From assembly GCF_022808865.1 (NCBI RefSeq), contig NZ_JAKZLB010000001.1, positions 868,001 through 932,000 on the forward strand: DNA of 64,000 bases, written 5' to 3'. Numbering within the stretch: position 1 is the first letter of the stretch; each line of letters opens with the position of its first letter. A program made the position numbers and the translations under genes. Source of the stretch: Geothrix oryzisoli (lineage in GTDB: Bacteria > Acidobacteriota > Holophagae > Holophagales > Holophagaceae). Under the pieces are notes generated by a model. It did no database searches. It was not told the origin of the DNA and worked only from the letters and a program-made list of their open reading frames with translations. This document shows, piece after piece, positions 1 through 64,000 of this stretch.

Positions 1-40
1 CGACATTGATGGCGCGGAGGAAGGCAAAGGTCCGGCTCAT
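1..40 (-). CDS. DUF1697 family protein, N-terminal fragment cut by the window edge
   Basis: Only the first 13 codons are in the window. They read MSRTFAFLRAINV on the minus strand, starting at ATG 40-38. The phrase 'FLRAINV' right after the start is characteristic of the DUF1697 family, whose members begin with a similar strand followed by GG. The ATG overlaps the TGA of the upstream gene (37..1341) by three bases, so the gene appears translationally coupled as the last visible member of a leftward set. Function of the family is unknown. The identification rests on a short stretch. Confidence 0.55.
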   Translation of the reverse strand, partial: MSRTFAFLRAINV

Positions 41-1341
41 GGCCGAGCCGCGGCCAGCGCCCGGTCCGCCAGCCGTCCCAGGTCCCCGCTGCCCTGGCTG
101 TTGGCCAGGCTCTTGGCCAGGGCCACCAGCATGGCCTCCTGCACCGGAGGCGGCAGGTCGGGCGACAGGTCCGCGGCCGCCGCCACGGCGAACAGCTGGT
201 GGGCGTGGTTGAAGGTGGGGTCGTCCTGGGCCGCGGCCTCGGCCAGGGCAGCCAGGGCGGCCTCCGCGCGGCCGCACCTCGCCAGCCCGCCGGCATGGGC
301 CATGGCCAAGGCCGGCTCCACATCCAGCACCGCCTCCGTCAGGGCCGTGGCGTCTGGCGCACCGATCCTGGCGGCCTGCACCCGCTCCTCGGGCTCGTCC
401 GTGGGGAAGAGGTTCACCAGGGCCGCGGCCTGGCACCAGATGCGGGGGTCTGCGGCGCGGGCGCGGGCCACACTAGCCAGGTAGACGAAGGTCCAGGCGG
501 TCTTGCCCTCCAGGTCCCGGCGGGCATCCAGCTGCTTCTCGGAGGCGGCCAGCACCAGGGTCGCCAGCAGGTCCCCGCTCCCCTGGCCCGCCTTCAGCCG
601 GGTAGTGAACCCGTCCAGGACGGCCACCAGGCCCAGGTCGCAGATCTCCCGCACCTGGGGCTCCCAGGCCGAGTGGTCGAGCCCCGCCGGGGTCCAAGGC
701 ACGGTTTCCCCCGTCTCTCCCAGCCGCTTGGCGGCCCGGCGGGCCCAGAAGGTGTCCTCGGGCGAAGCCGCCACCCAGGCCGCCAGGCCGAAGAGCTTCC
801 GCCCCGTGGCCTTGGGCCGTTCCAACCGCTCGTGCAGGTCAGCGAGGTGGTCGCACACCACCGCCTTGTGCCCGACCGTGGCCATGTCGAGCTCCGTGAG
901 CCTGCGAAGACGCTGGAAATCCACTGCTCCGGGCAGGTCGAACCCCTGGGCTTCGGCGTAGGCCAAACCAGGCCGCCGGGACTCGACGAAGGCCTCCAGG
1001 TTCCGCCACTGGCCGCTGCCCTTCGCCGCCACCACCTGGGCCAGGACCTGCGGCGAGCGGCGCCCTTCATGGGCGGCCATGTGCACCTGGGTGGCCAGGG
1101 CGCGATGGAAGCCCGCCTCGCTCAGCAGGGGCTGCAGGCGCAGCACCGCGCGCAGGCCGAGGATGCCGTGCGGCACATGAGGCAGGTAGGCCTCCCAGTC
1201 GATGCGGGGGACCAGCGTCTTCACCGCCTCGCGGAGCCCGTCACGCAGCCCGTCCGGCTCCGCCAGCTGGCTTGCGAAGGCCGCGAAGAACTGCTCCGTG
1301 GGCGCTTCCAGCTCCTGCAGCCAGCGGGGATCGACGGTCAT
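37..1341 (-). CDS. uncharacterised helical protein (434 aa)
   Basis: I do not recognise this gene. The start at ATG 1341-1339 is chosen because it overlaps the TGA of the upstream gene in an ATGA junction; the open frame continues further upstream, but only as a shadow of the next gene. The protein is rich in Ala, Leu, Arg and Glu and looks all-helical, with repeat-like Ala/Leu segments in the C-terminal third, as in TPR- or HEAT-like solenoids. There is no signal peptide and no obvious catalytic motif. It is the third gene of a tightly packed leftward set (lipoprotein, 207-aa protein, this gene, DUF1697). Confidence 0.7.
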   Translation of the reverse strand: MTVDPRWLQELEAPTEQFFAAFASQLAEPDGLRDGLREAVKTLVPRIDWEAYLPHVPHGILGLRAVLRLQPLLSEAGFHRALATQVHMAAHEGRRSPQVLAQVVAAKGSGQWRNLEAFVESRRPGLAYAEAQGFDLPGAVDFQRLRRLTELDMATVGHKAVVCDHLADLHERLERPKATGRKLFGLAAWVAASPEDTFWARRAAKRLGETGETVPWTPAGLDHSAWEPQVREICDLGLVAVLDGFTTRLKAGQGSGDLLATLVLAASEKQLDARRDLEGKTAWTFVYLASVARARAADPRIWCQAAALVNLFPTDEPEERVQAARIGAPDATALTEAVLDVEPALAMAHAGGLARCGRAEAALAALAEAAAQDDPTFNHAHQLFAVAAAADLSPDLPPPVQEAMLVALAKSLANSQGSGDLGRLADRALAAARP

Positions 1342-1961
1342 GCGCCCTCCAGCGGCAGATTCCAGGCGGCGGCCACGAGCCGGGCCCAGTGGTGGTTCCA
1401 GGCTCGCTTCCACACGAGGCTCCCCTCCTTCATCTCGGAGGCTTCGAGCCGCTGGCGGAGGTCGGACTTCAGGGCCTCCACGGCCGAGCCCAGGGCAGCC
1501 TCGGCCAGGCCCAACAAGGCGGCGCGGGCCTCCCGCTCCCCGTCGTGATGCGCGAGGTAGCCCGCGGCTTCCGGCGAGGGCGCCGTGGCCCGCAGCCGCT
1601 GCCACGCTTCGAAGGCGGCCTTCGCGGCCGGATCGTCCTTCAGGGGCGCCTTCACCTGGGCCCAGCCCTTGCCGGCATCCAGCTCGGGGCCGGCCCGGAC
1701 CACGGCCTCGCGCAGCTTCACGGCCTTGGCCACATCGCGATCCAGGTGCTTGAGGGCCACGAAGGTGCGCGGCTTCTCCCGCTTCTCGCGGCGATCGAAG
1801 AAGGCGTTGAGGGCCGCCACCACCAGGTCCATGGGGATGCCCCCGGCCTCCCAGGCCAGGACCTGCCGGTAGTCGTCGGTGCTGAGCAGGCCGGCGCGAC
1901 CCCAGGCCCGGAAGGCCCACTCGCGCTCCAGCCAGTCCTTCTCCTCGCGGGTGTAGGGCAT
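1338..1961 (-). CDS. uncharacterised helical protein (207 aa)
   Basis: I do not recognise this gene. It starts MPYTREEKDW at ATG 1961-1959, which overlaps the stop of the upstream lipoprotein gene by one base (TGATG). Its own stop overlaps the next start by four bases. The protein is charged and helical, has several Trp residues (near residues 10, 15, 20, and later paired aromatic positions), and lacks a signal peptide or membrane segment. The coupling at both ends suggests co-expression in fixed stoichiometry with its neighbours. Confidence 0.7.
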   Translation of the reverse strand: MPYTREEKDWLEREWAFRAWGRAGLLSTDDYRQVLAWEAGGIPMDLVVAALNAFFDRREKREKPRTFVALKHLDRDVAKAVKLREAVVRAGPELDAGKGWAQVKAPLKDDPAAKAAFEAWQRLRATAPSPEAAGYLAHHDGEREARAALLGLAEAALGSAVEALKSDLRQRLEASEMKEGSLVWKRAWNHHWARLVAAAWNLPLEGA

Positions 1962-2293
1962 CAGGGCTTTTCCGGAACCAGCCAGGTGCCGTCCTTCAGA
2001 TGCAGGGCCCCATTCTCCCAGGCCAGGACTTCCTCGGGGACGATCCTGGCCTTGGCAAAGCCCCGCAACCGGAAGGATCCGGAACCCAGGGATCGGCCCT
2101 TGCGATCCCAGACTTCCAGCTGCCAGAGCGTGCTCTGGTGGCCGCCGACCTTGAGGAAGAGCCCGTCCTTGGCCTCGGCGCACCACATGGCCTCGGGGGG
2201 GACGGAGGCCGGACGGGCGGGGACGCCCCGGCAGGCCATCAGGCCCACCGCGAGGAAGGTTGTCGTCACCAGGATCGTCCAGGGTCGCGTCAT
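1961..2293 (-). CDS. putative small lipoprotein
   Basis: The 110-aa product begins MTRPWTILVTTTFLAVGLMAC: a basic residue, a hydrophobic stretch and a lipobox-like L-M-A-C ending at Cys21. This predicts a signal-peptidase II lipoprotein. The remaining roughly 90 residues contain short beta-prone stretches with Trp and Gly and no recognisable domain. It is the first gene of the leftward set and is transcribed divergently from map, with 46 bases between the two starts holding both promoters. Function unknown. Confidence 0.65.
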   Translation of the reverse strand: MTRPWTILVTTTFLAVGLMACRGVPARPASVPPEAMWCAEAKDGLFLKVGGHQSTLWQLEVWDRKGRSLGSGSFRLRGFAKARIVPEEVLAWENGALHLKDGTWLVPEKP

Positions 2294-2339
2294 CCCGACA
2301 TTCTACCGTCGACCCGCTAGACTGGTGATCGAGGGCAAG

Positions 2340-3137
2340 ATGGTCCTGATCCGAGAACAGATCCGCTACAAGAGCCGCAAGGAGATCGAGAAGCTTCGCG
2401 AAGCCGGTCGCGTGGCCGCCAACGCCCTGCGCCTGGCCGCCCGGGCCGCCAAGCCCGGCGTGAGCCTCCTGGAGATCGACCGCGTGGCCGAGGCCTACAT
2501 CCGCCAGCAGGGCGCCTCGCCCAGCTTCAAGGGCTACCACGGCTTCCCCGCCACCCTCTGCACCTCCGTGAACGACAAGGTGGTGCACGGCATCCCCTCC
2601 AAATATGTGCTCCAGGAGGGCGACATCATCGCCATCGACTGCGGCGCCAAGCTGGACGGCTATCACGGCGACACCTGCCTGACCGTGGGGGTCGGCCAGA
2701 TCAGCGACGAGGCCCGGCGCCTCATCCAGACGGCCCAGTTGGCCATGTTCGTGGGCATCGAGCACTGCCGCCCCGGCGAGCGCCTGGGCGACATGGCCAC
2801 CGCCGTGCAGACCTTCGCCGAGGAGCGCGGCTACTCCGTGGTGCGCGAGTACATCGGCCACGGCCTGGGCCGGGACCTCCACGAGGATCCCCAGGTGGTC
2901 TTCGCCGACCAGCGGCCGGGCACCGGCTTCCGCATGGAGCCGGGCATGACCATCACCATCGAGCCCATCCTCAACCTCGGCAGCCACCGGTGCCTGGTGG
3001 AGGCCGACGGCTGGACCGTGCGCACCCGCGACGGCCAGCTCTCTGCCCAGTTCGAGCACGACATCGCCATCACCAAGGATGGGCCGGACATCCTCTCGAT
3101 CCCGGATCCTGAATTCGAGCTGGAAGACGGACTGTAG
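2340..3137 (+). CDS. map: methionine aminopeptidase, type I
   Basis: Removes the N-terminal methionine of nascent cytosolic proteins. The 265-aa product has the pita-bread fold signature of the family. All five metal ligands are visible: D100 and D111 (in AIDCGAKLDGYHGD), H174 (YIGHGLGR), E208 (TITIEP) and E239 (QFEHDIA). Length matches type I enzymes without an N-terminal extension. ATG 2340 is chosen; an in-frame GTG at 2325 would add five residues and cannot be excluded. The usual secY/adk/infA ribosomal context is absent, so this may be an extra copy or simply relocated. Confidence 0.95.
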   Translation: MVLIREQIRYKSRKEIEKLREAGRVAANALRLAARAAKPGVSLLEIDRVAEAYIRQQGASPSFKGYHGFPATLCTSVNDKVVHGIPSKYVLQEGDIIAIDCGAKLDGYHGDTCLTVGVGQISDEARRLIQTAQLAMFVGIEHCRPGERLGDMATAVQTFAEERGYSVVREYIGHGLGRDLHEDPQVVFADQRPGTGFRMEPGMTITIEPILNLGSHRCLVEADGWTVRTRDGQLSAQFEHDIAITKDGPDILSIPDPEFELEDGL

Positions 3138-3174
3138 TCATCGGCTGTCAGTCATCAGCCATCAGCTATCAGTC
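3137..3174. repeat. short degenerate tandem repeat of TCATCAGCC/ATCAGCT units
   Basis: Immediately after the map stop codon the sequence runs through units such as GTCATCGGCT, GTCAGTCATCAGCC, ATCAGCT and ATCAGTCC. These are variants of a 7-8 base CATCAGC-like unit. It lies in the 94-base spacer between the convergent map and thioesterase genes. Similar short TCAGC/ATCAG tracts occur between genes in several bacterial phyla; a role as terminator or mobile repeat is not shown here. Confidence 0.5.
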
Positions 3175-3231
3175 CTTAGGCGCGGGGGCTCCACCCGCGC
3201 GCCTACGAAAGACGCGGACGCGGTCTTCGAC

Positions 3232-3735
3232 TCACCCCTTCGCCCACCGCCGGATGGCTTCCGGCACCTCGAGCTGGGGCCCTTCGTAGTCCATCAGGCG
3301 AAGCACCTCGGCCATGGGGACGTTGCCGGCCTTCCCCCGGAAGAGGGCCTTCACCACGCCCACAGCGGCCAGGTCACCGCCACGCTTGAGGAAGCGCTGC
3401 TCCAGGAAGACCCACTTCTCGTCCCAGCCCAGGAGCCGCGTGTGCAGCTCGTAGGGTTCGAAGGGGGCGAGGCTGCGGCGGTAGCGCATGGTGATGCCCC
3501 CCACGAGGGGCTGCCAGCGGTTCCGCAGCATGGCCCGGCCCAGCTTCGTGCGGAAGCTGAGGTCGAAGCGGCCCAGATCCATGATGCTGAGGAAACGGCC
3601 GTTGTTCATGTGGATGTTCACATCCAGGTCGTTGGGCCACACGCGGAAGCGCAGGATCGAGGTGCCCATCGGGTCCAGGGCCGGCCGGAACCCGAGGGTG
3701 AGGAACTTCCAGAGGGTGCGGAAGAAGAGGACCAT
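3232..3735 (-). CDS. acyl-CoA thioesterase family (hotdog fold, 4HBT-like)
   Basis: The 167-aa product carries the segment PNDLDVNIHMNNGRFLSIMD at about residues 34-53. This matches the hotdog thioesterase pattern with the 'D-x-N-x-H-x-N-N' core in which the Asp is catalytic (compare THEM6-like proteins). It probably hydrolyses an acyl-thioester, but the substrate cannot be read from sequence. The N-terminus is hydrophobic and aromatic (MVLFFRTLWKFLTLGF) and could associate with the membrane. It is convergent with map and divergent from ispE. Confidence 0.8.
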   Translation of the reverse strand: MVLFFRTLWKFLTLGFRPALDPMGTSILRFRVWPNDLDVNIHMNNGRFLSIMDLGRFDLSFRTKLGRAMLRNRWQPLVGGITMRYRRSLAPFEPYELHTRLLGWDEKWVFLEQRFLKRGGDLAAVGVVKALFRGKAGNVPMAEVLRLMDYEGPQLEVPEAIRRWAKG

Positions 3736-3773
3736 CCGACCAGCCTAGCGGAGCGATGCGCTACCTTGGAGTC

Positions 3774-4610
3774 ATGGCTCTCGCGATCCAGGCCCCCGCC
3801 AAGCTCAACCGCTTCCTCGCCGTCCTGGGTCGGCGCGCGGACGGGTTCCACGAGCTGGAGCTGGTCACCACCGTGCTGGAAGGAGTGGCGGACCTGACGG
3901 ACACGCTGACGGGCGAGCCGGCTCCGGCGCTGACGCTCGACATCAGCGGCCCCACGGGTGAAGGACTGACGGCCGACGGATCCAACCTGGTGATCAAGGC
4001 CTGGCGCCTGCTGGAGGCAGAAGCGAAGCGTCCCCTGCCTGCGGCCCTGCGCCTGGAGAAGCGCATCCCCCATGGCGGGGGCCTCGGCGGCGGCAGCAGC
4101 GATGCGGCGGCCGCCCTGCGCCTGGGCAACCGGATGTTCGATCTGGCACTGGGCGATGACCAGCTGCTGGGCATGGCGGCCCGCCTGGGCAGCGATGTGC
4201 CCCTGTTCCTCCTGGGCGGGACCGTGCTGGGCCTGGGCCGCGGCGAGCGGGTGTTCCCGCTGCGGCCGGTCCCCCTGGAACCCATCCTGCTGGTCCACCC
4301 GGGCCTGCACGTGAGCACGCCCAGCGTGTACCGGGCCCTCCAGGACGTGGGCTACCCCTTTCCCGAGGCCCTGGCCTCCCAGCCCGAAGGCGCGGCCCCG
4401 CCCTGGCGCAACGACCTCACGGGCGCAGCCCTGTGGGTGTGCCCCCCCCTGGCCGAGGTGCGCGACGCCCTGCGCGACACCGGCGGCGACCCCCTGCTCT
4501 GCGGCTCCGGCAGCTGCTGGGCCGCCCGGTATGCCACCGCCCGGGCCCGGGACGAAGCTGCCGCGCAGATCGCCAGCCACCGGCCGGACTGGGGCGTCTG
4601 GCGGGCCTGA
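3774..4610 (+). CDS. ispE: 4-(cytidine 5'-diphospho)-2-C-methyl-D-erythritol kinase
   Basis: GHMP-family kinase of the non-mevalonate isoprenoid pathway; phosphorylates CDP-methylerythritol at the 2-hydroxyl. The N-terminus APAKLNRFLAVLGRRADGFH is the classical IspE substrate-binding stretch (PAKINLxLxVxGxRxDGYH). The ATP loop GGGLGGGSSDAAAAL is seen near residue 100. A C-terminal GHMP glycine motif, LCGSGSCWAARY, is also present. I start at ATG 3774 (278 aa) because homology begins there; an upstream in-frame ATG at 3756 only adds six residues. The next gene is a prenyltransferase fusion, so both work in isoprenoid/quinone metabolism. Confidence 0.95.
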   Translation: MALAIQAPAKLNRFLAVLGRRADGFHELELVTTVLEGVADLTDTLTGEPAPALTLDISGPTGEGLTADGSNLVIKAWRLLEAEAKRPLPAALRLEKRIPHGGGLGGGSSDAAAALRLGNRMFDLALGDDQLLGMAARLGSDVPLFLLGGTVLGLGRGERVFPLRPVPLEPILLVHPGLHVSTPSVYRALQDVGYPFPEALASQPEGAAPPWRNDLTGAALWVCPPLAEVRDALRDTGGDPLLCGSGSCWAARYATARARDEAAAQIASHRPDWGVWRA

Positions 4611-4663
4611 GCGCCCAGAGGCACCGGAGTAGGATGACCCGGTCCCACCCGGATGGAGGGCAG

Positions 4664-6202
4664 ATGGCGGCACCCACCGAAGGCCGGTCCCCGCGGGTCC
4701 TGGTGATCCTGGGGCATCCCCGCGTGGACAGCTTCTGCGACGCGCTGGCCTCGGCCTATGCCGAGAGCGCCCGGGCCGCGGGTCTGGCGGTCGCGCGCCT
4801 CGACCTTGCACACCTGGCCTTCGATCCCCACGTGCGGCTGCCCTCGCCCCGGGACCAGGCCCTGGAGCCGGACCTGGTCAAGGCCCAGGCGCTGATCCGC
4901 TGGGCCGACCACCTGGTCTTCGTCTACCCCGCCTGGTGGGGCACCCTGCCCGCCCTGCTCAAGGGCTTCCTCGATCGCGTGCTCACCCCCGGCTTCGCCT
5001 TCGCGGCCGACGAGGAAGATCCCGCCTCCTGGACGAAGCTGCTGAAGGGCCGGTCGGCGCACCTGCTGGTCACCATGGACACGCCGCCCTGGGTGTACCG
5101 GCTGGTCTACCGCCAACCCGGCCACCAGGCCATGCGACGCGCCACGCTGGGTTTCTGCGGGGTCGCGCCCACCTTCATCTCCACCTTCGGCCCCGTGAAG
5201 CCCGCTACGGCCGAGGCACGGGCCCGGTGGCTGGATCGGACGCGGGCGGAAGCCTCCCGCCTTCCGGACCGCCTTCGGCGCCATCGCCTCCGCGCCCGCA
5301 CCAGTGCCTGGCTGCGGCTGCTCCGCCTGCAGTTCTACCCCATGGCATGGGTGGCATACACCATCGGCGCGCTGGCGGCCTGGCGCCATGGCGGGACCTT
5401 CTCGACACCGATCTACTGGTTGGGCTATCTGGGCCTCTTCCTGATGGAGGCGCTCACCGTGGTCAGCAACGAGTGGTTCGATCAGGGCACCGACCGCCTC
5501 AACCGGAACGCCGGCCCCTTCAATGGCGGCAGCCGGGTGCTGGTGGAGGCGGAACTCGCCCCCAGCAGCGTGCAGGGGGTGATGCTCGGCCTCGCGCTGC
5601 TCCTGGGCCTGACCCTGGCGGCCCTGGTCGCCCTGCCCCGCGCTGGGGGGCCCGGCCCCCTGGTCATGCTCGCCCTGGCGGTCCTTGCGGTGGGCTACAC
5701 CGCACCCCCTCTGAAATTCAGCTACCGCGGCCTCGGCGAACTCGATGTGGGTCTCACGCACAGCTTCGCGGCGATCCTCTGCGGCGGCCTCCTCCAGTCT
5801 GGAGGGTGGCACGACCCCTACCCGTGGCTCATCGGAGTCCCCCTCTTCTTCGCCACCCTTGCCGCCATCACCCTGTCGGCCCTGCCCGATCACGAGGCCG
5901 ACCGGGCCGTGTCCAAGCAGACGCTGGCAGTCCTCCTGGGCCGCCGGGGCGCCGCCTGGGCCGCCCTGGGCTTCACGGTGGCGGCGGCCGTGTCCGGTGT
6001 GGTCTGGCAGCAGGTAGGGCTCTTCGGCGGAATCAGCGGATGGGCCGTCTTCCTGGCCATCCCCCATGGGTTCCTGCTGGCCCGGGCCATCCGGAAGTAC
6101 CTGCGCCGGGGCGCTCCCTGCGAACGGGTCAACGGCCTCATGCTCCTGGCCCTGACCTACCTGCTGTGGTTCGGCCTCATCCCCCTGGCGCACCTGTCCT
6201 GA
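4664..6202 (+). CDS. fusion of flavodoxin-like NAD(P)H:quinone oxidoreductase domain and UbiA-family prenyltransferase
   Basis: The 512-aa product joins two families. Residues about 10-200 are a NAD(P)H dehydrogenase (quinone)/MdaB-like flavodoxin fold: RVLVILGHPRVDSFCDALA, then VFVYPAWWGTLPALLKGFLDRV, which is the flavin-side loop of that family. Residues about 215-512 are a polytopic UbiA prenyltransferase. The first Asp-rich motif is NEWFDQGTDRLN and the second is DHEADRAVSKQTLAVLLG. The start at ATG 4664 has a good ribosome-binding site (GGAGGG); an in-frame ATG at 4634 is the alternative. I infer quinone or related prenylated-ring metabolism. It may form a unit with ispE just upstream. 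Confidence 0.85.
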   Translation: MAAPTEGRSPRVLVILGHPRVDSFCDALASAYAESARAAGLAVARLDLAHLAFDPHVRLPSPRDQALEPDLVKAQALIRWADHLVFVYPAWWGTLPALLKGFLDRVLTPGFAFAADEEDPASWTKLLKGRSAHLLVTMDTPPWVYRLVYRQPGHQAMRRATLGFCGVAPTFISTFGPVKPATAEARARWLDRTRAEASRLPDRLRRHRLRARTSAWLRLLRLQFYPMAWVAYTIGALAAWRHGGTFSTPIYWLGYLGLFLMEALTVVSNEWFDQGTDRLNRNAGPFNGGSRVLVEAELAPSSVQGVMLGLALLLGLTLAALVALPRAGGPGPLVMLALAVLAVGYTAPPLKFSYRGLGELDVGLTHSFAAILCGGLLQSGGWHDPYPWLIGVPLFFATLAAITLSALPDHEADRAVSKQTLAVLLGRRGAAWAALGFTVAAAVSGVVWQQVGLFGGISGWAVFLAIPHGFLLARAIRKYLRRGAPCERVNGLMLLALTYLLWFGLIPLAHLS

Positions 6203-6261
6203 GCACCTCCCTGTGCCCACAGAGATCGAACCCGGGCATGATGGTCATTCCAGAGGTATCC

Positions 6262-7182
6262 ATGTCCGATCCAGCCCTCCGCATCCGCGGCCTGCGCAAA
6301 GCCTTCCCCAAGGTGGTCGCCGTGGACGGGGTGGACCTGGAAGTGGCCCGGGGCGAGGTCTTCGGCCTGCTGGGGCCCAACGGGGCTGGCAAGACCACCA
6401 CGCTGGAGATCATCGAGGGCCTGACCGAGGCCGACGGCGGCGACATCGAGATCCTGGGCCTGACCTGGGCGAAGCAGGGGCAGGAGATCCGCGCCCGAAT
6501 CGGCGTCCAGCTCCAGAGCACGAGCCTCTTCAACAAGATCACGCCCCGGGAATCCCTCGACCTCTACGGCAGCTACTACCCGAAGCGGCGGAGCACGGAG
6601 GACCTGCTGGACCTGGTGCAGCTCCAGGAGAAGGCCGACGCCTACCACATCACCCTCAGCGGCGGGCAGCAGCAGCGGCTGGCCCTGGCGTTGGCCCTGG
6701 TCAACGATCCCGAACTGGTCTTCCTCGATGAGCCCACCACGGGTCTCGATCCCCAGGCCCGGCGCAGCCTCTGGGACGTGGTGCGCCGCATGAAGAGCGA
6801 AGGCCGGACCGTCATGCTCACCACCCACTACATGGACGAGGCGGAGGCCCTCTGCGACCGGCTGGCCATCATGGACCACGGGAAGGTCATCGCCACCGGC
6901 ACCCCGGCCTCGCTCATCGCGGAGCTGGCCATCCCCAGCGTGGTGGAGCTGACGTTTGACGGCGCGGCGCCGGATCCGGCCGCCTTCTCCGCACGCCTGG
7001 ACCAGCCCGTGGAGTGCCGCGCGGACCTCTGGGAGATCCCCACGCCCGATCCCAAGGCGCTCCTCCCGCGGCTCCTGGAAGCCGCCGAGGCTGCGGCGGT
7101 GCCCTTCCAGCAGGTGCACATCCGCCGGGCCACCCTCGAGGATGTGTTCCTGCACCGCACCGGGCGCAGCCTGAGGGAGTGA
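6262..7182 (+). CDS. ABC transporter ATP-binding protein (ABC-2 type exporter)
   Basis: The 306-aa ATPase has Walker A GPNGAGKTT near residue 40, a Q-loop, the signature LSGGQQQRLALA, Walker B LVFLDEPTTGLD and a switch His in TTHYMDEAE. The C-terminal ~80 residues after the nucleotide-binding domain are the DUF4162-like extension found in CcmA/DrrA-type exporters. ATG 6262 is preferred because AGAGG lies upstream at normal spacing; in-frame ATGs at 6241 and just before are alternatives. It pairs with the permease gene two bases downstream. The exported substrate is unknown. Confidence 0.92.
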   Translation: MSDPALRIRGLRKAFPKVVAVDGVDLEVARGEVFGLLGPNGAGKTTTLEIIEGLTEADGGDIEILGLTWAKQGQEIRARIGVQLQSTSLFNKITPRESLDLYGSYYPKRRSTEDLLDLVQLQEKADAYHITLSGGQQQRLALALALVNDPELVFLDEPTTGLDPQARRSLWDVVRRMKSEGRTVMLTTHYMDEAEALCDRLAIMDHGKVIATGTPASLIAELAIPSVVELTFDGAAPDPAAFSARLDQPVECRADLWEIPTPDPKALLPRLLEAAEAAAVPFQQVHIRRATLEDVFLHRTGRSLRE

Positions 7183-7184
7183 CG

Positions 7185-8243
7185 ATGATGCTCTGGCGGC
7201 AGTTCGTGATGGAATGGCGGCTCTACAGCCGCGACCGCGTGGCCATGTTCTGGACCTTCGCCTTCCCCGTGATCCTCCTGATGGGATTCGGGACGATCTT
7301 CCGGGACGGTGGCGGTCCCAAGCTCTCCCTCGTGCGGGTGCAGGCCCCGGTACCCAGTGCGCGGGACACGGCCCTGGACCAGGCCCTGACGGACCTGCAG
7401 CTCAAGGTCCAGACCCTGCCGAAGGCCGAGGCCGAGGCCCGCTGGGCCCGGGGCGAGACCGCGGCCCAGCTGGAAACGGAGGGCACGGGCTACCGCCTCC
7501 GCCTGAACAGCTACCTCATGGCCCAGGCGGGAGCGACCGCCGGGCTGGTGAACCAGGCCTGGCTGGTAGCCCAGGCGCGCTTGAACGGGGAGCCCGAACC
7601 GCAGCGGATCCCCATCCAGGTGGAGAGCCCCGGGCACAAGCACTCCACCAACTACGCATCCTTCCTGCTGCCGGGTCTGCTGGGCCTGAACCTCGTCAGC
7701 ATGGGCCTCTTCAGCGTGGGCATGGTGAACGTGTCCTACCGGGAAAAGGGCAAGTTCCGCCGCCTGGCCGTGACACCCCTCCCCAAGTGGATCTTCCTGT
7801 TGGGCCAGGTGCTGCACCGTCTCACGGTCACCGTGATCCAGGCCGGCATCCTGCTGCTGGTGGGCCGCCTGGCCTTCGGCATCCAGAACCAGGGCTCCTT
7901 CCTGGACCTGCTGCTCATCATGACCCTGGGCACCGGCTGCTTCATGGCGTTCGGCTTCGCCCTCAGCGGCTTCGCGGAGACCTCCGAGGGCTACGCCGCC
8001 ATCTCGAACCTGGTGTTCTTCCCGCTGATGATGCTCAGCGGCGTCTACTTCACCCTGGATTCGGCGCCGGCCTGGCTCCAGCACGCCGTGGCCGTGATGC
8101 CCCTGGCCCCGTTCCTGCGGGCCCTGCGGGCCGTGTTCAACGATGGGGGCACCCTGGCGGGACATGGGGTGGGGTTGGCCATCGTGGCCGCCTGGGGTTG
8201 CGCGGCCTTCGCCCTGGCGGTCCGCCGGTTCCGCTGGGCCTGA
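7185..8243 (+). CDS. ABC-2 type transporter permease
   Basis: The 352-aa membrane protein has one N-terminal membrane segment (MFWTFAFPVILLMGFGTIF), then about 130 residues of extracytoplasmic domain, then five further hydrophobic helices from about residue 165 on. This is the ABC-2 permease layout. The motif YREKGKFRRLAVTPLPKW in the cytoplasmic loop is typical of this family (E-K-x-x-x-x-R-R-L-x-x-T-P). The start lies two bases after the ATPase stop with GAGGGAG as ribosome-binding site; a second ATG follows directly. It should form the exporter with the upstream ATPase. Confidence 0.92.
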   Translation: MMLWRQFVMEWRLYSRDRVAMFWTFAFPVILLMGFGTIFRDGGGPKLSLVRVQAPVPSARDTALDQALTDLQLKVQTLPKAEAEARWARGETAAQLETEGTGYRLRLNSYLMAQAGATAGLVNQAWLVAQARLNGEPEPQRIPIQVESPGHKHSTNYASFLLPGLLGLNLVSMGLFSVGMVNVSYREKGKFRRLAVTPLPKWIFLLGQVLHRLTVTVIQAGILLLVGRLAFGIQNQGSFLDLLLIMTLGTGCFMAFGFALSGFAETSEGYAAISNLVFFPLMMLSGVYFTLDSAPAWLQHAVAVMPLAPFLRALRAVFNDGGTLAGHGVGLAIVAAWGCAAFALAVRRFRWA

Positions 8244-8292
8244 TTTCATTCGGTACTTGTGCGGACGGGGGTGCTGACCCGATAACGGATTC

Positions 8293-11079
8293 ATGCATCC
8301 ACCCAGGGAACCTGAGAACCCGGCCGAGGCCCTGGTGATGGTGCGTCACTACCTGAGCGCGACCTACCGCATCGCCCAGGCCGCCCTCGGAGCCACGGAC
8401 CTCCAGGAGCTGTACGGCCGGGTCCACGCCATCGTCCGCGATCTCATGCCGGCGGAGAACCTCTACTTCGCCCTCTGGGACCGGGAGTCGGGAACGGTCT
8501 CCTTCCCCTACTTCGTGGATGCCTCGGACCCCGTCCCGCCGCCCCGGACCCTCCGCCTCGGATTGACGGAATATGTGCTCCGCACGGAGCGCCCCCTGCT
8601 CCTGGATGGGGAGATCCTGCACAGCCTGGAAGCGGCGGGCGAGGTCGAGCCCCTCGGAACGGACACCCTGGACTGGCTGGGGGTTCCGCTCATCGGAGCC
8701 CGGGGCGTGTTCGGCGTCCTGGCCATCCAGATCTACGAGGGCGACCGGCACTACACGCCCGAAGAGCGGGATCTGCTCGTCTTCGTGTCGGGCCAGGTGG
8801 CCATGGCCATCGAGCGCCGGACCGCCGGGGACGCCCTCCGGCTCAGCGAAGAGAAGTTCTCGAAGGTCTTCCAGTCCAGCCCGGACGCCATCAACCTCAC
8901 CCGCCCGGACGGGACCCTCGTGGACGTCAATGAGGCCTTCAGCCGCATGAGCGGCTGGACCCGCGCTGAAGCCCTGGGGCGCACCACCCTCGAACTGGGG
9001 ATCTGGGCCGATCTGGCGGACCGGGACCGGGCCCTGGACCTGATCCGGCGGGAGGGCAGCTTCAACGATCTGGAGGCCTCCTTCCGGATGAAGGACGGCA
9101 GCCTCCGGACCGGGGTCCTCTCCGGAACCATCATCCAGGTCGACGGACAGCCCTGTATGTTGTCCATCACCCGGGACGTCACGGAGCGCAAGGCCGTGGA
9201 GGCGGCCCTGCGGCGCAGCGAGGACAAGTTCTCCCGGGCCTTCCACGCCACACCGGACGCCATCAACCTGACCCGCCTGGCGGACGGCACCTACCTGGAC
9301 GTGAGCGACGGCTTCACCCGCCTCACCGGGTGGACCCGGGAGGAGGTCCTGGGGCGTTCCGCCCTTGAACTGGGGCTCTGGGCCAGCCCCGAGGACCGGA
9401 CCCGGGCCGTCCAGCTGATCCAGGACCACGGAGAATACATCGGCCTGGAAGCCAGTTTCCGCCGCAAGGACGGCAGCGTTCTCACCGGCCTCATGTCCGG
9501 GAAGGTGATGGAGGTGGATGGGGCCCCCTGCCTCCTCACCATCACCCGGGACATCACCGATCGCAAGATCGCCGAACAGACCCTGCGCTCCACCGAGCGG
9601 CGTCTCAGGACTGTCCTCGCCTATTCGCAGGCCATCATCTATCAGCTGGACCGGGAGGGTCGCTTCACCTTGTCCGAGGGGTTGGGGCTCACCCGGATCG
9701 GCCTGCGCCCGGGGGAGATCGTGGGGCGTTCCGTGTTCGACGGCCGGGGATGGGACCCGCTCGTGCTGACCCAGGTCCGCCAGGCCCTGCAGGGGCAGCC
9801 CTCCCGCGAGACCGTCCGCTTCCGGGACCGGGTCTTCGAGAACCTGCTCACCCCGGTCTTCGACGATCAGGGCCGCATCGAATCCATCATCGGCATCGCC
9901 ACGGACATCACCGACCGCCGAGCGGCGGAGGAGGCCCTCCGCCAGTCCCAGAAGCTGGAGAGCCTCGGCGTCCTGGCGGGCGGCATCGCCCATGACTTCA
10001 ACAACCTGCTCACCGTGGTGCTGGGGAACCTGAACCTCGCCCAGCTCAAGCTCGAGGACACCTCGCCGGCCCGCCCCTACCTCGCGAACATGGAAGCCAC
10101 CGTCCTGCGCGCCACGGAGCTGACCAAGCAGATGCTGGCCTATTCGGGACGGGGCCACTTCCAGGTGAAGCCCCACGACCTCAATGCCGTGGTCCGGGAC
10201 CTCACGCACCTGCTGGAAGTCACCATCTCAAAGAAGATCCGCCTGCAGCTGGACCTGGAGCCGGACCTTCCAGCCATCCAGGCGGACGGGGCCCAGTTCC
10301 AGCAGGTGGTCATGAACCTGGTCACCAATGCCTCCGACGCCATCGGGGATCAGGAAGGCACCATCCACCTCAGCACCTCCTTCCAGGATCTCGACGCCTC
10401 CACCCTCCGGCGCGAATACCACCTCGAGACCCCCAAGCCGGGCCGCCATGTGGTCCTCGAGGTGGAGGACACGGGCTGCGGCATGACGGCCGAGGTGATG
10501 GAGCGCATCTTCGATCCCTTCTTCACCACCAAGGCCACCGGCCGCGGTCTGGGCCTCTCGGCCATGCTGGGCATCCTCCGGGGTCACGGGGCCGGACTGA
10601 ACATCACCAGCCAGGTCGGGCGGGGCAGCCGCTTCCGGCTCTGCTTCCCCGCCCTGGATGAAGCCATCTTCCAGGAGCTGCGGAACGAACCGGTCCCCAG
10701 CCCGGTGCCCTCCCACGGGCTCGTGCTGCTGGTGGACGATGAGGACCAGATCCTCGAGGCCACCGGGCTGGCCCTCGCGGCCCTCGGCTTCCGGGTGGTG
10801 GCCGCCCGGGACGGCCTCGAGGGCCTGGACCGGTTCCGAGAGCACCAGCAGGAACTCAGGCTGGTGATCATGGACCTCACCATGCCGCGCATGGACGGCC
10901 GCGAGGCCTTCCGGGCCATGCGGAGCCTCGACCCGGCCGTCCCCGTGGTGCTCAGCAGCGGGTTCACGGAGCAGGATTCCCTCCAGACCCTTCCAGACGG
11001 CGGGCCGGCTGGTTTCCTCCAGAAACCCTACCAGCTCAAAGAACTGAAGACCGTGATCCAGAGAGCCCTGGGAAGTTGA
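8293..11079 (+). CDS. hybrid sensor histidine kinase (GAF-PAS-PAS-PAS-HisKA-HATPase-REC)
   Basis: The 928-aa protein has no membrane segment and is likely a cytoplasmic sensor. Order: GAF domain about 25-175; two closely similar PAS/PAC units about 185-305 and 310-430, each ending ITRD(V/I)T(E/D)RK; a third PAS about 435-550; HisKA with H-box AGGIAHDFNNLLT (phospho-His H567); HATPase with N-box VMNLVTNASDAIG and G-box DTGCGM; and a C-terminal receiver with phospho-acceptor D861 (IMDLTMPRMDG). The HDFNNLL box is that of soluble hybrid kinases. There is no good ribosome-binding site before ATG 8293. No partner regulator is adjacent; the attached receiver may be the output. Confidence 0.93.
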   Translation: MHPPREPENPAEALVMVRHYLSATYRIAQAALGATDLQELYGRVHAIVRDLMPAENLYFALWDRESGTVSFPYFVDASDPVPPPRTLRLGLTEYVLRTERPLLLDGEILHSLEAAGEVEPLGTDTLDWLGVPLIGARGVFGVLAIQIYEGDRHYTPEERDLLVFVSGQVAMAIERRTAGDALRLSEEKFSKVFQSSPDAINLTRPDGTLVDVNEAFSRMSGWTRAEALGRTTLELGIWADLADRDRALDLIRREGSFNDLEASFRMKDGSLRTGVLSGTIIQVDGQPCMLSITRDVTERKAVEAALRRSEDKFSRAFHATPDAINLTRLADGTYLDVSDGFTRLTGWTREEVLGRSALELGLWASPEDRTRAVQLIQDHGEYIGLEASFRRKDGSVLTGLMSGKVMEVDGAPCLLTITRDITDRKIAEQTLRSTERRLRTVLAYSQAIIYQLDREGRFTLSEGLGLTRIGLRPGEIVGRSVFDGRGWDPLVLTQVRQALQGQPSRETVRFRDRVFENLLTPVFDDQGRIESIIGIATDITDRRAAEEALRQSQKLESLGVLAGGIAHDFNNLLTVVLGNLNLAQLKLEDTSPARPYLANMEATVLRATELTKQMLAYSGRGHFQVKPHDLNAVVRDLTHLLEVTISKKIRLQLDLEPDLPAIQADGAQFQQVVMNLVTNASDAIGDQEGTIHLSTSFQDLDASTLRREYHLETPKPGRHVVLEVEDTGCGMTAEVMERIFDPFFTTKATGRGLGLSAMLGILRGHGAGLNITSQVGRGSRFRLCFPALDEAIFQELRNEPVPSPVPSHGLVLLVDDEDQILEATGLALAALGFRVVAARDGLEGLDRFREHQQELRLVIMDLTMPRMDGREAFRAMRSLDPAVPVVLSSGFTEQDSLQTLPDGGPAGFLQKPYQLKELKTVIQRALGS

Positions 11080-11117
11080 GACGCATCCCAAGCTAAACTG
11101 GTCGGCTGGAGAACCTC

Positions 11118-12380
11118 ATGCCGTCTTCCAAGCGCGCCAGACTGGCCATCTTTCTCACCGTGTTCGTCGACCTGCTGGGCTTCGGCATCGTCATCCCCAT
11201 CCTGCCCCTCTACGCCAAGGAGATCGCGGATCACCCGAGCGCCTGGATGGAGAGCGTCAACCACCTTCTGGGCCTGGGCGGAACCGGCACCACACCGGGG
11301 GCCTTCTGGGCCGGGGTGGGCTTCCTCAGCTTCAGCCTCATGCAGTTCATCGCGTCGCCCATCCTGGGCCGCACCTCGGACAAGATCGGCCGCAAGCCGG
11401 TGCTGTGGATGAGTCTGGTGGGCTCGGCGATCGGCTACCTCATGCTGGCCCTCACCAGCCGCTTCGAGTGGATGCTCGCCGCCCGGATCCTGGATGGCAT
11501 CACCGGCGGCAACATCTCCGTGGCCCAGGCGGCCATGGCGGACAGCTCGGCCCCGGAGGAGCGCTCCAAGGCCATGGGCATGATCGGCGCGGCCTTCGGC
11601 CTGGGCTTCGTACTGGGCCCGGCCATGGCCGGCATCCTCAGTGGCAGCGCCTTCGGCCACCACCTCCTCCAGACCCGCGGCTGGCACCTGCCCTTCTTCG
11701 TGGCGGCGGGCCTCTCCCTGGCCGCCTCCCTCCTGGTGGCCCTGTGGGTCCCGGAAACCCTCGACAAGGCCGCACAGGCCCGGTCCCGCGAAACCCGCGG
11801 CCACGCCCTGGTGAAGGCCTTCAAGCGACCGGGCATGCCCCAGCTCCTGGTCGTGTCCCTGCTGGCCATGGCCGGCTTCTCGATGATGGAAGGGACCTTC
11901 GCCCTGCTGGTCCATGCCCGCTTCGACTTCCACCAGCGCGAAGTCGGCTACCTCTTCGCCGGCATCGGCATCCTCATGGTGATCTACCAGGGCGGCCTCG
12001 TCCGGGTGGTGTCCAAGCGCATCCCCGAGCGGTGGGCCCTCATCACAGGGTTGCTCCTCCTGGGCATCACCCTGCCGCTCATGCCCATGGCCGCCTGGAT
12101 GTGGCCCTTCGTGCTGCTGTTCATCCCCCTCTCCTGGGGCAGCGGCATGAGCAACACCGCCGGCTCGGCCCTCGCCAGCCAGCTGACCCCGCCGGAGGAC
12201 CAGGGCAGCCTCTTCGGCGTGCTGAACGCCATGACCGGCCTGGGGCGCATCATCGGCCCCGCCGTGGGCACCTTCGCCTTTGCGCGCTGGGGCGGCCAGG
12301 CCTCGTACACCGTGGCCGGCCTGACCCTGGGCCTGGCCTTCCTCCTCGCCCTCACCCTCTCCCGCAAGGTGCCTGCATGA
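11118..12380 (+). CDS. major facilitator superfamily transporter (TetA/DHA1-like)
   Basis: The 420-aa protein has about 12 hydrophobic helices. Its N-terminus, ending VDLLGFGIVIPILPLYAK, is the DHA1/TetA-type first helix. Motif A between helices 2 and 3 reads LGRTSDKIGRKPVLW. A proton-driven drug or metabolite exporter is expected. It opens a four-gene operon in which each stop overlaps the next start by four bases (ATGA): this gene, hutH, an HD protein and a HEAT-repeat protein. Co-transcription with histidine ammonia-lyase could mean urocanate or aromatic-acid transport, but the sequence does not prove that. Confidence 0.88.
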   Translation: MPSSKRARLAIFLTVFVDLLGFGIVIPILPLYAKEIADHPSAWMESVNHLLGLGGTGTTPGAFWAGVGFLSFSLMQFIASPILGRTSDKIGRKPVLWMSLVGSAIGYLMLALTSRFEWMLAARILDGITGGNISVAQAAMADSSAPEERSKAMGMIGAAFGLGFVLGPAMAGILSGSAFGHHLLQTRGWHLPFFVAAGLSLAASLLVALWVPETLDKAAQARSRETRGHALVKAFKRPGMPQLLVVSLLAMAGFSMMEGTFALLVHARFDFHQREVGYLFAGIGILMVIYQGGLVRVVSKRIPERWALITGLLLLGITLPLMPMAAWMWPFVLLFIPLSWGSGMSNTAGSALASQLTPPEDQGSLFGVLNAMTGLGRIIGPAVGTFAFARWGGQASYTVAGLTLGLAFLLALTLSRKVPA

Positions 12381-13867
12381 TCCGCCTCGATGGACAGTCC
12401 CTCACCGCCCCCCTGCTCGCTCGCATCGCCGCCGGCGAAGGCGTCGCTCTGGACGAAGGCGCCCTCGCGCTCGTGGCCGAGAACCGGGCCGTGGTGGACC
12501 GCATCGTGGCCGAGGGCCGCACGGTCTACGGCATCAACACCGGCTTCGGCCAGTTCGCGACGGTGGTGATCCCCCCCGATCAACTCCAGCAGCTCCAGCT
12601 CAACCTGGTGCGGAGCCACGCCGCCGGTGTGGGCGACCCCCTGCCCAAGGATCAGACCCGAGCCCTCATGGCCGCCCGCATCAATTGCCTGCTCAAGGGC
12701 CACAGTGGCATCCGGCCCGAGCCCATCCGTCTGCTGGCGGAGTGCCTGAACCGCGACATCGTTCCCGTCGTGCCCAGCCAGGGCAGCGTGGGCGCCAGCG
12801 GCGATCTGGCCCCCCTCGCCCACATGGCCCTGCTCCTGGTGGGCGAAGGACTGGCATGGTCCGCCGCAGGGCCCATTCCCGGTCGCCAGGCCCTGGCCCA
12901 GGCGGACCTGAAGCCCGTGACCCTCCAGGCCAAGGAGGGGCTCGCCCTCATCAACGGGACCCAGCTCATCACGGCCCTCGGCAACCTGGCGGCGGAGAAG
13001 TTCACCCGCCTGGCTGCGCTGGCGGACGAGATCGCCGGCCTCAGCCTGGAGGCCCTGCGCGGCACCCGCTCCGCCTTCGACCCGCGCATCCACGCTGCGC
13101 GGCCCCACCCCGGCCAGATCGCGGTGGCCGAGCGCATGCGAGGAATCCTGGGTGCCTCGAGCGAGATCTCGGAAAGCCACAAGGACTGCCACCGCGTCCA
13201 GGACGCCTACAGCCTGCGCTGCATCCCCCAGGTACATGGCGTCACCCGCGATGCGCTCCATTTCGCCAGCGCCATCCTCGAGCGGGAACTCAACAGTGCC
13301 ACGGATAATCCGATGATCTTTACAGACACCCAGGAGTCCCGTTCCGGTGGCAACTTCCATGGCCAGTATCCCGCCTTCGCCTGTGACGTGCTCGCCATCG
13401 CGGCGGCCGACCTGGCCAGCATCTCCGAGCGCCGGCAGGAGCGCCTGGTGAACCCCGCCTACAGCGACCTCCCGGCCTTCCTCACCCAGAACGGCGGCCT
13501 CGAATCCGGGTTCATGATGGCCCACGTCACCTCTGCGGCCCTGGTGAGCGAAATGAAGGGCCTGGCCCATCCCGCCTGCGTGGACACCATCCCCACCAGC
13601 GCCGGCAAGGAGGACCACGTGAGCATGGGACCCATCGCCGCGCGGAAACTGCTGCGCGCCGTGGACGCCCTTGAGCAGGTGCTGGCCATCGAGGCCCGCA
13701 TGGCCCTCGAAGGGCTCCGCATCATCGGGCTGGCTCCCGCCCAGGGCCTCCAGCCCCTGGTCCACCGCCTCGCCACGGCCTGCGCGCCCTGGACCGACCG
13801 CGTGATGTGCCAGGAGATCAGCGCCACCCTCGACGCCCTCCATGCCCATCAGGAAGCCCACGCATGA
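12377..13867 (+). CDS. hutH: histidine ammonia-lyase
   Basis: Converts L-histidine to urocanate and ammonia. The 496-aa product has the MIO-forming triad A140-S141-G142 in VGASGDLAPL, the Tyr loop at the N-terminus (VYGINTGFGQFA), and the conserved SGGNFHGQ and TIPTSAGKEDHVSM blocks of the HAL branch of the aromatic ammonia-lyases. ATG 12377 overlaps the MFS stop. No hutU, hutI or hutG is found within the window, so it is not in a complete hut operon here; the rest of the pathway may be elsewhere. A phenylalanine or tyrosine ammonia-lyase is less likely given the HAL-like loops. Confidence 0.93.
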   Translation: MIRLDGQSLTAPLLARIAAGEGVALDEGALALVAENRAVVDRIVAEGRTVYGINTGFGQFATVVIPPDQLQQLQLNLVRSHAAGVGDPLPKDQTRALMAARINCLLKGHSGIRPEPIRLLAECLNRDIVPVVPSQGSVGASGDLAPLAHMALLLVGEGLAWSAAGPIPGRQALAQADLKPVTLQAKEGLALINGTQLITALGNLAAEKFTRLAALADEIAGLSLEALRGTRSAFDPRIHAARPHPGQIAVAERMRGILGASSEISESHKDCHRVQDAYSLRCIPQVHGVTRDALHFASAILERELNSATDNPMIFTDTQESRSGGNFHGQYPAFACDVLAIAAADLASISERRQERLVNPAYSDLPAFLTQNGGLESGFMMAHVTSAALVSEMKGLAHPACVDTIPTSAGKEDHVSMGPIAARKLLRAVDALEQVLAIEARMALEGLRIIGLAPAQGLQPLVHRLATACAPWTDRVMCQEISATLDALHAHQEAHA

Positions 13868-14544
13868 ACCCTGGCACCCCCTGGCGACCTGCCTGCGAAT
13901 CGGCCCTGCGGCGTTTTTCGGACGCTGACGCCATCCGGTTCTGGGGCATCGGCCACGAGGTGGATGGGGTGTACCAGCCCATCTTCAACTACCGCTTCGA
14001 GCACACCTACGCCGCCGTGCTCCTGGCCCGCTGGCTGGCCCCCCTGGCAGGCGCGGACCCCGAGGTGGTCGAGTGCGCGGCGTGGCTGCACGACGTGGCC
14101 AAGCGCCTGAAGGATCCCCAGGCCAAGGACACCCACGCCCAGGACGCCTCGGCCCAGGTGGAGGAGATCCTGGCGGGCACCGACTTCCCGGCGGAGAAGA
14201 TCCCCGCAGTGCGCCACGCCATCGAGCATCACGTGGGGCTGAAGCTCACAAAGCGCCTGGAGCCCCTTGAGACAGCCTGCCTCTGGGACTGCGACAAGCT
14301 CAGCAAGATCGGCGCGGCCAGCCTCATCCACTTCGGCTGCATCAGCGGCGCCTTCCAGCCCATCACCACGGAGGAGATCCTGCGCCGCGGCGAGGCCTGG
14401 CTGGACCTGGCCCGGGGCATCACCGCCAGCTTCAACACCGAGATCGCCCGGGCGGAGGGGCAGCGGCGCCTGGCCTTCCTGGAGGCCCACTACGCCCAGC
14501 TGCGCCGGGAATGGTCCGACCCCATGAAGGCGACTCCGGCATGA
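13864..14544 (+). CDS. HD-domain phosphohydrolase
   Basis: The 226-aa product shows the HD metal-binding pattern: H in FEHTYAAVLL (about residue 43), then AAWLHDVAK (HD pair about residues 78-79), then a later H-H in AIEHHVG and D in CLWDCDKL. It is probably a metal-dependent phosphohydrolase of the YedJ/small-HD type acting on a nucleotide or other phosphoester; the substrate is unknown. ATG 13864 overlaps the hutH stop, and its own stop overlaps the next start, so it is translated as part of the operon. Confidence 0.85.
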   Translation: MNPGTPWRPACESALRRFSDADAIRFWGIGHEVDGVYQPIFNYRFEHTYAAVLLARWLAPLAGADPEVVECAAWLHDVAKRLKDPQAKDTHAQDASAQVEEILAGTDFPAEKIPAVRHAIEHHVGLKLTKRLEPLETACLWDCDKLSKIGAASLIHFGCISGAFQPITTEEILRRGEAWLDLARGITASFNTEIARAEGQRRLAFLEAHYAQLRREWSDPMKATPA

Positions 14545-16787
14545 ACGATTTCCTGCGACTCGCCCAGACCCTGGTCATGGCCCTCAAGGCCCTCCAGATG
14601 TATACCGCGGCCCACCCGAGGGCGAAGGACGCCGTGGCCGCCGCCCATGGCGCCCTGGAGCAGTGGCTGGCGGAGAGCAGCCACCTCCAGTTCGTGGTGA
14701 CCAGTGGCAAGGCCTTCGCCGACGGCGCCGTCCAGGACGGGCGCAATTCCCATGTCGCGGCGCTGGTCCGCCTGGTGTCCGAGCGGAACGTCAGCGGATT
14801 CGTCTTCGAGCGCGGGGTGACGGAAGACGAGTGCCTCGCGTTCCTCCAGGCCCTGTCGCTCAAGCCCCAGAACCTGGAGGAGCGCGGCGGCATCGAGTTC
14901 ATCCTCCAGGCTGCGGATGTGAAGCACATCAAGGTGTCCCAGGTCCGCTACCAGGCGGTCCAGCCCGGCGGGGAGGACCAGGCGGACCACGCCGCTCCCG
15001 CCAGCCTGCTGACCCCGCCCCAGGACCCTCTGGTCAAGGCCATCCGCGATGCACTTCTGGCGGCCTTGTCCGGTCATCCCGGCCCCCCGGGCCCCGGCGA
15101 GCGCCGCGGCCTCGGCTTCCTGCGGGGCTTCCAGGGCGCCGACCTGGGCGGCCTCGGGCCCCTCGGGCACGAGCTCGGCCTGCAGGACACCATGCCCTCG
15201 CCCGCCCAGCTCGGCACCCTCCGGCAGGTCCTCATGGGCCTGGAGCCGGATGTGCAGCTGAGCCTGCTCGGAGGCCTGGCGACCCTTCCGGACCACCCCG
15301 CCGGCCTGGCGCTGGGCGTGAAGTCCCTGGCGGGGGAGATCCTCTCGGTGGCCGTCGCCTCCGCCCTGGCCCTGGGCGCCACCTGGCCGCAGCTCCAGAG
15401 CCCCCTCGAGCAGATCCTCCGCCCCCTGCCGGACCGGGACGCCCTGGTCCACACCCTCGTGCTCCACCTCCGCCGCTCCGGCCTGGACGCCAGCCAGGCC
15501 GAGGCCCTGCTCCGGTTGACGGACTGGGACGCCCTCAGCCTCGAGGCGAAGCTGGTGAAGGTTCTGGAGGAGGGCTACCTCTTCGAACTGACCTTGGCCC
15601 AGCGCCTGGCCTTCCTCCGGGAGCTCCTGGACCACCGCCGCTTCGACGCCTTCCTCCGGGTGCAGGATCTCCTGCTGGAGGCCCTGCGGGACGACCGGAT
15701 GCAGGACCGTCTCAAGGCGGCCCAGACCCTGGCGGGAGTGGCCAACTGGGCCATGGAGCCGGGCCTGCCTCCGGGCGGCGAGGGTCCCCTGGCCGAGGCC
15801 CTGCGCGCCCACTTCGCGTGGGAACCCGAACCACCGGTCCATCGCTGGACCACCGAGGCCCTGGATCCACTGCTCGCCGCCCTGATCCTGCGGGGCGAGC
15901 TGAGCCAGGGCATCTCCGACCTGCGGGAACTCGAGGGGCTGTGCACCTTCCTCGGGGAGCCCCAGCCCTGGCGCATGGAGGCCCTGGGCCAGCTGCGCGC
16001 CGCGCTGACCCGGCCCGACCTGATGGACGCCGCCGCCACGCACATCCTGGGCGTGGACCGGCACCTGCTGGCCGCCGAAGTGCACCCCTATCTGGAATAC
16101 CTCGGGGCGCCCATGGCCCGCCACCTGGTGGCCCGCCTCGGTGCGGAGGATGACCGGACCCGTCGCGGCCGCCTGGTGGAAGCGCTGCGCAGCCTCGGGC
16201 CGCTGTCGATCCCGCCCCTGCTGGAAGCGCTGGCCTCGCCAGCCTGGTTCCTGGTGCGGAACGCCCTGACCCTGCTGGCCGACCTGGGGGACGCCGGCTG
16301 CCTGCCCGCCATCGCGCCCCTCCTCCGTCACCCAGAGCCCAGGGTGCGCCGGACCGCGGTCCGGGCCCTCTGGAAGCTGGGCGGCCCCTCCGCGGAGCCG
16401 CACCTGCTTGCCCGCCTGAAGGATACGGATTCCGAGACCCTCCAGGAGATCCTCTTCGCCCTGGGGCAGCTCCGCTCCGAAAGCAGCGTCGCCCCCGTCG
16501 CCGAGCTCGCCCAGGACAAGCGCGTCCAGGAGCGGCTCAGGGTCCAGGCCATCGATACGTTGGGCCACATCGCCTCGCCCCGGAGCCTGCCGGTCCTGGC
16601 CGAGCTGCTGCGCCGGAAAGGCCTGTTCGGGGCCACCGAGCCGCAAGCCGTCCGCCTATCGGCCGCACGTGCCCTGGCGGCCCAGGGTCTCCCCGAAGCG
16701 CGGGAGGCCCTCCAGCGGGTGATCGATGCCGAACCCAGGGGCGAAGATCGCGAGGCCTTCCTGCGGTTCCAGGGCCGGCCGACATGA
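14541..16787 (+). CDS. HEAT-repeat protein (748 aa)
   Basis: A large soluble helical protein. The last ~220 residues contain recognisable HEAT repeats, for example ALASPAWFLVRNALTLLADL, then PLLRHPEPRVRRTAVRALWKL, then ARLKDTDSETLQEILFALGQL, with the Pro/Asp-x-x-x-V-R pattern at regular spacing of about 31-38 residues. The N-terminal ~140 residues (MNDFLRLAQTLVMALKALQM) recur as a module before HEAT regions in other proteins I have seen, but I cannot name it. It probably acts as a protein-interaction scaffold. Start ATG 14541 overlaps the HD gene stop. Confidence 0.8.
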   Translation: MNDFLRLAQTLVMALKALQMYTAAHPRAKDAVAAAHGALEQWLAESSHLQFVVTSGKAFADGAVQDGRNSHVAALVRLVSERNVSGFVFERGVTEDECLAFLQALSLKPQNLEERGGIEFILQAADVKHIKVSQVRYQAVQPGGEDQADHAAPASLLTPPQDPLVKAIRDALLAALSGHPGPPGPGERRGLGFLRGFQGADLGGLGPLGHELGLQDTMPSPAQLGTLRQVLMGLEPDVQLSLLGGLATLPDHPAGLALGVKSLAGEILSVAVASALALGATWPQLQSPLEQILRPLPDRDALVHTLVLHLRRSGLDASQAEALLRLTDWDALSLEAKLVKVLEEGYLFELTLAQRLAFLRELLDHRRFDAFLRVQDLLLEALRDDRMQDRLKAAQTLAGVANWAMEPGLPPGGEGPLAEALRAHFAWEPEPPVHRWTTEALDPLLAALILRGELSQGISDLRELEGLCTFLGEPQPWRMEALGQLRAALTRPDLMDAAATHILGVDRHLLAAEVHPYLEYLGAPMARHLVARLGAEDDRTRRGRLVEALRSLGPLSIPPLLEALASPAWFLVRNALTLLADLGDAGCLPAIAPLLRHPEPRVRRTAVRALWKLGGPSAEPHLLARLKDTDSETLQEILFALGQLRSESSVAPVAELAQDKRVQERLRVQAIDTLGHIASPRSLPVLAELLRRKGLFGATEPQAVRLSAARALAAQGLPEAREALQRVIDAEPRGEDREAFLRFQGRPT

Positions 16788-16790
16788 CTC

Positions 16791-16806
16791 CGTGACGAAG
16801 GTCACA
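16791..16806. promoter_or_regulatory. CRP/FNR-like palindrome upstream of ppa
   Basis: The sequence CGTGACGAAGGTCACA fits the CRP half-site pair TGTGA-N6-TCACA at nine of ten positions. It is centred about 43 bases before the ppa start codon, just after the stop of the HEAT gene. Whether a CRP/FNR-family regulator binds it is unknown. Confidence 0.4.
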
Positions 16807-16841
16807 AAGCGTGTGAAAATAGGGGCCTTTGCGGAGCCTCC

Positions 16842-17366
16842 ATGTCCCTGGTCCACCTTGATCCCGGCAAGCAGGCGCCCGAAATCGTCAATGCCATCAT
16901 CGAGATCCCCACGGGCTCCCGCATCAAGTACGAGATCGACCACCACACGGGTCTGGTCCATGTGGACCGGGTGCTGTTCTCCCCCTTCCACTACCCCGCC
17001 GAGTACGGCTTCATCCCCGGCACCCTGGCCGAGGACGGGGATCCCGCGGACGTCCTCGTGCTCATCAACGGGTCCACCTACCCCGGCGTGGTGATCCGCG
17101 CCAGGCCCATCGCCCTCCTGCGAATGCGGGACGACAAGGGACTGGACTCGAAGATCCTGGCCGTCGCCACGGACGATCCCACCTACGCCCACGTGACCTC
17201 CCGCAGCGATCTGCCCCCGCACTTCCTCCTGGAAGTGGAGCACTTCTTCCTCACCTACAAGGACCTTGAGCGCAAGAGCGTGTCGAGCGACGGCTGGGGT
17301 GGCAAGGACGAAGCCCATGCCTTCGTCCGGTCCTCCATCGAGGCCTACAACCGGCAGAAGAAGTAG
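16842..17366 (+). CDS. ppa: inorganic pyrophosphatase, family I
   Basis: Hydrolyses pyrophosphate to two phosphates in the cytoplasm, pulling biosynthetic reactions forward. The 174-aa product shows the family I blocks: IEIPTGSRIKYEID (substrate Lys/Glu), HYPAEYGFIPGTLAEDGDPADVLVL, which includes the metal-binding DGDPxDV signature, and the C-terminal FLTYKDLE block with conserved Lys. Length fits soluble homohexameric bacterial enzymes. A CRP-like palindrome lies just upstream. The following HAD gene starts six bases after the stop, so the two are probably co-transcribed. Confidence 0.95.
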   Translation: MSLVHLDPGKQAPEIVNAIIEIPTGSRIKYEIDHHTGLVHVDRVLFSPFHYPAEYGFIPGTLAEDGDPADVLVLINGSTYPGVVIRARPIALLRMRDDKGLDSKILAVATDDPTYAHVTSRSDLPPHFLLEVEHFFLTYKDLERKSVSSDGWGGKDEAHAFVRSSIEAYNRQKK

Positions 17367-17372
17367 CGGGAG

Positions 17373-18077
17373 ATGGCCGCGCCGGAGGCCCCGGGCCTCG
17401 TCTGCTTCGACCTGGACGGGACCCTGGTGGATCCCCTGCTGGGGGTGCGGAACTGTCTCCGGAAGACCTGCAAGACCTTCGGGCTGGCCCTGCCGGAGGA
17501 GGCCACGATCCGCAGCTGGATCGGGTTCGGCATGCGCGAGTCGCTCGCCACCCTCGAGGGTCTGGAGGATCCGGAGCGCCTGGAGGCGGCGCTGGACTTC
17601 TACTGGGAGCGCTACCGGGAGGACGGGGTGTTCGAGCACGAGCTGTACCCGGGCGTCTTCCACCTGCTGCACCGGCTCAAGCGCCAGGGGCACCGCATCT
17701 ACATCGTGTCCGCCAAGCCCGGCCTTTTCGCCCGGCGCATCGCCTACCAGTTCGACCTCAACCTCATCTTCGACGACATCTTCGGCAGCACCCTCAAGGG
17801 CCGCTGGCAACCCAAGACCGAAGTCGTGGCGGGCCTGGTCCGGCAGGGCACGCTCTGGCCTGGAGGGGTGTTCATCGGCGACCGGGGCGTGGACATGGAG
17901 GCCGCCCGGGATCACGGCTTGGAGGCCATCGGCGTGGGCTGGGGCTACGGCAACCACGCGGAGCTTGAACAGGCCGGGGCGGAGCGCATCTTCGACACGG
18001 TCCCGGAACTCGACGCCTGGCTCCGCGACCGCTTCCCGCAGCCCGAAGTGTTCGACGCCTTCAGCCGTTCGGAGTAG
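17373..18077 (+). CDS. HAD-family phosphatase (phosphoglycolate phosphatase-like)
   Basis: The 234-aa product has HAD motif I FDLDGTLVD near residues 12-20 (nucleophile Asp, then acid-base Asp), a helical cap of the C1 type, motif II IVSAKP, a Lys in KGRWQPKTEV, and motif IV GDRGVDMEAA. This is the Gph/PgmB-like branch, acting on small phosphate monoesters. It lies directly after ppa with GGGAG as ribosome-binding site. Its last 17 bases overlap the 3' end of the convergent LolA-like gene. Confidence 0.85.
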   Translation: MAAPEAPGLVCFDLDGTLVDPLLGVRNCLRKTCKTFGLALPEEATIRSWIGFGMRESLATLEGLEDPERLEAALDFYWERYREDGVFEHELYPGVFHLLHRLKRQGHRIYIVSAKPGLFARRIAYQFDLNLIFDDIFGSTLKGRWQPKTEVVAGLVRQGTLWPGGVFIGDRGVDMEAARDHGLEAIGVGWGYGNHAELEQAGAERIFDTVPELDAWLRDRFPQPEVFDAFSRSE

Positions 18078-18651
18078 CCCAGCGCGTACCTTTGGGCACC
18101 TGGGGCTTGAAAGCGGCAGGCCCCGGCGGGGCGGGCGTCTTCGGATCCAGGAGCTCCAGCCGCTGGCGCGCGCCGGTGGGATCGGTCCACTCGAGGCTGT
18201 GGAGGAGGCCTTTTCGGCCGGTGGCCTTGAGCGCGGGAACATCGGGGGCCCTGGGAATCAGCTTCACCGCATCATTCCCGAGCGCCTCGACCCGGTAGAG
18301 GGCCTCGATCCGCGAAGGATCCAGCAGGATCCCCAGCAGGGGGAAGTCGCGCACGGCCCGGGCCAGCTCCACCTGCTGGGCAGTGCGGGTATCCGGATCG
18401 TACTGCACGAGGTGGCGGCCGTCGGCCGTCACGGTCAGCCCCGAATCGTAGGTCACCTTCAGCTTCCCGCCCCGGGCCAGCAGCAGGTTCCCTTCCCGGG
18501 CCATCTTGCCGAACACGGCGCTGTCGCTTTCCTGGCGGAAGCGGCTGGCCAGGGCGGGCACCCGGGGAAACGCGGTCCACCAGGCTGGCAGAGCCGCCGG
18601 CAGCGGCGCCGCCGCCAGGGCCAGGAGACAGAGTCCGCGGAAGCTGCGCAC
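18061..18651 (-). CDS. LolA-like outer-membrane lipoprotein carrier family protein
   Basis: The 196-aa product begins with a signal peptide (VRSFRGLCLLALAAAPLPA, GTG start at 18651-18649). It contains the LolA-type segment ALASRFRQESDSAVFGKMAREGNLLL and YDSGLTVTADGRHLVQYDPD, which resemble the LolA beta-strands 'F.Q.....G.l.l..P......Y.......dG...w.Yd'. It would act in the periplasm shuttling lipoproteins, or be a relative of unknown role. The GTG start follows the stop of the MglA-like gene by one base, so the two are coupled. The 3' end overlaps the convergent HAD gene. Confidence 0.75.
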   Translation of the reverse strand: MRSFRGLCLLALAAAPLPAALPAWWTAFPRVPALASRFRQESDSAVFGKMAREGNLLLARGGKLKVTYDSGLTVTADGRHLVQYDPDTRTAQQVELARAVRDFPLLGILLDPSRIEALYRVEALGNDAVKLIPRAPDVPALKATGRKGLLHSLEWTDPTGARQRLELLDPKTPAPPGPAAFKPQVPKGTRWATPNG

Positions 18652-18652
18652 C

Positions 18653-19948
18653 TCAGCTCCGCTTCAGCTCGACGCTGAGCTTGGCGGTGCCGCCCTTGGC
18701 CGGGGCCGGGCGATGGATCTGCCCCTCGGCCACCACCACCCCCTGGTGGCGCAGCTGCACGACCACCTCGACCTCCTGGCCTTCCAGGCCGGCAGGCACT
18801 TCGAGCCGCAGCACGGAGGGCGCGCCCTGGCGTCCGACGTGGGTCAGCTCGTCCAGCAGAGAGCTGATGGCGTCCTTGGGATCCGCGCTCCTGGGCCGGG
18901 GCACGGGGCGCTTGCCTTCCAGTTTCAGGGAGGTCAGGGCCGCCAGGGGATCGGCCTTCACCGCCGACTTGGACGCCGTGGGCGGCTCCGCAGCGGGGGG
19001 TTCCCAGGGCGCCGGCGCCTCCGGTTGGAGCGACGGCTCGTCCGGGTGGGGCTCTTCGGCCTGGAAGGCCGAGAACGCCTCGGCGTCAAAGGGCCCTACG
19101 CCCTCCTCCATGAGGAAGGAGAGGGTCTCGTCTTCCAGGGGCGGCTCCGGCAGGTGGGGCGCCTCGATGAAGATGCCCGTGTCGTCGTCCAGATCCGGCA
19201 GAGGGGCGCCTCCCGAGGCCTGGACCGAGCCTTCCATGTCGAGCAGGTCGGTGACCGAGGGCAGGTCCGACAAGGTGAGGGCCCCGCCCTCGGAGGGCGG
19301 GTGGGCACTGGCGGCGGTCGGGCTGGGGGCGGCGGGACCGGGGGCCGCCGGCGATTCGCCGAGCACATGGGTCTTGATGTGGGACAGGGCGAGCCGGGTG
19401 ATGCCGCGCAGGGTCTCGAAGACGCCGGTGCCATCCGAGGCGACGGACTGGAAGCTGGGGACGCCCCGGGGGTTGAAGGCCAGTTCGAGTTCCTCGACGG
19501 GAACCACATGCTTCAAGTCCCGCTTGTTCCACTGGAAGACCACGGGGATGTCCTGCAGGTTCAGCCCCAGTTCCCGCATGTTCTCGTCGAGGTTGAGCCA
19601 GCTCTCCCGGCAGGCCTCCAGCATGGGCACCTGGCTGTCCACCACGAACACGATGCCGTCCACACCCTTGAGCACGAGCTTGCGGGTGCTGTTGTAGAAC
19701 ACCTGCCCCGGCACCGTGTAGAGCTGGAGCTTGGTCCTGAACCCGCCCACCATGCCCACGTCCATGGGCAGCAGGTCGAAGAAGAGGGTGCGGTCCGTCT
19801 CGGTATTGAGGCTCACCATCTCGCCCCGGGCCTTCTGGCTCGTCTTGCCGTAGATGGTGTTGAGGTTGGTGGTCTTCCCGCACAGACCGGGCCCGTAGTA
19901 GACGATTTTCGCCGTCATCTGCCGGGTGGCGTGGTTGAAGAACACCAT
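18653..19948 (-). CDS. mglA: MglA-like small GTPase with long C-terminal extension
   Basis: Residues 1-195 are a Ras-like GTPase of the MglA family, with P-loop GPGLCGKTTN (residues 19-28), the switch region ending in LPMDVG, and NKRD as the base-recognition motif. In Myxococcus and Thermus, MglA controls polarity of motility systems. Here the domain is followed by about 235 extra residues: a Pro/Ala/acid-rich linker (about 200-340) and a C-terminal ~90-residue part ending in a beta-rich segment. Typical MglA is only about 195 aa. No mglB (roadblock) partner is adjacent. Good ribosome-binding site AGAGG. Confidence 0.85.
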   Translation of the reverse strand: MVFFNHATRQMTAKIVYYGPGLCGKTTNLNTIYGKTSQKARGEMVSLNTETDRTLFFDLLPMDVGMVGGFRTKLQLYTVPGQVFYNSTRKLVLKGVDGIVFVVDSQVPMLEACRESWLNLDENMRELGLNLQDIPVVFQWNKRDLKHVVPVEELELAFNPRGVPSFQSVASDGTGVFETLRGITRLALSHIKTHVLGESPAAPGPAAPSPTAASAHPPSEGGALTLSDLPSVTDLLDMEGSVQASGGAPLPDLDDDTGIFIEAPHLPEPPLEDETLSFLMEEGVGPFDAEAFSAFQAEEPHPDEPSLQPEAPAPWEPPAAEPPTASKSAVKADPLAALTSLKLEGKRPVPRPRSADPKDAISSLLDELTHVGRQGAPSVLRLEVPAGLEGQEVEVVVQLRHQGVVVAEGQIHRPAPAKGGTAKLSVELKRS

Positions 19949-19976
19949 TCTTGAACCTCTTGGGAAGAAAAAGTTT

Positions 19977-19998
19977 AGCCCGGAAATCCTTCCGGGCT
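19977..19998 (-). terminator. Rho-independent terminator of the peroxiredoxin gene
   Basis: A perfect inverted repeat AGCCCGGAA-ATCC-TTCCGGGCT is followed on the minus strand by AAACTTTTTCTT. It lies downstream of the peroxiredoxin gene and just before the MglA-like start, separating the two leftward units. Confidence 0.7.
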
Positions 19999-20106
19999 CA
20001 ATGCAATTGCGGGTTTTCCCCGGTCTGGGTGCGGCTGGGACTCAGAGTGCCGAACAAAACCCCGAGGAGGCCGCGAAAAAGCCGGTGGGGATTTTGTCAG
20101 GCACGC

Positions 20107-20619
20107 TCAGGGCAGAGCCTTCAGGAGGGCGAGGACCTGCTGGTCGTGGTCCTTGGTGCGGACATCCCGGATGATCTTGCGGATGACTCCCTGCCGGTCG
20201 ATGAGCACGGTGGTCCGCTTGGCGATCCCGATGAGGGGCATCTTCACCCCGTAGGCCTCGATGATGTGCTTGTCCGGATCCGCCAGGATGCTGAAGGGCA
20301 GGTGGAACTTCTCCGCAAACGCCTTGTGGCTCTGAGTCGTATCGGCACTCACGCCGAGGATCACCGCCCCGGCCGCCTGGATCGCCGCGAAGCCGTCCCG
20401 GAGGCTGCAGGCCTCGGCGGTGCACCCCGGCGTATCGTCCTTGGGATAGAAATACAGCACCACCGTAGATTTCCCCTGCAGATCCGCCAGCCGGATCAGG
20501 GCGCCGTGCTGATCGCGGGCCTCGAAGGCCGGGGCCTTCATGCCTTCCGCGATCTCGCCGGCCGAGGCCAGGCCGAGGCTAGCGAAAAGTCCCATTGCCA
20601 CCCTCCATCTCCGGTCCAT
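20107..20619 (-). CDS. exported thiol peroxidase, BCP/PrxQ-type peroxiredoxin
   Basis: Reduces hydroperoxides with thiol electrons. The 170-aa product has a signal-like N-terminus (RRWRVAMGLFASLGLASAGE), then the AhpC/TSA fold with peroxidatic Cys66 in DDTPGCTAEAC. Cys71 five residues later is the resolving Cys position of many PrxQ/BCP enzymes. The signal peptide suggests a periplasmic enzyme, unlike cytosolic E. coli BCP. ATG 20619-20617 is chosen for the ribosome-binding site GGGAGG; the upstream open frame is not conserved. A terminator follows. It is divergent from the dehydrogenase gene. Confidence 0.9.
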   Translation of the reverse strand: MDRRWRVAMGLFASLGLASAGEIAEGMKAPAFEARDQHGALIRLADLQGKSTVVLYFYPKDDTPGCTAEACSLRDGFAAIQAAGAVILGVSADTTQSHKAFAEKFHLPFSILADPDKHIIEAYGVKMPLIGIAKRTTVLIDRQGVIRKIIRDVRTKDHDQQVLALLKALP

Positions 20620-20686
20620 GGTCGCCTCCCGAGGGGTGGGAGTGTGGCACCATCGGCAGGAACTGGAAACAGAAACGGAGCAGAAG

Positions 20687-21721
20687 GTGTTGGACCACGC
20701 GGCGCGCATCGCCCTCATCCCCGGTGACGGAGCTGGACCCGAGGTCATGGCGGAGGCTGTGCCGCTGCTGGATTGGGCCCGGGCCCGGGGCCGCCGCCTG
20801 GAGGTCGAGCGCCTGCCCTACGGGGCGGACCACTACCTGGCCACGGGAGAGACTCTGCCTGAGGCCGCCTATGCGGCGCTGCGCGACGGCTGCGACGCCA
20901 TCCTCTTCGGGGCCGTGGGCGATCCGCGGGTTCCAGACGGCCGTCATGCCGAGGAGATCCTGTTGCGCCTGCGCCAGGGTCTGGAGCTGATGGTGAACTT
21001 CCGGCCCTGCCGGCCTCTGCCGGGGCTGCAGAGAGAAGGGCTCTGGCTTGAGGTCTACCGCGAGAACACGGAAGGGGCGTACTGCCTGCAGGGCTCCACG
21101 GAACCCGGCCGCGCGGTGGACCTGGCCGTGCATACCGAGCCGGCCGTGCGCCGCCTGCTGGAAGCCGCCTTCGCCCGCGCCCGCGCCCGGAGCTGCCCCC
21201 TGACCCTGGCGCACAAGGCCAATGTGCTGAAGCACGGCCACGGGCTCTGGGTCCGGGTGTTCCAGGAACTCTGCGCCGCGCACCCGGGCGTGACCGCACG
21301 CGGCATGCACGCGGATGCCCTGCTCTGCGCGCTGGTGCAGGATCCATCTCCCTTCGGCGTGATCGCCGCCGACAACTACCTCGGTGACCTCATCAGCGAT
21401 CTCACGGCCGCCTTCGCCGGCGGCATGGGCACGGCGCCCTCCCTGAGCTGGGCCCCCCATCGGCCCTTCCGCTGTGCGGTCCTGGCGGAGCCGGTGCACG
21501 GCTCTGCGCCGGACATTGCCGGGAAGGGCCTGGCCAACCCCGTGGGCATGATCCTCAGCACGGCCCTGCTCTTCCGGCACCTGGGCTGGGAATCCGAAGC
21601 CTTGGCCGTGGAGGCAGCGGTCGCGGCCGCAATGGCCAGCGGCGCCCGCACTCGCGATCTGGGCGGTTCCCTGAGTACCTCCGACATGGGGACGGCCATC
21701 CGCGGCCACCTGCCAGGCTGA
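20687..21721 (+). CDS. isocitrate/isopropylmalate dehydrogenase-family enzyme
   Basis: The 344-aa product is a decarboxylating beta-hydroxyacid dehydrogenase. It starts ARIALIPGDGAGPEVM after a GTG start (20687) that has GGAG six bases upstream. The family signature is NYLGDLISDLTAAFAGGMGTAPS, and LAEPVHGSAPDIAGKG is the C-terminal block. The substrate-specificity loop reads YRENTEGAYC; RENTEG is typical of isocitrate, homoisocitrate and tartrate dehydrogenases, while LeuB usually has RELTGG. I therefore favour an NAD-dependent isocitrate or tartrate-type enzyme over LeuB; no leuCD genes are nearby. The exact substrate is uncertain. Confidence 0.82.
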   Translation: MLDHAARIALIPGDGAGPEVMAEAVPLLDWARARGRRLEVERLPYGADHYLATGETLPEAAYAALRDGCDAILFGAVGDPRVPDGRHAEEILLRLRQGLELMVNFRPCRPLPGLQREGLWLEVYRENTEGAYCLQGSTEPGRAVDLAVHTEPAVRRLLEAAFARARARSCPLTLAHKANVLKHGHGLWVRVFQELCAAHPGVTARGMHADALLCALVQDPSPFGVIAADNYLGDLISDLTAAFAGGMGTAPSLSWAPHRPFRCAVLAEPVHGSAPDIAGKGLANPVGMILSTALLFRHLGWESEALAVEAAVAAAMASGARTRDLGGSLSTSDMGTAIRGHLPG

Positions 21722-21793
21722 TCAACCTGGAGGCGCAACCTCGAAAGACACGGGCCGCCCTTCACCGCCCTCGGCGGTTCCGGATTCGCCCCG

Positions 21794-22447
21794 TCAACAG
21801 CTGCGCATGACGCCGACGAGGACCCCCTGGATGTCGATGTTCTGGGGCGCGTAGCAGCGGGGCTGAAGCTCCGGGTTGTGGGGGACGAGCCATACGCCCC
21901 GGGCGTCGCGCCGGAACTCCTTGAGGGTGACCTCCTCCTGGTCGATGAGGGCCACCACGCGATCGCCGTTCCGATACTCGCCCTTGCGCTGCAGCACCAC
22001 CAGGTCGCCATCAAGGATGGCATCGTCGACCATGGAATCGCCCCGGACGCGCAGCACGAAGAGCTCGTCCCGCTGCCGGTGGATGCTGTTGGGCACCTCG
22101 ATGGGCAGGGCCCTGCTCTCGGGCAGGATGGGTGAGCCGGCGGCCACATCCCCGCAGAAGGGGAAGATCCGCACGGGGCTGAGGGGTTCGCCGCGTTCCG
22201 GCCTGGGGGCCGGTTCCTCCAGCGCCGGGCCCGCCGCCACCACGAGGTTGTTCCCCTTGCCGTGGCTGCGGACGAGGAAGCCCTTGTCCATGAGGTGCTG
22301 GACATGCTTGTGGATGGTGGACACGGCACTGGAACCCACACCCTTGGCGATTTCGGCCAGGGTGGGGCTTCGCCCCTCGTCCTGCACGAAGGTGCGGATA
22401 AACTTCAGGACCGCCTGCTGGCGCTTGGTGAGATCGCTGGCTTTCAT
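21794..22447 (-). CDS. lexA: LexA repressor, SOS regulator and autoprotease
   Basis: The 217-aa product has an N-terminal winged helix (TKRQQAVLKFIRTFVQDEGRSPTLAEIA, about residues 7-70) and a C-terminal S24 peptidase domain. The RecA-stimulated cleavage site A103-G104 (GDVAAGSP), nucleophile S138 (VRGDSM) and general base K176 (VTLKEF) are all present, so it should be self-cleaving. ATG 22447-22445 fits the family start. It is divergent from korA across about 190 bases; I cannot identify an SOS box there with confidence because LexA motifs differ between phyla. Confidence 0.93.
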   Translation of the reverse strand: MKASDLTKRQQAVLKFIRTFVQDEGRSPTLAEIAKGVGSSAVSTIHKHVQHLMDKGFLVRSHGKGNNLVVAAGPALEEPAPRPERGEPLSPVRIFPFCGDVAAGSPILPESRALPIEVPNSIHRQRDELFVLRVRGDSMVDDAILDGDLVVLQRKGEYRNGDRVVALIDQEEVTLKEFRRDARGVWLVPHNPELQPRCYAPQNIDIQGVLVGVMRSC

Positions 22448-22639
22448 GGTCTTCAAGGTAAGAGCCGATCCACAGGTCGTCAATCCCTTTTTTTTCGCTT
22501 TATTTCAGACCGACCCGGGCATGCGTTCCAACACCTTTCCTGGATGCCCCTGTTGGCCTCTGTCATACTGACGGATGCCTTGGCGAGCCTAGTATTTACG
22601 CCCTCTTCGTCGCCATTGCCCCGATGCGAAAGGAGTCCC

Positions 22640-24463
22640 ATGACTGCCGCCCTTGCCGCCCCCTCGCCTGTCGGAGGAGCGAAAACCCGGATCAATGATT
22701 TTTCCATCCAGGTGGCCACGGTCAACGGATCGGGTTCCCAGACGGCCAACACGGTTCTGTTGCGCGCCATCTTCCAGATGGGCGTGTTCGTCAGCGGCAA
22801 GAACCTCTTCCCCTCGAACATCGCGGGACTGCCCACCTGGTTCACCATCCGCGCCAGCGCCCAGGGCTACGTGGCCCGCAAGGCCAGCAACGAGATGCTG
22901 ATCCTCATGAACCCCGAGACGGCCAAGGAGGACATCGCCAAGGCCGACCCCGGCGCGCTCGTGATCTACGATGAGCCGCTGCAGCTCGACAAGCTGCGCA
23001 GCGACCTCGCCTACACCCCGGTGCCCTTCCAGAAGCTGGTGACCGCCTCCTGCCCCGAGCCCAAGCTGCACAAGCTGGTGAAGAACATGATCTATGTCGG
23101 CGTGGCCGCACGCCTGCTCGGCATCGACATGGAGGAGGTCAAGAAGGCCATCGCCAAGCAGCTCAAGGGCAAGACCAAGGCCATCGAGCTCAACCAGACG
23201 GCCTGCATGGCCGGCTATGACTGGGCCATGGAGAACCTGGAGGACCAGGACCACATCAAGGTCGTGCGCGACGACAAGACCCAGGGCCTCATCATCATCG
23301 ACGGCAACGAGGCCTGCGCCCTGGGCGCCCTCTTCGCCGGCGTCACCGTGGTGGGCTGGTATCCCATCACCCCGGCCTCCAGCCTGGTCGAGACCTTCAT
23401 CGAATACGCGGAGGAGTACCGCAAGGACCCCAAGACCGGCAAGTCCACCGTCGCCATCGTGCAGATGGAGGACGAGCTGGCTTCCGCGGGCGTGGTGCTC
23501 TCCGCCGGCTGGGCCGGCGCCCGCTCCATGACCTCCACCGCGGGCCCGGGCATCTCGCTGATGAGCGAGTTCATCGGCCTGGGCTACTACGTGGAGGCGC
23601 CCGGCGTCTTCTTCAATGTCGCCCGCACGGGCCCCAGCACCGGCCTCCCCACCCGCACCCAGCAGTCCGACGTGGAGCTCTGCGCCAAGTGCAGCCACGG
23701 CGACACCCTGCACGTGAACCTCTACCCCGGGAACATGGAGGAGTGCTTCCAGTTCGCCTACGATGCCTTCGACCTGGCCGAGCGCTTCCAGACGCCCATC
23801 TTCGTCGTCACCGATCTGGACCTGGGCATGCAGAACTGGGCCTCCAAGCCCTTCGCCTATCCCGCCAAGCCCTATGACCGCGGCAAGGTGCTCAACCAGC
23901 AGCAGCTGGCCGACATGAAGGACTGGGGCCGCTACAAGGACGTGGATGGCGACGGCATCTGCTACCGCAGCCTGCCCGGCACCCCCGGCGGCAAGGGCTC
24001 GTACTTCACCCGCGGCTCCGGCCACAACGCCTACGCCCAGTATTCCGAAAAGCCCGAGGACTACCTCGAGGTGATGAACCGCCTGAGGAAGAAATACGAG
24101 ACGGCCAAGGCCCACGTGCCCGGCCCCGTGTTCCGCAACCTGGGCTCGGACAAGGGGGTCCTGGCCTTCGGCTCCAGCGATCCCGCCGTCGTCGAGGCCC
24201 AGGACCTCCTCGCGGCCCAGGGCCTCAAGACCGACTACCTGCGCCTCCGCGCACTCCCCTTCACCGCCGAGGTCGATGCCTACGTGAAGGAGAAGCAGGT
24301 GGTCTACGTGGTCGAACAGAACCGCGATGGCCAGATGGCCAACCTCTTCCGCGAGACCTACCCCGAGCACGCCACCAAGTTCAAGAGCGTCCTGCATTTC
24401 GACGGCTACGCCATCGACGCCAAGAGCATCGTGGACCAGATCACCGCCTTCGAGCAGAAGTAA
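22640..24463 (+). CDS. korA: 2-oxoacid:ferredoxin oxidoreductase, fused gamma-alpha subunit
   Basis: With KorB it oxidises a 2-oxoacid, probably 2-oxoglutarate, to the acyl-CoA while reducing ferredoxin, or runs in reverse for CO2 fixation. The 607-aa product has a gamma domain first (residues about 20-195), then the alpha pyrimidine-binding domain (YPITPASSLVETFIEYAEEY, QMEDELASAGVVLSAGWAGARSMTSTAGPG, FNVARTGPSTGLPTRTQQSDV) and a C-terminal domain ending VEQNRDGQMANLFRE. ATG 22640 follows the ribosome-binding site AGGAG. The korB gene starts 12 bases after the stop. Confidence 0.92.
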   Translation: MTAALAAPSPVGGAKTRINDFSIQVATVNGSGSQTANTVLLRAIFQMGVFVSGKNLFPSNIAGLPTWFTIRASAQGYVARKASNEMLILMNPETAKEDIAKADPGALVIYDEPLQLDKLRSDLAYTPVPFQKLVTASCPEPKLHKLVKNMIYVGVAARLLGIDMEEVKKAIAKQLKGKTKAIELNQTACMAGYDWAMENLEDQDHIKVVRDDKTQGLIIIDGNEACALGALFAGVTVVGWYPITPASSLVETFIEYAEEYRKDPKTGKSTVAIVQMEDELASAGVVLSAGWAGARSMTSTAGPGISLMSEFIGLGYYVEAPGVFFNVARTGPSTGLPTRTQQSDVELCAKCSHGDTLHVNLYPGNMEECFQFAYDAFDLAERFQTPIFVVTDLDLGMQNWASKPFAYPAKPYDRGKVLNQQQLADMKDWGRYKDVDGDGICYRSLPGTPGGKGSYFTRGSGHNAYAQYSEKPEDYLEVMNRLRKKYETAKAHVPGPVFRNLGSDKGVLAFGSSDPAVVEAQDLLAAQGLKTDYLRLRALPFTAEVDAYVKEKQVVYVVEQNRDGQMANLFRETYPEHATKFKSVLHFDGYAIDAKSIVDQITAFEQK

Positions 24464-24475
24464 GAGGAGCCGACC

Positions 24476-25528
24476 ATGACCACCACGACTTCTGCCACCC
24501 CTGCGCCCGCCGCCCCCACCAACAAGCTCGGCTTCACCAAGCAGGACTACGTGGGCTCCAAGTCCACCCTCTGCGCCGGCTGCGGCCATGACGCCATCAC
24601 TGCCCAGCTCATCAACGCCGCCTTCGAATCCAACCTCGAAGGCCACCGCGTCACCAAGTATTCCGGCATCGGCTGCTCGTCCAAGACGCCCGCCTACTTC
24701 ATCAACCAGGGCTGGGGCTTCAACAGCGTCCACGGCCGCATGCCCTCCATCGCCACCGGCGCCTCCCTGGCCAACCGGACCCTCATCAACATCGGCGTCT
24801 CCGGCGATGGCGATTCCATGTCCATCGGCATGGGCCAGTTCGTGCATGCCGTCCGGCGCAACGTCCCGATGATCTACATCATCGAGGACAACGGCGTCTA
24901 CGGCCTCACCAAGGGGCAGTTCTCCGCCACCGCCGACAAGGGCTCCCACCTGAAGTCCGGCGCGGTGAACGATTTCCCGCCCATCGATCCCTGCACGCTG
25001 GCCATCGAGCTGGGCTGCGGTTTCGTCGCCCGCAGTTTCTCCGGCAACCCCAAGCAGCTGAACGCCATCCTCAAGGCCGCCTTCGCCTACCAGGGCACCG
25101 TGGTCATCGATGTCATCAGCCCCTGTGTCACTTTCAACAACCACGATGCCTCGACCCGTTCCTACAAGCATGTGAAGGATCACGACTTCCCCCTCCACGA
25201 CCTGGGCTTCATCCAGTACTCCGAGGTGGAGCAGGTCGACATCCCGGCCGGCGAGACGGAAGTCGTCACCTTCCCCGACGGCTCCAAGGTCGCCATCAAG
25301 GCCATCCACGAGGGCTATGAGCCCACGGACCGCTTCGGCGCCATGAAGGCCATCCACGAGTCCATGGCCAAGGGCGAATTCCTCACCGGACTGCTCTACA
25401 TCAACCCCACCCAGCCCCCCCTGCCCGAGGTCCTGAACCTGGTGGACGAACCTCTGACCACTCTGGGCGAGGACCTGCTCAAGCCCAGCCCCGCCGAGCT
25501 GGACAAGATCATGCAGGCATTGATGTAA
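24476..25528 (+). CDS. korB: 2-oxoacid:ferredoxin oxidoreductase, beta (TPP-binding) subunit
   Basis: The 350-aa product has the Cys motif CAGCGHDAITAQ near residue 38. Its TPP-binding block is GVSGDGDSMSIGMGQFVHAVRRN with IEDNGVYGLTKGQ, and SATADKG, as in 2-oxoglutarate:ferredoxin oxidoreductases, follows. The substrate assignment to 2-oxoglutarate over pyruvate rests on the two-gene architecture and the TKGQ/SAT stretch, so it is moderate. A GC-rich hairpin after the stop probably ends the korAB transcript. Confidence 0.92.
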   Translation: MTTTTSATPAPAAPTNKLGFTKQDYVGSKSTLCAGCGHDAITAQLINAAFESNLEGHRVTKYSGIGCSSKTPAYFINQGWGFNSVHGRMPSIATGASLANRTLINIGVSGDGDSMSIGMGQFVHAVRRNVPMIYIIEDNGVYGLTKGQFSATADKGSHLKSGAVNDFPPIDPCTLAIELGCGFVARSFSGNPKQLNAILKAAFAYQGTVVIDVISPCVTFNNHDASTRSYKHVKDHDFPLHDLGFIQYSEVEQVDIPAGETEVVTFPDGSKVAIKAIHEGYEPTDRFGAMKAIHESMAKGEFLTGLLYINPTQPPLPEVLNLVDEPLTTLGEDLLKPSPAELDKIMQALM

Positions 25529-25548
25529 TTTTTTTCGCAGCCCCTGCC

Positions 25549-25574
25549 AACGGCCGCCCCATCGGGCGGCCGTT
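25549..25574 (+). terminator. hairpin terminator after korB
   Basis: Inverted repeat AACGGCCGCCC-CATC-GGGCGGCCGTT, 21 bases after the korB stop, followed by GTTCTGC. The stem is very strong, but the T-tract is short. Confidence 0.6.
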
Positions 25575-25630
25575 GTTCTGCAAGGCCAAGCATTGACGCG
25601 GACCTCAGGCCGGGTAGACTGGAGATTCGT

Positions 25631-25706
25631 GGGCCTGTAGCTCAGCTGGGAGAGCGCTGCGTTCGCAATGCAGAGGTCGTCAGTTCGATCCTGATCAGGT
25701 CCACCA
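25631..25706 (+). tRNA. tRNA-Ala(CGC)
   Basis: The 76-base gene includes the encoded CCA end. The acceptor GGGCCTG pairs with CAGGTCC and contains the G3-U70 wobble that identifies alanine tRNAs. The D-arm (GCTC...GAGC), anticodon stem CTGCG/TGCAG with loop TTCGCAA (anticodon CGC, read GCG), and the T-arm with TTCGATC are all present. The 3' 45 bases are duplicated 29.5 kb downstream, marking this gene as an integration site; the copy here remains complete and functional. Confidence 0.95.
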
Positions 25707-25707
25707 A
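25662..25707 (+). repeat. attL: left copy of the 46-bp attachment-site repeat
   Basis: From the anticodon loop (TTCGCAATG) to one base past the CCA end, this stretch is identical at all 46 positions to 55201-55246. The base before and the base after differ between the copies. This is the classic product of tyrosine-recombinase integration into a tRNA 3' end. Confidence 0.93.
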
Positions 25708-25710
25708 GAC

Positions 25711-25745
25711 AAACCCCGCAAGCTCAATCGCTTGCGGGGTTTTTT
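25711..25745 (+). terminator. Rho-independent terminator behind tRNA-Ala, on the island side
   Basis: Stem AAACCCCGCAAGC / GCTTGCGGGGTTT with loop TCAATC, followed by further Ts. It ends the tRNA transcript and is supplied by the island; the original chromosomal terminator seems to be the hairpin at 55250. Confidence 0.85.
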
Positions 25746-26629
25746 GATGTCCCAAAGTGGCTATTTTTCCCAAACACTCGAGCCTCGTCTGTACCAGTTC
25801 TGCAAAACCACCCTACAGCGCCCAGCACCACTTGGCACACCGAGACAGCGGAAATACTGGGATTCGCAGCCCTGGACAACGCTGGCGCGAAAGGGATGTC
25901 CGATCCGACAGCAGGCTCCAGCGCACCTCAAAAACATCCAGCCCCTACTCCATTACCAGCCGACCTCCTCATGTCTCCAGGGCCACCCGTCGTTGCAGGG
26001 TTGGGTCTCTGTAATCGTCTGCCCTGCGCCCTCAAGGAAGGCCACCAGGAGCCCTCATGCCCCGACTCCTGATCCGGGCATAGGGGCACCCCGGACGGAG
26101 CCCTTCCCGGCTCCGTGGGCGTTGATGACAACCATAGCGAGGCAGGAGACAAGGCATTACGACCTTGAATTGCCACGGGTCATCAGATCGTTCCGTTATG
26201 AATTCTTTACAGATTTTAACCACAATAAGTTGTTTAAAATCTGATAGCAACCACGAATGTCATAAATCGAAATTATTAAAATGTTAAATATTTTTGATTC
26301 GTTTTTTGCTTGAATTCATTGGCTATTTTTGAAGTTTGTTATTATTTATATTGACACGATATTTCATGCCTAATACAATTCAAATAGATTCGATTCTTTG
26401 AATGCATCATTGGTAGCCAGCGAAAACTAGCCAGAGGTTCCTTGACCAGAGATCCAGCAGCGAGGTTTGCGCCATCACCTAAGGCTATGTCATTTATTGA
26501 TTACATTTGTTGTCATGCCACAGGAGACAAAGATCACCTCTTAACCCAAAAATTTGGTTCATGTCAGATGTTTTGAGCCACCAAGAACAACCAGTTTCAG
26601 CGATGTCCCAACCGGAAAGGAGAATCCAA
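25746..26629. other. left-end non-coding region of the island with putative integrase arm sites
   Basis: I see no convincing gene in these 880 bases. The start, 25788-25840, carries TCTGTACCAGTTCTGCAAAACCACC and CACCACTTGGCA (split here only by spacing), which resemble the region just upstream of the integrase at 55058-55115. These are candidate arm-type binding sites. From about 26160 to 26500 the DNA becomes very AT-rich. It includes an inverted repeat AGATTTTAA...TTAAAATCT at 26211-26242, and probably the promoter of the xis-like gene. Confidence 0.5.
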
Positions 26630-26851
26630 ATGAGCCGAAGACAAACGGAGAAAGCCATACAGGAAGAGGATGTTGTGCCACTTCCGAAATTGGCCTTTTC
26701 GATTAGGCAGACGGCAAAAATCATCTCTATGGGCGTAAGTGCAGTTCGTTCCCTAATCAAAGACCGTAAAATTCTGGTTGTACGAAAAGGTCGATCCATC
26801 ATCGTTCCGTACACAGAAATTCAGGCCTTTCTTGATCGGGAGAAATGCTAA
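26630..26851 (+). CDS. excisionase-like helix-turn-helix protein
   Basis: The 73-aa product has the excisionase/MerR-like HTH_17 pattern: FSIRQTAKIISMGVSAVRSL then the wing KILVVRKGRSIIVPYTEIQAFLD. This is the layout of small Xis-type DNA-binding proteins that bend att DNA and bias integrases toward excision. Start ATG 26630 has the strong ribosome-binding site AAAGGAGA; longer in-frame starts lack one. It lies near the left att site while the integrase lies near the right one, so in the excised circle they would be close neighbours. Confidence 0.75.
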   Translation: MSRRQTEKAIQEEDVVPLPKLAFSIRQTAKIISMGVSAVRSLIKDRKILVVRKGRSIIVPYTEIQAFLDREKC

Positions 26852-26972
26852 GTATTACAAATAAAGGGTGCACGGCAAATCTGGCTGAAATTGGACTCTT
26901 GAAGTCTGGACGACAGATGGGCCTGCTGGTTGGAAATGCCAACTGTCCGAGATAACCGGAGGGCAATGGTCC

Positions 26973-27854
26973 TCATGTATCCAAGGCATTCGACTCAACA
27001 ATCCGTTGGAACTCCGTCAGGAACTCTCGGAAGTTCTGGGCGAGAAACCGAACCACCCGGTTGTTGTCGAGCAGCGGCCTGAGGTACCCACGAGCTATCG
27101 TCAGGGCCATGACGTGCTCGTTGTAGGTCTCATCGAGCATGCGGAAGTCCTTCTCCTGGATTCGCATCTCGTGCTCGATGCGAGCGAGGTCGTCCGGATG
27201 GATGCCCGGGATCTTCTTGGGGCTATCTGGATCGACAAGTTGTTCCTTGGAAGTGGTCATCACGAGGGCGCGGGCATAGGTCACGGAATAGGTTCCAGCC
27301 GCGACCATGATCTCGGCCATTTCGATCTGCCGGAGCGGCTTCACTTTCTTGAGGAGAGCCAAGGTCTTCAAGGGAACCTGCTTGTCCTGGAGAAGGCCTA
27401 CAGCCTCTGGGCAGATCGAAAAGAGCAAGCTGCGATTCAAGCGCACCGTATCAACCGCCAAGTTGAGCGCCCGAGCAATGCGTTCAGCGGGGACCCCAGC
27501 GTCCAGTGCCTTCAGGATCATCCGATTGGCCTGAATCGGCGCGATCCGGTTCACCCTCTTGTTATAGCTGTAGCCTTCATTTGCGAGGGACACGAGGCAT
27601 GGGGCCTCCGCGATCCCCAATTCTCGCAAGGCCTCGGCCCGAGCATGGCCATCGAGCAGGAGATATTTCCCGCCCTTTTGGGGAAAGACGCTCAGCGGCT
27701 CAATAATCCCCACCTCTCGAATGGAGGCCACCAAGGCGCGGAATTTTGAGGACTCCTTCAGGTTCTCTCCAGTTCCCCGTGTCGGGAGCAGCCTATCGAC
27801 CCGAAGGGTGATCCCTTCAAGCTCAAAGGCGGGCTGAATCCGTAGGCCACTCAT
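26973..27854 (-). CDS. ParB-like protein with RepB C-terminal domain
   Basis: The 293-aa product has a ParB N-terminal nuclease/CTPase-like fold: FRALVASIREVGIIEPLSVFP then YLLLDGHARAEALRELG, the second being the conserved 'L-L-D-G-H-x-R' box. A helix-turn-helix region (GVPAERIARALNLAVDTVRLN) follows. The C-terminal half matches what is annotated as plasmid partitioning protein RepB C-terminal domain. No ParA ATPase is nearby, so it may not act in segregation. It overlaps the upstream ParB gene by four bases and is the last gene of the serine recombinase-ParB-ParB operon. Confidence 0.82.
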   Translation of the reverse strand: MSGLRIQPAFELEGITLRVDRLLPTRGTGENLKESSKFRALVASIREVGIIEPLSVFPQKGGKYLLLDGHARAEALRELGIAEAPCLVSLANEGYSYNKRVNRIAPIQANRMILKALDAGVPAERIARALNLAVDTVRLNRSLLFSICPEAVGLLQDKQVPLKTLALLKKVKPLRQIEMAEIMVAAGTYSVTYARALVMTTSKEQLVDPDSPKKIPGIHPDDLARIEHEMRIQEKDFRMLDETYNEHVMALTIARGYLRPLLDNNRVVRFLAQNFREFLTEFQRIVESNALDT

Positions 27855-28708
27855 TTCTGGAGCATTTCGTTCAGATACTTGGGCAGGGAATCGAGCTTCT
27901 CAGCCCGAAGGAGCGTCACGAAGTGATCGTTCTTCATCAGGTCCTTGAGCGCCGTCAGAACGAACCGAAGTTGTTGCTCACAGTGCCGGGACTTCTTCAC
28001 CAGCAGCTCCTGCTTCTGGGTTTCCTTGCGAAGGGTGCGAACCAAATCCTGCGGTGAAGGGGCCTTGGCCGATCTGCGGGAATTGGACTTCCCAAAATCT
28101 TTGCCACGAGCACGACGCTCTTCAATGAGTTTGCGCATCTTCAGGAGGGCACGCCCTCGGATCTTTCCACTGTCGTAGGCGTCCTGAAGGCTGCGCTGCA
28201 TTTCCGCGTCACCCACGGTCGCGATCTCCATGGCCGAGGTAATGGGAATTTCGCCACGCTCGACCGCAGCGACGAGCCGATCCTCACCGTTCTCAATGAG
28301 ACGAACGAGTTGCACCACGTAGCTCTCGCTGACGCCTGTGAGCGCCGCGATGGCGGACAAGCTGTGGCCACGTTCCCTTAACCCAGCCAGATCTCTCGCC
28401 AGCTCCAGGCATGATGGTGTTCGCCGGGTGAGATTCTCTACCAGGCTACATAGCAGGCGATCCTCCAGCGGGATCTCTACGATCACGGCTGGAATTTCAG
28501 TGGCGCCGCAGGCGATGAAGGCTTCTAGACGCCCCTGCCCACAGACCAGGTCGAAGCCATCGTCACCATCACAGCGGCTGACGGTGATTGGCTTCTTTAA
28601 ACCAATCTTGGCGATGTTCTCGACGATCTCTCTGAACTTACCCTTGCTGCGACCCCGAGCGTTGATCACCCGAATCTTGTCGATGGGAACAAGCTGCACC
28701 TTGGTCAT
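27851..28708 (-). CDS. ParB-like protein
   Basis: The 285-aa product has the ParB N-terminal domain: FREIVENIAKIGLKKPITVS, FDLVCGQGRLEAFIACG (the G-Q-G-R box) and LVENLTRRTPSCLELARDL. A KorB-like HTH follows (LSAIAALTGVSESYVVQLV), and then a basic C-terminal tail. It is sandwiched with four-base overlaps between the serine recombinase and the second ParB-like gene. Two different ParB paralogues without ParA next to a recombinase suggest a DNA-binding accessory role to recombination or regulation, which is inference. Confidence 0.85.
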   Translation of the reverse strand: MTKVQLVPIDKIRVINARGRSKGKFREIVENIAKIGLKKPITVSRCDGDDGFDLVCGQGRLEAFIACGATEIPAVIVEIPLEDRLLCSLVENLTRRTPSCLELARDLAGLRERGHSLSAIAALTGVSESYVVQLVRLIENGEDRLVAAVERGEIPITSAMEIATVGDAEMQRSLQDAYDSGKIRGRALLKMRKLIEERRARGKDFGKSNSRRSAKAPSPQDLVRTLRKETQKQELLVKKSRHCEQQLRFVLTALKDLMKNDHFVTLLRAEKLDSLPKYLNEMLQK

Positions 28709-30237
28709 GCTGCCGCCCCGGCGCGAACCGTCTGGGCGATCCCCAAAAAATATTCAAGGGATTCGTAGCGGTAGCCATCCATGAAGAGGCCGTTGTCCTC
28801 CTTGATCCTGAGGCGAGCCTCCTTCACATCCAATGATGGGAGAAGGTAATAATCGAAAGGGGCCAGATTCGCAGAGTCCATCCGCACGACGAGCGTGAGA
28901 TCTGGTGCGAGCCCAGCATCCAATCGGACGATCCAGCGCAAGGCATCGGCCCGAGAGACCTGGCATCGGGCAATGACAATCGCGACCGAATGCATCCCGT
29001 TGACCAGGAGCAAGTCGGTCTCGGAATCGCGTGTTACGGTTCCCCCGTGGTCTTCAAGTGCCTTGATGACCTGCACCATGATCTCGGGATGAAGTTGTCG
29101 GAGCCTTCGGTTGATTTCCACGTAGGCGAAGTCCCGATCAGGCAGGTAATCAATGAGTTGATAGGCCCTCGCCAGGCTCCCGAAGCGCTGCCGATAGGCC
29201 GAACTCGATGGCATCCCTTCTGCCTCGTCGATGATCAGCCCGCTCAAGCGGCCATGGCGTTGGGCGAGGCCCCGAAGCATTTCTAGAAGCTCAGTGTCTG
29301 AAGACCGTTTGTGCCGTTCCAGGATGATTTCCTGGGCCGCCGTGAAATCAACCAGATCCACTACGGCATCGAAGGCCCCGTTGCGTCGAACCCACATCTG
29401 AGGTGGGTTCTTGACTCGCTTCTTTTTCAACTTGAATGAAATCTTATTATACACATTGTTTCCAACATATTTCTCGTTTGTGAGCACCTGGTGGATCATT
29501 CCTCGGGTCCAATTCCGGCCCAACTCTCCGAAGATCCCTGCGCGATTGAGTTCTCCGGCAATCTGACGCTCGGTGTATCCCTCCTCCACGAAGAGCCGGT
29601 AGATCCGACGAACAACAGCTCGCTCTTCCGGTGGTCCAGGCACCAGAACCACCCGATCCGTTTGAAGACTCTTCTGTTCGCCGGGTTGTAGCTCTGCTTT
29701 TGGCTTTCCAGCCTGGTCGATAAGCAGCCGCCTCAATCCGTACCCGGCTGCACCTCCTTGCCGGAACCCGAGTTCGATCAATCGGCATTGCCCTTTGAAG
29801 ACCTTTGTCGAAAGCTCCCGGCTGTATTCACCGGCCATGGCCCGCTTGACTCCCTTCACGATGGTGCTCACCGGGCTGCCATCGTTTTCAAATTGCTCGG
29901 CGCAGTACTGAACGGTGATCCCGGCCCGTTTGCAGATGTACTCGTAATAGGCGCTCTCATCGGCGTCCTGAAAACGCCCCCATCGGCTCACGTCGTACAC
30001 CAGAACCATGGTGAAGTTCGCTCGCCCGCATTGCACCGTCTCGATGAGTTCCTTCAGCCCGTCCCGCCCGTCCAGACGAAGACCGCTTTTCCCCGCATCA
30101 CTGAAGGTTCGAACAATCTGGATGCCACGCCTATTGGCGTAATCCCTTAGAACATCAGACTGGTTTTCCGTCGAATACTGCTGATGTTCCGTGGACATCC
30201 GCACGTATTGGGCCGCTTGGATAAGGTCGTCGCTCAT
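28705..30237 (-). CDS. large serine recombinase
   Basis: The 510-aa product has a resolvase catalytic domain at residues about 8-155: AAQYVRMSTEHQQYSTENQ holds the nucleophile Ser (in RMSTE) and VLVYDVSRWGR is the Arg-containing block. A recombinase DNA-binding domain follows, about 175-300 (GGAAGYGLRR, FVEEGYTERQIAGELNRAG, WTRGMIHQVLTNEKYVGNNVYN). The C-terminus lacks the usual long coiled-coil with zinc ribbon. ATG 30237-30235 is chosen at the start of the fold. It leads a coupled operon with two ParB genes and is preceded by three palindromic operators. Confidence 0.9.
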   Translation of the reverse strand: MSDDLIQAAQYVRMSTEHQQYSTENQSDVLRDYANRRGIQIVRTFSDAGKSGLRLDGRDGLKELIETVQCGRANFTMVLVYDVSRWGRFQDADESAYYEYICKRAGITVQYCAEQFENDGSPVSTIVKGVKRAMAGEYSRELSTKVFKGQCRLIELGFRQGGAAGYGLRRLLIDQAGKPKAELQPGEQKSLQTDRVVLVPGPPEERAVVRRIYRLFVEEGYTERQIAGELNRAGIFGELGRNWTRGMIHQVLTNEKYVGNNVYNKISFKLKKKRVKNPPQMWVRRNGAFDAVVDLVDFTAAQEIILERHKRSSDTELLEMLRGLAQRHGRLSGLIIDEAEGMPSSSAYRQRFGSLARAYQLIDYLPDRDFAYVEINRRLRQLHPEIMVQVIKALEDHGGTVTRDSETDLLLVNGMHSVAIVIARCQVSRADALRWIVRLDAGLAPDLTLVVRMDSANLAPFDYYLLPSLDVKEARLRIKEDNGLFMDGYRYESLEYFLGIAQTVRAGAAA

Positions 30238-30326
30238 GCTGCACCCCGTCTGACCAGGTGGCGGGCTTCGGCAAGCATTCCTTGGCCCTGGCAAACGACC
30301 CTATCTGCCTCCCGAATCGTTCACCA

Positions 30327-30404
30327 TGACCTAATTGGTCAAGTTTTCGGCGAAAGCATGACCAGTTAGGTCAAGTCCACGGGGGAATCTGACCTGTCGG
30401 GTCA
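30327..30404. promoter_or_regulatory. three TGACC-N5-GGTCA operators in a divergent promoter region
   Basis: Three 15-base palindromes occur at 30327-30341 (spacer TAATT), 30359-30373 (AGTTA) and 30390-30404 (TGTCG). Centres are 32 and 31 bases apart, that is, three DNA turns each, so bound proteins would line up on one face. They lie between the serine recombinase start (30237, leftward) and the XRE regulator start (30434, rightward), and are the likely binding sites of that regulator. Confidence 0.8.
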
Positions 30405-30433
30405 GCGTGGCCGCTTCGACAGGGGCTCCCCGT

Positions 30434-30784
30434 ATGAACACCATTGCCAAACGACTCGGCCACATGATTGCCAGACAACGGAGGGCGGCTGGACTGACTC
30501 AAGCAGAGTTGGCTGAGAAGGTCGGCGTCCAACCAGAAACCATCAGTCGCCTAGAAACGGGGAAGCGAACCGTTTCCCTTGGGATGATGGCGCTCCTCTC
30601 TCAGTCTCTCGGACTTGAGCTACATGAACTGTTCCGACTGCATGCTACTGACAGCCCTAAAGACCAGGCGCTCGGGAACCTCCTGTGGTTCGGTTCCCGT
30701 CTCTCCGTCACCGAGATTGAACTTATCTTGGATGTGAGCGCCGCAGTCCTCACCCACACGCGGAGAGCGGAAGGGAGGCAGTAA
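30434..30784 (+). CDS. XRE-family transcriptional regulator
   Basis: The 116-aa product starts MNTIAKRLGHMIARQRRAAG and has a Cro/CI-type helix-turn-helix (LTQAELAEKVGVQPETISRLETGKR, residues about 20-45). A short helical C-terminal part follows. It is transcribed divergently from the serine recombinase-ParB-ParB operon, and three palindromic operators lie between the two starts. I infer that it represses both its own gene and the recombinase operon. The usual lysogeny-switch logic would apply, but the inducer is not visible. Confidence 0.85.
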   Translation: MNTIAKRLGHMIARQRRAAGLTQAELAEKVGVQPETISRLETGKRTVSLGMMALLSQSLGLELHELFRLHATDSPKDQALGNLLWFGSRLSVTEIELILDVSAAVLTHTRRAEGRQ

Positions 30785-30835
30785 GCACGGCCAAGCCGGT
30801 ACCCACAGCCCTACCCCGAGGTCCCGTTCACCGGA

Positions 30836-31681
30836 TCAGACAGTGAAGTAGAGAGCCCCCACCGCCATGGCACCATAAGCCCACTTATCCCACCATTCCC
30901 TCGGTATCTGCATCGAGATCCCATCACAGCGGTGCACAAGGATCTCACCGCTCGGGCCATAGAAATACACTTCACCGCTCTTCGGAAACCATTCTCCTGG
31001 GGCGGCCACCAGCAGTGGTGTGGTGAATCCCTCTTGGCCCCTCTCTGGGCCGGAATCGATACCAAGCGTGATGATCCATGCTGCGGCGTCGGCAGGAAGA
31101 ACTGGTCCGGTCACACTCCACAGCGAGGTTCGTTTCAGTGAATCTGGGAGCTTTCTACGATCCTTTGCGTCCTTCGTGGTTTCGGCCCATTTGTTCAGGG
31201 TCAGCCTCCAGGGCATGAGATGTGGTGGCAGGATGCATGGGGGAGGTAGGAGGACGAAGGTCTCATCATCCTCCCCTGGTGTCGGCCAGATCCCACGCCT
31301 CTGATTCACCCTCCATGTCTCTCCGACCACGGAGATGTACTTCCGATCCACACCGTCATGAATGGTGGACATGGTCCTGAACAAATCGCTCATCCCATCA
31401 ATTCCAATATCAGCAGACTCGGCTTCATCGGAATCCTTGGGTCGTGCACGATTCTGATTCCCACCCCTCAACGGAGGCTCCGTGGGAGCCGCGACCGGTT
31501 CCTCATTGATGGGTGGACTGGTCCTTTTTGGTGCATGGTCACCGGTGTGGTCGCTTGTGCAACCCTCGATTTCCACGTCCAGGTACGGGCATTCCGCGAT
31601 CTCTCGGTCCAGCGAAGGGTTTTGCCTTTTCGCGATTCGTTCGAGATCTCTCTCGCTGGTAGATGGTTTCTTGTCGCGCAT
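30836..31681 (-). CDS. uncharacterised protein downstream of the relaxase
   Basis: I do not recognise this 281-aa protein. The first ~100 residues are charged and low-complexity (MRDKKPSTSERDLERIAKRQ and a Pro/Glu-rich stretch). The rest looks folded, with LLPPPCILPPHLMPWRLTLN and a Trp-rich C-terminus (IPREWWDKWAYGAMAVGALY). ATG 31681-31679 is chosen; an upstream GTG-type start would lengthen it. Its 5' end overlaps the last 143 bases of the relaxase gene in another frame. Position in the mob operon suggests a mobilization-linked protein, without further support. Confidence 0.6.
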   Translation of the reverse strand: MRDKKPSTSERDLERIAKRQNPSLDREIAECPYLDVEIEGCTSDHTGDHAPKRTSPPINEEPVAAPTEPPLRGGNQNRARPKDSDEAESADIGIDGMSDLFRTMSTIHDGVDRKYISVVGETWRVNQRRGIWPTPGEDDETFVLLPPPCILPPHLMPWRLTLNKWAETTKDAKDRRKLPDSLKRTSLWSVTGPVLPADAAAWIITLGIDSGPERGQEGFTTPLLVAAPGEWFPKSGEVYFYGPSGEILVHRCDGISMQIPREWWDKWAYGAMAVGALYFTV

Positions 31682-32657
31682 ACGCGTCCTCCACGAGTGT
31701 GAGTAAGGCTTTCCCACGCAATCCAACTAGCATTGACGGGATATTCTGAGGACTAGACCACACCCCGACTTTTGGTGACGGGAGTGGCGGCTTCTGTTCC
31801 ACGGTTGTGCCAACGCGGCTTGCTGCAGCCATGGAGGCCGCATCTACATCACGTCTGATGTGAGGCGCGATCGAAGCCCACTGATAGTGTTCACCAAGGC
31901 TGGATGCCTTCCACTTCTGACCATGGATCGCGTATGAAACTCCGACCGTGCGACCCCCTTTGTTAAGCAGGATGTCGATTCCAGCCTTGCCGAGTCGGTC
32001 GCAGAACTCGGCGTACGACAACACCTCTCCTTCCCTAGGCCACACCTGATCGAGTGAACATCGCGCAGAATCCATGGCCGGGGTTTTACCCCGCTTCCGT
32101 ATTTCGCCTTTGGCCTTGTTGGGTTTGGGGGTATTTCTTTCGGGCCTAGGCGCTCTTGGCTTCATCGGTCGAACGCTACTCTGTAGCTGTATCGGTCCGT
32201 ACTTCGCCTCGACTTCTCTGCAAACAACCTGTGTGATCCCGCAGTCACGCATGGTGTCACGAATCAGTGATCCGTCCACGCCTACCCGACACCAGAGCGG
32301 ATGAATATGGTCATGGGGCTGGTCCAGATGGCGCAGAACCAGGAAGGTGTGGAGACTCTCGCTCAAGCCATGACGTTCTAACAGGGTGTCCGAAATATCA
32401 CCCCAGTAGGGACTGACGCGCTCAACTTCGTGTGCACTGACCGACCAGTGTCGGAAGGGAGACGCTACATCAGGGCGAAGAGCAGCAGCCATTTCAAATA
32501 CTTCAGTGATCATCCTGGCCGCTTCGGGTGTGTTAATTCGGTCTGGCAGAACACTCAGAATGTCGCCGGATGCGGACACGATTTCGACCCTACGGTTGAC
32601 AAGTAGGTAGGTGAGCGCATTCAAAATTGATCTGACCTTCAGTTTTTTCGAGATCAT
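31539..32657 (-). CDS. relaxase/mobilization nuclease
   Basis: The 372-aa product is a MobA-type relaxase that would nick oriT and lead transfer of the strand. The three-histidine metal motif is H115-x-H117-x-H119 in QPHDHIHPLWCRV. Tyr17 in ILNALTYLL is the likely catalytic Tyr. A C-terminal segment GGRTVGVSYAIHGQKWKASSLG matches the 'GISY.Y.G..f.GS.LG' block after many MobA relaxases. ATG 32657 overlaps the mobC stop by four bases. No coupling protein or type IV secretion genes are in the island, so transfer would need a helper element. Confidence 0.82.
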   Translation of the reverse strand: MISKKLKVRSILNALTYLLVNRRVEIVSASGDILSVLPDRINTPEAARMITEVFEMAAALRPDVASPFRHWSVSAHEVERVSPYWGDISDTLLERHGLSESLHTFLVLRHLDQPHDHIHPLWCRVGVDGSLIRDTMRDCGITQVVCREVEAKYGPIQLQSSVRPMKPRAPRPERNTPKPNKAKGEIRKRGKTPAMDSARCSLDQVWPREGEVLSYAEFCDRLGKAGIDILLNKGGRTVGVSYAIHGQKWKASSLGEHYQWASIAPHIRRDVDAASMAAASRVGTTVEQKPPLPSPKVGVWSSPQNIPSMLVGLRGKALLTLVEDAYARQETIYQRERSRTNREKAKPFAGPRDRGMPVPGRGNRGLHKRPHR

Positions 32658-33046
32658 TCGGGATCTCCCTTCTCTTCCACCCCTGCGAGGCTTCTCCTAA
32701 GCCATTCCGTCGCATCTGCGACAGAAGCTGCTTTCGTGCGCACACCTTCATCGAGGGAACGCTCTTTGCGAATGACCGCCAGGAACGAATGCACCACCGC
32801 AAGGTGACGCCTCACCGCGAGGATGATCGGTCTCTCCTGCAGGGGCGGCGGAATCGCCACGATGGGGGATCGCAGAACCTCAGTGATGGCACATCCATGG
32901 GCTTCCGCCATGTTACAAATGGCCTCATATTCCTCGGGGCTTACTGGTACAGAGATTCGTCGAGATCTCCGCTTTGCATCCGGTTTCCGGTGGCTCCTGG
33001 TCCGCGCCGGGATGTGTTCCAGCAGGGGATGAGGATCAGAGGACAT
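32654..33046 (-). CDS. MobC-like relaxosome accessory protein
   Basis: The 130-aa product has a basic N-terminus and a ribbon-helix-helix-like stretch, RRSRRISVPVSPEEYEAICN then EAHGCAITEVLR, which follows the MobC pattern 'R-I-x-V-x-V-[ST]-x-E-E'. It would bind oriT and help the relaxase. It is coupled to the relaxase gene by a four-base overlap and starts at ATG 33046-33044, facing a 375-base non-coding region likely to hold oriT. Confidence 0.75.
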   Translation of the reverse strand: MSSDPHPLLEHIPARTRSHRKPDAKRRSRRISVPVSPEEYEAICNMAEAHGCAITEVLRSPIVAIPPPLQERPIILAVRRHLAVVHSFLAVIRKERSLDEGVRTKAASVADATEWLRRSLAGVEEKGDPE

Positions 33047-33421
33047 TCGACACCTCCACGGGCCTGGAATGGGCGGCTCGCCCTTCATTCGTTTCCAGAT
33101 CCGGAAGCACCCCGGAGATGACCGGTAATGGCATGAGTTCCCCCCCGAGTGCGCAAGGAGCGGCCTGGTCACCGACGCAAGCCCCGGAAGGGGCGGCGGA
33201 AGTGTGAACATGGCTGCCTCGCTTGCGCATTTCGGCCTCTTAGCGTGAGTCAGTTCAATTTGGATACCTATGATGTCATATCTTTGATACAACATCAACA
33301 ATAACAATTTTACCAACTGGTGTAGTTTTAATTTACCGGCTAATTTATAGCAAATGGGCATAGTTGCAGGCTTTGACCAAAATGCATCTATCCTCTCTAT
33401 GAACAATCCATAGGAGGATCC
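33047..33421. other. non-coding region upstream of mobC, candidate oriT
   Basis: No gene is visible in these 375 bases between the divergent mobC and the small RHH gene. The mobC-proximal half contains an imperfect hairpin ATCCGG / CCGGAGAT at 33099-33119, followed by ACCGGTAATGGC at 33121-33132. A second hairpin, GCCCCGGAAGGGGC, is at 33181-33194. ACCGGTAA next to a hairpin recalls IncQ/MOB-P-like nick regions from memory, but the match is short. The distal half (33240-33400) is AT-rich and probably carries the promoter of the rightward gene. Confidence 0.35.
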
Positions 33422-33727
33422 ATGTTCGTCCCACATCCACCCGTCAGGAAGAAGGCGAATGAGACAGTTCGCCTTTCCATTCCCACTCGCCTGATGGATA
33501 CCGTCAGGGCTATGGCACAGCAGGTGAATGGAGAACCCAGCGATGTGCTTTGTCAGGCACTGGAATACGCCTTGTCAGACTCAGACGTGAGAAAGAAACG
33601 CTCCAAGAAGCCCACCGAATCTAACGATGGCAATCCAAAGGTCGTAGAATCGGGTGACCGTCCGAAGACCCCTTCCGAGGCCACCTCTCAACTGATGATG
33701 AGCCCCGCCAAGCCCACCAAGGGGTAG
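33422..33727 (+). CDS. small ribbon-helix-helix-like protein
   Basis: The 101-aa product contains KKANETVRLSIPTRLMDTVRAMAQ then PSDVLCQALEYAL (split only by a few residues). This is the strand-helix-helix pattern of CopG/MetJ-like DNA-binding proteins; a basic, Ser/Pro-rich tail follows. The ribosome-binding site TAGGAGG is excellent. Divergent from mobC across the candidate oriT region, it may regulate the mob genes or bind oriT. It could equally be an antitoxin, but no toxin gene follows. Confidence 0.6.
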   Translation: MFVPHPPVRKKANETVRLSIPTRLMDTVRAMAQQVNGEPSDVLCQALEYALSDSDVRKKRSKKPTESNDGNPKVVESGDRPKTPSEATSQLMMSPAKPTKG

Positions 33728-33956
33728 CTATCATCGGCTAACCGACCCATTCCGCCTGGCCCGCCTGTGTCACAGCCGGGCGGATGGGTCCTCGCCACTG
33801 CGTGGCTGCGGCAGTGTAAATTGCAGAAAATACGAGCTTCCAAGCAGTTCGATCACCTTTGTGACCCTTTTTTCATTCTTGTCTGTTCCGCCCATGCTCA
33901 CGGCCTGACCACGATTCCTACCCATGGGCGTCATTGCTTCATTCCAAAGGATGACC
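33728..33956. other. intergenic region without visible gene
   Basis: These 229 bases separate the rightward small RHH gene from the convergent HNH endonuclease gene. I see no convincing coding sequence, strong hairpin or repeat in it. Confidence 0.4.
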
Positions 33957-34730
33957 TCAACCCTGGAAGATCTCGTGCGCGTGAAACGCCAGAAAGCTGG
34001 GCTCCGGAACAAACCGCTCTGGGATCTGAATCCGGCATCCGTCCAGCCCAAGCAGCCAGTCTGCCGCCAGGCGGTTCCCGCGCAGGGCTCGGAGTCTCGG
34101 GGATGCCTTGATCGTGTAGTCAGGCAGGACCGTCAGCAGCCCGCGATCGTAGGCCCGATCGTGAAGTGCCGATAGACATAGACCATTCCTGGGGTTCAAA
34201 CGATTGGAAGCGTCTTGCGCCCACGGGATGATGTGACTGGCCACCAGGAATGTGGCGTCACCAAGTCCGGTCATGCAGCAGCGGCCCCGGTAACTGGATA
34301 GGACTGAGCGTCGGAAGAAAGACTGCCGAAGCCTTGCCAGAACCACTGCTTCCCGGGTTTCTCCTTCGTAGCCCATTTCGGGCTCCCCGGGTGCCACCGA
34401 GTCGGACTCTTTCCAGCCAAGGGATTGAAGCACCCGCGTGCTCTCCTCTGCCATGCCTTGCCAATCAGCGTGGAAGGCCTGCCACACCTCCCGATCCCCA
34501 TCGGAGGCATTCCCGAGGCCTTTCCGACCACTCTCCCTGATGGCCGGATCCAGGCTTGCCAGGTTCACAAGCTTCATAGCGACCGAGGAAGGGGTCCTGC
34601 CCAGGAGGGATGCCAGATCGATGATCTCCGCCGTGCCCTTGTGTAATCTCCCAAATGGCAGAAGGCAGTACAGCCGGAAGGCGGCGATCAGTTCGTCGCG
34701 TGTCCAGAGTCGCCGCCCAGCCACTGACAT
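33957..34730 (-). CDS. HNH endonuclease
   Basis: The 257-aa product has a helical N-terminal half (DELIAAFRLYCLLPFGRLHK) and a C-terminal HNH nuclease domain: CCMTGLGD, ASHIIPWAQD with the first His, NPRNGLCLSALHDRAYD with Asn and second His, and GLLTVLPDY. This subtype is common as a stand-alone restriction or homing-like endonuclease in defence islands. It starts only 10 bases after the hsdR stop, so it is in the same transcript, perhaps as an additional restriction function. Confidence 0.85.
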   Translation of the reverse strand: MSVAGRRLWTRDELIAAFRLYCLLPFGRLHKGTAEIIDLASLLGRTPSSVAMKLVNLASLDPAIRESGRKGLGNASDGDREVWQAFHADWQGMAEESTRVLQSLGWKESDSVAPGEPEMGYEGETREAVVLARLRQSFFRRSVLSSYRGRCCMTGLGDATFLVASHIIPWAQDASNRLNPRNGLCLSALHDRAYDRGLLTVLPDYTIKASPRLRALRGNRLAADWLLGLDGCRIQIPERFVPEPSFLAFHAHEIFQG

Positions 34731-34740
34731 GCAGGCTGCC

Positions 34741-37700
34741 TCAGGCCCCTAAGCCAGGTTGGGGACCTTTGGGCCGAAAACTCCACTGGTCATAGTTGAG
34801 CTTGAAGCTGGTCTGAGTCACGAACCTCTTGAAGTCATCGTTGTCGCTGAACAGCTTGAATATTTCCAGATTGCTGTTCACGAGGGATGTCATGGCGCGG
34901 GCAAGAGCCTTGTCATGTTCAATGCGTGCATTCTGCTCGTCGCTGTTCAGCCGAGCGTTCTGAAATGCTTTGTCCTGAGCCACCATGGCGGGCAGTTCCT
35001 TGGTCAGGATGGCTTCGACTTTGTCCTTGTCCTTCCAATCGATATTGCCCCACTGCTGGTGCCACTCCTTCAGGATCTCGTCGAGTGGTTTCAACTCGGG
35101 CTCGGGGGACACACCACCACCCGTCACAGTCGAGGGGTCGATCAGAGCATCCTTGTTCTCCAGGATGAGCTTCTGGGTGACCTGCTTTTGCGCACGGTAG
35201 CTGTCCATGTTGATGGCATCGAGGATGCCCTTGGCCAGGTCCTCTTCCTTGGGTGCGGGCAGCTTGGGGATCAGGAAGTTCAGGAAGATGGAGAGGCGCT
35301 CCCAGCTCTCCTGGGTATAGGGCAGGATGGTGCACAGGAAGTCATAGGTTCGGACGAATGCCTTGGCATCGCCCTTGAATTTCACTTGCCCATCCTCGTC
35401 CAGCTCCGACTTGTAGTTCTCGCGGCACTGGTCGAGGATCGGGTCGAGCCTGGGACGCTCAGCCCCCGCCAGGAATAGATCAGACAGTTCCTGGACTTGT
35501 TTCTGGGTGTAGATGTGGGCGTCATCCAGGTCAGCCTTGAGGTCATTGAGCTTGTTCGGGTCGGTGGCCTGACTCAGCACCGTTGTCTGGTAGTAGTCCT
35601 GGAAGGCTGCCTTGATCCCTTCTACCTCGTTCAGAAAGTCCAGAACGAACACATTCTGTTTCAGGGGGTGTGCCCTGTTGAGGCGGGAGAGGGTCTGGAC
35701 AGCCTTGATGCCCTCCAGGGTTTTGTCCACGTACATGGTTTGCAGCAGCGGTTCGTCATAGCCGGTTTGGAACTTGTCGGCGCAGATGAGCCACCGATAG
35801 GGCTCTTCCTGGAACCGATCCTCGATATCGCTTGAAGGGAATCCATTGAGCTTGGACTCGGTCACTTTCTCAGCTTTTGTTGGGTCACCGCTGGTGCTGG
35901 ATTCGTCTACCACCTCGTGCTCACCCGAGAAGGCCACGATGGGCCTGTAGATGCACCCAATCTCCTGCAGGTAGGCGTTGAAGGCGTGAAAGTACTGGAT
36001 GGCCCGCTTGATGCCTCCAGTCACGACCATCGCCCGCGCCTGGCCACCCATGAGCTTTGGCTTGACCACGTTGTCCAGGAAGTGATCGATCATGACCTGG
36101 GCCTTGCGCTCGATGGCCGTGAAGTTGCCCTCCACATAGTGGCGCAGCTTCTTCTTGGCCTTCTTCTCATCGAACAGGGGGTTGTCTTCGATGACCTTTT
36201 TCAGTTTGTAGAAGCTGTTCACAGGCGTGTAGTACTGAAGCACGTCCAGAATGAAGCGCTCCTCGATGGCCTGTTTCATGGAGTATTCGTGGAAGGGGCG
36301 GTACCGGGTCACGCCACCATCCACGAAGGGTTCCCCGAACAATTCCAGGGTCTTGGGTTTGGGTGTGGCGGTGAAGGCGAAGTAGCTCGCATTGGGAAGC
36401 ATCTTCTTCGCTTCCATGAATCGGTTGATCCGGTCCTCCGTGGATTCCTCTTCCCCCTCCTTGCCAGCTTCGCTGAGGGCCACATGCATGGCAGCGGCGG
36501 TCTTGCCGCCCTGGCTGCTGTGGGCCTCGTCGATGATGATGGCGAAGGCATGGCCCCGGTGCTGGCTGCTGATCTCGTCCACGATGAAGGGGAACTTCTG
36601 AACGGTTGAGATGATGATCTTCTTGCCGTCGGCGATGAAACCCTTCAGGGCGCTGCTGTCCGTCGCGTGGCCGACCACGGAATCCACCTGGGCAAAACCC
36701 TTGACCGTGTCCCGAATCTGCTTGTCGAGCACCCTCCGATCCGTGATGACGATGATCGACTCATAGATCGGGCCCTTGGCATTCCGAAGGGCCATCAGTT
36801 GATGAGCCAGCCAGGCAATGGAGTTGCTCTTGCCGCTGCCTGCCGAGTGCTGGATCAGGTACCGGTGCCCCGCACCATGCTGGGAGACATGGGCCAGCAC
36901 CGACCGGACTACATCCAACTGGTGGTAGCGGGGGAAGATCTGCTTCGCCTTCTTCTTGCCCGTCTTTTTGTTCTCCTCCAGCACCACCTGGGCGTAGTTC
37001 TCTAGGATCTCGGTTACACCTTCCGGCGTCAGCGTCTGGAGCCAGAGGTAGTCCGTCTTGAGGCCAGCGGGGTTGACCGGGTTCCCTGCCCCCTTGTTGT
37101 ACCCCTTGTTGAAGGGCAGGAACCAGGAGGCCTTCCCCTTCAGCTCCGTGCACATCTGCACTTCCTGGTCGTCCACGGCGAAGTGCACCATGCAGCGCTT
37201 GAAGCCGAACAGCAGATCCTTCGGGTCGCGATCCTGCTTGTACTGCTCCACGGCATCCGCGACCGTCTGCTTGGTCAGGTTGTTTTTCAATTCCAAGGTG
37301 GCGATGGGCAGCCCATTGATGAACAACCCCAGATCCAGCGCCAGGTTCGGGTTCTCCTTGCTGTACTGAAGCTGCCGGGTCACCGAGAACCGGTTCATGG
37401 CGTGCAGCGCCTGGGCCTTGATGTTGCCCTCCGACGGGGTGGCATAGAACAAGGTGACGCTGTGCTGCTGGTGGCTGATTCCCTTGCGCAGCACATGAAT
37501 GATGCCGTACTTGGTGATCTCACCCTGGAGGCGACTCAGGAAGGCCAGGCGGGTGGGGCTGTCGTTGGCAATGTCCAGCGCCTTTGCCAGGACAGGCTGC
37601 GTGTCCTCCAGAAAGGCCCGGAGTTGAACCAGATCCAGGGCAAAGTCCCGGTTGTAGTCCTTGGCGCTCCCAAGGATCCAGCCGGTTCCCCCATAGGGGC

Positions 37701-37803
37701 TTACTGCTCCCGCCGCATGCTCTATAGGGACCGGCTGCACCATCCCTGTCATCGCCTTTACGATGATGTCTTCCAGGCCTTTCTCTGTGGTGTCGGTGCT
37801 CAT
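34741..37803 (-). CDS. hsdR: type I restriction enzyme, R (nuclease/translocase) subunit
   Basis: The 1020-aa protein translocates and cleaves unmodified DNA. The N-terminal nuclease domain shows the PD-(D/E)xK core GLPIATLELKNN. Helicase motifs follow: Walker A QHSAGSGKSNSI, DEAH box IIIDEAHSSQGGK, motif III FTATPKPKT, motif V/VI region DKFQTGYDEPLL and LSRLNRAHP. Length is standard. It lies 133 bases after the AlbA_2 gene, in the same direction as hsdM and hsdS, which supply modification and specificity. An HNH gene follows. Confidence 0.95.
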   Translation of the reverse strand: MSTDTTEKGLEDIIVKAMTGMVQPVPIEHAAGAVSPYGGTGWILGSAKDYNRDFALDLVQLRAFLEDTQPVLAKALDIANDSPTRLAFLSRLQGEITKYGIIHVLRKGISHQQHSVTLFYATPSEGNIKAQALHAMNRFSVTRQLQYSKENPNLALDLGLFINGLPIATLELKNNLTKQTVADAVEQYKQDRDPKDLLFGFKRCMVHFAVDDQEVQMCTELKGKASWFLPFNKGYNKGAGNPVNPAGLKTDYLWLQTLTPEGVTEILENYAQVVLEENKKTGKKKAKQIFPRYHQLDVVRSVLAHVSQHGAGHRYLIQHSAGSGKSNSIAWLAHQLMALRNAKGPIYESIIVITDRRVLDKQIRDTVKGFAQVDSVVGHATDSSALKGFIADGKKIIISTVQKFPFIVDEISSQHRGHAFAIIIDEAHSSQGGKTAAAMHVALSEAGKEGEEESTEDRINRFMEAKKMLPNASYFAFTATPKPKTLELFGEPFVDGGVTRYRPFHEYSMKQAIEERFILDVLQYYTPVNSFYKLKKVIEDNPLFDEKKAKKKLRHYVEGNFTAIERKAQVMIDHFLDNVVKPKLMGGQARAMVVTGGIKRAIQYFHAFNAYLQEIGCIYRPIVAFSGEHEVVDESSTSGDPTKAEKVTESKLNGFPSSDIEDRFQEEPYRWLICADKFQTGYDEPLLQTMYVDKTLEGIKAVQTLSRLNRAHPLKQNVFVLDFLNEVEGIKAAFQDYYQTTVLSQATDPNKLNDLKADLDDAHIYTQKQVQELSDLFLAGAERPRLDPILDQCRENYKSELDEDGQVKFKGDAKAFVRTYDFLCTILPYTQESWERLSIFLNFLIPKLPAPKEEDLAKGILDAINMDSYRAQKQVTQKLILENKDALIDPSTVTGGGVSPEPELKPLDEILKEWHQQWGNIDWKDKDKVEAILTKELPAMVAQDKAFQNARLNSDEQNARIEHDKALARAMTSLVNSNLEIFKLFSDNDDFKRFVTQTSFKLNYDQWSFRPKGPQPGLGA

Positions 37804-37936
37804 CCGGTCAAACTCCAGGAGAGGCGATCAAGTAGCGGTCAAGGAAGGCATGGGCTGTAAGTGATGGATCCAGTAAGGAATGGATACGGAGATTTGGGCA
37901 GATCCAGGCTAGCCGGGGCCGCCAGTCAAGTACCCA

Positions 37937-39427
37937 TCAAGTAGGGCTCTCGGGGTGAGGTTTGGCCCAGAAAGGCACGTATTTCTTCATTTTGGGTGCG
38001 GCATCCGGGTCGTGCGGACAGATGGCACCGGCCTGGATGGCTTCCTTGATCAGGCGAGAAGCCATGGCGCTGTTCTGGGGCTCAATGCCGAAGCGTCCCC
38101 GCAGGGTGGTGTTGGTCATGAAATCCCGCTCCACATAGCGAAGACAGGCGTGGAGGTAGGTGGCCCGAATCCGATCCTCTCTATCCATGTGAGTCAACGC
38201 TCGGTGGGCAAAGAGCACAGCCCGAGTGCTGTCCTCGGGAACCTCGAAGAGAGGGGCGGGAAGCTGGTTGTACTCCGTCTGAAAGACGACCTTGTCCACG
38301 CCGCTGCCCCGTTCTTCGCATACGCCTACCCGGCGCATGAAGGAGGCCAGGGCCTCGTTACGAGATTTCGGCGGGGAGTCCAGAAATCGCTCGGTCTTCA
38401 CCAGGGGCTTGCCTGGATTGGTGATCTCAAGGCGGTCCTCGAAGAGTTCCACCATGGGGCCTGCACCAGTCACCAGAAAATCCTGATGGATGAGGGCATT
38501 GGCCACCAGCTCGCGCACGGCCAGGTCGGGATACATGGGCACCGCCTTGCGGAGGGCCTTGCCCATCACCTCGTTGGGAGGCACTTGGCTGATGATGTAG
38601 GCAATGAGGCCCTCGAAACCCACAGCGTAGCCCTTGGTGCCCGGCTGCTCATGCAGTGTCTCCACACGGCTTCGGCCTTTATAGGTGACCACCCTCACGG
38701 CCTTCCGTTCGAGTCCTTTGAAGGTGCCCAGCTTCTTGGCCAGCAGGATGGCCCCAAGGTTGGTGATGCTCCACGTGCCATTGTCGGCCTTCAGGATCAT
38801 CCCGTCGTCCACCAGGGCCCTCAGGATGCCTTCCTTGGCGTCGGGCAGCGGGAGGCCCAGCAGGTCGAAGTAGGCTGGGTATTCCAGCAGCTTGAGCACA
38901 TCATCCGCCGCCAGCCCCTCCGCCGCGATGAGGCGCTCAAAGGGGGTGTGATCAAAGATGCGCCAGAGTATTTTCTCCTTCTCCGGGAATTCCTTAAGCC
39001 GCTTCTTGTAGGAACCCACCCGGATCCATTCCGCGCTCTGGAAGGCCACGGGATGGCGGAAGGCCTGCCCGATTTCCAGAAGCACCACCTGCTTTCCGCC
39101 CGTTTCGAAGCAGTGGAAGTGAAAGTCGATGCGGGGTGAAAGCAAGCGCAGGAGCCAGTTCTCCAACTCCTCGTTGCCGACCTTGGCGGTAGCCGGGTCA
39201 AAGCTCGTACCCACCAGGTCGTGGGTGCCATCTTCCACACCCCATACGAGGTATGCGAAGGCCTTGCCATGGAGGGCCGCCGCGTTGGAAAGGGCCGAAA
39301 GGTATTCTCCGGTCTCCTGCGGTTCTGCGTCGTTGACCTTGAACTCCACCCACTCCGTTTCTTTGGGGAGCTTGCGAAGTTCGTTCACGAGACTAGTAAG
39401 GTAATCCACAGCGCGAATCGTGGTCAT
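37937..39427 (-). CDS. AlbA_2/Schlafen-like ATP-binding protein in the type I RM locus
   Basis: The 496-aa product has an N-terminal AlbA_2 (divergent AAA-4/Schlafen-like) domain: ETEWVEFKVN, then EYLSALSNAAALHGKAFAYLVWGVEDGTHDLVG. Middle and C-terminal HATPase-like RecG-associated parts follow, with AVRELVANALIHQDF and FEDRLEITNPGKP, then a wing-like tail. Such genes often sit inside hsd operons, and their role there is unsettled. It overlaps hsdS by four bases and precedes hsdR. It could regulate or modulate restriction; this is inference. Confidence 0.83.
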   Translation of the reverse strand: MTTIRAVDYLTSLVNELRKLPKETEWVEFKVNDAEPQETGEYLSALSNAAALHGKAFAYLVWGVEDGTHDLVGTSFDPATAKVGNEELENWLLRLLSPRIDFHFHCFETGGKQVVLLEIGQAFRHPVAFQSAEWIRVGSYKKRLKEFPEKEKILWRIFDHTPFERLIAAEGLAADDVLKLLEYPAYFDLLGLPLPDAKEGILRALVDDGMILKADNGTWSITNLGAILLAKKLGTFKGLERKAVRVVTYKGRSRVETLHEQPGTKGYAVGFEGLIAYIISQVPPNEVMGKALRKAVPMYPDLAVRELVANALIHQDFLVTGAGPMVELFEDRLEITNPGKPLVKTERFLDSPPKSRNEALASFMRRVGVCEERGSGVDKVVFQTEYNQLPAPLFEVPEDSTRAVLFAHRALTHMDREDRIRATYLHACLRYVERDFMTNTTLRGRFGIEPQNSAMASRLIKEAIQAGAICPHDPDAAPKMKKYVPFWAKPHPESPT

Positions 39428-40827
39428 GCCTCCACCTCTTCGGCATCGGGGACTTCGGAGACATCGTCCAGGTCTTCCTCGAGTTCTTCTACGGCCTCCT
39501 CATCATCAGCCAGGACGGGAAGGTGGGCCGCCGCCTCACGGATATCCTGTTTGCCTGTCACGACATCAGCGATGAGGCGGGCCCGGAGTTCAAGAAGCAA
39601 ATCTATTTCAGATTGAATGAGTACGAATGCAGAATTAAGCGGTTTGGTGGCCTCATCGATGAAGTGTAGAATTTGTTTTTGCTCTTCAATGCAAGGAAAC
39701 CAAAACCAACACTCCCCAAGTGCATCTCGATTTATTTTTGGCATTGCCACACGAAGTGAGCAGTCGGTTGCAAATTTTGTAAATGGCTTTGAAAGCAGAA
39801 TTTGCAAAAAATACGGGGTAATAACTTCGGTTTCAACGGGCGAGATTGGATACATGTCAGCACTACATAGACAATCGCATGGTGCCATAGCCGCTTTGGC
39901 AAGATTAGGACGAATCTTGCTGTAAATAATCTGCCCTTTGCGAACCTCGTATTTCCCGCTGCTTGCTCCCTGTTCAATGGCAGTTTGCAGGTGCGAAATC
40001 ACTCCAGAGCCACTTCGAATATGGTTCGGAGCGATCAGAATCTTAACCATGTGCTGGGAATCATTGGGATCAACTTGTCCACTCGGTATTTTTGCTACGA
40101 ATTTAAACCGTTTGAGTGACCAATGTTCCGGTATGTCTCCCAAGTATTCCGTACCGGATGGTTTCAGCCGGACGTTGGAATCTAGTCCACGCGTGAGTGC
40201 TTGGTGAGTGATCACCTGCTTTTGTTCGTTGAGTAGCACGATCAGCTTCCGTTTGGCCCGAATTTGACGCTTGATCTGGCGATCCGCATAGTCGAGGAAG
40301 CGGACGATGGCGGCTTGTTCTTCCTTGGAGGGACAAAGGATAGGGATCTCCAAGAAACTTTCTGGATATAGGCGCAATCGCGAGTCGTTGACGCCTGTGG
40401 AGCGACATCGGTATTCCGCTGCATAACTCTGGGTGCGCAGGAGGTGATCCAAATATTTGGACTCGAAGGAATCAGGGGTCTTCAAGCGGTATACACCATA
40501 GGCTGGGCTCACGATTCCGATCTGGCGTGAGACACCCAATGCCGCCATCCAAGCCCACATGGTGTTGATGACCAGATCCCCGGCTCGGCAGAGCTTGTGG
40601 CCCACGTATGACTCCGCCATGAACATGGTGATGTTCTTCTGGCTGCGAGGCGTCACGCCGGTCTTATGGGACACGGAGAGCAGTTCCTCCTGTCCCGATT
40701 GGGATCGTTCGTCCACTTCTCGGAAGAAATACTTGGCGCGTTTGGTGGTCCATCCCTGTGGGATCTCTCCAAGCCACGGCAGGCCTGAGGCTTGATAGGC
40801 CGGATACGGCTTGAGATCCTGGATCAC
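39424..40827 (-). CDS. hsdS: type I restriction enzyme, S (specificity) subunit
   Basis: The 467-aa protein has two target recognition domains, each preceded by a WLGEIPQGW or YLGDIPEHW motif (residues about 14-25 and about 225-240), and central and distal conserved helices (EEQAAIVRFLDYADRQIKRQ and IEEQKQILHFIDEATKPLN). It sets the DNA sequence recognised by both HsdM and HsdR. The second TRD (about 39650-40100) is clearly more AT-rich than the first and than neighbouring genes, suggesting domain replacement. An acidic tail of about 35 residues ends the protein. Confidence 0.93.
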   Translation of the reverse strand: MIQDLKPYPAYQASGLPWLGEIPQGWTTKRAKYFFREVDERSQSGQEELLSVSHKTGVTPRSQKNITMFMAESYVGHKLCRAGDLVINTMWAWMAALGVSRQIGIVSPAYGVYRLKTPDSFESKYLDHLLRTQSYAAEYRCRSTGVNDSRLRLYPESFLEIPILCPSKEEQAAIVRFLDYADRQIKRQIRAKRKLIVLLNEQKQVITHQALTRGLDSNVRLKPSGTEYLGDIPEHWSLKRFKFVAKIPSGQVDPNDSQHMVKILIAPNHIRSGSGVISHLQTAIEQGASSGKYEVRKGQIIYSKIRPNLAKAAMAPCDCLCSADMYPISPVETEVITPYFLQILLSKPFTKFATDCSLRVAMPKINRDALGECWFWFPCIEEQKQILHFIDEATKPLNSAFVLIQSEIDLLLELRARLIADVVTGKQDIREAAAHLPVLADDEEAVEELEEDLDDVSEVPDAEEVEA

Positions 40828-42680
40828 GCCCCAACCTCCTGGGCGATTCGGGCGGGATCCCAGATTCGCTCCGCGAGTTGGTGGTAGAGCTTGTGGCGCG
40901 CCTCCAGGTCCGCCTTCTTGAACGTGTCGTGGGGCTTGAAGGGCAGTCCGCTTCGCTGTACGAACTGGAGGAATCCGGGATTGTTCTGGTAGCAGGTTGG
41001 GTGCAGGGAGCGGGCCAGCAGGTTCTGGCCGTGGTAGTGGCTCAGTTTCTCGGTGTAGGGCTTGTCGCCATAACTGGCATTCACCTTCTTGTGCAGCAGG
41101 AGCAGACCGCCCATGAGGTTGCGGGCCGCCGCGAACTCCGCCGCTGTGGGGAACTCGTCCTGGTGCTGCTCGGGGTGGTTGGACCAGATGTGCTCGATCT
41201 CGAAGCGCGCCTTACCCCCAGCAAAGAAGGCCGACAGGGAGTGGCTCTTGAGGTCAGACTCTTCCTCCAGGAACACAGTCATGCGGGCCAGCAAGGTTTT
41301 GATGTAGCCCTTGGACCAGTGGTTGAGTCTGAAATCCGAGAAACCGGCACGGCTGCCATCCTCTGTGCCGTTGAGATCAAGCTTCTGGTCGGCCAGCTTC
41401 GCCAGAAGGAACTGGGAGAGCCCGGCCAGGTCCTTGCCACGCAGCTCCTTGATGACCAGGAACATGGCGTAGGAAAGGGCGGCGAAGTTCATGGAGAGGT
41501 AGTTCACGGCGCGCCGGGCCAGGAGGATGTCGAGGAAGGTCGCCACCATGCGGATTTTGCGCCGCGCAGTGTCTTCACTGTCCTGGGGGTTCAGGGCCGC
41601 GAGGATCACCGGGTACTGGAGGGTGAACCGGAAGCAGGCTACGTGATACACGGGCTCCAGTCCCTCTACGGGTTTCAGGGAAGCCTCCCGCAGGTGCAGG
41701 TAGTGGCGGGTGTAGAAGGGCATTTCCTGGTGAACGAATCGGAAGAAGTCGTCGCTCTCCTTGAGGCCGAGGGCCTCCTCGTGGTTCTTGACCCAGCGGT
41801 GGAACTCCGTCCCGATGCGTTCGAAATCTTGGTTTTCAGACCCCTTCTTTCTCTCGCGCACAGACTGGGCGTACCTGGCCCTCAGCCACGCCTTCACAGC
41901 ATCGGAGTCTTCTTCCTTACCCAGCTTGCGAAGGGCTTCCATCTGCTTCTTCCACGTCTGAGCCGCGAGCGCCCGTTTCTGGCTATCCGTGATGCTGGCG
42001 AGCAGGTAGCCCTTAAGCATGTCCAGGGGTGTGAGGGAGAGGCCCCGATCGTTCATGGTCTCGAAGATGGTGTAGGCATCTTCGTCCGTGGTGGCGCTGA
42101 TGGCCACGAGGTGTACGTTCTCGATCAGCCAGTCGCAGAAATAGGGCAGCGCGTGATCGTCGATTTCCTCGGGGAAGAGCCCTTCCAGATCCTGGTAGCG
42201 GTTAAGTAGGTTCTCCACGCTCTCGGAGGCATCCACCGTGTCATGGGCCTGGCCCTTGAACAGGGCTTCCATGACAGCATCTCGCTCTGGGACGGAGATG
42301 TTGAACTTCTTCTTGCCGTATTTCTCGGCATAGATGAGGTCTTCGAGCTTGACCCGGTCTTCCCGGTTGCCCTGGTGAAGGTGGAGGTGGACGAGGATGA
42401 GGGTCAGGGTGGTGAGCCGCTGCTGGCCATCCACGATGAAGGTCCCGCCATCCTTTTGGCTGAGGATGATGGAGCCCAGGAAGTAATGCCCGTATTCCTG
42501 GACCCGATCACGCTCGTCGGATACGTCATAGTCCTGAAGGAACTGGGCCGCCAAGTCGTCCACCAGCTCCTCGACCTGCTTCTTCTGCCACCGGTATTCC
42601 CGCTGGTAATAGTCCACGGAATAGCGCTGGCCCTGGAGGATCTCGCGGATGGAATGGGCTTTGCCGTCGATTTGCTTCAT
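40824..42680 (-). CDS. DUF262/DUF1524 protein, GmrSD-like
   Basis: The 618-aa product begins with a DUF262 (ParB-like, GmrS-type) domain whose DGQQR box is at residues 84-88 (TFIVDGQQRLTT). It ends with a DUF1524 HNH-type domain (ARFEIEHIWSNHPEQHQDEF, ARNLMGGLLLLHKKVNASYG). This is the single-chain form of the GmrSD type IV restriction family, which in known cases cleaves modified DNA using NTP. It sits between hsdM and hsdS with four-base overlaps on both sides. It may broaden restriction to phages whose DNA modification defeats the type I enzyme. Confidence 0.88.
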   Translation of the reverse strand: MKQIDGKAHSIREILQGQRYSVDYYQREYRWQKKQVEELVDDLAAQFLQDYDVSDERDRVQEYGHYFLGSIILSQKDGGTFIVDGQQRLTTLTLILVHLHLHQGNREDRVKLEDLIYAEKYGKKKFNISVPERDAVMEALFKGQAHDTVDASESVENLLNRYQDLEGLFPEEIDDHALPYFCDWLIENVHLVAISATTDEDAYTIFETMNDRGLSLTPLDMLKGYLLASITDSQKRALAAQTWKKQMEALRKLGKEEDSDAVKAWLRARYAQSVRERKKGSENQDFERIGTEFHRWVKNHEEALGLKESDDFFRFVHQEMPFYTRHYLHLREASLKPVEGLEPVYHVACFRFTLQYPVILAALNPQDSEDTARRKIRMVATFLDILLARRAVNYLSMNFAALSYAMFLVIKELRGKDLAGLSQFLLAKLADQKLDLNGTEDGSRAGFSDFRLNHWSKGYIKTLLARMTVFLEEESDLKSHSLSAFFAGGKARFEIEHIWSNHPEQHQDEFPTAAEFAAARNLMGGLLLLHKKVNASYGDKPYTEKLSHYHGQNLLARSLHPTCYQNNPGFLQFVQRSGLPFKPHDTFKKADLEARHKLYHQLAERIWDPARIAQEVGA

Positions 42681-44812
42681 TGCACCGGCCCTCCGATGAT
42701 CGCGGCCAGCATGCCTTCCGTCTCTTTTTCCAGGGCCAGGATGTCAGCGCGGATCTCGTCCAGGCTCCGCATGGGCTGGGGTTTGTAAAAGTAACGATTG
42801 AAGCTGATCTCGTAGCCGATCTTGGTCACATCCGCGTCCACCCAGGCATCACTGGCATGGGGGAGGACTTCCCGCTGAGTGAAGGCCGCGATGCCGCCCT
42901 CCTCCAAGAGGGGAATCTGCTCGGTATCGCGAAGCTCCGAGTCCGGCTCGTATTCAACGATGCTGGCCTTCCCGTTCAGGCTGATCGGGTAGCGACCGTA
43001 GAGCGGATCGGCCACAGCCTTTCCGGCCTTGTGGATCTTTTTGATCACGGGGGCGGCCTGCTCATCGCGCCGGGCAAGGCTGCCGCTGAGCAACTTCTCT
43101 CGCTTGGCCGTGAACTTCACGCCACCCGTCTCGCCCAGGGTCTCCACCAGAGCACGGAATTCATTGAAGTCGTTGAAGGAGGTTTCACCTAGCCTGGCTG
43201 CGAGTTGATCCAGAAGATTGGCAAAGGGTTCTTCCTTGGCCTCCTTGCAGGTAAGCCGGAAGCGACGCAGGCTTCCTTCGTTCAGGTCCACGGACAGTCG
43301 CAGTGGCCGTTCAACGGTCACCTTCCAATATCCGAAGGCTTCGTTGGGAAAGAGCTTGGATTGCTCTGTTTCCTTGAAGGACAGGAATGTATCGCAGATG
43401 CGCTGGATATCCTCGCCTGAAAGCTCGCAGTTCTTCTTTCCCAGGTTCTTGCGAAGGGGCTTTGACCAGGTGGTGGCATCGATGAGTTGGACCTTCCCTT
43501 TCCGATGCACAGGCTTCCGGTTGGTGAGCACCCAGATGTAGGTGGCGATCCCGGTGTTGTAGAACATGTTCAAGGGCAGAGCCACGATGGCTTCGAGCCA
43601 GTCATTTTCGAGGATCCAGCGCCGGATGTTGCTTTCGCCCTGCCCTGCATCGCCCGTGAACAGGCTCGATCCGTTGTGGACCTGGGCGATGCGGCTGCCC
43701 AGCTTGGAATCCTCCTTCATCTTGGCAAGCTTGTTGGCCAGGAAGAGCATCTGGCCATCGCTGGATCGGGTCAGGAGCTTGTAGTCCGATTCGCCCGCGT
43801 GTTGGATGATGAAGCGGGGATCGCTGATCTCCCCCTTCCCTCCCATGCGCTCCATATCCGTCTTCCAGCTCTTCCCATAGGGTGGGTTGGAGAGCATGAA
43901 GTCGAACTTGCGGGTGAGGAAGCCATCCTGGGACAGGGTGGAGCCATAGGCGAAGTGGTCTGCCTCGGTGCCTTCCCCCTTGATGATCAGGTCGGCCTTG
44001 GCGATGGCATAGGTTTCGGGCTGGACCTCCTGTCCATATAGGTGGACGGCCACTTCCTTCTGGTGGTCCAGGGCCAAGGCCTTCAGGCGCTCTTCTGCGA
44101 CCGTCAGCATGCCTCCCGTCCCGCAGGCCCCGTCATAGAGCAGGTAGGTGCCCGATTCAATCTGGTCGGCGATGGGCTTGAAGATCAGGTCGGCCATGAG
44201 GGTGACCACATCGCGGGGCGTGAAGTGTTCCCCGGCCTCCTCGTTGTTCTCTTCGTTAAACCTGCGTATCAGCTCCTCGAAGACTGTGCCCATGGCGTGG
44301 TTGTCGAGGGCGGGCAGCTTCTCCGATCCATCCTTGTTCAAGACCGGATTCGGGGAGAGATTTACGGTGCTGCTGAGGAACTTCTCGATCATCGTGCCGA
44401 GGATGTTGGCGTCCACCAGGGTCGAGATCTGGTTCCTGAACTTGAATTTCTCAAGGATCTCCTGAACATTGCTTGAAAACCCATCCAGGTAGGCCTCGAA
44501 GTCGGCCTTGAGTTGCTGCTGCGAGCTTCGGGCCTTGAGGTCCTTGAGGCCCCATTTGAAGGTGTTATAGAAGTCCTGGCCAGCAGCCGTCCGCAGGGCA
44601 GCGTCCTGGTTGACGATCTTGGCCTTGTCCAGGTTCTCCTTCATGTCCAGGACGGCCTGACGAGTGGGTTCCAGGAGGGCATCCAGTCGCCGGATCACGG
44701 TCATGGGAAGAATCACGTCCCTGTACTTGCCCCGAACATACACGTCCCGTAGGACATCATCCGCGATGCCCCAGATAAAATTCGAGATCCAAGATAGCTG
44801 CGCCTGATCCAT
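42677..44812 (-). CDS. hsdM: type I restriction-modification DNA methyltransferase, M subunit
   Basis: N6-adenine methyltransferase. The 711-aa product has the helical N-terminal HsdM_N domain (about 1-160), AdoMet motif I LLYDGACGTGGM, and motif IV LSNPPYGKSW (NPPY, catalytic). A C-terminal half of about 250 extra residues makes it longer than EcoKI HsdM (about 530 aa), as in other variants with extended C-termini. ATG 44812-44810 (MDQAQLSWISNF) is chosen at the start of homology. It leads the coupled leftward set hsdM, DUF262, hsdS, AlbA_2. Confidence 0.93.
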   Translation of the reverse strand: MDQAQLSWISNFIWGIADDVLRDVYVRGKYRDVILPMTVIRRLDALLEPTRQAVLDMKENLDKAKIVNQDAALRTAAGQDFYNTFKWGLKDLKARSSQQQLKADFEAYLDGFSSNVQEILEKFKFRNQISTLVDANILGTMIEKFLSSTVNLSPNPVLNKDGSEKLPALDNHAMGTVFEELIRRFNEENNEEAGEHFTPRDVVTLMADLIFKPIADQIESGTYLLYDGACGTGGMLTVAEERLKALALDHQKEVAVHLYGQEVQPETYAIAKADLIIKGEGTEADHFAYGSTLSQDGFLTRKFDFMLSNPPYGKSWKTDMERMGGKGEISDPRFIIQHAGESDYKLLTRSSDGQMLFLANKLAKMKEDSKLGSRIAQVHNGSSLFTGDAGQGESNIRRWILENDWLEAIVALPLNMFYNTGIATYIWVLTNRKPVHRKGKVQLIDATTWSKPLRKNLGKKNCELSGEDIQRICDTFLSFKETEQSKLFPNEAFGYWKVTVERPLRLSVDLNEGSLRRFRLTCKEAKEEPFANLLDQLAARLGETSFNDFNEFRALVETLGETGGVKFTAKREKLLSGSLARRDEQAAPVIKKIHKAGKAVADPLYGRYPISLNGKASIVEYEPDSELRDTEQIPLLEEGGIAAFTQREVLPHASDAWVDADVTKIGYEISFNRYFYKPQPMRSLDEIRADILALEKETEGMLAAIIGGPVQ

Positions 44813-45406
44813 GTGGTTATCTTCGCACGGGGTTAGACAGAGTAAAGCCGAAGGGTGCCAACGAAACCAGGCCCCTAGCCCAGCATAGCCAGCGCCAATG
44901 GACAAGATTTGTCAGTTGATCCTCAACCTGAGGCTATCGGCCCGCTGATCTGCCCGCGTCTTCTGGTGCCTCAGCTTCGACCCGCCCCGCCAACAACGCT
45001 TCCCAACGGTCACCCGGCTGACGCCGCGAACCTCTAGCTCCCTCCTTCACCAATGATTCTGCCATTACGAGGCCTTGCCCCCCCCCTCTGCTGGGTGTTC
45101 GGCCTTGAACCCTCTCGCAGTTCAAACCGGGGAGGTGTTCTCCCCGATTTTTCACCCACTGCTGGTATGTCCCGGTCCATCGCCCCCTCGCAACTCGGGG
45201 GGCGGTGGGACGGGGCCGATGCGCGAAGCGCCGCCATCAGGCTTTTCCCCTCGACCTCCACGCCCTCCCACGGATTCGAGGGCAAGAAGGCCAGCAGGCC
45301 CTTGCCGTGCCAGGAGATGTCCCTGGCGCGGTTCTTGTCCTCGGAGGCCGCTCCACACGGTCGATGTGCTCCTCCCCCAGAGGAGCCAGGAAATCCGCTG
45401 GCCGCC
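44813..45406. other. region between hsdM and the S24-like regulator; no confident gene
   Basis: These 594 bases separate two leftward genes. Open frames exist on both strands but none combines a start, a ribosome-binding site and a recognisable domain. A minus-strand frame around 45080-45360 reads plausible residues (GKGLLAFLPSNPWEGVEVEG) and could be the remnant of a small gene. The hsdM promoter should lie in 44813-45000; I cannot pick it out. Confidence 0.4.
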
Positions 45407-46126
45407 TCAGCGCAGGGACCTCCCCACCCATGCGACCAAGCCCAACAACCGGTGCCCGTCAAAGATCTGAGACTCGCTGAACCGCAATGGTATCTGGCCG
45501 GGGGCATCCACCCCGACCATCAGGTAGGCCAACTCTCCGTCGCCCAGAGAAGGCACTCTTGCGACCCGGCGCAGACTCGGTGTCTCTCGGGGCCCGGGGC
45601 GGAAGAGGTAAATGGCCTGGTCCTTCAAGGTGCCGGGCGTCGGTTCTCCAACCTGGATCAGAGCCCAGGATCCCTTCGGAACGAGGGGAGCCATCGCATC
45701 ATCCTGAACCCGCCAGAGGACTAGCTGATTCTTGGCCGGAACCCCATCCTGCCAAATCTCCTCCAGAAGCACTCGTGGGAAGCGGATGGCTGGTGCTCCC
45801 GGATGTGGCCTCACAGGAAGGCCGTCCTCATCAAACGCCCATTCCGGGCTCAGGAATGGGATGTCGATATCCGTCTTGCGGGACTTCCCATGGCTGGTCG
45901 GAACAACCCAGACCGGGCCTTCGCCTGAGGCGAGCCATTGGGCCGACACGCCGTAGGCAGTCTCCAGAGCCAAGCAAGCCGTCATAGGAAGGATGGTCCT
46001 ACCGGATTCCCAGTAGCTGATGGTGCTCTTGCTGCACCCGAGGGCCTCGGCCAGCGTCTGGCCGCTCAGGGAACGGTCGGTCCGGAAGGCGCGTAACCGT
46101 GCGCCAGGGGTCTGGGCGTCGTGCAT
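45407..46126 (-). CDS. XRE/S24-type repressor lacking the catalytic dyad
   Basis: The 239-aa product has an N-terminal Cro/CI helix-turn-helix (SGQTLAEALGCSKSTISYWE, residues about 21-40) and a C-terminal S24/LexA-like fold. The nucleophile position reads VQDDAMAPLVPKGSW, that is, Ala where the family has Ser in GDSM. The base region reads SLRRVARV, with Arg in place of Lys. It should therefore bind DNA without RecA-driven self-cleavage. It is divergent from the 46233 gene, with palindromic operators between them. Confidence 0.82.
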   Translation of the reverse strand: MHDAQTPGARLRAFRTDRSLSGQTLAEALGCSKSTISYWESGRTILPMTACLALETAYGVSAQWLASGEGPVWVVPTSHGKSRKTDIDIPFLSPEWAFDEDGLPVRPHPGAPAIRFPRVLLEEIWQDGVPAKNQLVLWRVQDDAMAPLVPKGSWALIQVGEPTPGTLKDQAIYLFRPGPRETPSLRRVARVPSLGDGELAYLMVGVDAPGQIPLRFSESQIFDGHRLLGLVAWVGRSLR

Positions 46127-46149
46127 TTGAAATTTTTAACAGAAAACCC

Positions 46150-46198
46150 TTGCGTTCGAAATTAGAACTCGCATAATTTCATTGTTCGATTTTAGAAC
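46150..46198 (+). promoter_or_regulatory. promoter with two GTTCGA-(A/T)(A/T)TTAGAAC operators
   Basis: A possible -35 TTGCGT (46150-46155) and -10 CATAAT (46172-46177) are 16 bases apart and drive the gene at 46233. Two 15-base near-palindromes, GTTCGAAATTAGAAC (46154-46168) and GTTCGATTTTAGAAC (46184-46198), begin 30 bases apart. The first covers the spacer and the second lies just after the -10. This is a typical repression layout for the adjacent XRE/S24 regulator. Confidence 0.7.
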
Positions 46199-46232
46199 TT
46201 TCGAACCACACGTTCACATCATAGGAGCCAGC

Positions 46233-47483
46233 ATGGCCAGCACCCCAACCCCATCCCCCACCCTCCCCGGCGTCATCTATGTAGGCCGGACTGAAGGCGA
46301 GATGACCACCGTCCTGGGAAAGGTGGGCCTCGTGGAGAACCCCACCTTCCTCAAAGACAGGGTTGTCTCCTACCGCGTGGCGGATCGAATCTTCCACTTC
46401 GTTGTGGAGGCAGCCTTCGCGGTTCTTCTCCCTCCAGGGGAGTCCATCGAAGCGCTTGAGGGCTGGATCCACACCAGCCTGGAAGCTGAGGGTCTGCTCC
46501 GCTTCGGCGAGAACTTCGTGGCACCCGAAGCCAGCATGACCTTTCTCGCGCGAATGGCCGAGGAAGCCATTGCGAAGCGCGGGTTCCCCTATACCCGGCT
46601 TGATATCAAGGACCTCCGCGATCGAGCCCAGGCACTGAACAGCAAGACTTGGCAGAAGCTGCGTAAGAGGCCAAAAAGAACGTCCGGATCGTGTGTCTAC
46701 CAAGACTGGCTGAACCGTAATTCGGACGGGTTTCGCGGGATCCTGCACCTGATCCGCCCGCACGACTATGTGCGGGATGTTCTCGCCCTCGGCTACCTGC
46801 TGGCAGATCTCTGCGCAGGAAGTGGCATGAATCGGATTGAGGTTCCTCTTCGACGAGGCGGAAGGTTGAATGTTTACCCCAACTCCCTGGAAGCGGCAGC
46901 CTTCCAGGCCAAGGCAGAGCGTGATCTCCATCTCGCCACCACGACCAGCTTTCTTGTCCATCCTGAGCGCCTGGAGGACATCCCTGTCCCGCCCTTTGCC
47001 ATGACCTTTCAACTGGGAGAGACCCTGGAAACGATCGAGATCCCGAACACGTTTCTCCCTCCGACCAAGGAGCACCCTGACGAGATCCGATTCTCTCCGG
47101 ACCATCTTGCGGCGCTCGGGCTTCTCGGCGGCACCTACGGTGAAAGCTGCCTCTATGAAGGTCTGGGCGTTCACGCTATGGTCCCGCTGGAGATGACTTC
47201 CATCTTGAGTGAATTCCCGGAGGATCTTCCGGGCGTCCGGTTCTGGTTGGGGGTCATGCACTCTCTTGAATTGGGTGTGCGGCTCCAGGATTTTGAACTT
47301 CCCACGTGCCTGGGGGAGCTTTGGAGCCAGATCTCTAATGCCGCCCTCATCCTGATCGCGGCTGGTCACCCCGTGCCGGAGGGCGTCCAGAACTGGGTCT
47401 CCCATGCGTGGATTCCTCCTGTCTCCCCGCGAATCGGGTCAGGGTCCGGGCTCTCTTGCCCCCCCTCCCACCTAGGGGATTGA
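46233..47483 (+). CDS. uncharacterised protein with possible GIY-YIG/T5orf172-like N-terminus
   Basis: The 416-aa product begins with PGVIYVGRTEGEMTTVLGKV and continues with VVEAAFAVLLP, EALEGWIHTSLEAEG and FGENFVAP. This order (strand with YVGRT, then a lysine/arginine-bearing strand, then an E-x-x-[IL]-H helix) resembles the T5orf172/GIY-YIG nuclease fold, though weakly. The remaining ~270 residues have no recognisable domain. ATG 46233 has AGGAG upstream. A promoter with two operators precedes it, so it is probably repressed by the divergent XRE/S24 protein. It may belong with the ubiquitin-like operon downstream or be separate. Confidence 0.55.
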   Translation: MASTPTPSPTLPGVIYVGRTEGEMTTVLGKVGLVENPTFLKDRVVSYRVADRIFHFVVEAAFAVLLPPGESIEALEGWIHTSLEAEGLLRFGENFVAPEASMTFLARMAEEAIAKRGFPYTRLDIKDLRDRAQALNSKTWQKLRKRPKRTSGSCVYQDWLNRNSDGFRGILHLIRPHDYVRDVLALGYLLADLCAGSGMNRIEVPLRRGGRLNVYPNSLEAAAFQAKAERDLHLATTTSFLVHPERLEDIPVPPFAMTFQLGETLETIEIPNTFLPPTKEHPDEIRFSPDHLAALGLLGGTYGESCLYEGLGVHAMVPLEMTSILSEFPEDLPGVRFWLGVMHSLELGVRLQDFELPTCLGELWSQISNAALILIAAGHPVPEGVQNWVSHAWIPPVSPRIGSGSGLSCPPSHLGD

Positions 47484-47582
47484 GGGCCCTCCAAACCCTA
47501 GGGCCAGGGCCACCGTTCCACCAGCGGACCGACATATGCCATGAAGATCTACATCCCATAGAAGAGGGATTCGAGCGGAGAC

Positions 47583-47738
47583 TTGAAGACCGGATATTTT
47601 CGCAACAGGTTTCCTTTCGACGGCATCATGGAGCAAGTAATTGAAGACTGCACCTTCCTTCAAGAGAAAGAGCGCGTTCTAATGCTCACGATTTATCTGG
47701 AATTTATCGACCACATACCATGTGAAACGGCTATCTGA
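47583..47738 (+). CDS. possible small ORF before the MBL/E2-E1-JAB operon
   Basis: A short frame from TTG 47583 encodes 51 residues, including GYFRNRFPFDGIMEQVIEDC and LMLTIYLEFIDHIPCETAI, which look like a real folded peptide rather than noise. An in-frame TAG at 47559 stops it upstream. An internal ATG at 47628 would give 36 residues. It ends 22 bases before the GTG start of the MBL gene. It could be a small operon member or the 3' remnant of a decayed gene. No family is recognised. Confidence 0.3.
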   Translation: MKTGYFRNRFPFDGIMEQVIEDCTFLQEKERVLMLTIYLEFIDHIPCETAI

Positions 47739-47760
47739 GGCAGGCACACCTGGAGGCCCC

Positions 47761-48900
47761 GTGCATACGATCACCTTCTACCCCGTTGGCAATGGCGATA
47801 CCAGCCAAATCGTCCTGGCAAATGGAAAGCGGATCCTCTTCGACTTTCGCCACCTGACTGCCAGCGAGGCGGGCGATACCCCTGAAATCAACCTCAAGGA
47901 GAGGCTGCGCAAGGAACTCAAGGACGTTGGCCGGGACTACTTCGATGTGGTGGCCTTCACTCATGGAGACGATGACCACATTGCCAACAGCACGGAGTTC
48001 TTCGAGCTTACCCACGCCGACAAATACAAGGGGGGGGATCGGATCAAGATCAGGGAACTGTGGGTCCCAGCCGCGATGGTCCTGGAGACCGCCGAGAATC
48101 ACCAACAGCAAGCCGAGTTCGTCATCTGGCGTCAGGAAGCCAGACATCGGCTTCGAGAAAAGAGAGGAATCCGTATCTTTTCTCGCCCTGACAAACTCAA
48201 GGCTTGGATGGAAAAGAATGATTTGGATTTTGAAGAGCGAAGGCACCTGATCACGGATGCCGGCCAGCTTGCCAATGGGTTCTCTCTTGCCGCTGATGGT
48301 GTGGAGTTCTTCTGCCACTCCCCGTTCGTCAAGCACGTTGACGGAGGAGATGTCGCTCGAAACGAAGCCTCTTTGATTTTCAACGTGCGTTTCAACGTCA
48401 GTAACCGAGTCTGGGATTTTCTCGCGGTTGGTGACACCGAGGCCGAAGTGTTAGCAGAAATTGTGTCTATCACTAAGGCACATGGTCGCGAAGATCGGCT
48501 GAAGTGGGACCTCTTCAACGTCCCACACCATTGTAGTTACTTAGCCCTAAGCCAAGACAAAGGTGAGAAGGAAACCATCCCCATCCCTCTCGTGAAAGAG
48601 CTCCTTCTGCTGGGCAAAGAGGGAGCAAGGATCATTAGCTCCAGTCTTCCAATTGATGACGAACCCGCATCCTACACTCAGGTACAGCCGCCACACATCC
48701 AGGCCAAAAAAGCCTATGACCGCCACCTCAAGGATGTGAAGGGTGGGCGAATTCACGTCACCATGGAGCACAAGGGCCGAAAGAAGCCGGAGCCGATCAC
48801 CTTTAAGGTGGATGCCGAGGGGATCACACTTACGGGCGAGATCATCTCGGGCGCCGCCGCGATCATCACCACTCCTGCACCTCGAGCGGGGAATGAGTAG
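47761..48900 (+). CDS. metallo-beta-lactamase-fold hydrolase (ComEC-like)
   Basis: The 379-aa product starts at GTG 47761, which has GGAGG five bases upstream; a GTG at 47722 in the same frame is weaker. The motif FTHGDDDHIAN (H68-x-D70-x-D72-H73) is the H-x-[HED]-x-D-H metal site. A later Asp in AVGDTEAEVL and His in NVPHHCSYLAL complete the set. The fold branch is the ComEC/Rec2-C-terminal-like one, whose members include nucleases and phosphoesterases. Its stop overlaps the start of the E2-E1-JAB gene by eight bases. Its C-terminus ends APRAGNE, with a Gly near the end. Confidence 0.82.
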   Translation: MHTITFYPVGNGDTSQIVLANGKRILFDFRHLTASEAGDTPEINLKERLRKELKDVGRDYFDVVAFTHGDDDHIANSTEFFELTHADKYKGGDRIKIRELWVPAAMVLETAENHQQQAEFVIWRQEARHRLREKRGIRIFSRPDKLKAWMEKNDLDFEERRHLITDAGQLANGFSLAADGVEFFCHSPFVKHVDGGDVARNEASLIFNVRFNVSNRVWDFLAVGDTEAEVLAEIVSITKAHGREDRLKWDLFNVPHHCSYLALSQDKGEKETIPIPLVKELLLLGKEGARIISSSLPIDDEPASYTQVQPPHIQAKKAYDRHLKDVKGGRIHVTMEHKGRKKPEPITFKVDAEGITLTGEIISGAAAIITTPAPRAGNE

Positions 48901-51178
48901 CTGGAAGGACGTTGGGGAGGCAGTCCCTACACTTGACGGTTCCGCCTTGGAAATCGAGTCGGCTCGAGCGGCGGTACGGGCCTGTCTGAGACACCCCAAT
49001 TTCCAGGTTGACCAGATCCGCGTCTGGTCGGGAGCCGAAAGTCGGGCAGAGATTATCCTGGTCGATTGCATCAGCGACCATGTGACTTCGGATAATCCCG
49101 TTGGGATCAAAGTCCGTGAACCAATGGCTCTCGTCTTCTACCCTTCCCCCGAAACGCCCCCAGGGGTTTTCTCACTCCGGCCAGACTTCCCGCCGGTTCA
49201 CCACCTCAACGCCCAGGAAGTCCCGGGAGATGCATCTCTTTGCTTGTACTTCGAACCCTGGTCTGCAACTCGAAGGAGTTGGACAGCAGAGAAGCACCTT
49301 AGAAGAATCCAGTGGTGGCTACTTGAAACGTCCAGAGGCAACCTCCACCTGGCTGATCAGCCTCTTGAGCTTCCTGTCCTAGCGGCTCCAATGACGTTGG
49401 TGCTGCCGACCAATTTCGGAGAAACATCGAAGGATCCCCAAAAGGGCATCCTAATTGGCCGAGTAGAAGAGGATATTTCAAAAATTCGGTATCTCCGGGC
49501 TGCCTTATTGCCAAAGGGACACCAGGATTTTCAATCACATCAGTTTGTTCCACTTGTAGTGGAAACAAGCCCGATGCTCCACAAGGCGCCGGGATGGATT
49601 CCGACTACTCTTGGGCATCTCTATGATGCTCTCGAACGCAACGGGGCCCAATTTATGGACGCGTTGCGCCAGCAAATCTGGGACTTGGCTGGGGACGCAG
49701 GCCTCCAGAGAAACCCCACCAAGCTCTGCGTGCTCATTCTTAGTATTCCTCTGGTTCGCAAATCGCAAGGCAGGCCCGAGACATATGTCGGCAAGGCTTT
49801 TGTTTTTGATAAAGAGTTTGATGTCACCAGACTGGGGGAATGCCTTGGCGTGCTCGTAGCGCCACCTGGGAATGCCACGCACGTGTTTCGTGACCGTAAC
49901 TTGGGCTCTTCGAAAATGCACCCGTTGCCTTCCGAAGATGCTTGGTCTGGAATCCGGATCGCTCAATTCGAAGTGCAATTCACATCGTCCCTTGAGCTTG
50001 CGCGGAAGAACGCGGGGATATCGGACATTAGTTGTGATTTCAAGGGCGTCCAGGCTGGAGTTGGAGCCTTGGGAAGTCTGCTGGTCGACATCTGGGTTAA
50101 AGCTGGATGGGGCACCTGGACGCTCGTCGATCCTGATTATGTGGCCCCACACAATGTGCTTAGACACATTGCCAAAGATCCCCATATCGGACAGAAAAAG
50201 GTAGAAGTCGTTGGCGCAATGACCCGAGCCACCTTCGCTTTGGATTCCTATGCACTTAAGGAGATCTTTGGCAGCGCGAACGATCCGCAGATCCAAGAAG
50301 TGTTTGAGGCTCTCGAAGGTGCCTCTCTGGTGGTGGACTGTACGACGACCCTAGAAGTCCCCAGAGATTTGGGAATCCGTCCAGGGAAGTGCAGGGTTGT
50401 TTCCGCATTCCTGAACCCTTCCGGCGAATCCTCTGTTCTCCTTGCAGAGGATCGGGAACGCTCGGTCCGCATGCATGCCATTGAAGCGCAGTATTACAGA
50501 ATGCTAATTCGTGAAGGCTGGGCCAAGAACCATCTCAAGAGCCTTAATCTGCCTCTATGGGTGGGAGCGGGCTGCCGCGAGGCATCAGTGCCCATCCCTC
50601 AATCCTGGATCTATGCTCATGCGGGTCTGCTGGCCGTCCAGATCCAGCAGACCTATGAGAGCACTGCGGCTCGAATTCAGATTCTCACGTTCACAGAGGA
50701 GCGGGCAGGTTGCGTGTCCCATCTGGGGACCGTTCGGATGCCGATTGAAACGGTGACAGGAGTTTGGACCGTCGTCTGGGACGAAGGCACTCGAGATCGG
50801 CTTTTCGAGATCCGGGCTACCCATCTTCCGTCAGAAACAGGTGGTGTGGTGCTTGGGTACTCCGATCATGTTCTTCGGAGACTCTTCATAGTGGATGTTC
50901 TTGAGGCTCCGCCCGACAGTGACGCCAGCCGTACCGGATTCACCCGAGGCGTACAGGGACTCCGAGAGGTGGTCGAGGAGGCAACCGCCAGAACACGTGG
51001 CATTGTGACGAACATCGGGGAATGGCACGCCCACCCACCAGGTTGCCCCCCATTCCCTAGCGCCCTTGACAAGGCATTGATCGCCCAACTTTCAAGCGAT
51101 CTTGGCCAGGATGGCGAGCCGGCCTTGATGGTCATTGTCGGAGAAGGCGCCATCTCCATCAACCTTCTGGAACGGTGA
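48893..51178 (+). CDS. E2-E1-JAB triple-fusion ubiquitin-like conjugation/deconjugation enzyme
   Basis: The 761-aa product joins three activities of ubiquitin-like systems. Residues about 20-160 are E2-like, with C117 in ASLCLYFEPW, the 'L-C-L-Y' pattern of bacterial Cap2-type E2 domains. Residues about 380-600 are a ThiF/E1 adenylation domain, with the nucleotide loop AGVGALGS (388-395), LVDPDYVAPHN and a candidate catalytic C561 (GAGCREAS). Residues about 630-761 are a JAB/JAMM metalloprotease with E648, H712-x-H714-P and S723-x-x-D726 intact. In type II CBASS these are two proteins (Cap2 and Cap3). It is coupled to the MBL gene upstream and the patatin gene downstream. No separate ubiquitin-like protein or CD-NTase gene is visible. 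Confidence 0.88.
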   Translation: MSSWKDVGEAVPTLDGSALEIESARAAVRACLRHPNFQVDQIRVWSGAESRAEIILVDCISDHVTSDNPVGIKVREPMALVFYPSPETPPGVFSLRPDFPPVHHLNAQEVPGDASLCLYFEPWSATRRSWTAEKHLRRIQWWLLETSRGNLHLADQPLELPVLAAPMTLVLPTNFGETSKDPQKGILIGRVEEDISKIRYLRAALLPKGHQDFQSHQFVPLVVETSPMLHKAPGWIPTTLGHLYDALERNGAQFMDALRQQIWDLAGDAGLQRNPTKLCVLILSIPLVRKSQGRPETYVGKAFVFDKEFDVTRLGECLGVLVAPPGNATHVFRDRNLGSSKMHPLPSEDAWSGIRIAQFEVQFTSSLELARKNAGISDISCDFKGVQAGVGALGSLLVDIWVKAGWGTWTLVDPDYVAPHNVLRHIAKDPHIGQKKVEVVGAMTRATFALDSYALKEIFGSANDPQIQEVFEALEGASLVVDCTTTLEVPRDLGIRPGKCRVVSAFLNPSGESSVLLAEDRERSVRMHAIEAQYYRMLIREGWAKNHLKSLNLPLWVGAGCREASVPIPQSWIYAHAGLLAVQIQQTYESTAARIQILTFTEERAGCVSHLGTVRMPIETVTGVWTVVWDEGTRDRLFEIRATHLPSETGGVVLGYSDHVLRRLFIVDVLEAPPDSDASRTGFTRGVQGLREVVEEATARTRGIVTNIGEWHAHPPGCPPFPSALDKALIAQLSSDLGQDGEPALMVIVGEGAISINLLER

Positions 51179-52356
51179 TGTCGACGGGAAAGATGCTACT
51201 GCACAATCAGCGAATCGCGCTGGCGCTTTCGGGAGGAGGTGTCCGTGCGGCGGCGTTCCATGCCGGGGTATTGAGGTGGATGGCTGAAGAACAATGGCTC
51301 GAACGTGTGACGGCATTATCGACCGTCTCAGGTGGGAGCTTGTTTGCGGGCCTCGTTTTTGCGCAAGCTGGGAATCGCTGGCCGTCCTCCGAAGACTACA
51401 GGATCCGAGGGTACGCAGAAGTTCGGGGCATCTTGACCCAGTCGTCTTTGTCAATCGATGCCCTCCTTCGGTTAGCCAATCCTCTCAACTGGCGGTTCTT
51501 CCTATCTCGCGCAAATGTCTTCGCCATTAGCATCCGAAAGAAATGGGGTATTACAGCTCAGCTAAAAGACCTCCCACCCACGCCCGTTTGGTCTATTAAT
51601 GGCACGACCGCAGAGAATGGTCGAAGGTTCCGGTTCAAAGGTGACACGGTTGGGGACTACGAGATTGGCTACGCAAAGGCGGGCAAGATGCTCCTCGCAG
51701 AAGCGCTGGCCGTATCGGCAGCTTTCCCTGGCGGCATCGGGCCGCTTACCCTTGATACCTCCAAATATCAATGGATGAAAAAGGAGGTTTGGGATGACGA
51801 AGCGGACCCTCAAATTATTCATCCTCCCTTCTCGAAGCTGCATCTGTATGATGGCGGCCTGTATGACAACCTCGGGATGGAGCCCTTTTTCGATGTCGGA
51901 AAGGGCAATATCAAGAAGAACTGCGGGGCTGACTTTATCGTGATCGCTGACGCTGGCGCGCCGTACAAACGAAGCAGGATTCCAGGCCCCCTTCATCCCA
52001 AGAGACTGCTGCGTACCCTTGACATTGTCATGGGCCAAGCCAGAGCCCTTCGCGTTCGTCCATTTATTCGCTTTTTGCAGTCGAGTCCCGAGAGCGGGCG
52101 GTATTACCAAATTGGGTCAAGCGTTCATGAACAGATCAAGAATGGCCTTGTTCCGAAAGAGAACCTTGGGCAAGACCCGAATGAATTTCTAAGTGATGCC
52201 GAAATCGCTAGGGCAAAGGGGTATCCCACAACACTCCTGGCATTGGGAGAAGCGGACTTTGACTTGATAGCAAGGCATGGGTACGAGACGGCCAAATGGA
52301 ACAACCATGTAAAGGATACTTTTCGAGGCTCCGAGTTCATGAGCCTGAAGATGTGA
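51178..52356 (+). CDS. patatin-like phospholipase effector
   Basis: The 392-aa product has the patatin fold: oxyanion loop LSGGGVRAAAFHAG (residues 18-30), nucleophile S51 in STVSGGS, and catalytic D225 in YDGGLYDN. Such enzymes hydrolyse membrane phospholipids; CapV-type patatins are CBASS effectors that kill the infected cell when activated by a cyclic nucleotide. The start ATG 51178 shares one base with the stop of the triple-fusion gene (TGATG), so the two are translated together. The activation signal in this operon is unknown because no cyclase is seen. Confidence 0.9.
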   Translation: MSTGKMLLHNQRIALALSGGGVRAAAFHAGVLRWMAEEQWLERVTALSTVSGGSLFAGLVFAQAGNRWPSSEDYRIRGYAEVRGILTQSSLSIDALLRLANPLNWRFFLSRANVFAISIRKKWGITAQLKDLPPTPVWSINGTTAENGRRFRFKGDTVGDYEIGYAKAGKMLLAEALAVSAAFPGGIGPLTLDTSKYQWMKKEVWDDEADPQIIHPPFSKLHLYDGGLYDNLGMEPFFDVGKGNIKKNCGADFIVIADAGAPYKRSRIPGPLHPKRLLRTLDIVMGQARALRVRPFIRFLQSSPESGRYYQIGSSVHEQIKNGLVPKENLGQDPNEFLSDAEIARAKGYPTTLLALGEADFDLIARHGYETAKWNNHVKDTFRGSEFMSLKM

Positions 52357-52502
52357 GTCGAAATTTGTGGCGTCTGATTCTCTCCCTCGATTTTGTCTCG
52401 ATTCAAAAATGCCCGGCGGTGCCCAGATTCAAACTCTTGTCGGCGCGCAAGCTCAGGTACGATCTTGAACTTTGCGCAACCGCCTGTCATTAGGAGTCAT
52501 AG

Positions 52503-53315
52503 ATGAATATCTACACTTTGAATGTTGGGCAGGGTCAATTCGTCGTTGTGACTGGTGAGACGGAAGCGTTCATTGTTGATACGTATCTTCCGATGAATCC
52601 AAGTCAAGACGTCGAATACGTGAAGGCGGCGCTGACTGAGGTTCTTCGGGATAAGAATCTAATTGGCTTGATGATTACTGGGTTTGATGCAGATCACTTT
52701 AATGAAGTCGGCCTACGAGTCGTTCTGAACAAATATCGACCCGATTGGCTAATGTATCCAAAGTATTTTAAGAACACGATATCAGCCGACAGATGCTTCG
52801 ACGTTATTGAAGATTTCGCTTTTGCCAAATCGATCAAACGCTACTCGGTTTGCTTAAAGTCGAATCCAAATCGGTTTTACAACAAGATCTCCGACGAGTT
52901 CAAATTCGAAATACTTTCGCCACACGCCGATGATATGACCTCTTCCAATAACTGTTCCTTGGTTTGCAAGGTGACGGAGAGATCCACGCAGGCGACATAC
53001 ATGGTCACTGGTGATACCGAATGTGATCGTTGGGATTCCATCGTTGAATACTTCGCTGACTCCCTCGAGTGCGACGTCCTTGCTGCTCCACATCATGGGT
53101 CGAAACACGGTATTACCGAGGAGGCAATTGCGTTGATGTGCCCAGTTCACGTTATCGTGAGCGCTGGAGTTGACAACCAGTTTGGGCACCCGTCCCGAGA
53201 ATCAGTGCGCCTGTTTGAGGAGTATGCCGATGCATGGATCTCTACAAATGAAGGAGACGGCCAATCATTGCTGACAGAAGCGAATGGACTAGTCGTTGAG
53301 ACCTCTGAGTTCTGA
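52503..53315 (+). CDS. second metallo-beta-lactamase-fold protein
   Basis: The 270-aa product is another ComEC-like MBL fold: IYTLNVGQGQFVVV at the N-terminus, ITGFDADHFN at the metal-site loop, VTGDTECDRW and LAAPHHGSKHG further on. At the first loop the usual H-x-H-x-D-H reads G60-F-D62-A-D64-H65, so the first His is missing. The active site may have changed. Ribosome-binding site AGGAG precedes ATG 52503. The gene is more AT-rich than its neighbours and follows patatin after 146 bases, probably on the same transcript or its own promoter. Confidence 0.8.
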   Translation: MNIYTLNVGQGQFVVVTGETEAFIVDTYLPMNPSQDVEYVKAALTEVLRDKNLIGLMITGFDADHFNEVGLRVVLNKYRPDWLMYPKYFKNTISADRCFDVIEDFAFAKSIKRYSVCLKSNPNRFYNKISDEFKFEILSPHADDMTSSNNCSLVCKVTERSTQATYMVTGDTECDRWDSIVEYFADSLECDVLAAPHHGSKHGITEEAIALMCPVHVIVSAGVDNQFGHPSRESVRLFEEYADAWISTNEGDGQSLLTEANGLVVETSEF

Positions 53316-53381
53316 CCGGAACTAGATGATGCATGTTCACAATATTGCCTGCCGGGCACATCCCTCTCCAGAACACCTATT

Positions 53382-55034
53382 CTACTCCTGGCTCTGAAGC
53401 CCCCGAATCCCCAAGACCGGGGATTGGGAGCGAATAGCCATACGATTTGCCTTCTCGCAGAGGTGTCCATAGTGCTCTTGGACCATCCGTGTGTCCGCGT
53501 GCCCCAACTGCTTGGCGACCACCATTGGCAGAATGCCGCCATTCAATAAACCAGACGCATATGTGTGCCTGAGTTCATGAAACGTAAGTTTCTCGATCTT
53601 GGCCTTCGTGTATGCCGCCTTCATTGGCGCCTTGGCATCACCCTTAATCCATTTGAATTTCGGCTTGGCTGTATCAGACTCATTTCCGATTTCGGAGATG
53701 GCAATCTCAGAGGCCGGACAGGTGAGTCTTGCCGCCTCAAGTTGCCTGGCTATTGGGGAGACACCAACCGCTAGTAGTTTTCGCCGCAGTTGGTCCAGGG
53801 TGTTGGACACTCGTTTCCGGGCATTGCCAGCAGTTGGCCAGAGCTCCGCCTCGATCTCCGAATAGGTCACCCACCGCCCTGCCCCACCCATCAACATGGC
53901 GAGCACATCCAACTCGCTGCGGGACAGCCGGATCTGAGCACCCCGGAAGGTCACCAACCTCGGCGCATCGACTTTGCGGGCCACTAGATGTCGAGGAAAT
54001 AGAGTGTCTGAATTTTTCCTGCCGGCCACCAACTCCTTGAAGAATTCTTCGCCCTCTTCAGTCAGAAAAATGTACCGAGGACGAGAATCCACACCCTTGC
54101 CATTCACCCACAGGGAGCCGACTTCCGGGTTGAAGTCACCTACTTTGGCTTCGGTCAATTCGCCGTACCGTGCACCGGTATAAAGTCCACCTTGCACAAG
54201 TTTCCGGAATTCTGGCGTACAGGCGGCAACCAGTGCTTGCTGTTCATCCACAGTCAGGAATCGCACCCGTTGCCCCTTCACTCCAGGGAATGGTTTCACT
54301 CGATCCCAGGGCCGGTGGTTAGCGGGAATCATGCCATCATCCACCGCCAAATTGAGCGCGGCCTTTAACGTGGCGAGTTCCCTATTGGCGGAGGACTTCC
54401 TTGCCCTGATGGCTTTCTTGTGGGCATCCGGTTCCTTTTTGGGGTCGGGAAGGTCCAAATATTCGATCTCTTCGCCAGGTAACCGCTTCCGTCCTGTTCT
54501 GCGCTTCCCTCGTGCTGCCAGGTCGCGATGCCATTTCTTGAGTCGAGTAGTCGTCAACTTTGCAACATAGGTTTCGCCCAATATGGGGAGAATATTTGCA
54601 TTGGCTGAGGCTTCGGAATCGTCGGCAGTCAGCGGATCCTTCCGGGTCGCCCTGGCCTCGCTGATGTAATAGGAAATGACATCACGGACTTTCCAGTCCC
54701 CGGAAGGAAGCGGTTCCCCATCAACTTTCAGATTTTGCTCGCGGGCACATCGCCCGAACCAATCCTCCGCCTTTTTTTTAGCCTGATCCCAACTAAAGAC
54801 AGTGACACCGTCTGCCGCCCTGGTGTCGTCAGCCTCGCCAATTTTGGAGTTGAGGAAGGACGTGGAATCTGGAACCCGCCAACGGGCCGAGAAGGTACCT
54901 GCCTGGTCATCCTTCGGGTGCCTGTAGATCACGTAGCAACCGTCGCCCAAGGTGGCCGTGTGATATTTGGCGCGTTCAAGAGCCAGCCTCTTCGTTTTGG
55001 TGTCTAGCCGAGCCGATCTGCTCGTCTGTGCCAT
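53382..55034 (-). CDS. int: tyrosine recombinase (integrase) with inserted winged-helix segment
   Basis: The 550-aa product is the element's integrase. An N-terminal arm-binding part (about 1-110) and a core-binding part (about 115-245) precede the catalytic domain, with R289 (TGARYGEL), H486-x-x-R489 (FHELRHTYASG), H512 (LGHAD) and nucleophile Y522 (EHYGHL). Between R289 and H486 lies an unusual insertion, about 357-445 (FRGAQIRLSRSELDVLAML, WVTYSEIEAELWP, TLDQLRRKL), that reads like an OmpR/PhoB-type winged helix. The start at ATG 55034-55032 has GGAG eight bases upstream; ATG 55040 is two codons earlier. The start is 167 bases from attR. Confidence 0.9.
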   Translation of the reverse strand: MAQTSRSARLDTKTKRLALERAKYHTATLGDGCYVIYRHPKDDQAGTFSARWRVPDSTSFLNSKIGEADDTRAADGVTVFSWDQAKKKAEDWFGRCAREQNLKVDGEPLPSGDWKVRDVISYYISEARATRKDPLTADDSEASANANILPILGETYVAKLTTTRLKKWHRDLAARGKRRTGRKRLPGEEIEYLDLPDPKKEPDAHKKAIRARKSSANRELATLKAALNLAVDDGMIPANHRPWDRVKPFPGVKGQRVRFLTVDEQQALVAACTPEFRKLVQGGLYTGARYGELTEAKVGDFNPEVGSLWVNGKGVDSRPRYIFLTEEGEEFFKELVAGRKNSDTLFPRHLVARKVDAPRLVTFRGAQIRLSRSELDVLAMLMGGAGRWVTYSEIEAELWPTAGNARKRVSNTLDQLRRKLLAVGVSPIARQLEAARLTCPASEIAISEIGNESDTAKPKFKWIKGDAKAPMKAAYTKAKIEKLTFHELRHTYASGLLNGGILPMVVAKQLGHADTRMVQEHYGHLCEKANRMAIRSQSPVLGIRGLQSQE

Positions 55035-55057
55035 GGCCATTGCTCCACCAAGGAGCC

Positions 55058-55111
55058 TACCACATCTGTACCACGTCTGCAAAACTACACTCGCTACCCG
55101 GTACCACCTGG
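55058..55111. repeat. candidate integrase arm-type sites, TACCACRTCTG tandem repeat
   Basis: TACCACATCTG (55058-55068) and TACCACGTCTG (55069-55079) are back to back. TACCACCTGG (55102-55111) is a partial third copy. A related block sits at the other end of the island (25792-25840). This arrangement, just upstream of int and inside the att site, fits arm-type binding sites, which may also autoregulate int. Confidence 0.6.
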
Positions 55112-55200
55112 CAACGCGTATTGCGTTCAAAATCTATTTCTATTGGTCTTATTTATTTTCTAATGCCTTGCAAGTGTTGTTATCTGACTTAACTATCTCA

Positions 55201-55246
55201 TTCGCAATGCAGAGGTCGTCAGTTCGATCCTGATCAGGTCCACCAA
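55201..55246 (+). repeat. attR: right copy of the 46-bp attachment-site repeat
   Basis: Identical to 25662-25707, this carries only the 3' part of tRNA-Ala (anticodon loop to CCA end). It is not a functional tRNA because the acceptor 5' strand and D-arm are missing. It is the right junction of the island. Confidence 0.93.
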
Positions 55247-55249
55247 CCT

Positions 55250-55275
55250 CCCCCGGGGCCATCCGGGGGATTTTT
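55250..55275 (+). terminator. terminator right of attR, probably the original tRNA-Ala terminator
   Basis: CCCCCGG-GGCCAT-CCGGGGG followed by ATTTTTCTT, starting three bases after the att repeat. Before integration it would have ended the tRNA-Ala transcript. Confidence 0.8.
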
Positions 55276-55349
55276 CTTGTACGCCACAAGCATCCCCCCA
55301 GTGGGTGCAGACGTGTTGGAAAGACCTCCGGACCTGTTTAGCCTGAGGC

Positions 55350-57629
55350 ATGCGACTCGCCGCCCTCCTGCTCTCAGCGCTCGTCCTCCAGGCCGGCGCG
55401 TTCAACGACCAGGGGATTGCGGACATCCGGGCCGCCCTGGCCCGCGCCATCGAGGACAAGGTCACCCCCGGGGCGGTGTACTGGTGCGGCCACGGCAGTG
55501 AAGACCGCCACTGGGCCCAGGGCCACCGGGCGGTCGTGCCAGCCGCCGAGCCGATGACCGAGGACACGATCTTCGATGTGGCCTCGCTCACCAAGGTGGT
55601 GGCGACGCTCCCCTCGGTCATGCTGCTGGTGGAGCGCGGGAAGGTCGACGTCGACGCTCCGGTGCGAACCTACCTGCCCGAGTTCCACCATCCGGAGATC
55701 ACGGTGAAGCACCTGCTCACCCATACCTCCGGGCTGCCCCCGGGCCTCCCCAAGGATGAAGTCCATCCGGACTGGCACGGGTATGAAGAGGGGATCCGCC
55801 GGGCCTGCGCCTGTGCGCCCGACCTGCCCCCAGGGCTCGTGGTCCGTTACAGCGACCTGAACTTCATCCTGCTCGGGGAGATCGTCCACCGCGTCAGCGG
55901 CCATCGCCTGGACGCGTTTGCGGAGCGGGAGGTGTTCTCGCCGCTCGGCATGCGGTCGACCCGCTTCAGGCCGGAGGCCGGACGGGTGGACCGCATCGCC
56001 CCCACCGAACGCGACCAGGACGGCACCATGCTCCGCGGGGTGGTTCACGACCCCACCGCCCGGCGCATGGGTGGAGTCGCGGGCCATGCGGGCCTGTTCA
56101 CCACGGCCGCGGATCTCGCCAAGTACGCCCGGTTCATGCTGCACGGAGGACCGGTGCTGCAGCGGAAGACGCTCCAGGCCATGCAGCGCGTGCAGACTCC
56201 GGCCACGGTCTACGACCGCCGCGGCCTTGGCTGGGACATCGACTCGGCCTACAGCCGGCCCCGGGGGAGCCTGTTCGAGTTGGGGTCCTTCGGGCACACG
56301 GGCTTCACCGGCACCGCGATCTGGATGGATCCTGCCACCGACAGCTTCTTCATCCTGCTCACCACCCGCTTGCACCCCGACGGCAAGGGGGATGCGAAGC
56401 CACTCTATTCCGAAATCGGCACGCTCACCGCCAAGGCCATCGGCCTCACGGCCCGGAAGGACTCCGGATGCTTCGCCCGGGCCCCGCAGGAGGTCCCGAC
56501 CGTCCTCAACGGCATTGATGTCCTGAAACGCCAGAAGTTCGCGGCCCTTCAGGGTCTGCGTGTGGGCCTGGTCACCAACCGCACCGGCATCGACAACGAG
56601 CGGAACGCCACCATCGACCTGCTCCGGGAGGCTCCCGGAGTGCGGCTCGTGAGGCTGTTCAGCCCCGAACATGGCATCCGGGGCGAGCTCGACCAGGAGG
56701 GGATCCCGGATGCCCTCGACACGCGGACGGGCCTTCCGGTCATCAGCCTCTACAAGGGCAGCCAGCGCGCTCCTTCGTCCGAAGACCTCGCCGACCTCGA
56801 TGCGCTCGTCTTCGACGTCCAGGACATCGGCTGCCGGTTCTACACCTACATTGCGACGCTCAAGGGCTGCCTGGAAGCCGCGGCGAAGTCCGGGAAGGCG
56901 TTCATCCTCCTGGATCGCGTCAACCCCATCGGTGGCGCCCTGGTCGAGGGACCGGCCCTGCCCTCGGACTTGTCGTTCACCGCCTGCCATCCCATCGCCC
57001 TCCGCCACGGCATGACCGTGGGCGAGCTCGCCCGGATGTTCAATGCCGAGCTCAGCCTCCACGCCCGCCTGCGCGTCATCGAACTCCAGGGCTGGCGACG
57101 GCGGCAGTGGTTCGACGCCACGGCTCTGCCCTGGGAAAGCCCCTCACCGAACATGCGCACCCTGAATGCCGCCGCGCTGTATCCCGGCATCGGGCTGCTG
57201 GAACGGGCCATCAGCGTCGGGCGGGGCACGGGAACGCCCTTCGAGGTCGTCGGCGCGCCCTACATCAACGACCGCGTCCTCGCATCCGAGCTGACCAAGC
57301 TCGGTCTCCCGGGGGTGCGGTTCATCCCCGAGCGGTTCACCCCCACCACCAGTCGCTTCAAGGGAGAGGCGTGCGGCGGGGTCCGCCTCGTCCTCGTCGA
57401 TCGCGAGGCCCTGCGGCCGGTCGAGCTGGGCCTGGCCATCGCCCTCACCTTGCACCGGCTCTACGGGGAGGCCTTCGACCTCCAGCGCTTCGACGACCTG
57501 CTGAAGGACGACGCGACCCTGGGCCTGATCCGGTCCGGCAAGGGCTGGAAGGAGATCGTGGCCAGCTGGGAACCCTCCCGGACCGGCTTCCTGAAGCGCC
57601 GCCAGCCGTTCCTTCTGTACGAGCCCTGA
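55350..57629 (+). CDS. fusion of serine beta-lactamase-fold hydrolase and NamZ (DUF1343) exo-muramidase
   Basis: The 759-aa product has a signal peptide (MRLAALLLSALVLQAGA). Residues about 20-370 are a class C/DD-peptidase-like serine hydrolase with S79-x-x-K82 (ASLTK) and a Tyr motif in VVRYSDLN. Residues about 385-759 are DUF1343/NamZ, an exo-beta-N-acetylmuramidase that releases MurNAc from peptidoglycan: FSPEHGIRGELDQEG, FDVQDIGCRFYTYI and LDRVNPIGGALVEGP. The fusion recurs in Bacteroidetes and others. It would act in the periplasm and heads a cell-wall breakdown cluster. Confidence 0.92.
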   Translation: MRLAALLLSALVLQAGAFNDQGIADIRAALARAIEDKVTPGAVYWCGHGSEDRHWAQGHRAVVPAAEPMTEDTIFDVASLTKVVATLPSVMLLVERGKVDVDAPVRTYLPEFHHPEITVKHLLTHTSGLPPGLPKDEVHPDWHGYEEGIRRACACAPDLPPGLVVRYSDLNFILLGEIVHRVSGHRLDAFAEREVFSPLGMRSTRFRPEAGRVDRIAPTERDQDGTMLRGVVHDPTARRMGGVAGHAGLFTTAADLAKYARFMLHGGPVLQRKTLQAMQRVQTPATVYDRRGLGWDIDSAYSRPRGSLFELGSFGHTGFTGTAIWMDPATDSFFILLTTRLHPDGKGDAKPLYSEIGTLTAKAIGLTARKDSGCFARAPQEVPTVLNGIDVLKRQKFAALQGLRVGLVTNRTGIDNERNATIDLLREAPGVRLVRLFSPEHGIRGELDQEGIPDALDTRTGLPVISLYKGSQRAPSSEDLADLDALVFDVQDIGCRFYTYIATLKGCLEAAAKSGKAFILLDRVNPIGGALVEGPALPSDLSFTACHPIALRHGMTVGELARMFNAELSLHARLRVIELQGWRRRQWFDATALPWESPSPNMRTLNAAALYPGIGLLERAISVGRGTGTPFEVVGAPYINDRVLASELTKLGLPGVRFIPERFTPTTSRFKGEACGGVRLVLVDREALRPVELGLAIALTLHRLYGEAFDLQRFDDLLKDDATLGLIRSGKGWKEIVASWEPSRTGFLKRRQPFLLYEP

Positions 57630-57632
57630 GCC

Positions 57633-58118
57633 ATGGGCCCCCTGACCATCCGACTCCTGGCCTCCGACGCCGAGGCCGAAGCCTGCGCCGCCCTCCTGGC
57701 CTCCTCTGAGCCCTGGGTGACCCTCCGTCGGGACTATGACACCCTGCTCCCGTTCGTCCGGGATCCGAGCCGGGAGCGCTATGTCGCCTATCAGGATGGG
57801 CGCCTGGCCGGGCTGGTCTTCCTCAACCTCCAAGGGGCCTTCGTCGGCTATCTCCAGACGATCTGCGTCGCGCCGGACTTCCGGAATGCGGGCATCGGCT
57901 CCGCCCTGATCGCCTTCGCGGAAGAGCGGATCTTCCGCGACCACGCCAACGTCTTCCTGTGCGTGTCGTCCTTCAACCAGGCCGCCCGCAGGCTCTACGA
58001 GCGCCTGGGCTACACCGTCGTCGGAGAGCTGACCGACTACATCCTCCCCGGACAGTCGGAACTCCTGCTGCGGAAGTCCCGCGGCCCCCTCGACCCGCCC
58101 CGGCCTGCGGCCACCTGA
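57633..58118 (+). CDS. GNAT-family N-acetyltransferase
   Basis: The 161-aa product has the GNAT fold: central strand GLVFLNLQGAFVGYLQTICV, the acetyl-CoA loop VAPDFRNAGIGSALIAFAEE (pattern R-x-x-G-x-G), and FNQAARRLYERLGYTVVGEL at the C-terminus. It starts three bases after the NamZ fusion stop, so the two are co-transcribed. The acceptor is unknown; an amino sugar or amino acid released from the cell wall is a guess. Confidence 0.88.
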   Translation: MGPLTIRLLASDAEAEACAALLASSEPWVTLRRDYDTLLPFVRDPSRERYVAYQDGRLAGLVFLNLQGAFVGYLQTICVAPDFRNAGIGSALIAFAEERIFRDHANVFLCVSSFNQAARRLYERLGYTVVGELTDYILPGQSELLLRKSRGPLDPPRPAAT

Positions 58119-58122
58119 ACGG

Positions 58123-58890
58123 TCAGGGGGGCGGTACCGTCCCCAGCAGCTTCGACTCGAGGTTGAACAGGATCCGCCGGTCCAGGTCATCCAGCTCACC
58201 TGACTCGATGTGGTGGTAGTGCAGGTGGAAGGCCCGGGCCGTGGCGACGGGATCCTTGGTCGAGTATCCGATCACCTTCAGGGCCATCCAGGGGTCGAAC
58301 CCGGCGGGGGGGTCCGCCAGAGTCTCGTCGGGCCAGAGGCCGAAGCCACGATCCGCCAGCTGCTTCCAGGGGAAGAAGCCGTTGGGATCCTGCTTCCGGA
58401 CCGGATCCACGTCTGCATGCCCCGTGATCTGGGTGCGGGGGATGCCGTAGCGGCGGGTCAGATCCTCCAGCAACACCAGCAGCGCGTCGATCTGGGGCTG
58501 GGGAAAGGGCTCGAAACCGTTGTTGACGAGCTCGATGCCGATGGAGAGCGAGTTCAGGTCATGGTAGGGGCCCCAGCTGCCCCCGCCCGCGTGGTAGGCC
58601 CGGTGGTCGTCCGACACCAGCTGGGCCAGCCGCCCGTCCTTGCCGATCAGGTAGTGGGAGCTCACGGGTCCCCCGCTGTTCTGGGTCTGCAGGACCTTGA
58701 GCGCACCGTCGAAGGTGTCCTCCACCGTGTGGTGGATGACCACCATCTGGGGGCGGCGCGCATTGTAGTTGGGCGAAGGGGCCCATTCCGCCAGGCTGTT
58801 CCGGGGGGGGTGGCAGGCGGAGGCCAGCAGGAGCAGGGCCGCCCCTAGTAGGAGGCGGCCGAGGGAGGTCCGATCGGATCTGATGGCCAT
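58123..58890 (-). CDS. N-acetylmuramoyl-L-alanine amidase, lipoprotein (AmiD-like)
   Basis: The 255-aa product has a lipoprotein signal (LLLGAALLLLASACHPP, lipobox ending in Cys26). It then has an amidase_2 fold with zinc His in VVIHHTVED, GGSWGPYHDLNSLSIGIEL and ITGHADVDPVRKQDPNG with the second zinc His and Lys. It cleaves the amide between MurNAc and the stem peptide. Its stop lies four bases from the convergent GNAT stop. It starts two bases after the stop of the diaminopimelate decarboxylase-like gene. Confidence 0.9.
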   Translation of the reverse strand: MAIRSDRTSLGRLLLGAALLLLASACHPPRNSLAEWAPSPNYNARRPQMVVIHHTVEDTFDGALKVLQTQNSGGPVSSHYLIGKDGRLAQLVSDDHRAYHAGGGSWGPYHDLNSLSIGIELVNNGFEPFPQPQIDALLVLLEDLTRRYGIPRTQITGHADVDPVRKQDPNGFFPWKQLADRGFGLWPDETLADPPAGFDPWMALKVIGYSTKDPVATARAFHLHYHHIESGELDDLDRRILFNLESKLLGTVPPP

Positions 58891-58892
58891 GG

Positions 58893-60269
58893 CTACTTGC
58901 GGGTGGCGGGCGCCGTGGTGGTGTTCCGGAAGAGCTCGGAGATCCGGCCTCGCTTGCGGATGACGCGAACGGCATCGCCATTCACCATCAGCTCGGCGGG
59001 AAGCGGACGGGCGTTGTACTCGCTCGCCATGGAGAAACCGTAGGCGCCGGCATCGAGGATCACGAGCAGGTCTCCGGACTGCGCCCGGGGCAGGAGGCGC
59101 CCCTCGGCGAGGATGTCGCCGGTCTCGCAGACATCACCCGCGATGTCCACCTTGACGGGGTCCTGGGTCTTCCCGATCACGCGCACCCGGTGGTAGGCCT
59201 GGTACATGGCGGGACGCATGAGCGTGTTGAAGCCCGCATCCACGTTCACGAAGGTCTTCAGCGGGGTCTCCTTGACGGTGTTCACGCGGATCACCAGGAA
59301 CCCGGACCCGCCCACGAAGAACCGGCCCGGCTCGAGCCAGAGCGTCGGCTCGTAGCCGGCCGCGGCCACGCCCTCCTTCCAGACCGGCTCCAGGGCCTTG
59401 GCGAGGTCCTCCGGCGACATCACCGCCTGGCCGTCCTGGTAGGGGATGCCCAGCCCGCCGCCCAGATCAACGAACCCGAGCTTGATCCCGAGCTTGTCCT
59501 TCAGGTCTTTGACCAGTCCCAGCATCTTGCGGGCGGTCAGCAGGTACCCATCCGTCTCGGTGATCTGGGAGCCGATATGACAGTGGGCGCCTTCGATGCG
59601 GATCTCCGGCATGGTCAGGGCCTTCTCATAGGCCTTGAAGGCGATGCCGCCCTGGAGGTGCAGGCCGAACTTCGATTCGGCGATGCCGGTGTTGATCTGG
59701 TGGATGGTGTGGGGATCCACGCCGGGATTGATCCGGAAGGAGATCCGCGCCTGTTTCTTCTGGCGGCGCGCCTCGGCCTGGACCAGGCCCAGCTCGTCGA
59801 GCGAATCCACGTTCAGGACACTGCCCAGCTGGATGGCGCGGCGGATCTCCTCCGGCCCCTTGGAGGAGGAGGTGAACATGATGTCGCCGCCGGCATAACC
59901 CACCCGCAGCGCCGTCTCGATCTCGCCCCGGGACACGACCTCGGCGCCGAGCCCCTGGGAGCGGAGCAGCCCGATGACCGCGGGGTTGGTGTTGGCCTTC
60001 AGGGCGTACAGGATCCGCAGTTTGGAGAAGCGGGGCGCGAAGGCGGACTTCAGGGCGGCAACCTGGCCGAGGATGTGGCCCTGGTCATACACGTAGAGGG
60101 GAGTCCCGTACGCATCGGCCAGCCGATGGAACGCCCCGGCCACGCCGGGATCCCCGGCCCGATCCGCCCGCGCGGCCATCAGGGCCTCGTGGAGCGTGGG
60201 CTTGGCGACCTGGGCATGGAGGCCCGGAAGGGACAGGAGGAGGGCCAGACTCAGTCGGCGGATGGACAC
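58893..60269 (-). CDS. lysA: diaminopimelate decarboxylase homologue with signal peptide
   Basis: The 458-aa fold type III PLP enzyme matches LysA: PLP Lys91 in YALKANTN, HIGSQI, LEPGRFFV and CETGD. LysA converts meso-diaminopimelate to lysine in the cytoplasm. Here the first ~20 residues (SIRRLSLALLLSLPGLHAQ) look like a signal peptide, suggesting an exported enzyme. The GTG start at 60269-60267 has GGAG at good spacing and leaves no shorter plausible start before the signal. The neighbours are wall hydrolases and alanine racemase, so a role in diaminopimelate recycling from peptidoglycan is a reasonable inference. Confidence 0.85.
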   Translation of the reverse strand: MSIRRLSLALLLSLPGLHAQVAKPTLHEALMAARADRAGDPGVAGAFHRLADAYGTPLYVYDQGHILGQVAALKSAFAPRFSKLRILYALKANTNPAVIGLLRSQGLGAEVVSRGEIETALRVGYAGGDIMFTSSSKGPEEIRRAIQLGSVLNVDSLDELGLVQAEARRQKKQARISFRINPGVDPHTIHQINTGIAESKFGLHLQGGIAFKAYEKALTMPEIRIEGAHCHIGSQITETDGYLLTARKMLGLVKDLKDKLGIKLGFVDLGGGLGIPYQDGQAVMSPEDLAKALEPVWKEGVAAAGYEPTLWLEPGRFFVGGSGFLVIRVNTVKETPLKTFVNVDAGFNTLMRPAMYQAYHRVRVIGKTQDPVKVDIAGDVCETGDILAEGRLLPRAQSGDLLVILDAGAYGFSMASEYNARPLPAELMVNGDAVRVIRKRGRISELFRNTTTAPATRK

Positions 60270-60339
60270 GAAGAACTCCAGGCAGAAGGGGGAACGGATC
60301 CCGGAAGGGGGCGGAACGGGAAGGGGCGGGCCTGACGGC

Positions 60340-61761
60340 TCAGCGGGAGATCGGGCGGAGTTCGGGCGGCAGGTGCCAGGCGGCCCGCACCGCCTCGAGG
60401 GCCGGCTCCGGCACCTGGAGGAGCAGGGGATTCCGGGCTGGATCCATCCAGCGGAGCAGGGCCAGCAGGTCGTCCACCGCGAGCGCCGTGCAACCGGCGG
60501 TGCCGCCTCCAGGGGGCGGCGCCACATGGAGGAAGATGCAGCTGCCAGCCGATTTGCGGGGGCGCAGGTCGTTGTAGTGGATCACCACCATGTAGCGGTA
60601 GTGCTCGGTGTCGAGGCGGAGGTGCTCGGCGGAGCGCCAGGTCACCGGCGCCTCCGGGGAGGCCGTGCGCACCAGGCGGCCGTACTCGACATCCTCCGAA
60701 TCATCGACACAGCGATCGCATTCGGTGGACATGCGGTAGGCGAACCGCACACCTTCGGGAGGCGCCGGAGCGTAGCCCCACATGTCGCCGAAGGTCAGGA
60801 GGCCCGCCGGGGAGCGGCCATCCCCCTCCCGCTTCACCGGGCCCGGGGCCGGCGGCGGGGGGGCGCCGTCGTCGCTCCGCCAGGCCAGGCCGGAGTGCCC
60901 GATCCACACGGACAGGGGACCGCCCACGGGCACGAAGGTCCCCCCGCGGCGCTCGAACCGCTGGAGGCTCCCCCTCGCTCCGTCCCAGCCCGGCGTGGTG
61001 ACCAGCAGGACCTGCCCCGCCCCGGCGATCTCCGCGGACCGGTCGAGGATCGCCTCGAAGGGCAGGTTCATGATCGGGTAGTCGGAGCTGGAGGCATGGT
61101 CGAAGTGCCACCACTCCTCCTTCAGGACCTTGAATCCCTCCGCCTCCATGGCGGCGCGGAGCACCTCCCGGTGGCGCCGGGCCTCCGCATCGCCCCCGGA
61201 ATAATCGGCGTGGGACCGCTGGGACATCTCGTCATAGTCGCTCGGCATGCTGCTCGGCTGCCCGGTGGCGAGATCGACCAGGTCCACATCCACGGCGCAG
61301 CCGCGGTTGTGGACGGAGCCCTTGGCCGGGTCGGCGACGTAGGCCCGGTCCGCAGGGGCCGTCACCTCCCAGAAGACCTTGGTGACCCACCAGGGCCGGT
61401 AGGCATCGTGAATCCGCAGCGCATAGCCGGCCGGCCTGAGGGCGCGGTTCGCCCGCACTAGCGCTTCCGCCACCGGGCGCTGGAGGAAGGCCCGGGCCTC
61501 GGCATACACCGGGGCGTGGAGGAAGTTGTCCCTGGTGGCGTAGCCGATGGCCAGGCGGAGCGTCGGGTCGAGGGTGGTGAGCTCCACCAGATCCGGCGCG
61601 CACCGGGCCTGGGGGAACGCGGGCGGCACCGCCGTCCTGGCTTCCGCGATCACCTGATCCAGGGGGCGGACCGCGTGCTCCCCGGCCGGAGGACGCTGGG
61701 CCCAGGCGGCCGAGATGGCGGCCAGGGCCAGGAACAAGCCTGTGAGGATCGGTTTCGGCAT
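60340..61761 (-). CDS. VanX-like D-Ala-D-Ala dipeptidase fused to L,D-transpeptidase-like domain
   Basis: The 473-aa product has a signal peptide (LTGLFLALAAISAAWAQ). Residues about 40-235 are a VanX/DdpX-type zinc D,D-dipeptidase: RIHDAYRPWWVT, SVHNRGCAVDVDL with zinc His and Asp, and EEWWHFDH with the catalytic Glu and zinc His. Residues about 250-440 resemble the YkuD-like L,D-transpeptidase fold: GDGRSPAGLLTFG, then SCIFLHVAPPPGGGTAGCTAL, the His...Cys block, with Thr-Ala-Gly-Cys in place of the usual Ser-x-Gly-Cys. It starts five bases after the alr stop. This fusion is unusual. Confidence 0.85.
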   Translation of the reverse strand: MPKPILTGLFLALAAISAAWAQRPPAGEHAVRPLDQVIAEARTAVPPAFPQARCAPDLVELTTLDPTLRLAIGYATRDNFLHAPVYAEARAFLQRPVAEALVRANRALRPAGYALRIHDAYRPWWVTKVFWEVTAPADRAYVADPAKGSVHNRGCAVDVDLVDLATGQPSSMPSDYDEMSQRSHADYSGGDAEARRHREVLRAAMEAEGFKVLKEEWWHFDHASSSDYPIMNLPFEAILDRSAEIAGAGQVLLVTTPGWDGARGSLQRFERRGGTFVPVGGPLSVWIGHSGLAWRSDDGAPPPPAPGPVKREGDGRSPAGLLTFGDMWGYAPAPPEGVRFAYRMSTECDRCVDDSEDVEYGRLVRTASPEAPVTWRSAEHLRLDTEHYRYMVVIHYNDLRPRKSAGSCIFLHVAPPPGGGTAGCTALAVDDLLALLRWMDPARNPLLLQVPEPALEAVRAAWHLPPELRPISR

Positions 61762-61766
61762 GGAGA

Positions 61767-62921
61767 TCAACTCGAGGAGGCGTGGTCGTGGTGGACCCGG
61801 CGGTTCAGGGCGGAAGTGACTTCGTAGGGGATCGTCGACAGGAGCCGGGCGGTGTTCCGGACGGAATGCGGTTCCTCCGGGTTCCGGCTCAGGAGGGTCA
61901 TGCGATCGCCGGGACGGATGAGGACGGTATCGGGAAGGGCCACCGTGAGCTGGTCCATGGAGACCTTGCCCACCACGGGGTAGGTGCGGCCCCGGAAACC
62001 CACCACGGCGCGGTTGGACAGGGCGCGGGGATAGCCATCCGCGTACCCGCAGTTCAGCGTGGCAAGCGCCAGCGGCCGGGGTGCCACATAGGTGCTGCCG
62101 TACCCCACGGTGGTTCCGGCGGGGATGCGCACGGCCCGGGTGACTTCCGCGGTGAGCTCCAGGATCGGCTTCAGACCGGCCGCCTCGCTTTCTCCGAGGT
62201 CCGACAGCCCGTACAGGGCGATCCCGCACCGCGCGTGGGTGTCGCCACCCGTCAGGCCACGGAGGTAGCCCGCGCTGTTGGCGTGGTGGATCATGGGCGG
62301 GGTGAGGCCCGCATCCCGAAGCTGGGCGAGCGCCCCCTCGAAACGCCGGCGCTGGATGCCTGCGAACCGGAGGTCAGGCTCGTCCGAGGCTGAGAAGTGG
62401 CCCATGACGCCGCGGATCCGTCCCTGCAGGTGGTGGATGGCATCCAGGCAGGCCCCCAGGTCGTCCAGCAGGATGCCCGACCTCCCCATGCCGGTATCCA
62501 GGTTGAGGTGCAGACCGAACGCGGCCCTGGGCTGCCACGCGGCAAGCTCCCGGAGGTAGTCCGCGGAGACCACCGCCAGGTCCAGGTGGTTCGCCTCCGC
62601 CACCGGAAACTGCTCCGGCCTGAGGCTGCCGAACACGAGGATCGGAGCCAGGAGGCCGTCCTCCCTGAGGTCAAGCGCCTCCTGGAGGGTGGCCACGCAG
62701 AATCCCTCCGCGCCCGCGGACACGAGGGCCCGCGCGACCGGAGCCGCCCCGTGGCCATAGGCATTCGCCTTGACGACCGGAAGGATCCCCACGCCTCCGG
62801 ACACGCGGCGCAGGTGCTGGAAGTTCCGGACCAGCTGCCGAAGATCCACGTGGGCGGTGAGGGTCCGCCCCTCCTGAATGCTTTGGGCCGGCGAGGCCAC
62901 CGATGAACTGTCGGGAGACAT
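61767..62921 (-). CDS. alr: alanine racemase
   Basis: Interconverts L- and D-alanine with PLP; D-Ala feeds peptidoglycan synthesis. The 384-aa product has PLP Lys51 in VVKANAYGHG. The catalytic Tyr lies in VGYGSTYVAPRP, and the C-terminal domain holds GKVSMDQLTV. There is no signal peptide. It is followed by the VanX-like fusion, in the same transcript, and lysA after that. It is divergent from the beta-lactamase-like gene. Confidence 0.95.
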   Translation of the reverse strand: MSPDSSSVASPAQSIQEGRTLTAHVDLRQLVRNFQHLRRVSGGVGILPVVKANAYGHGAAPVARALVSAGAEGFCVATLQEALDLREDGLLAPILVFGSLRPEQFPVAEANHLDLAVVSADYLRELAAWQPRAAFGLHLNLDTGMGRSGILLDDLGACLDAIHHLQGRIRGVMGHFSASDEPDLRFAGIQRRRFEGALAQLRDAGLTPPMIHHANSAGYLRGLTGGDTHARCGIALYGLSDLGESEAAGLKPILELTAEVTRAVRIPAGTTVGYGSTYVAPRPLALATLNCGYADGYPRALSNRAVVGFRGRTYPVVGKVSMDQLTVALPDTVLIRPGDRMTLLSRNPEEPHSVRNTARLLSTIPYEVTSALNRRVHHDHASSS

Positions 62922-63068
62922 GACAGCAAGGATAGCTGAATCGGTTGGGAGCGACAGGCCGATCCCGACCGGCTTTGCGGCCGGAGCTCTTCCAGGCCGA
63001 CCCCCTCCCGGTGATGATGTCCAAAGCCGTCAGACACCAGGTGGGTCCGCCCCCCAGATGGAGTGCCC

Positions 63069-64000
63069 ATGAAGATCGGACTTCGCGCATCCAGCCTCGG
63101 TCTGCTGGCCCTGGCCCCGGTCTGCCTCTCCGCCCAGCCCCCCAGCGCCCAGGCCGCTCCCGCCAAGCCCCGCCTCCAGCCCAGGCTCTGGACGCGCATG
63201 AGCGAGGACATCACCAAGATCGCCGACGAAGTAGACGGACGCGTGGGGGTATTCATCCGGAGCCTCGAGACCGGAGACACCTTCTCCCTGCACGGCGAGG
63301 AGGTCTTTCCCGCGGCCAGCACGATCAAGCTTGCGCTGCTGCTGGAACTGTACCGACGGCCCGAGGAGGGACAGGAGCGGGTTCCACGGGCCAGGCTCTC
63401 GGACGAGTATCTGCTCCAGCCCAGGGACCTGGCGGAGGACAGCGCCATCCTGGGCAACCTGACGCCGGGCACCCGGCTGACCAACCGGGACCTGGCCCTC
63501 TTCACGGTGGTTGTCAGCGACAACAGTGCCACCAACATCCTCATCGACCGGCTGGGCATGGCGCGCGTGAACGCCACCCTGGAAAGGCTCGGCCTGAAGA
63601 ACACGCACCTGCGCCGGAAGATGATGGACCTCCAGGCGGCCCGCGAGGGCCGGGAGAACCTCACCACGCCCAGGGAGTTGGCCGACCTCCTCGGGGCGAT
63701 CCAGCGCGGGCCGGATTTGGCACCGGAGGCCCGGGCCGACTTGATGCGCCTCCTGCGAACGCCCAAGGATGGGTTCCTGACCCGCCTCCTGCCGGAGGCT
63801 CTGCCGGTGGCCAACAAGCCCGGGGTCCTCCCCGGCGTCCGGAACGATGTGGGTCTCGTGCTCCTGAAGGATCGCCCCTTCCTGATCGCGGTGATGACCT
63901 CCCACCTGCGGGACGAGCGGCAGGGCGAAGCCGCCATCGCACGCATCGCCCTGCGGGCGGCGGCCTGCTTCGAGATGGATGCGGCCACCTCGCCCGAGGG
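63069..64000 (+). CDS. class A beta-lactamase-like serine hydrolase, 3' end beyond window
   Basis: The frame is open from ATG 63069 to the window end (310 codons). A signal peptide (LGLLALAPVCLSAQ) is followed by a Pro/Ala-rich linker and then the class A fold. It has S84-x-x-K87 (AASTIKLALL), S150-D151-N152 (VVSDNSATN) and a KPG variant of the KTG box (NKPGVLPGV). The omega-loop Glu of true class A beta-lactamases is not clear; the segment AAREGRENLTTP stands there. It could be a beta-lactamase or a related D-Ala-peptidase. The stop codon is outside the window. Confidence 0.85.
   Translation, partial: MKIGLRASSLGLLALAPVCLSAQPPSAQAAPAKPRLQPRLWTRMSEDITKIADEVDGRVGVFIRSLETGDTFSLHGEEVFPAASTIKLALLLELYRRPEEGQERVPRARLSDEYLLQPRDLAEDSAILGNLTPGTRLTNRDLALFTVVVSDNSATNILIDRLGMARVNATLERLGLKNTHLRRKMMDLQAAREGRENLTTPRELADLLGAIQRGPDLAPEARADLMRLLRTPKDGFLTRLLPEALPVANKPGVLPGVRNDVGLVLLKDRPFLIAVMTSHLRDERQGEAAIARIALRAAACFEMDAATSPE

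Follow-up and report, generated by a model that had tools for sequence, protein, structure and literature searches.

An OmpR/PhoB-type helix-turn-helix domain predicted inside the catalytic domain of a lambda-Int-type integrase from Geothrix oryzisoli

Introduction

Tyrosine recombinases usually bear their extra DNA-binding domain at the N terminus. Insertions elsewhere have been described: in the integron integrases, a natural catalytic-domain insertion of about 20 residues, I2, accommodates extrahelical bases (PMC4792948, in the part of the paper available), and a survey of tyrosine recombinases reports short insertions in catalytic domains, with an HTH domain unmentioned in the available portion of its text (PMC8138268). 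When zinc fingers were put in Cre at position 278/279, recombination became dependent on their binding, according to the accessible sections of that report (PMC11631766). Recombination directionality factors (RDFs) of the RdfS type, which have a wHTH fold, are described in the excerpted text of PMC11963761 as acting on the att DNA of tyrosine recombinases. In the literature searched, we found no natural tyrosine recombinase with an OmpR-type domain in its catalytic domain.

Here, we analyzed a 64-kb stretch of Geothrix oryzisoli DNA (the window) that encodes a lambda-Int-type tyrosine recombinase of 550 amino acids (P0001). The enzyme shares the core-binding and catalytic fold and the catalytic residues with recombinases of the lambda-Int/Tn916 type (AB + CB + CAT), and arm-type repeats and a tRNA 3' target are common to both; P0001 differs in the 99-residue OmpR-type insertion in its catalytic domain. 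As in the integron integrases (IntI), this natural insertion lies between Arg I and HxxR, but the extra segment of IntI4 aligns before the LF strand equivalent, whereas the insert of P0001 follows the LF strand. By this position, and by TIGR02249 (27.3 bits, with an NCBIfam cut-off of 265), P0001 does not qualify as an integron integrase.

As far as the available description goes, the closest analogue is the engineered zinc-finger Cre, in which a whole DNA-binding domain is likewise placed inside the catalytic domain, but which is man-made and has its insertion at 278/279. We take that site to be in a different loop from that of P0001, closer to HxxR. The insert resembles RdfS-type factors in its predicted wHTH-type fold; those factors are separate small proteins, whereas the insert is in cis and of the OmpR type.

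Results

Domain layout and catalytic residues of the integrase

The preliminary description, made from the sequence, had placed the integrase gene correctly at 53382-55034 and gave no strand; the gene is on the minus strand (Table 1). Its start codon is backed by relatives that open with similar MARTKRS-type sequences. Full-length P0001 matched Phage_integrase in Pfam (1.1e-18), and no NCBIfam model scored above its own cut-off. Structural comparison with VIA-align matched P0001 to lambda Int C75 (1z19; Z 18.2, 3.4 Å over 265 residues) and to Tn1549 Int (6en2; Z 17.8, 3.5 Å over 274 residues); the top Z score, 19.9, was obtained with XerA, but at 14.9 Å. Full-length lambda Int (1z1b) matched from residue 4, overall only at 10.9 Å (VIA), and the AlphaFold2 model has strands within residues 24-68 and a helix at 82-105 in the N-terminal region.

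Table 1. Features of the integrase gene and of the island that carries it (coordinates of the window)
Feature	Coordinates	Strand	Evidence
tRNA-Ala (CGC), integration target	25631..25706	+	Rfam RF00005
att repeat inside tRNA gene	25662..25707	+	46/46 direct repeat
Left-arm 23/27 match to 55065-55091	25788..25814	+	1/200 dinucleotide shuffles reaches its score
Excisionase-like HTH protein, candidate RDF	26507..26851	+	HTH_17 3e-5 (under curated cut-off), phrog_66 excisionase 1.1e-4
MobA/VirD2-type relaxase	31542..32657	-	PF03432 1.5e-13
NikA-like mobilization protein	32657..33436	-	PF21983 2e-4, weak, under curated cut-off
Tyrosine recombinase/integrase P0001, 550 aa	53382..55034	-	Pfam, AlphaFold2, VIA-align
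Catalytic domain part two, residues 457-546 (W462, H486, R489, H512, Y522)	53397..53666	-	AlphaFold2, alignment
Inserted segment, residues 358-456	53667..53963	-	Insert states vs family profile
OmpR/PhoB-type HTH core, residues 366-424	53763..53939	-	PF00486 match
Catalytic domain part one, residues 257-357 (R289, candidate K313)	53964..54266	-	AlphaFold2, VIA-align
Core-binding domain, residues about 112-256	54267..54701	-	VIA matches 2kd1, 3nrw, 2khv
Presumed arm-binding domain, residues 1-105	54720..55034	-	N-terminal strands + helix; function inferred
Two tandem 11-bp arm-type repeats (55058-55068, 55069-55079)	55058..55079	+	Repeat search; upstream of integrase
att repeat beside integrase gene	55201..55246	+	46/46 direct repeat

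R289, H486, R489, H512, and Y522 are all retained, giving the R...HxxR...H...Y set in a tyrosine recombinase fold. The HxxR histidine is H486, within the FHELRH motif that starts at residue 485; it was found in P0001 as previously described, as were R289 and the three motifs quoted then (from residues 370, 391, and 412). The catalytic lysine is less straightforward. V315 sits in a MAFFT column that is lysine in 92/92 relatives, and K313 lies two residues ahead of it in the same beta hairpin. The K-to-R stretch measures 4 residues in 74 of 93 rows, including P0001 (K313 to R318; to R320 it is 6), 5-7 residues in 14 rows, and 2 in one, and is unmatched in four. Because K313 is nearby and relatives differ in the length of this hairpin, the mismatch may reflect gap placement, and from the alignment we infer that K313 is the catalytic lysine. 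Since the catalytic residues and the fold are retained and the att copy outside the tRNA is undecayed, the enzyme is probably active.

An in-frame insertion between the first catalytic arginine and HxxR

Against a profile built from 17 of the 19 genus relatives aligned, without P0001, residues 358-456 (99 aa, in frame) fall wholly in insert states, between R289 and H486. An earlier range of 357-445 had the position right but ended slightly short on the C-terminal side. To the genus relatives were added the best 80 of 238 loci from genome contigs and 18 from viral contigs, giving an alignment of 118 rows (106 distinct over the last 250 residues). R289 and H486 are 198 residues apart in P0001, compared with 86-115 residues in all 112 other rows with both anchors, and for these 112 the earlier statement that tyrosine recombinases have no second DNA-binding domain at this place holds. 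Five rows are without an anchor: two identical sequences have proline at the arginine column (spacing 100), two are truncated, and one is a distant match with tyrosine at the histidine column.

The flanks of the insertion are intact, with no integrase residue lost, and W462 is common to 92/92 relatives. The loop tolerates insertion, since the relative L102 carries 16 additional residues where P0001 has its insert.

The insert resembles OmpR/PhoB-type DNA-binding domains

Residues 366-424 matched PF00486 (Trans_reg_C) with 26.7 bits in the full protein, just over the curated cut-off of 26.2, and the isolated segment scored 31.4 bits (2e-7). A phmmer search against PDB matched the same residues to response regulators (3q9v, E 7.6e-5), and in NCBIfam the segment matched the PhoB, RppA, RpaB, and CreB regulator models, all far under cut-off.

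The AlphaFold2 model of the whole protein, computed from P0001 and 92 relatives, has a mean pLDDT of 86, with blocks of ten residues in the catalytic domain averaging 83-98 (261-350) and 87-97 (461-540). Between these confidently modeled parts, the insert forms a separate hairpin (359-363/366-370) and helices (372-382, 391-398, 404-422, and 426-434), which ruled out that it is part of the normal catalytic fold and agrees with the separate segment proposed earlier. Confidence in the insert is modest (blocks of 43-75 over 351-460; 434-456 below 50), as expected from an alignment whose depth there is essentially one sequence. A separate model of the segment (residues 352-460), made with two further wHTH sequences, reached a mean pLDDT of 62.6, with blocks of 62-81 over segment residues 11-70 and a tail below 50.

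All 50 PDB matches listed by Foldseek for the isolated-segment model (of 189 at E<=10) are OmpR/PhoB/ToxR-type domains or proteins that carry them. The best match had an E value of 0.011, with 64 columns at 1.6 Å, and none reached E<=0.001. VIA-align superposed the segment on the ArlR DNA-binding domain with Z 11.1 (4.0 Å, 89 residues). With the OmpR/PhoB family (PF00486), the insert shares the N-terminal hairpin, three helices, and motifs of the LxRxE...LL and LRRKL type; it differs in being enzyme-embedded and in having no receiver domain. The recognition-helix region is basic (R406, K407, R408, R417, R418, K419), and residues 358-424 carry a net charge of +5 (11 K/R, 6 D/E).

The aligned response regulators end in a GxGY wing motif. 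The insert has RQLEAARLTCPASEIAISEIG there, in which the motif is unrecognizable at the aligned position, and the tail is modeled at pLDDT below 50. The other data support the conclusion that the insert is an OmpR/PhoB-type helix-turn-helix domain. The proposed likeness to an OmpR/PhoB-type winged helix is thus borne out by the PF00486 score and the fold matches, but not by the wing motif.

The integrase gene lies at one end of a mobile island

A perfect direct repeat of 46/46 bp is present in the 3' half of tRNA-Ala(CGC) and beside the integrase gene. The 29.5 kb between the two copies have a GC content of 56.5%, compared with 69% outside. The identity of the repeats argues for recent integration by P0001 or a very similar enzyme. 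Judged from its genes, the island is probably mobilizable, and it looks like an integrative mobilizable element with the integrase and a candidate RDF at opposite ends.

The island also encodes a CI-like HTH protein. A large serine recombinase at 28705-30294, with a homing-endonuclease-associated repeat match below cut-off, is adjoined on the same strand by two RepB/ParB-type genes, a second recombination system on the island. Type I restriction genes occupy 33957-44905; interspersed with the subunits are genes for an HNH protein, a Schlafen-AlbA_2 protein, and a GmrSD homologue. Between 47722 and 53315 are genes for a metallo-beta-lactamase (MBL)-like protein, an E2-ThiF-JAB fusion, a patatin-like phospholipase, and a second MBL-like protein, a set that is possibly a defense operon.

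Insert-less relatives sit beside the same att repeat

A query made of the joined flanks of the island matched at the tRNA side in 47/47 genus genomes. In 12 of them, a listed match continues beyond the tRNA and crosses the junction by 23-34 bases, entering a terminator-like hairpin. Among the matches listed, none connects the tRNA with the protein-coding right flank; an empty site is therefore supported only up to the tRNA terminator.

Four of the 19 genus loci (L003, L005, L011, and L012; the last two do not differ in the final 250 residues of their integrases) carry the att 46-mer, at 45-46/46, beside an insert-less integrase. It lies 146-180 bp from the integrase start in these loci and 166 bp here, and the best match in a shuffle control of 20 loci was 26/46. 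The stretches examined at the other 15 loci contain no copy. Insert-less relatives thus sit at the same 46-bp att, which makes it unlikely that the insert chooses the target; for choosing tRNA-Ala, it is dispensable. Copies of the tRNA-Ala(CGC) 3' half stand beside integrases in several genus genomes, and within the genus this gene seems to be a hotspot of integration. More widely, three tRNA genes were found in 92 loci of relatives.

Arm-type repeats flank the core and are the predicted, and expected, sites of the N-terminal domain. In a survey of the 170 bp upstream of integrases (55035-55204 in the window), a pair of 11-mers of at least 10/11 identity at a spacing of 11 was present in 47 of 90 sequences, including the window; these sequences are related and thus not 90 independent cases. 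Pairs at each spacing from 12 to 30 occurred in 0-2 of the 90, and shuffled sequences (one per sequence) gave 0/90 at spacing 11 and at most 1/90 at any other. Such 11-bp direct repeats in tandem, with a period of about one helical turn, are a hallmark of this integrase family. The repeat sequence varies between the members printed, and on this evidence the specificity of the arms seems to change rapidly. A candidate site for the insert could be the 9-bp pair at 55137/55157 (20 bp apart).

Origin and distribution of the insert

The GC content of the insert is 0.60, compared with 0.55 for the remainder of the integrase gene and 0.69 for the chromosome, and its codon use is inside the range of the gene's other 99-codon windows. 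On these grounds, we argue against a very recent transfer of the insert from the chromosome. A recent copy from a host regulator is out by the same GC difference and by the own genome, in which the insert matched only itself at E 0.001 and 0.01. The 64-kb window likewise contains no match except the insert itself.

The preliminary description had called for a search for integrases with the same insertion. Among the matches listed, no insert-bearing integrase was found in 47 genus genomes, in 77 family genomes (with the insert alone as query), in 396 phylum genomes, or in the classes of two relatives, L103 (Thiocapsa marina, 369 genomes) and L115 (Azospirillum brasilense, 385 genomes), with at most 6 or 7 candidates scored per genome in the phylum and two class scans. 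In phages, 22 records matched P0001 and none covered 80% of the query; the 20 listed span only residue 446 or 456 to 534. Twelve plasmid records matched, none covering 80% (the best 76%, in two pieces), and a single-protein search of genome and viral contigs with P0001 returned no relatives.

Six suspicious places and 20 more insert-only places were read. G945 and G812 were dropped as response regulators (KdpE-like by reading), G1193, G419, and G344 (open frames of 485-639 residues) as response regulators without an integrase match, and G1003 as a broken integrase without the insert. None of the 20 further regions matched the integrase profile at E<=10, so that 25 of the 26 places are non-integrases by profile and one is the broken integrase. 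Where only the insert matched and the frame had the usual size of a response regulator (about 220-310 residues), the matches were read in part, and divergent insert-bearing integrases could have been missed by these searches. P0001 is therefore a singleton in the collections sampled.

Discussion

We propose that the lambda-Int-type recombinase has the 3' half of tRNA-Ala(CGC) as its target and integrates the mobilizable island of 29.5 kb there. An OmpR/PhoB-type HTH domain has entered a catalytic-domain loop with the integrase residues kept, and in the model the catalytic domain still folds around it; the insert would then be a tethered third module of the DNA-binding type. This domain may dock beside the core, on flanking DNA, or at the att/promoter region of the integrase itself; docking would alter the ease of complex assembly (synapsis) or the direction of recombination and leave target choice unaffected. 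Judging by the structures of Cre and lambda Int, we presume that the insertion loop is near the DNA-facing helix before HxxR, so that DNA on either side of the core could be within reach of a tethered domain.

A working integrase with a tethered module that may modulate assembly or direction is the explanation that we tentatively prefer, at somewhat less than an even chance. It is consistent with the PF00486 score over the cut-off, the predicted OmpR-type fold, and a catalytic fold modeled on both sides. The sequence adds the retained catalytic residues, the identical att copies and arm-type repeats on both sides, and, in the insert, gene-like codon use and a basic recognition-helix region. 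The Cre-type recombinases with inserted zinc fingers offer an engineered precedent by analogy, to the extent of the text available. Against a tethered module stand the unrecognizable wing motif, the modest model confidence, and the lack of a recognizable binding site for the insert; with no second homologue, there is no evidence of selection on it. A separate excisionase-like gene is already on the island, and insert-less relatives share the target. In a stricter version, which strikes us as distinctly improbable, the active site would become competent only once the insert has docked on a cognate sequence.

Several of these observations would also suit a neutral passenger, a domain in a tolerant surface loop with little or no function in an integrase that works like its relatives. 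The insert is a singleton in the collections sampled, its enzyme has the same att target as insert-less relatives, the wing motif is unrecognizable, and the extra residues of L102 point to a tolerant loop; yet the HTH core motifs remain recognizable (31.4 bits) and the open frame has gene-like codon use, as if maintained, and we consider a passenger unlikely, though it is the main rival. Alternatively, the insert could act through a protein partner (a response regulator, RNA polymerase, or an element repressor) or by binding the integrase promoter. A host signal would then control the expression or activity of the integrase, and the insert would make no extra att contact. OmpR-type domains often dimerize and contact RNA polymerase, and a CI-like HTH protein is encoded on the island. 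Such a regulatory sensor is nevertheless improbable in our estimation: the integrase is without a receiver domain, no candidate partner was identified, and within the window the insert matches only itself. Least of all do we expect that the insertion inactivated the integrase and stranded the island. Insertion of Zif268 in the engineered Brec1 abolished activity at the normal site, in the available portion of that work (PMC11631766), and V315 stands where the relatives have lysine; but K313 is two residues away in a hairpin of variable length, where gap placement may explain the mismatch, the remaining catalytic residues are present, and both att copies have the identical sequence, which together make a dead enzyme very unlikely.

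Placed within the catalytic domain, a regulator-type domain reveals where the recombinase fold tolerates insertion. If recombination were gated by DNA, the island would recombine only with the extra site present or free, and its integrase would parallel, in nature, the Cre gated by zinc fingers. P0001 may provide a natural template for building recombinases that depend on a second DNA sequence for their activity, and the insert-less relatives at the same target allow a direct comparison with and without the insert on the same att sites.
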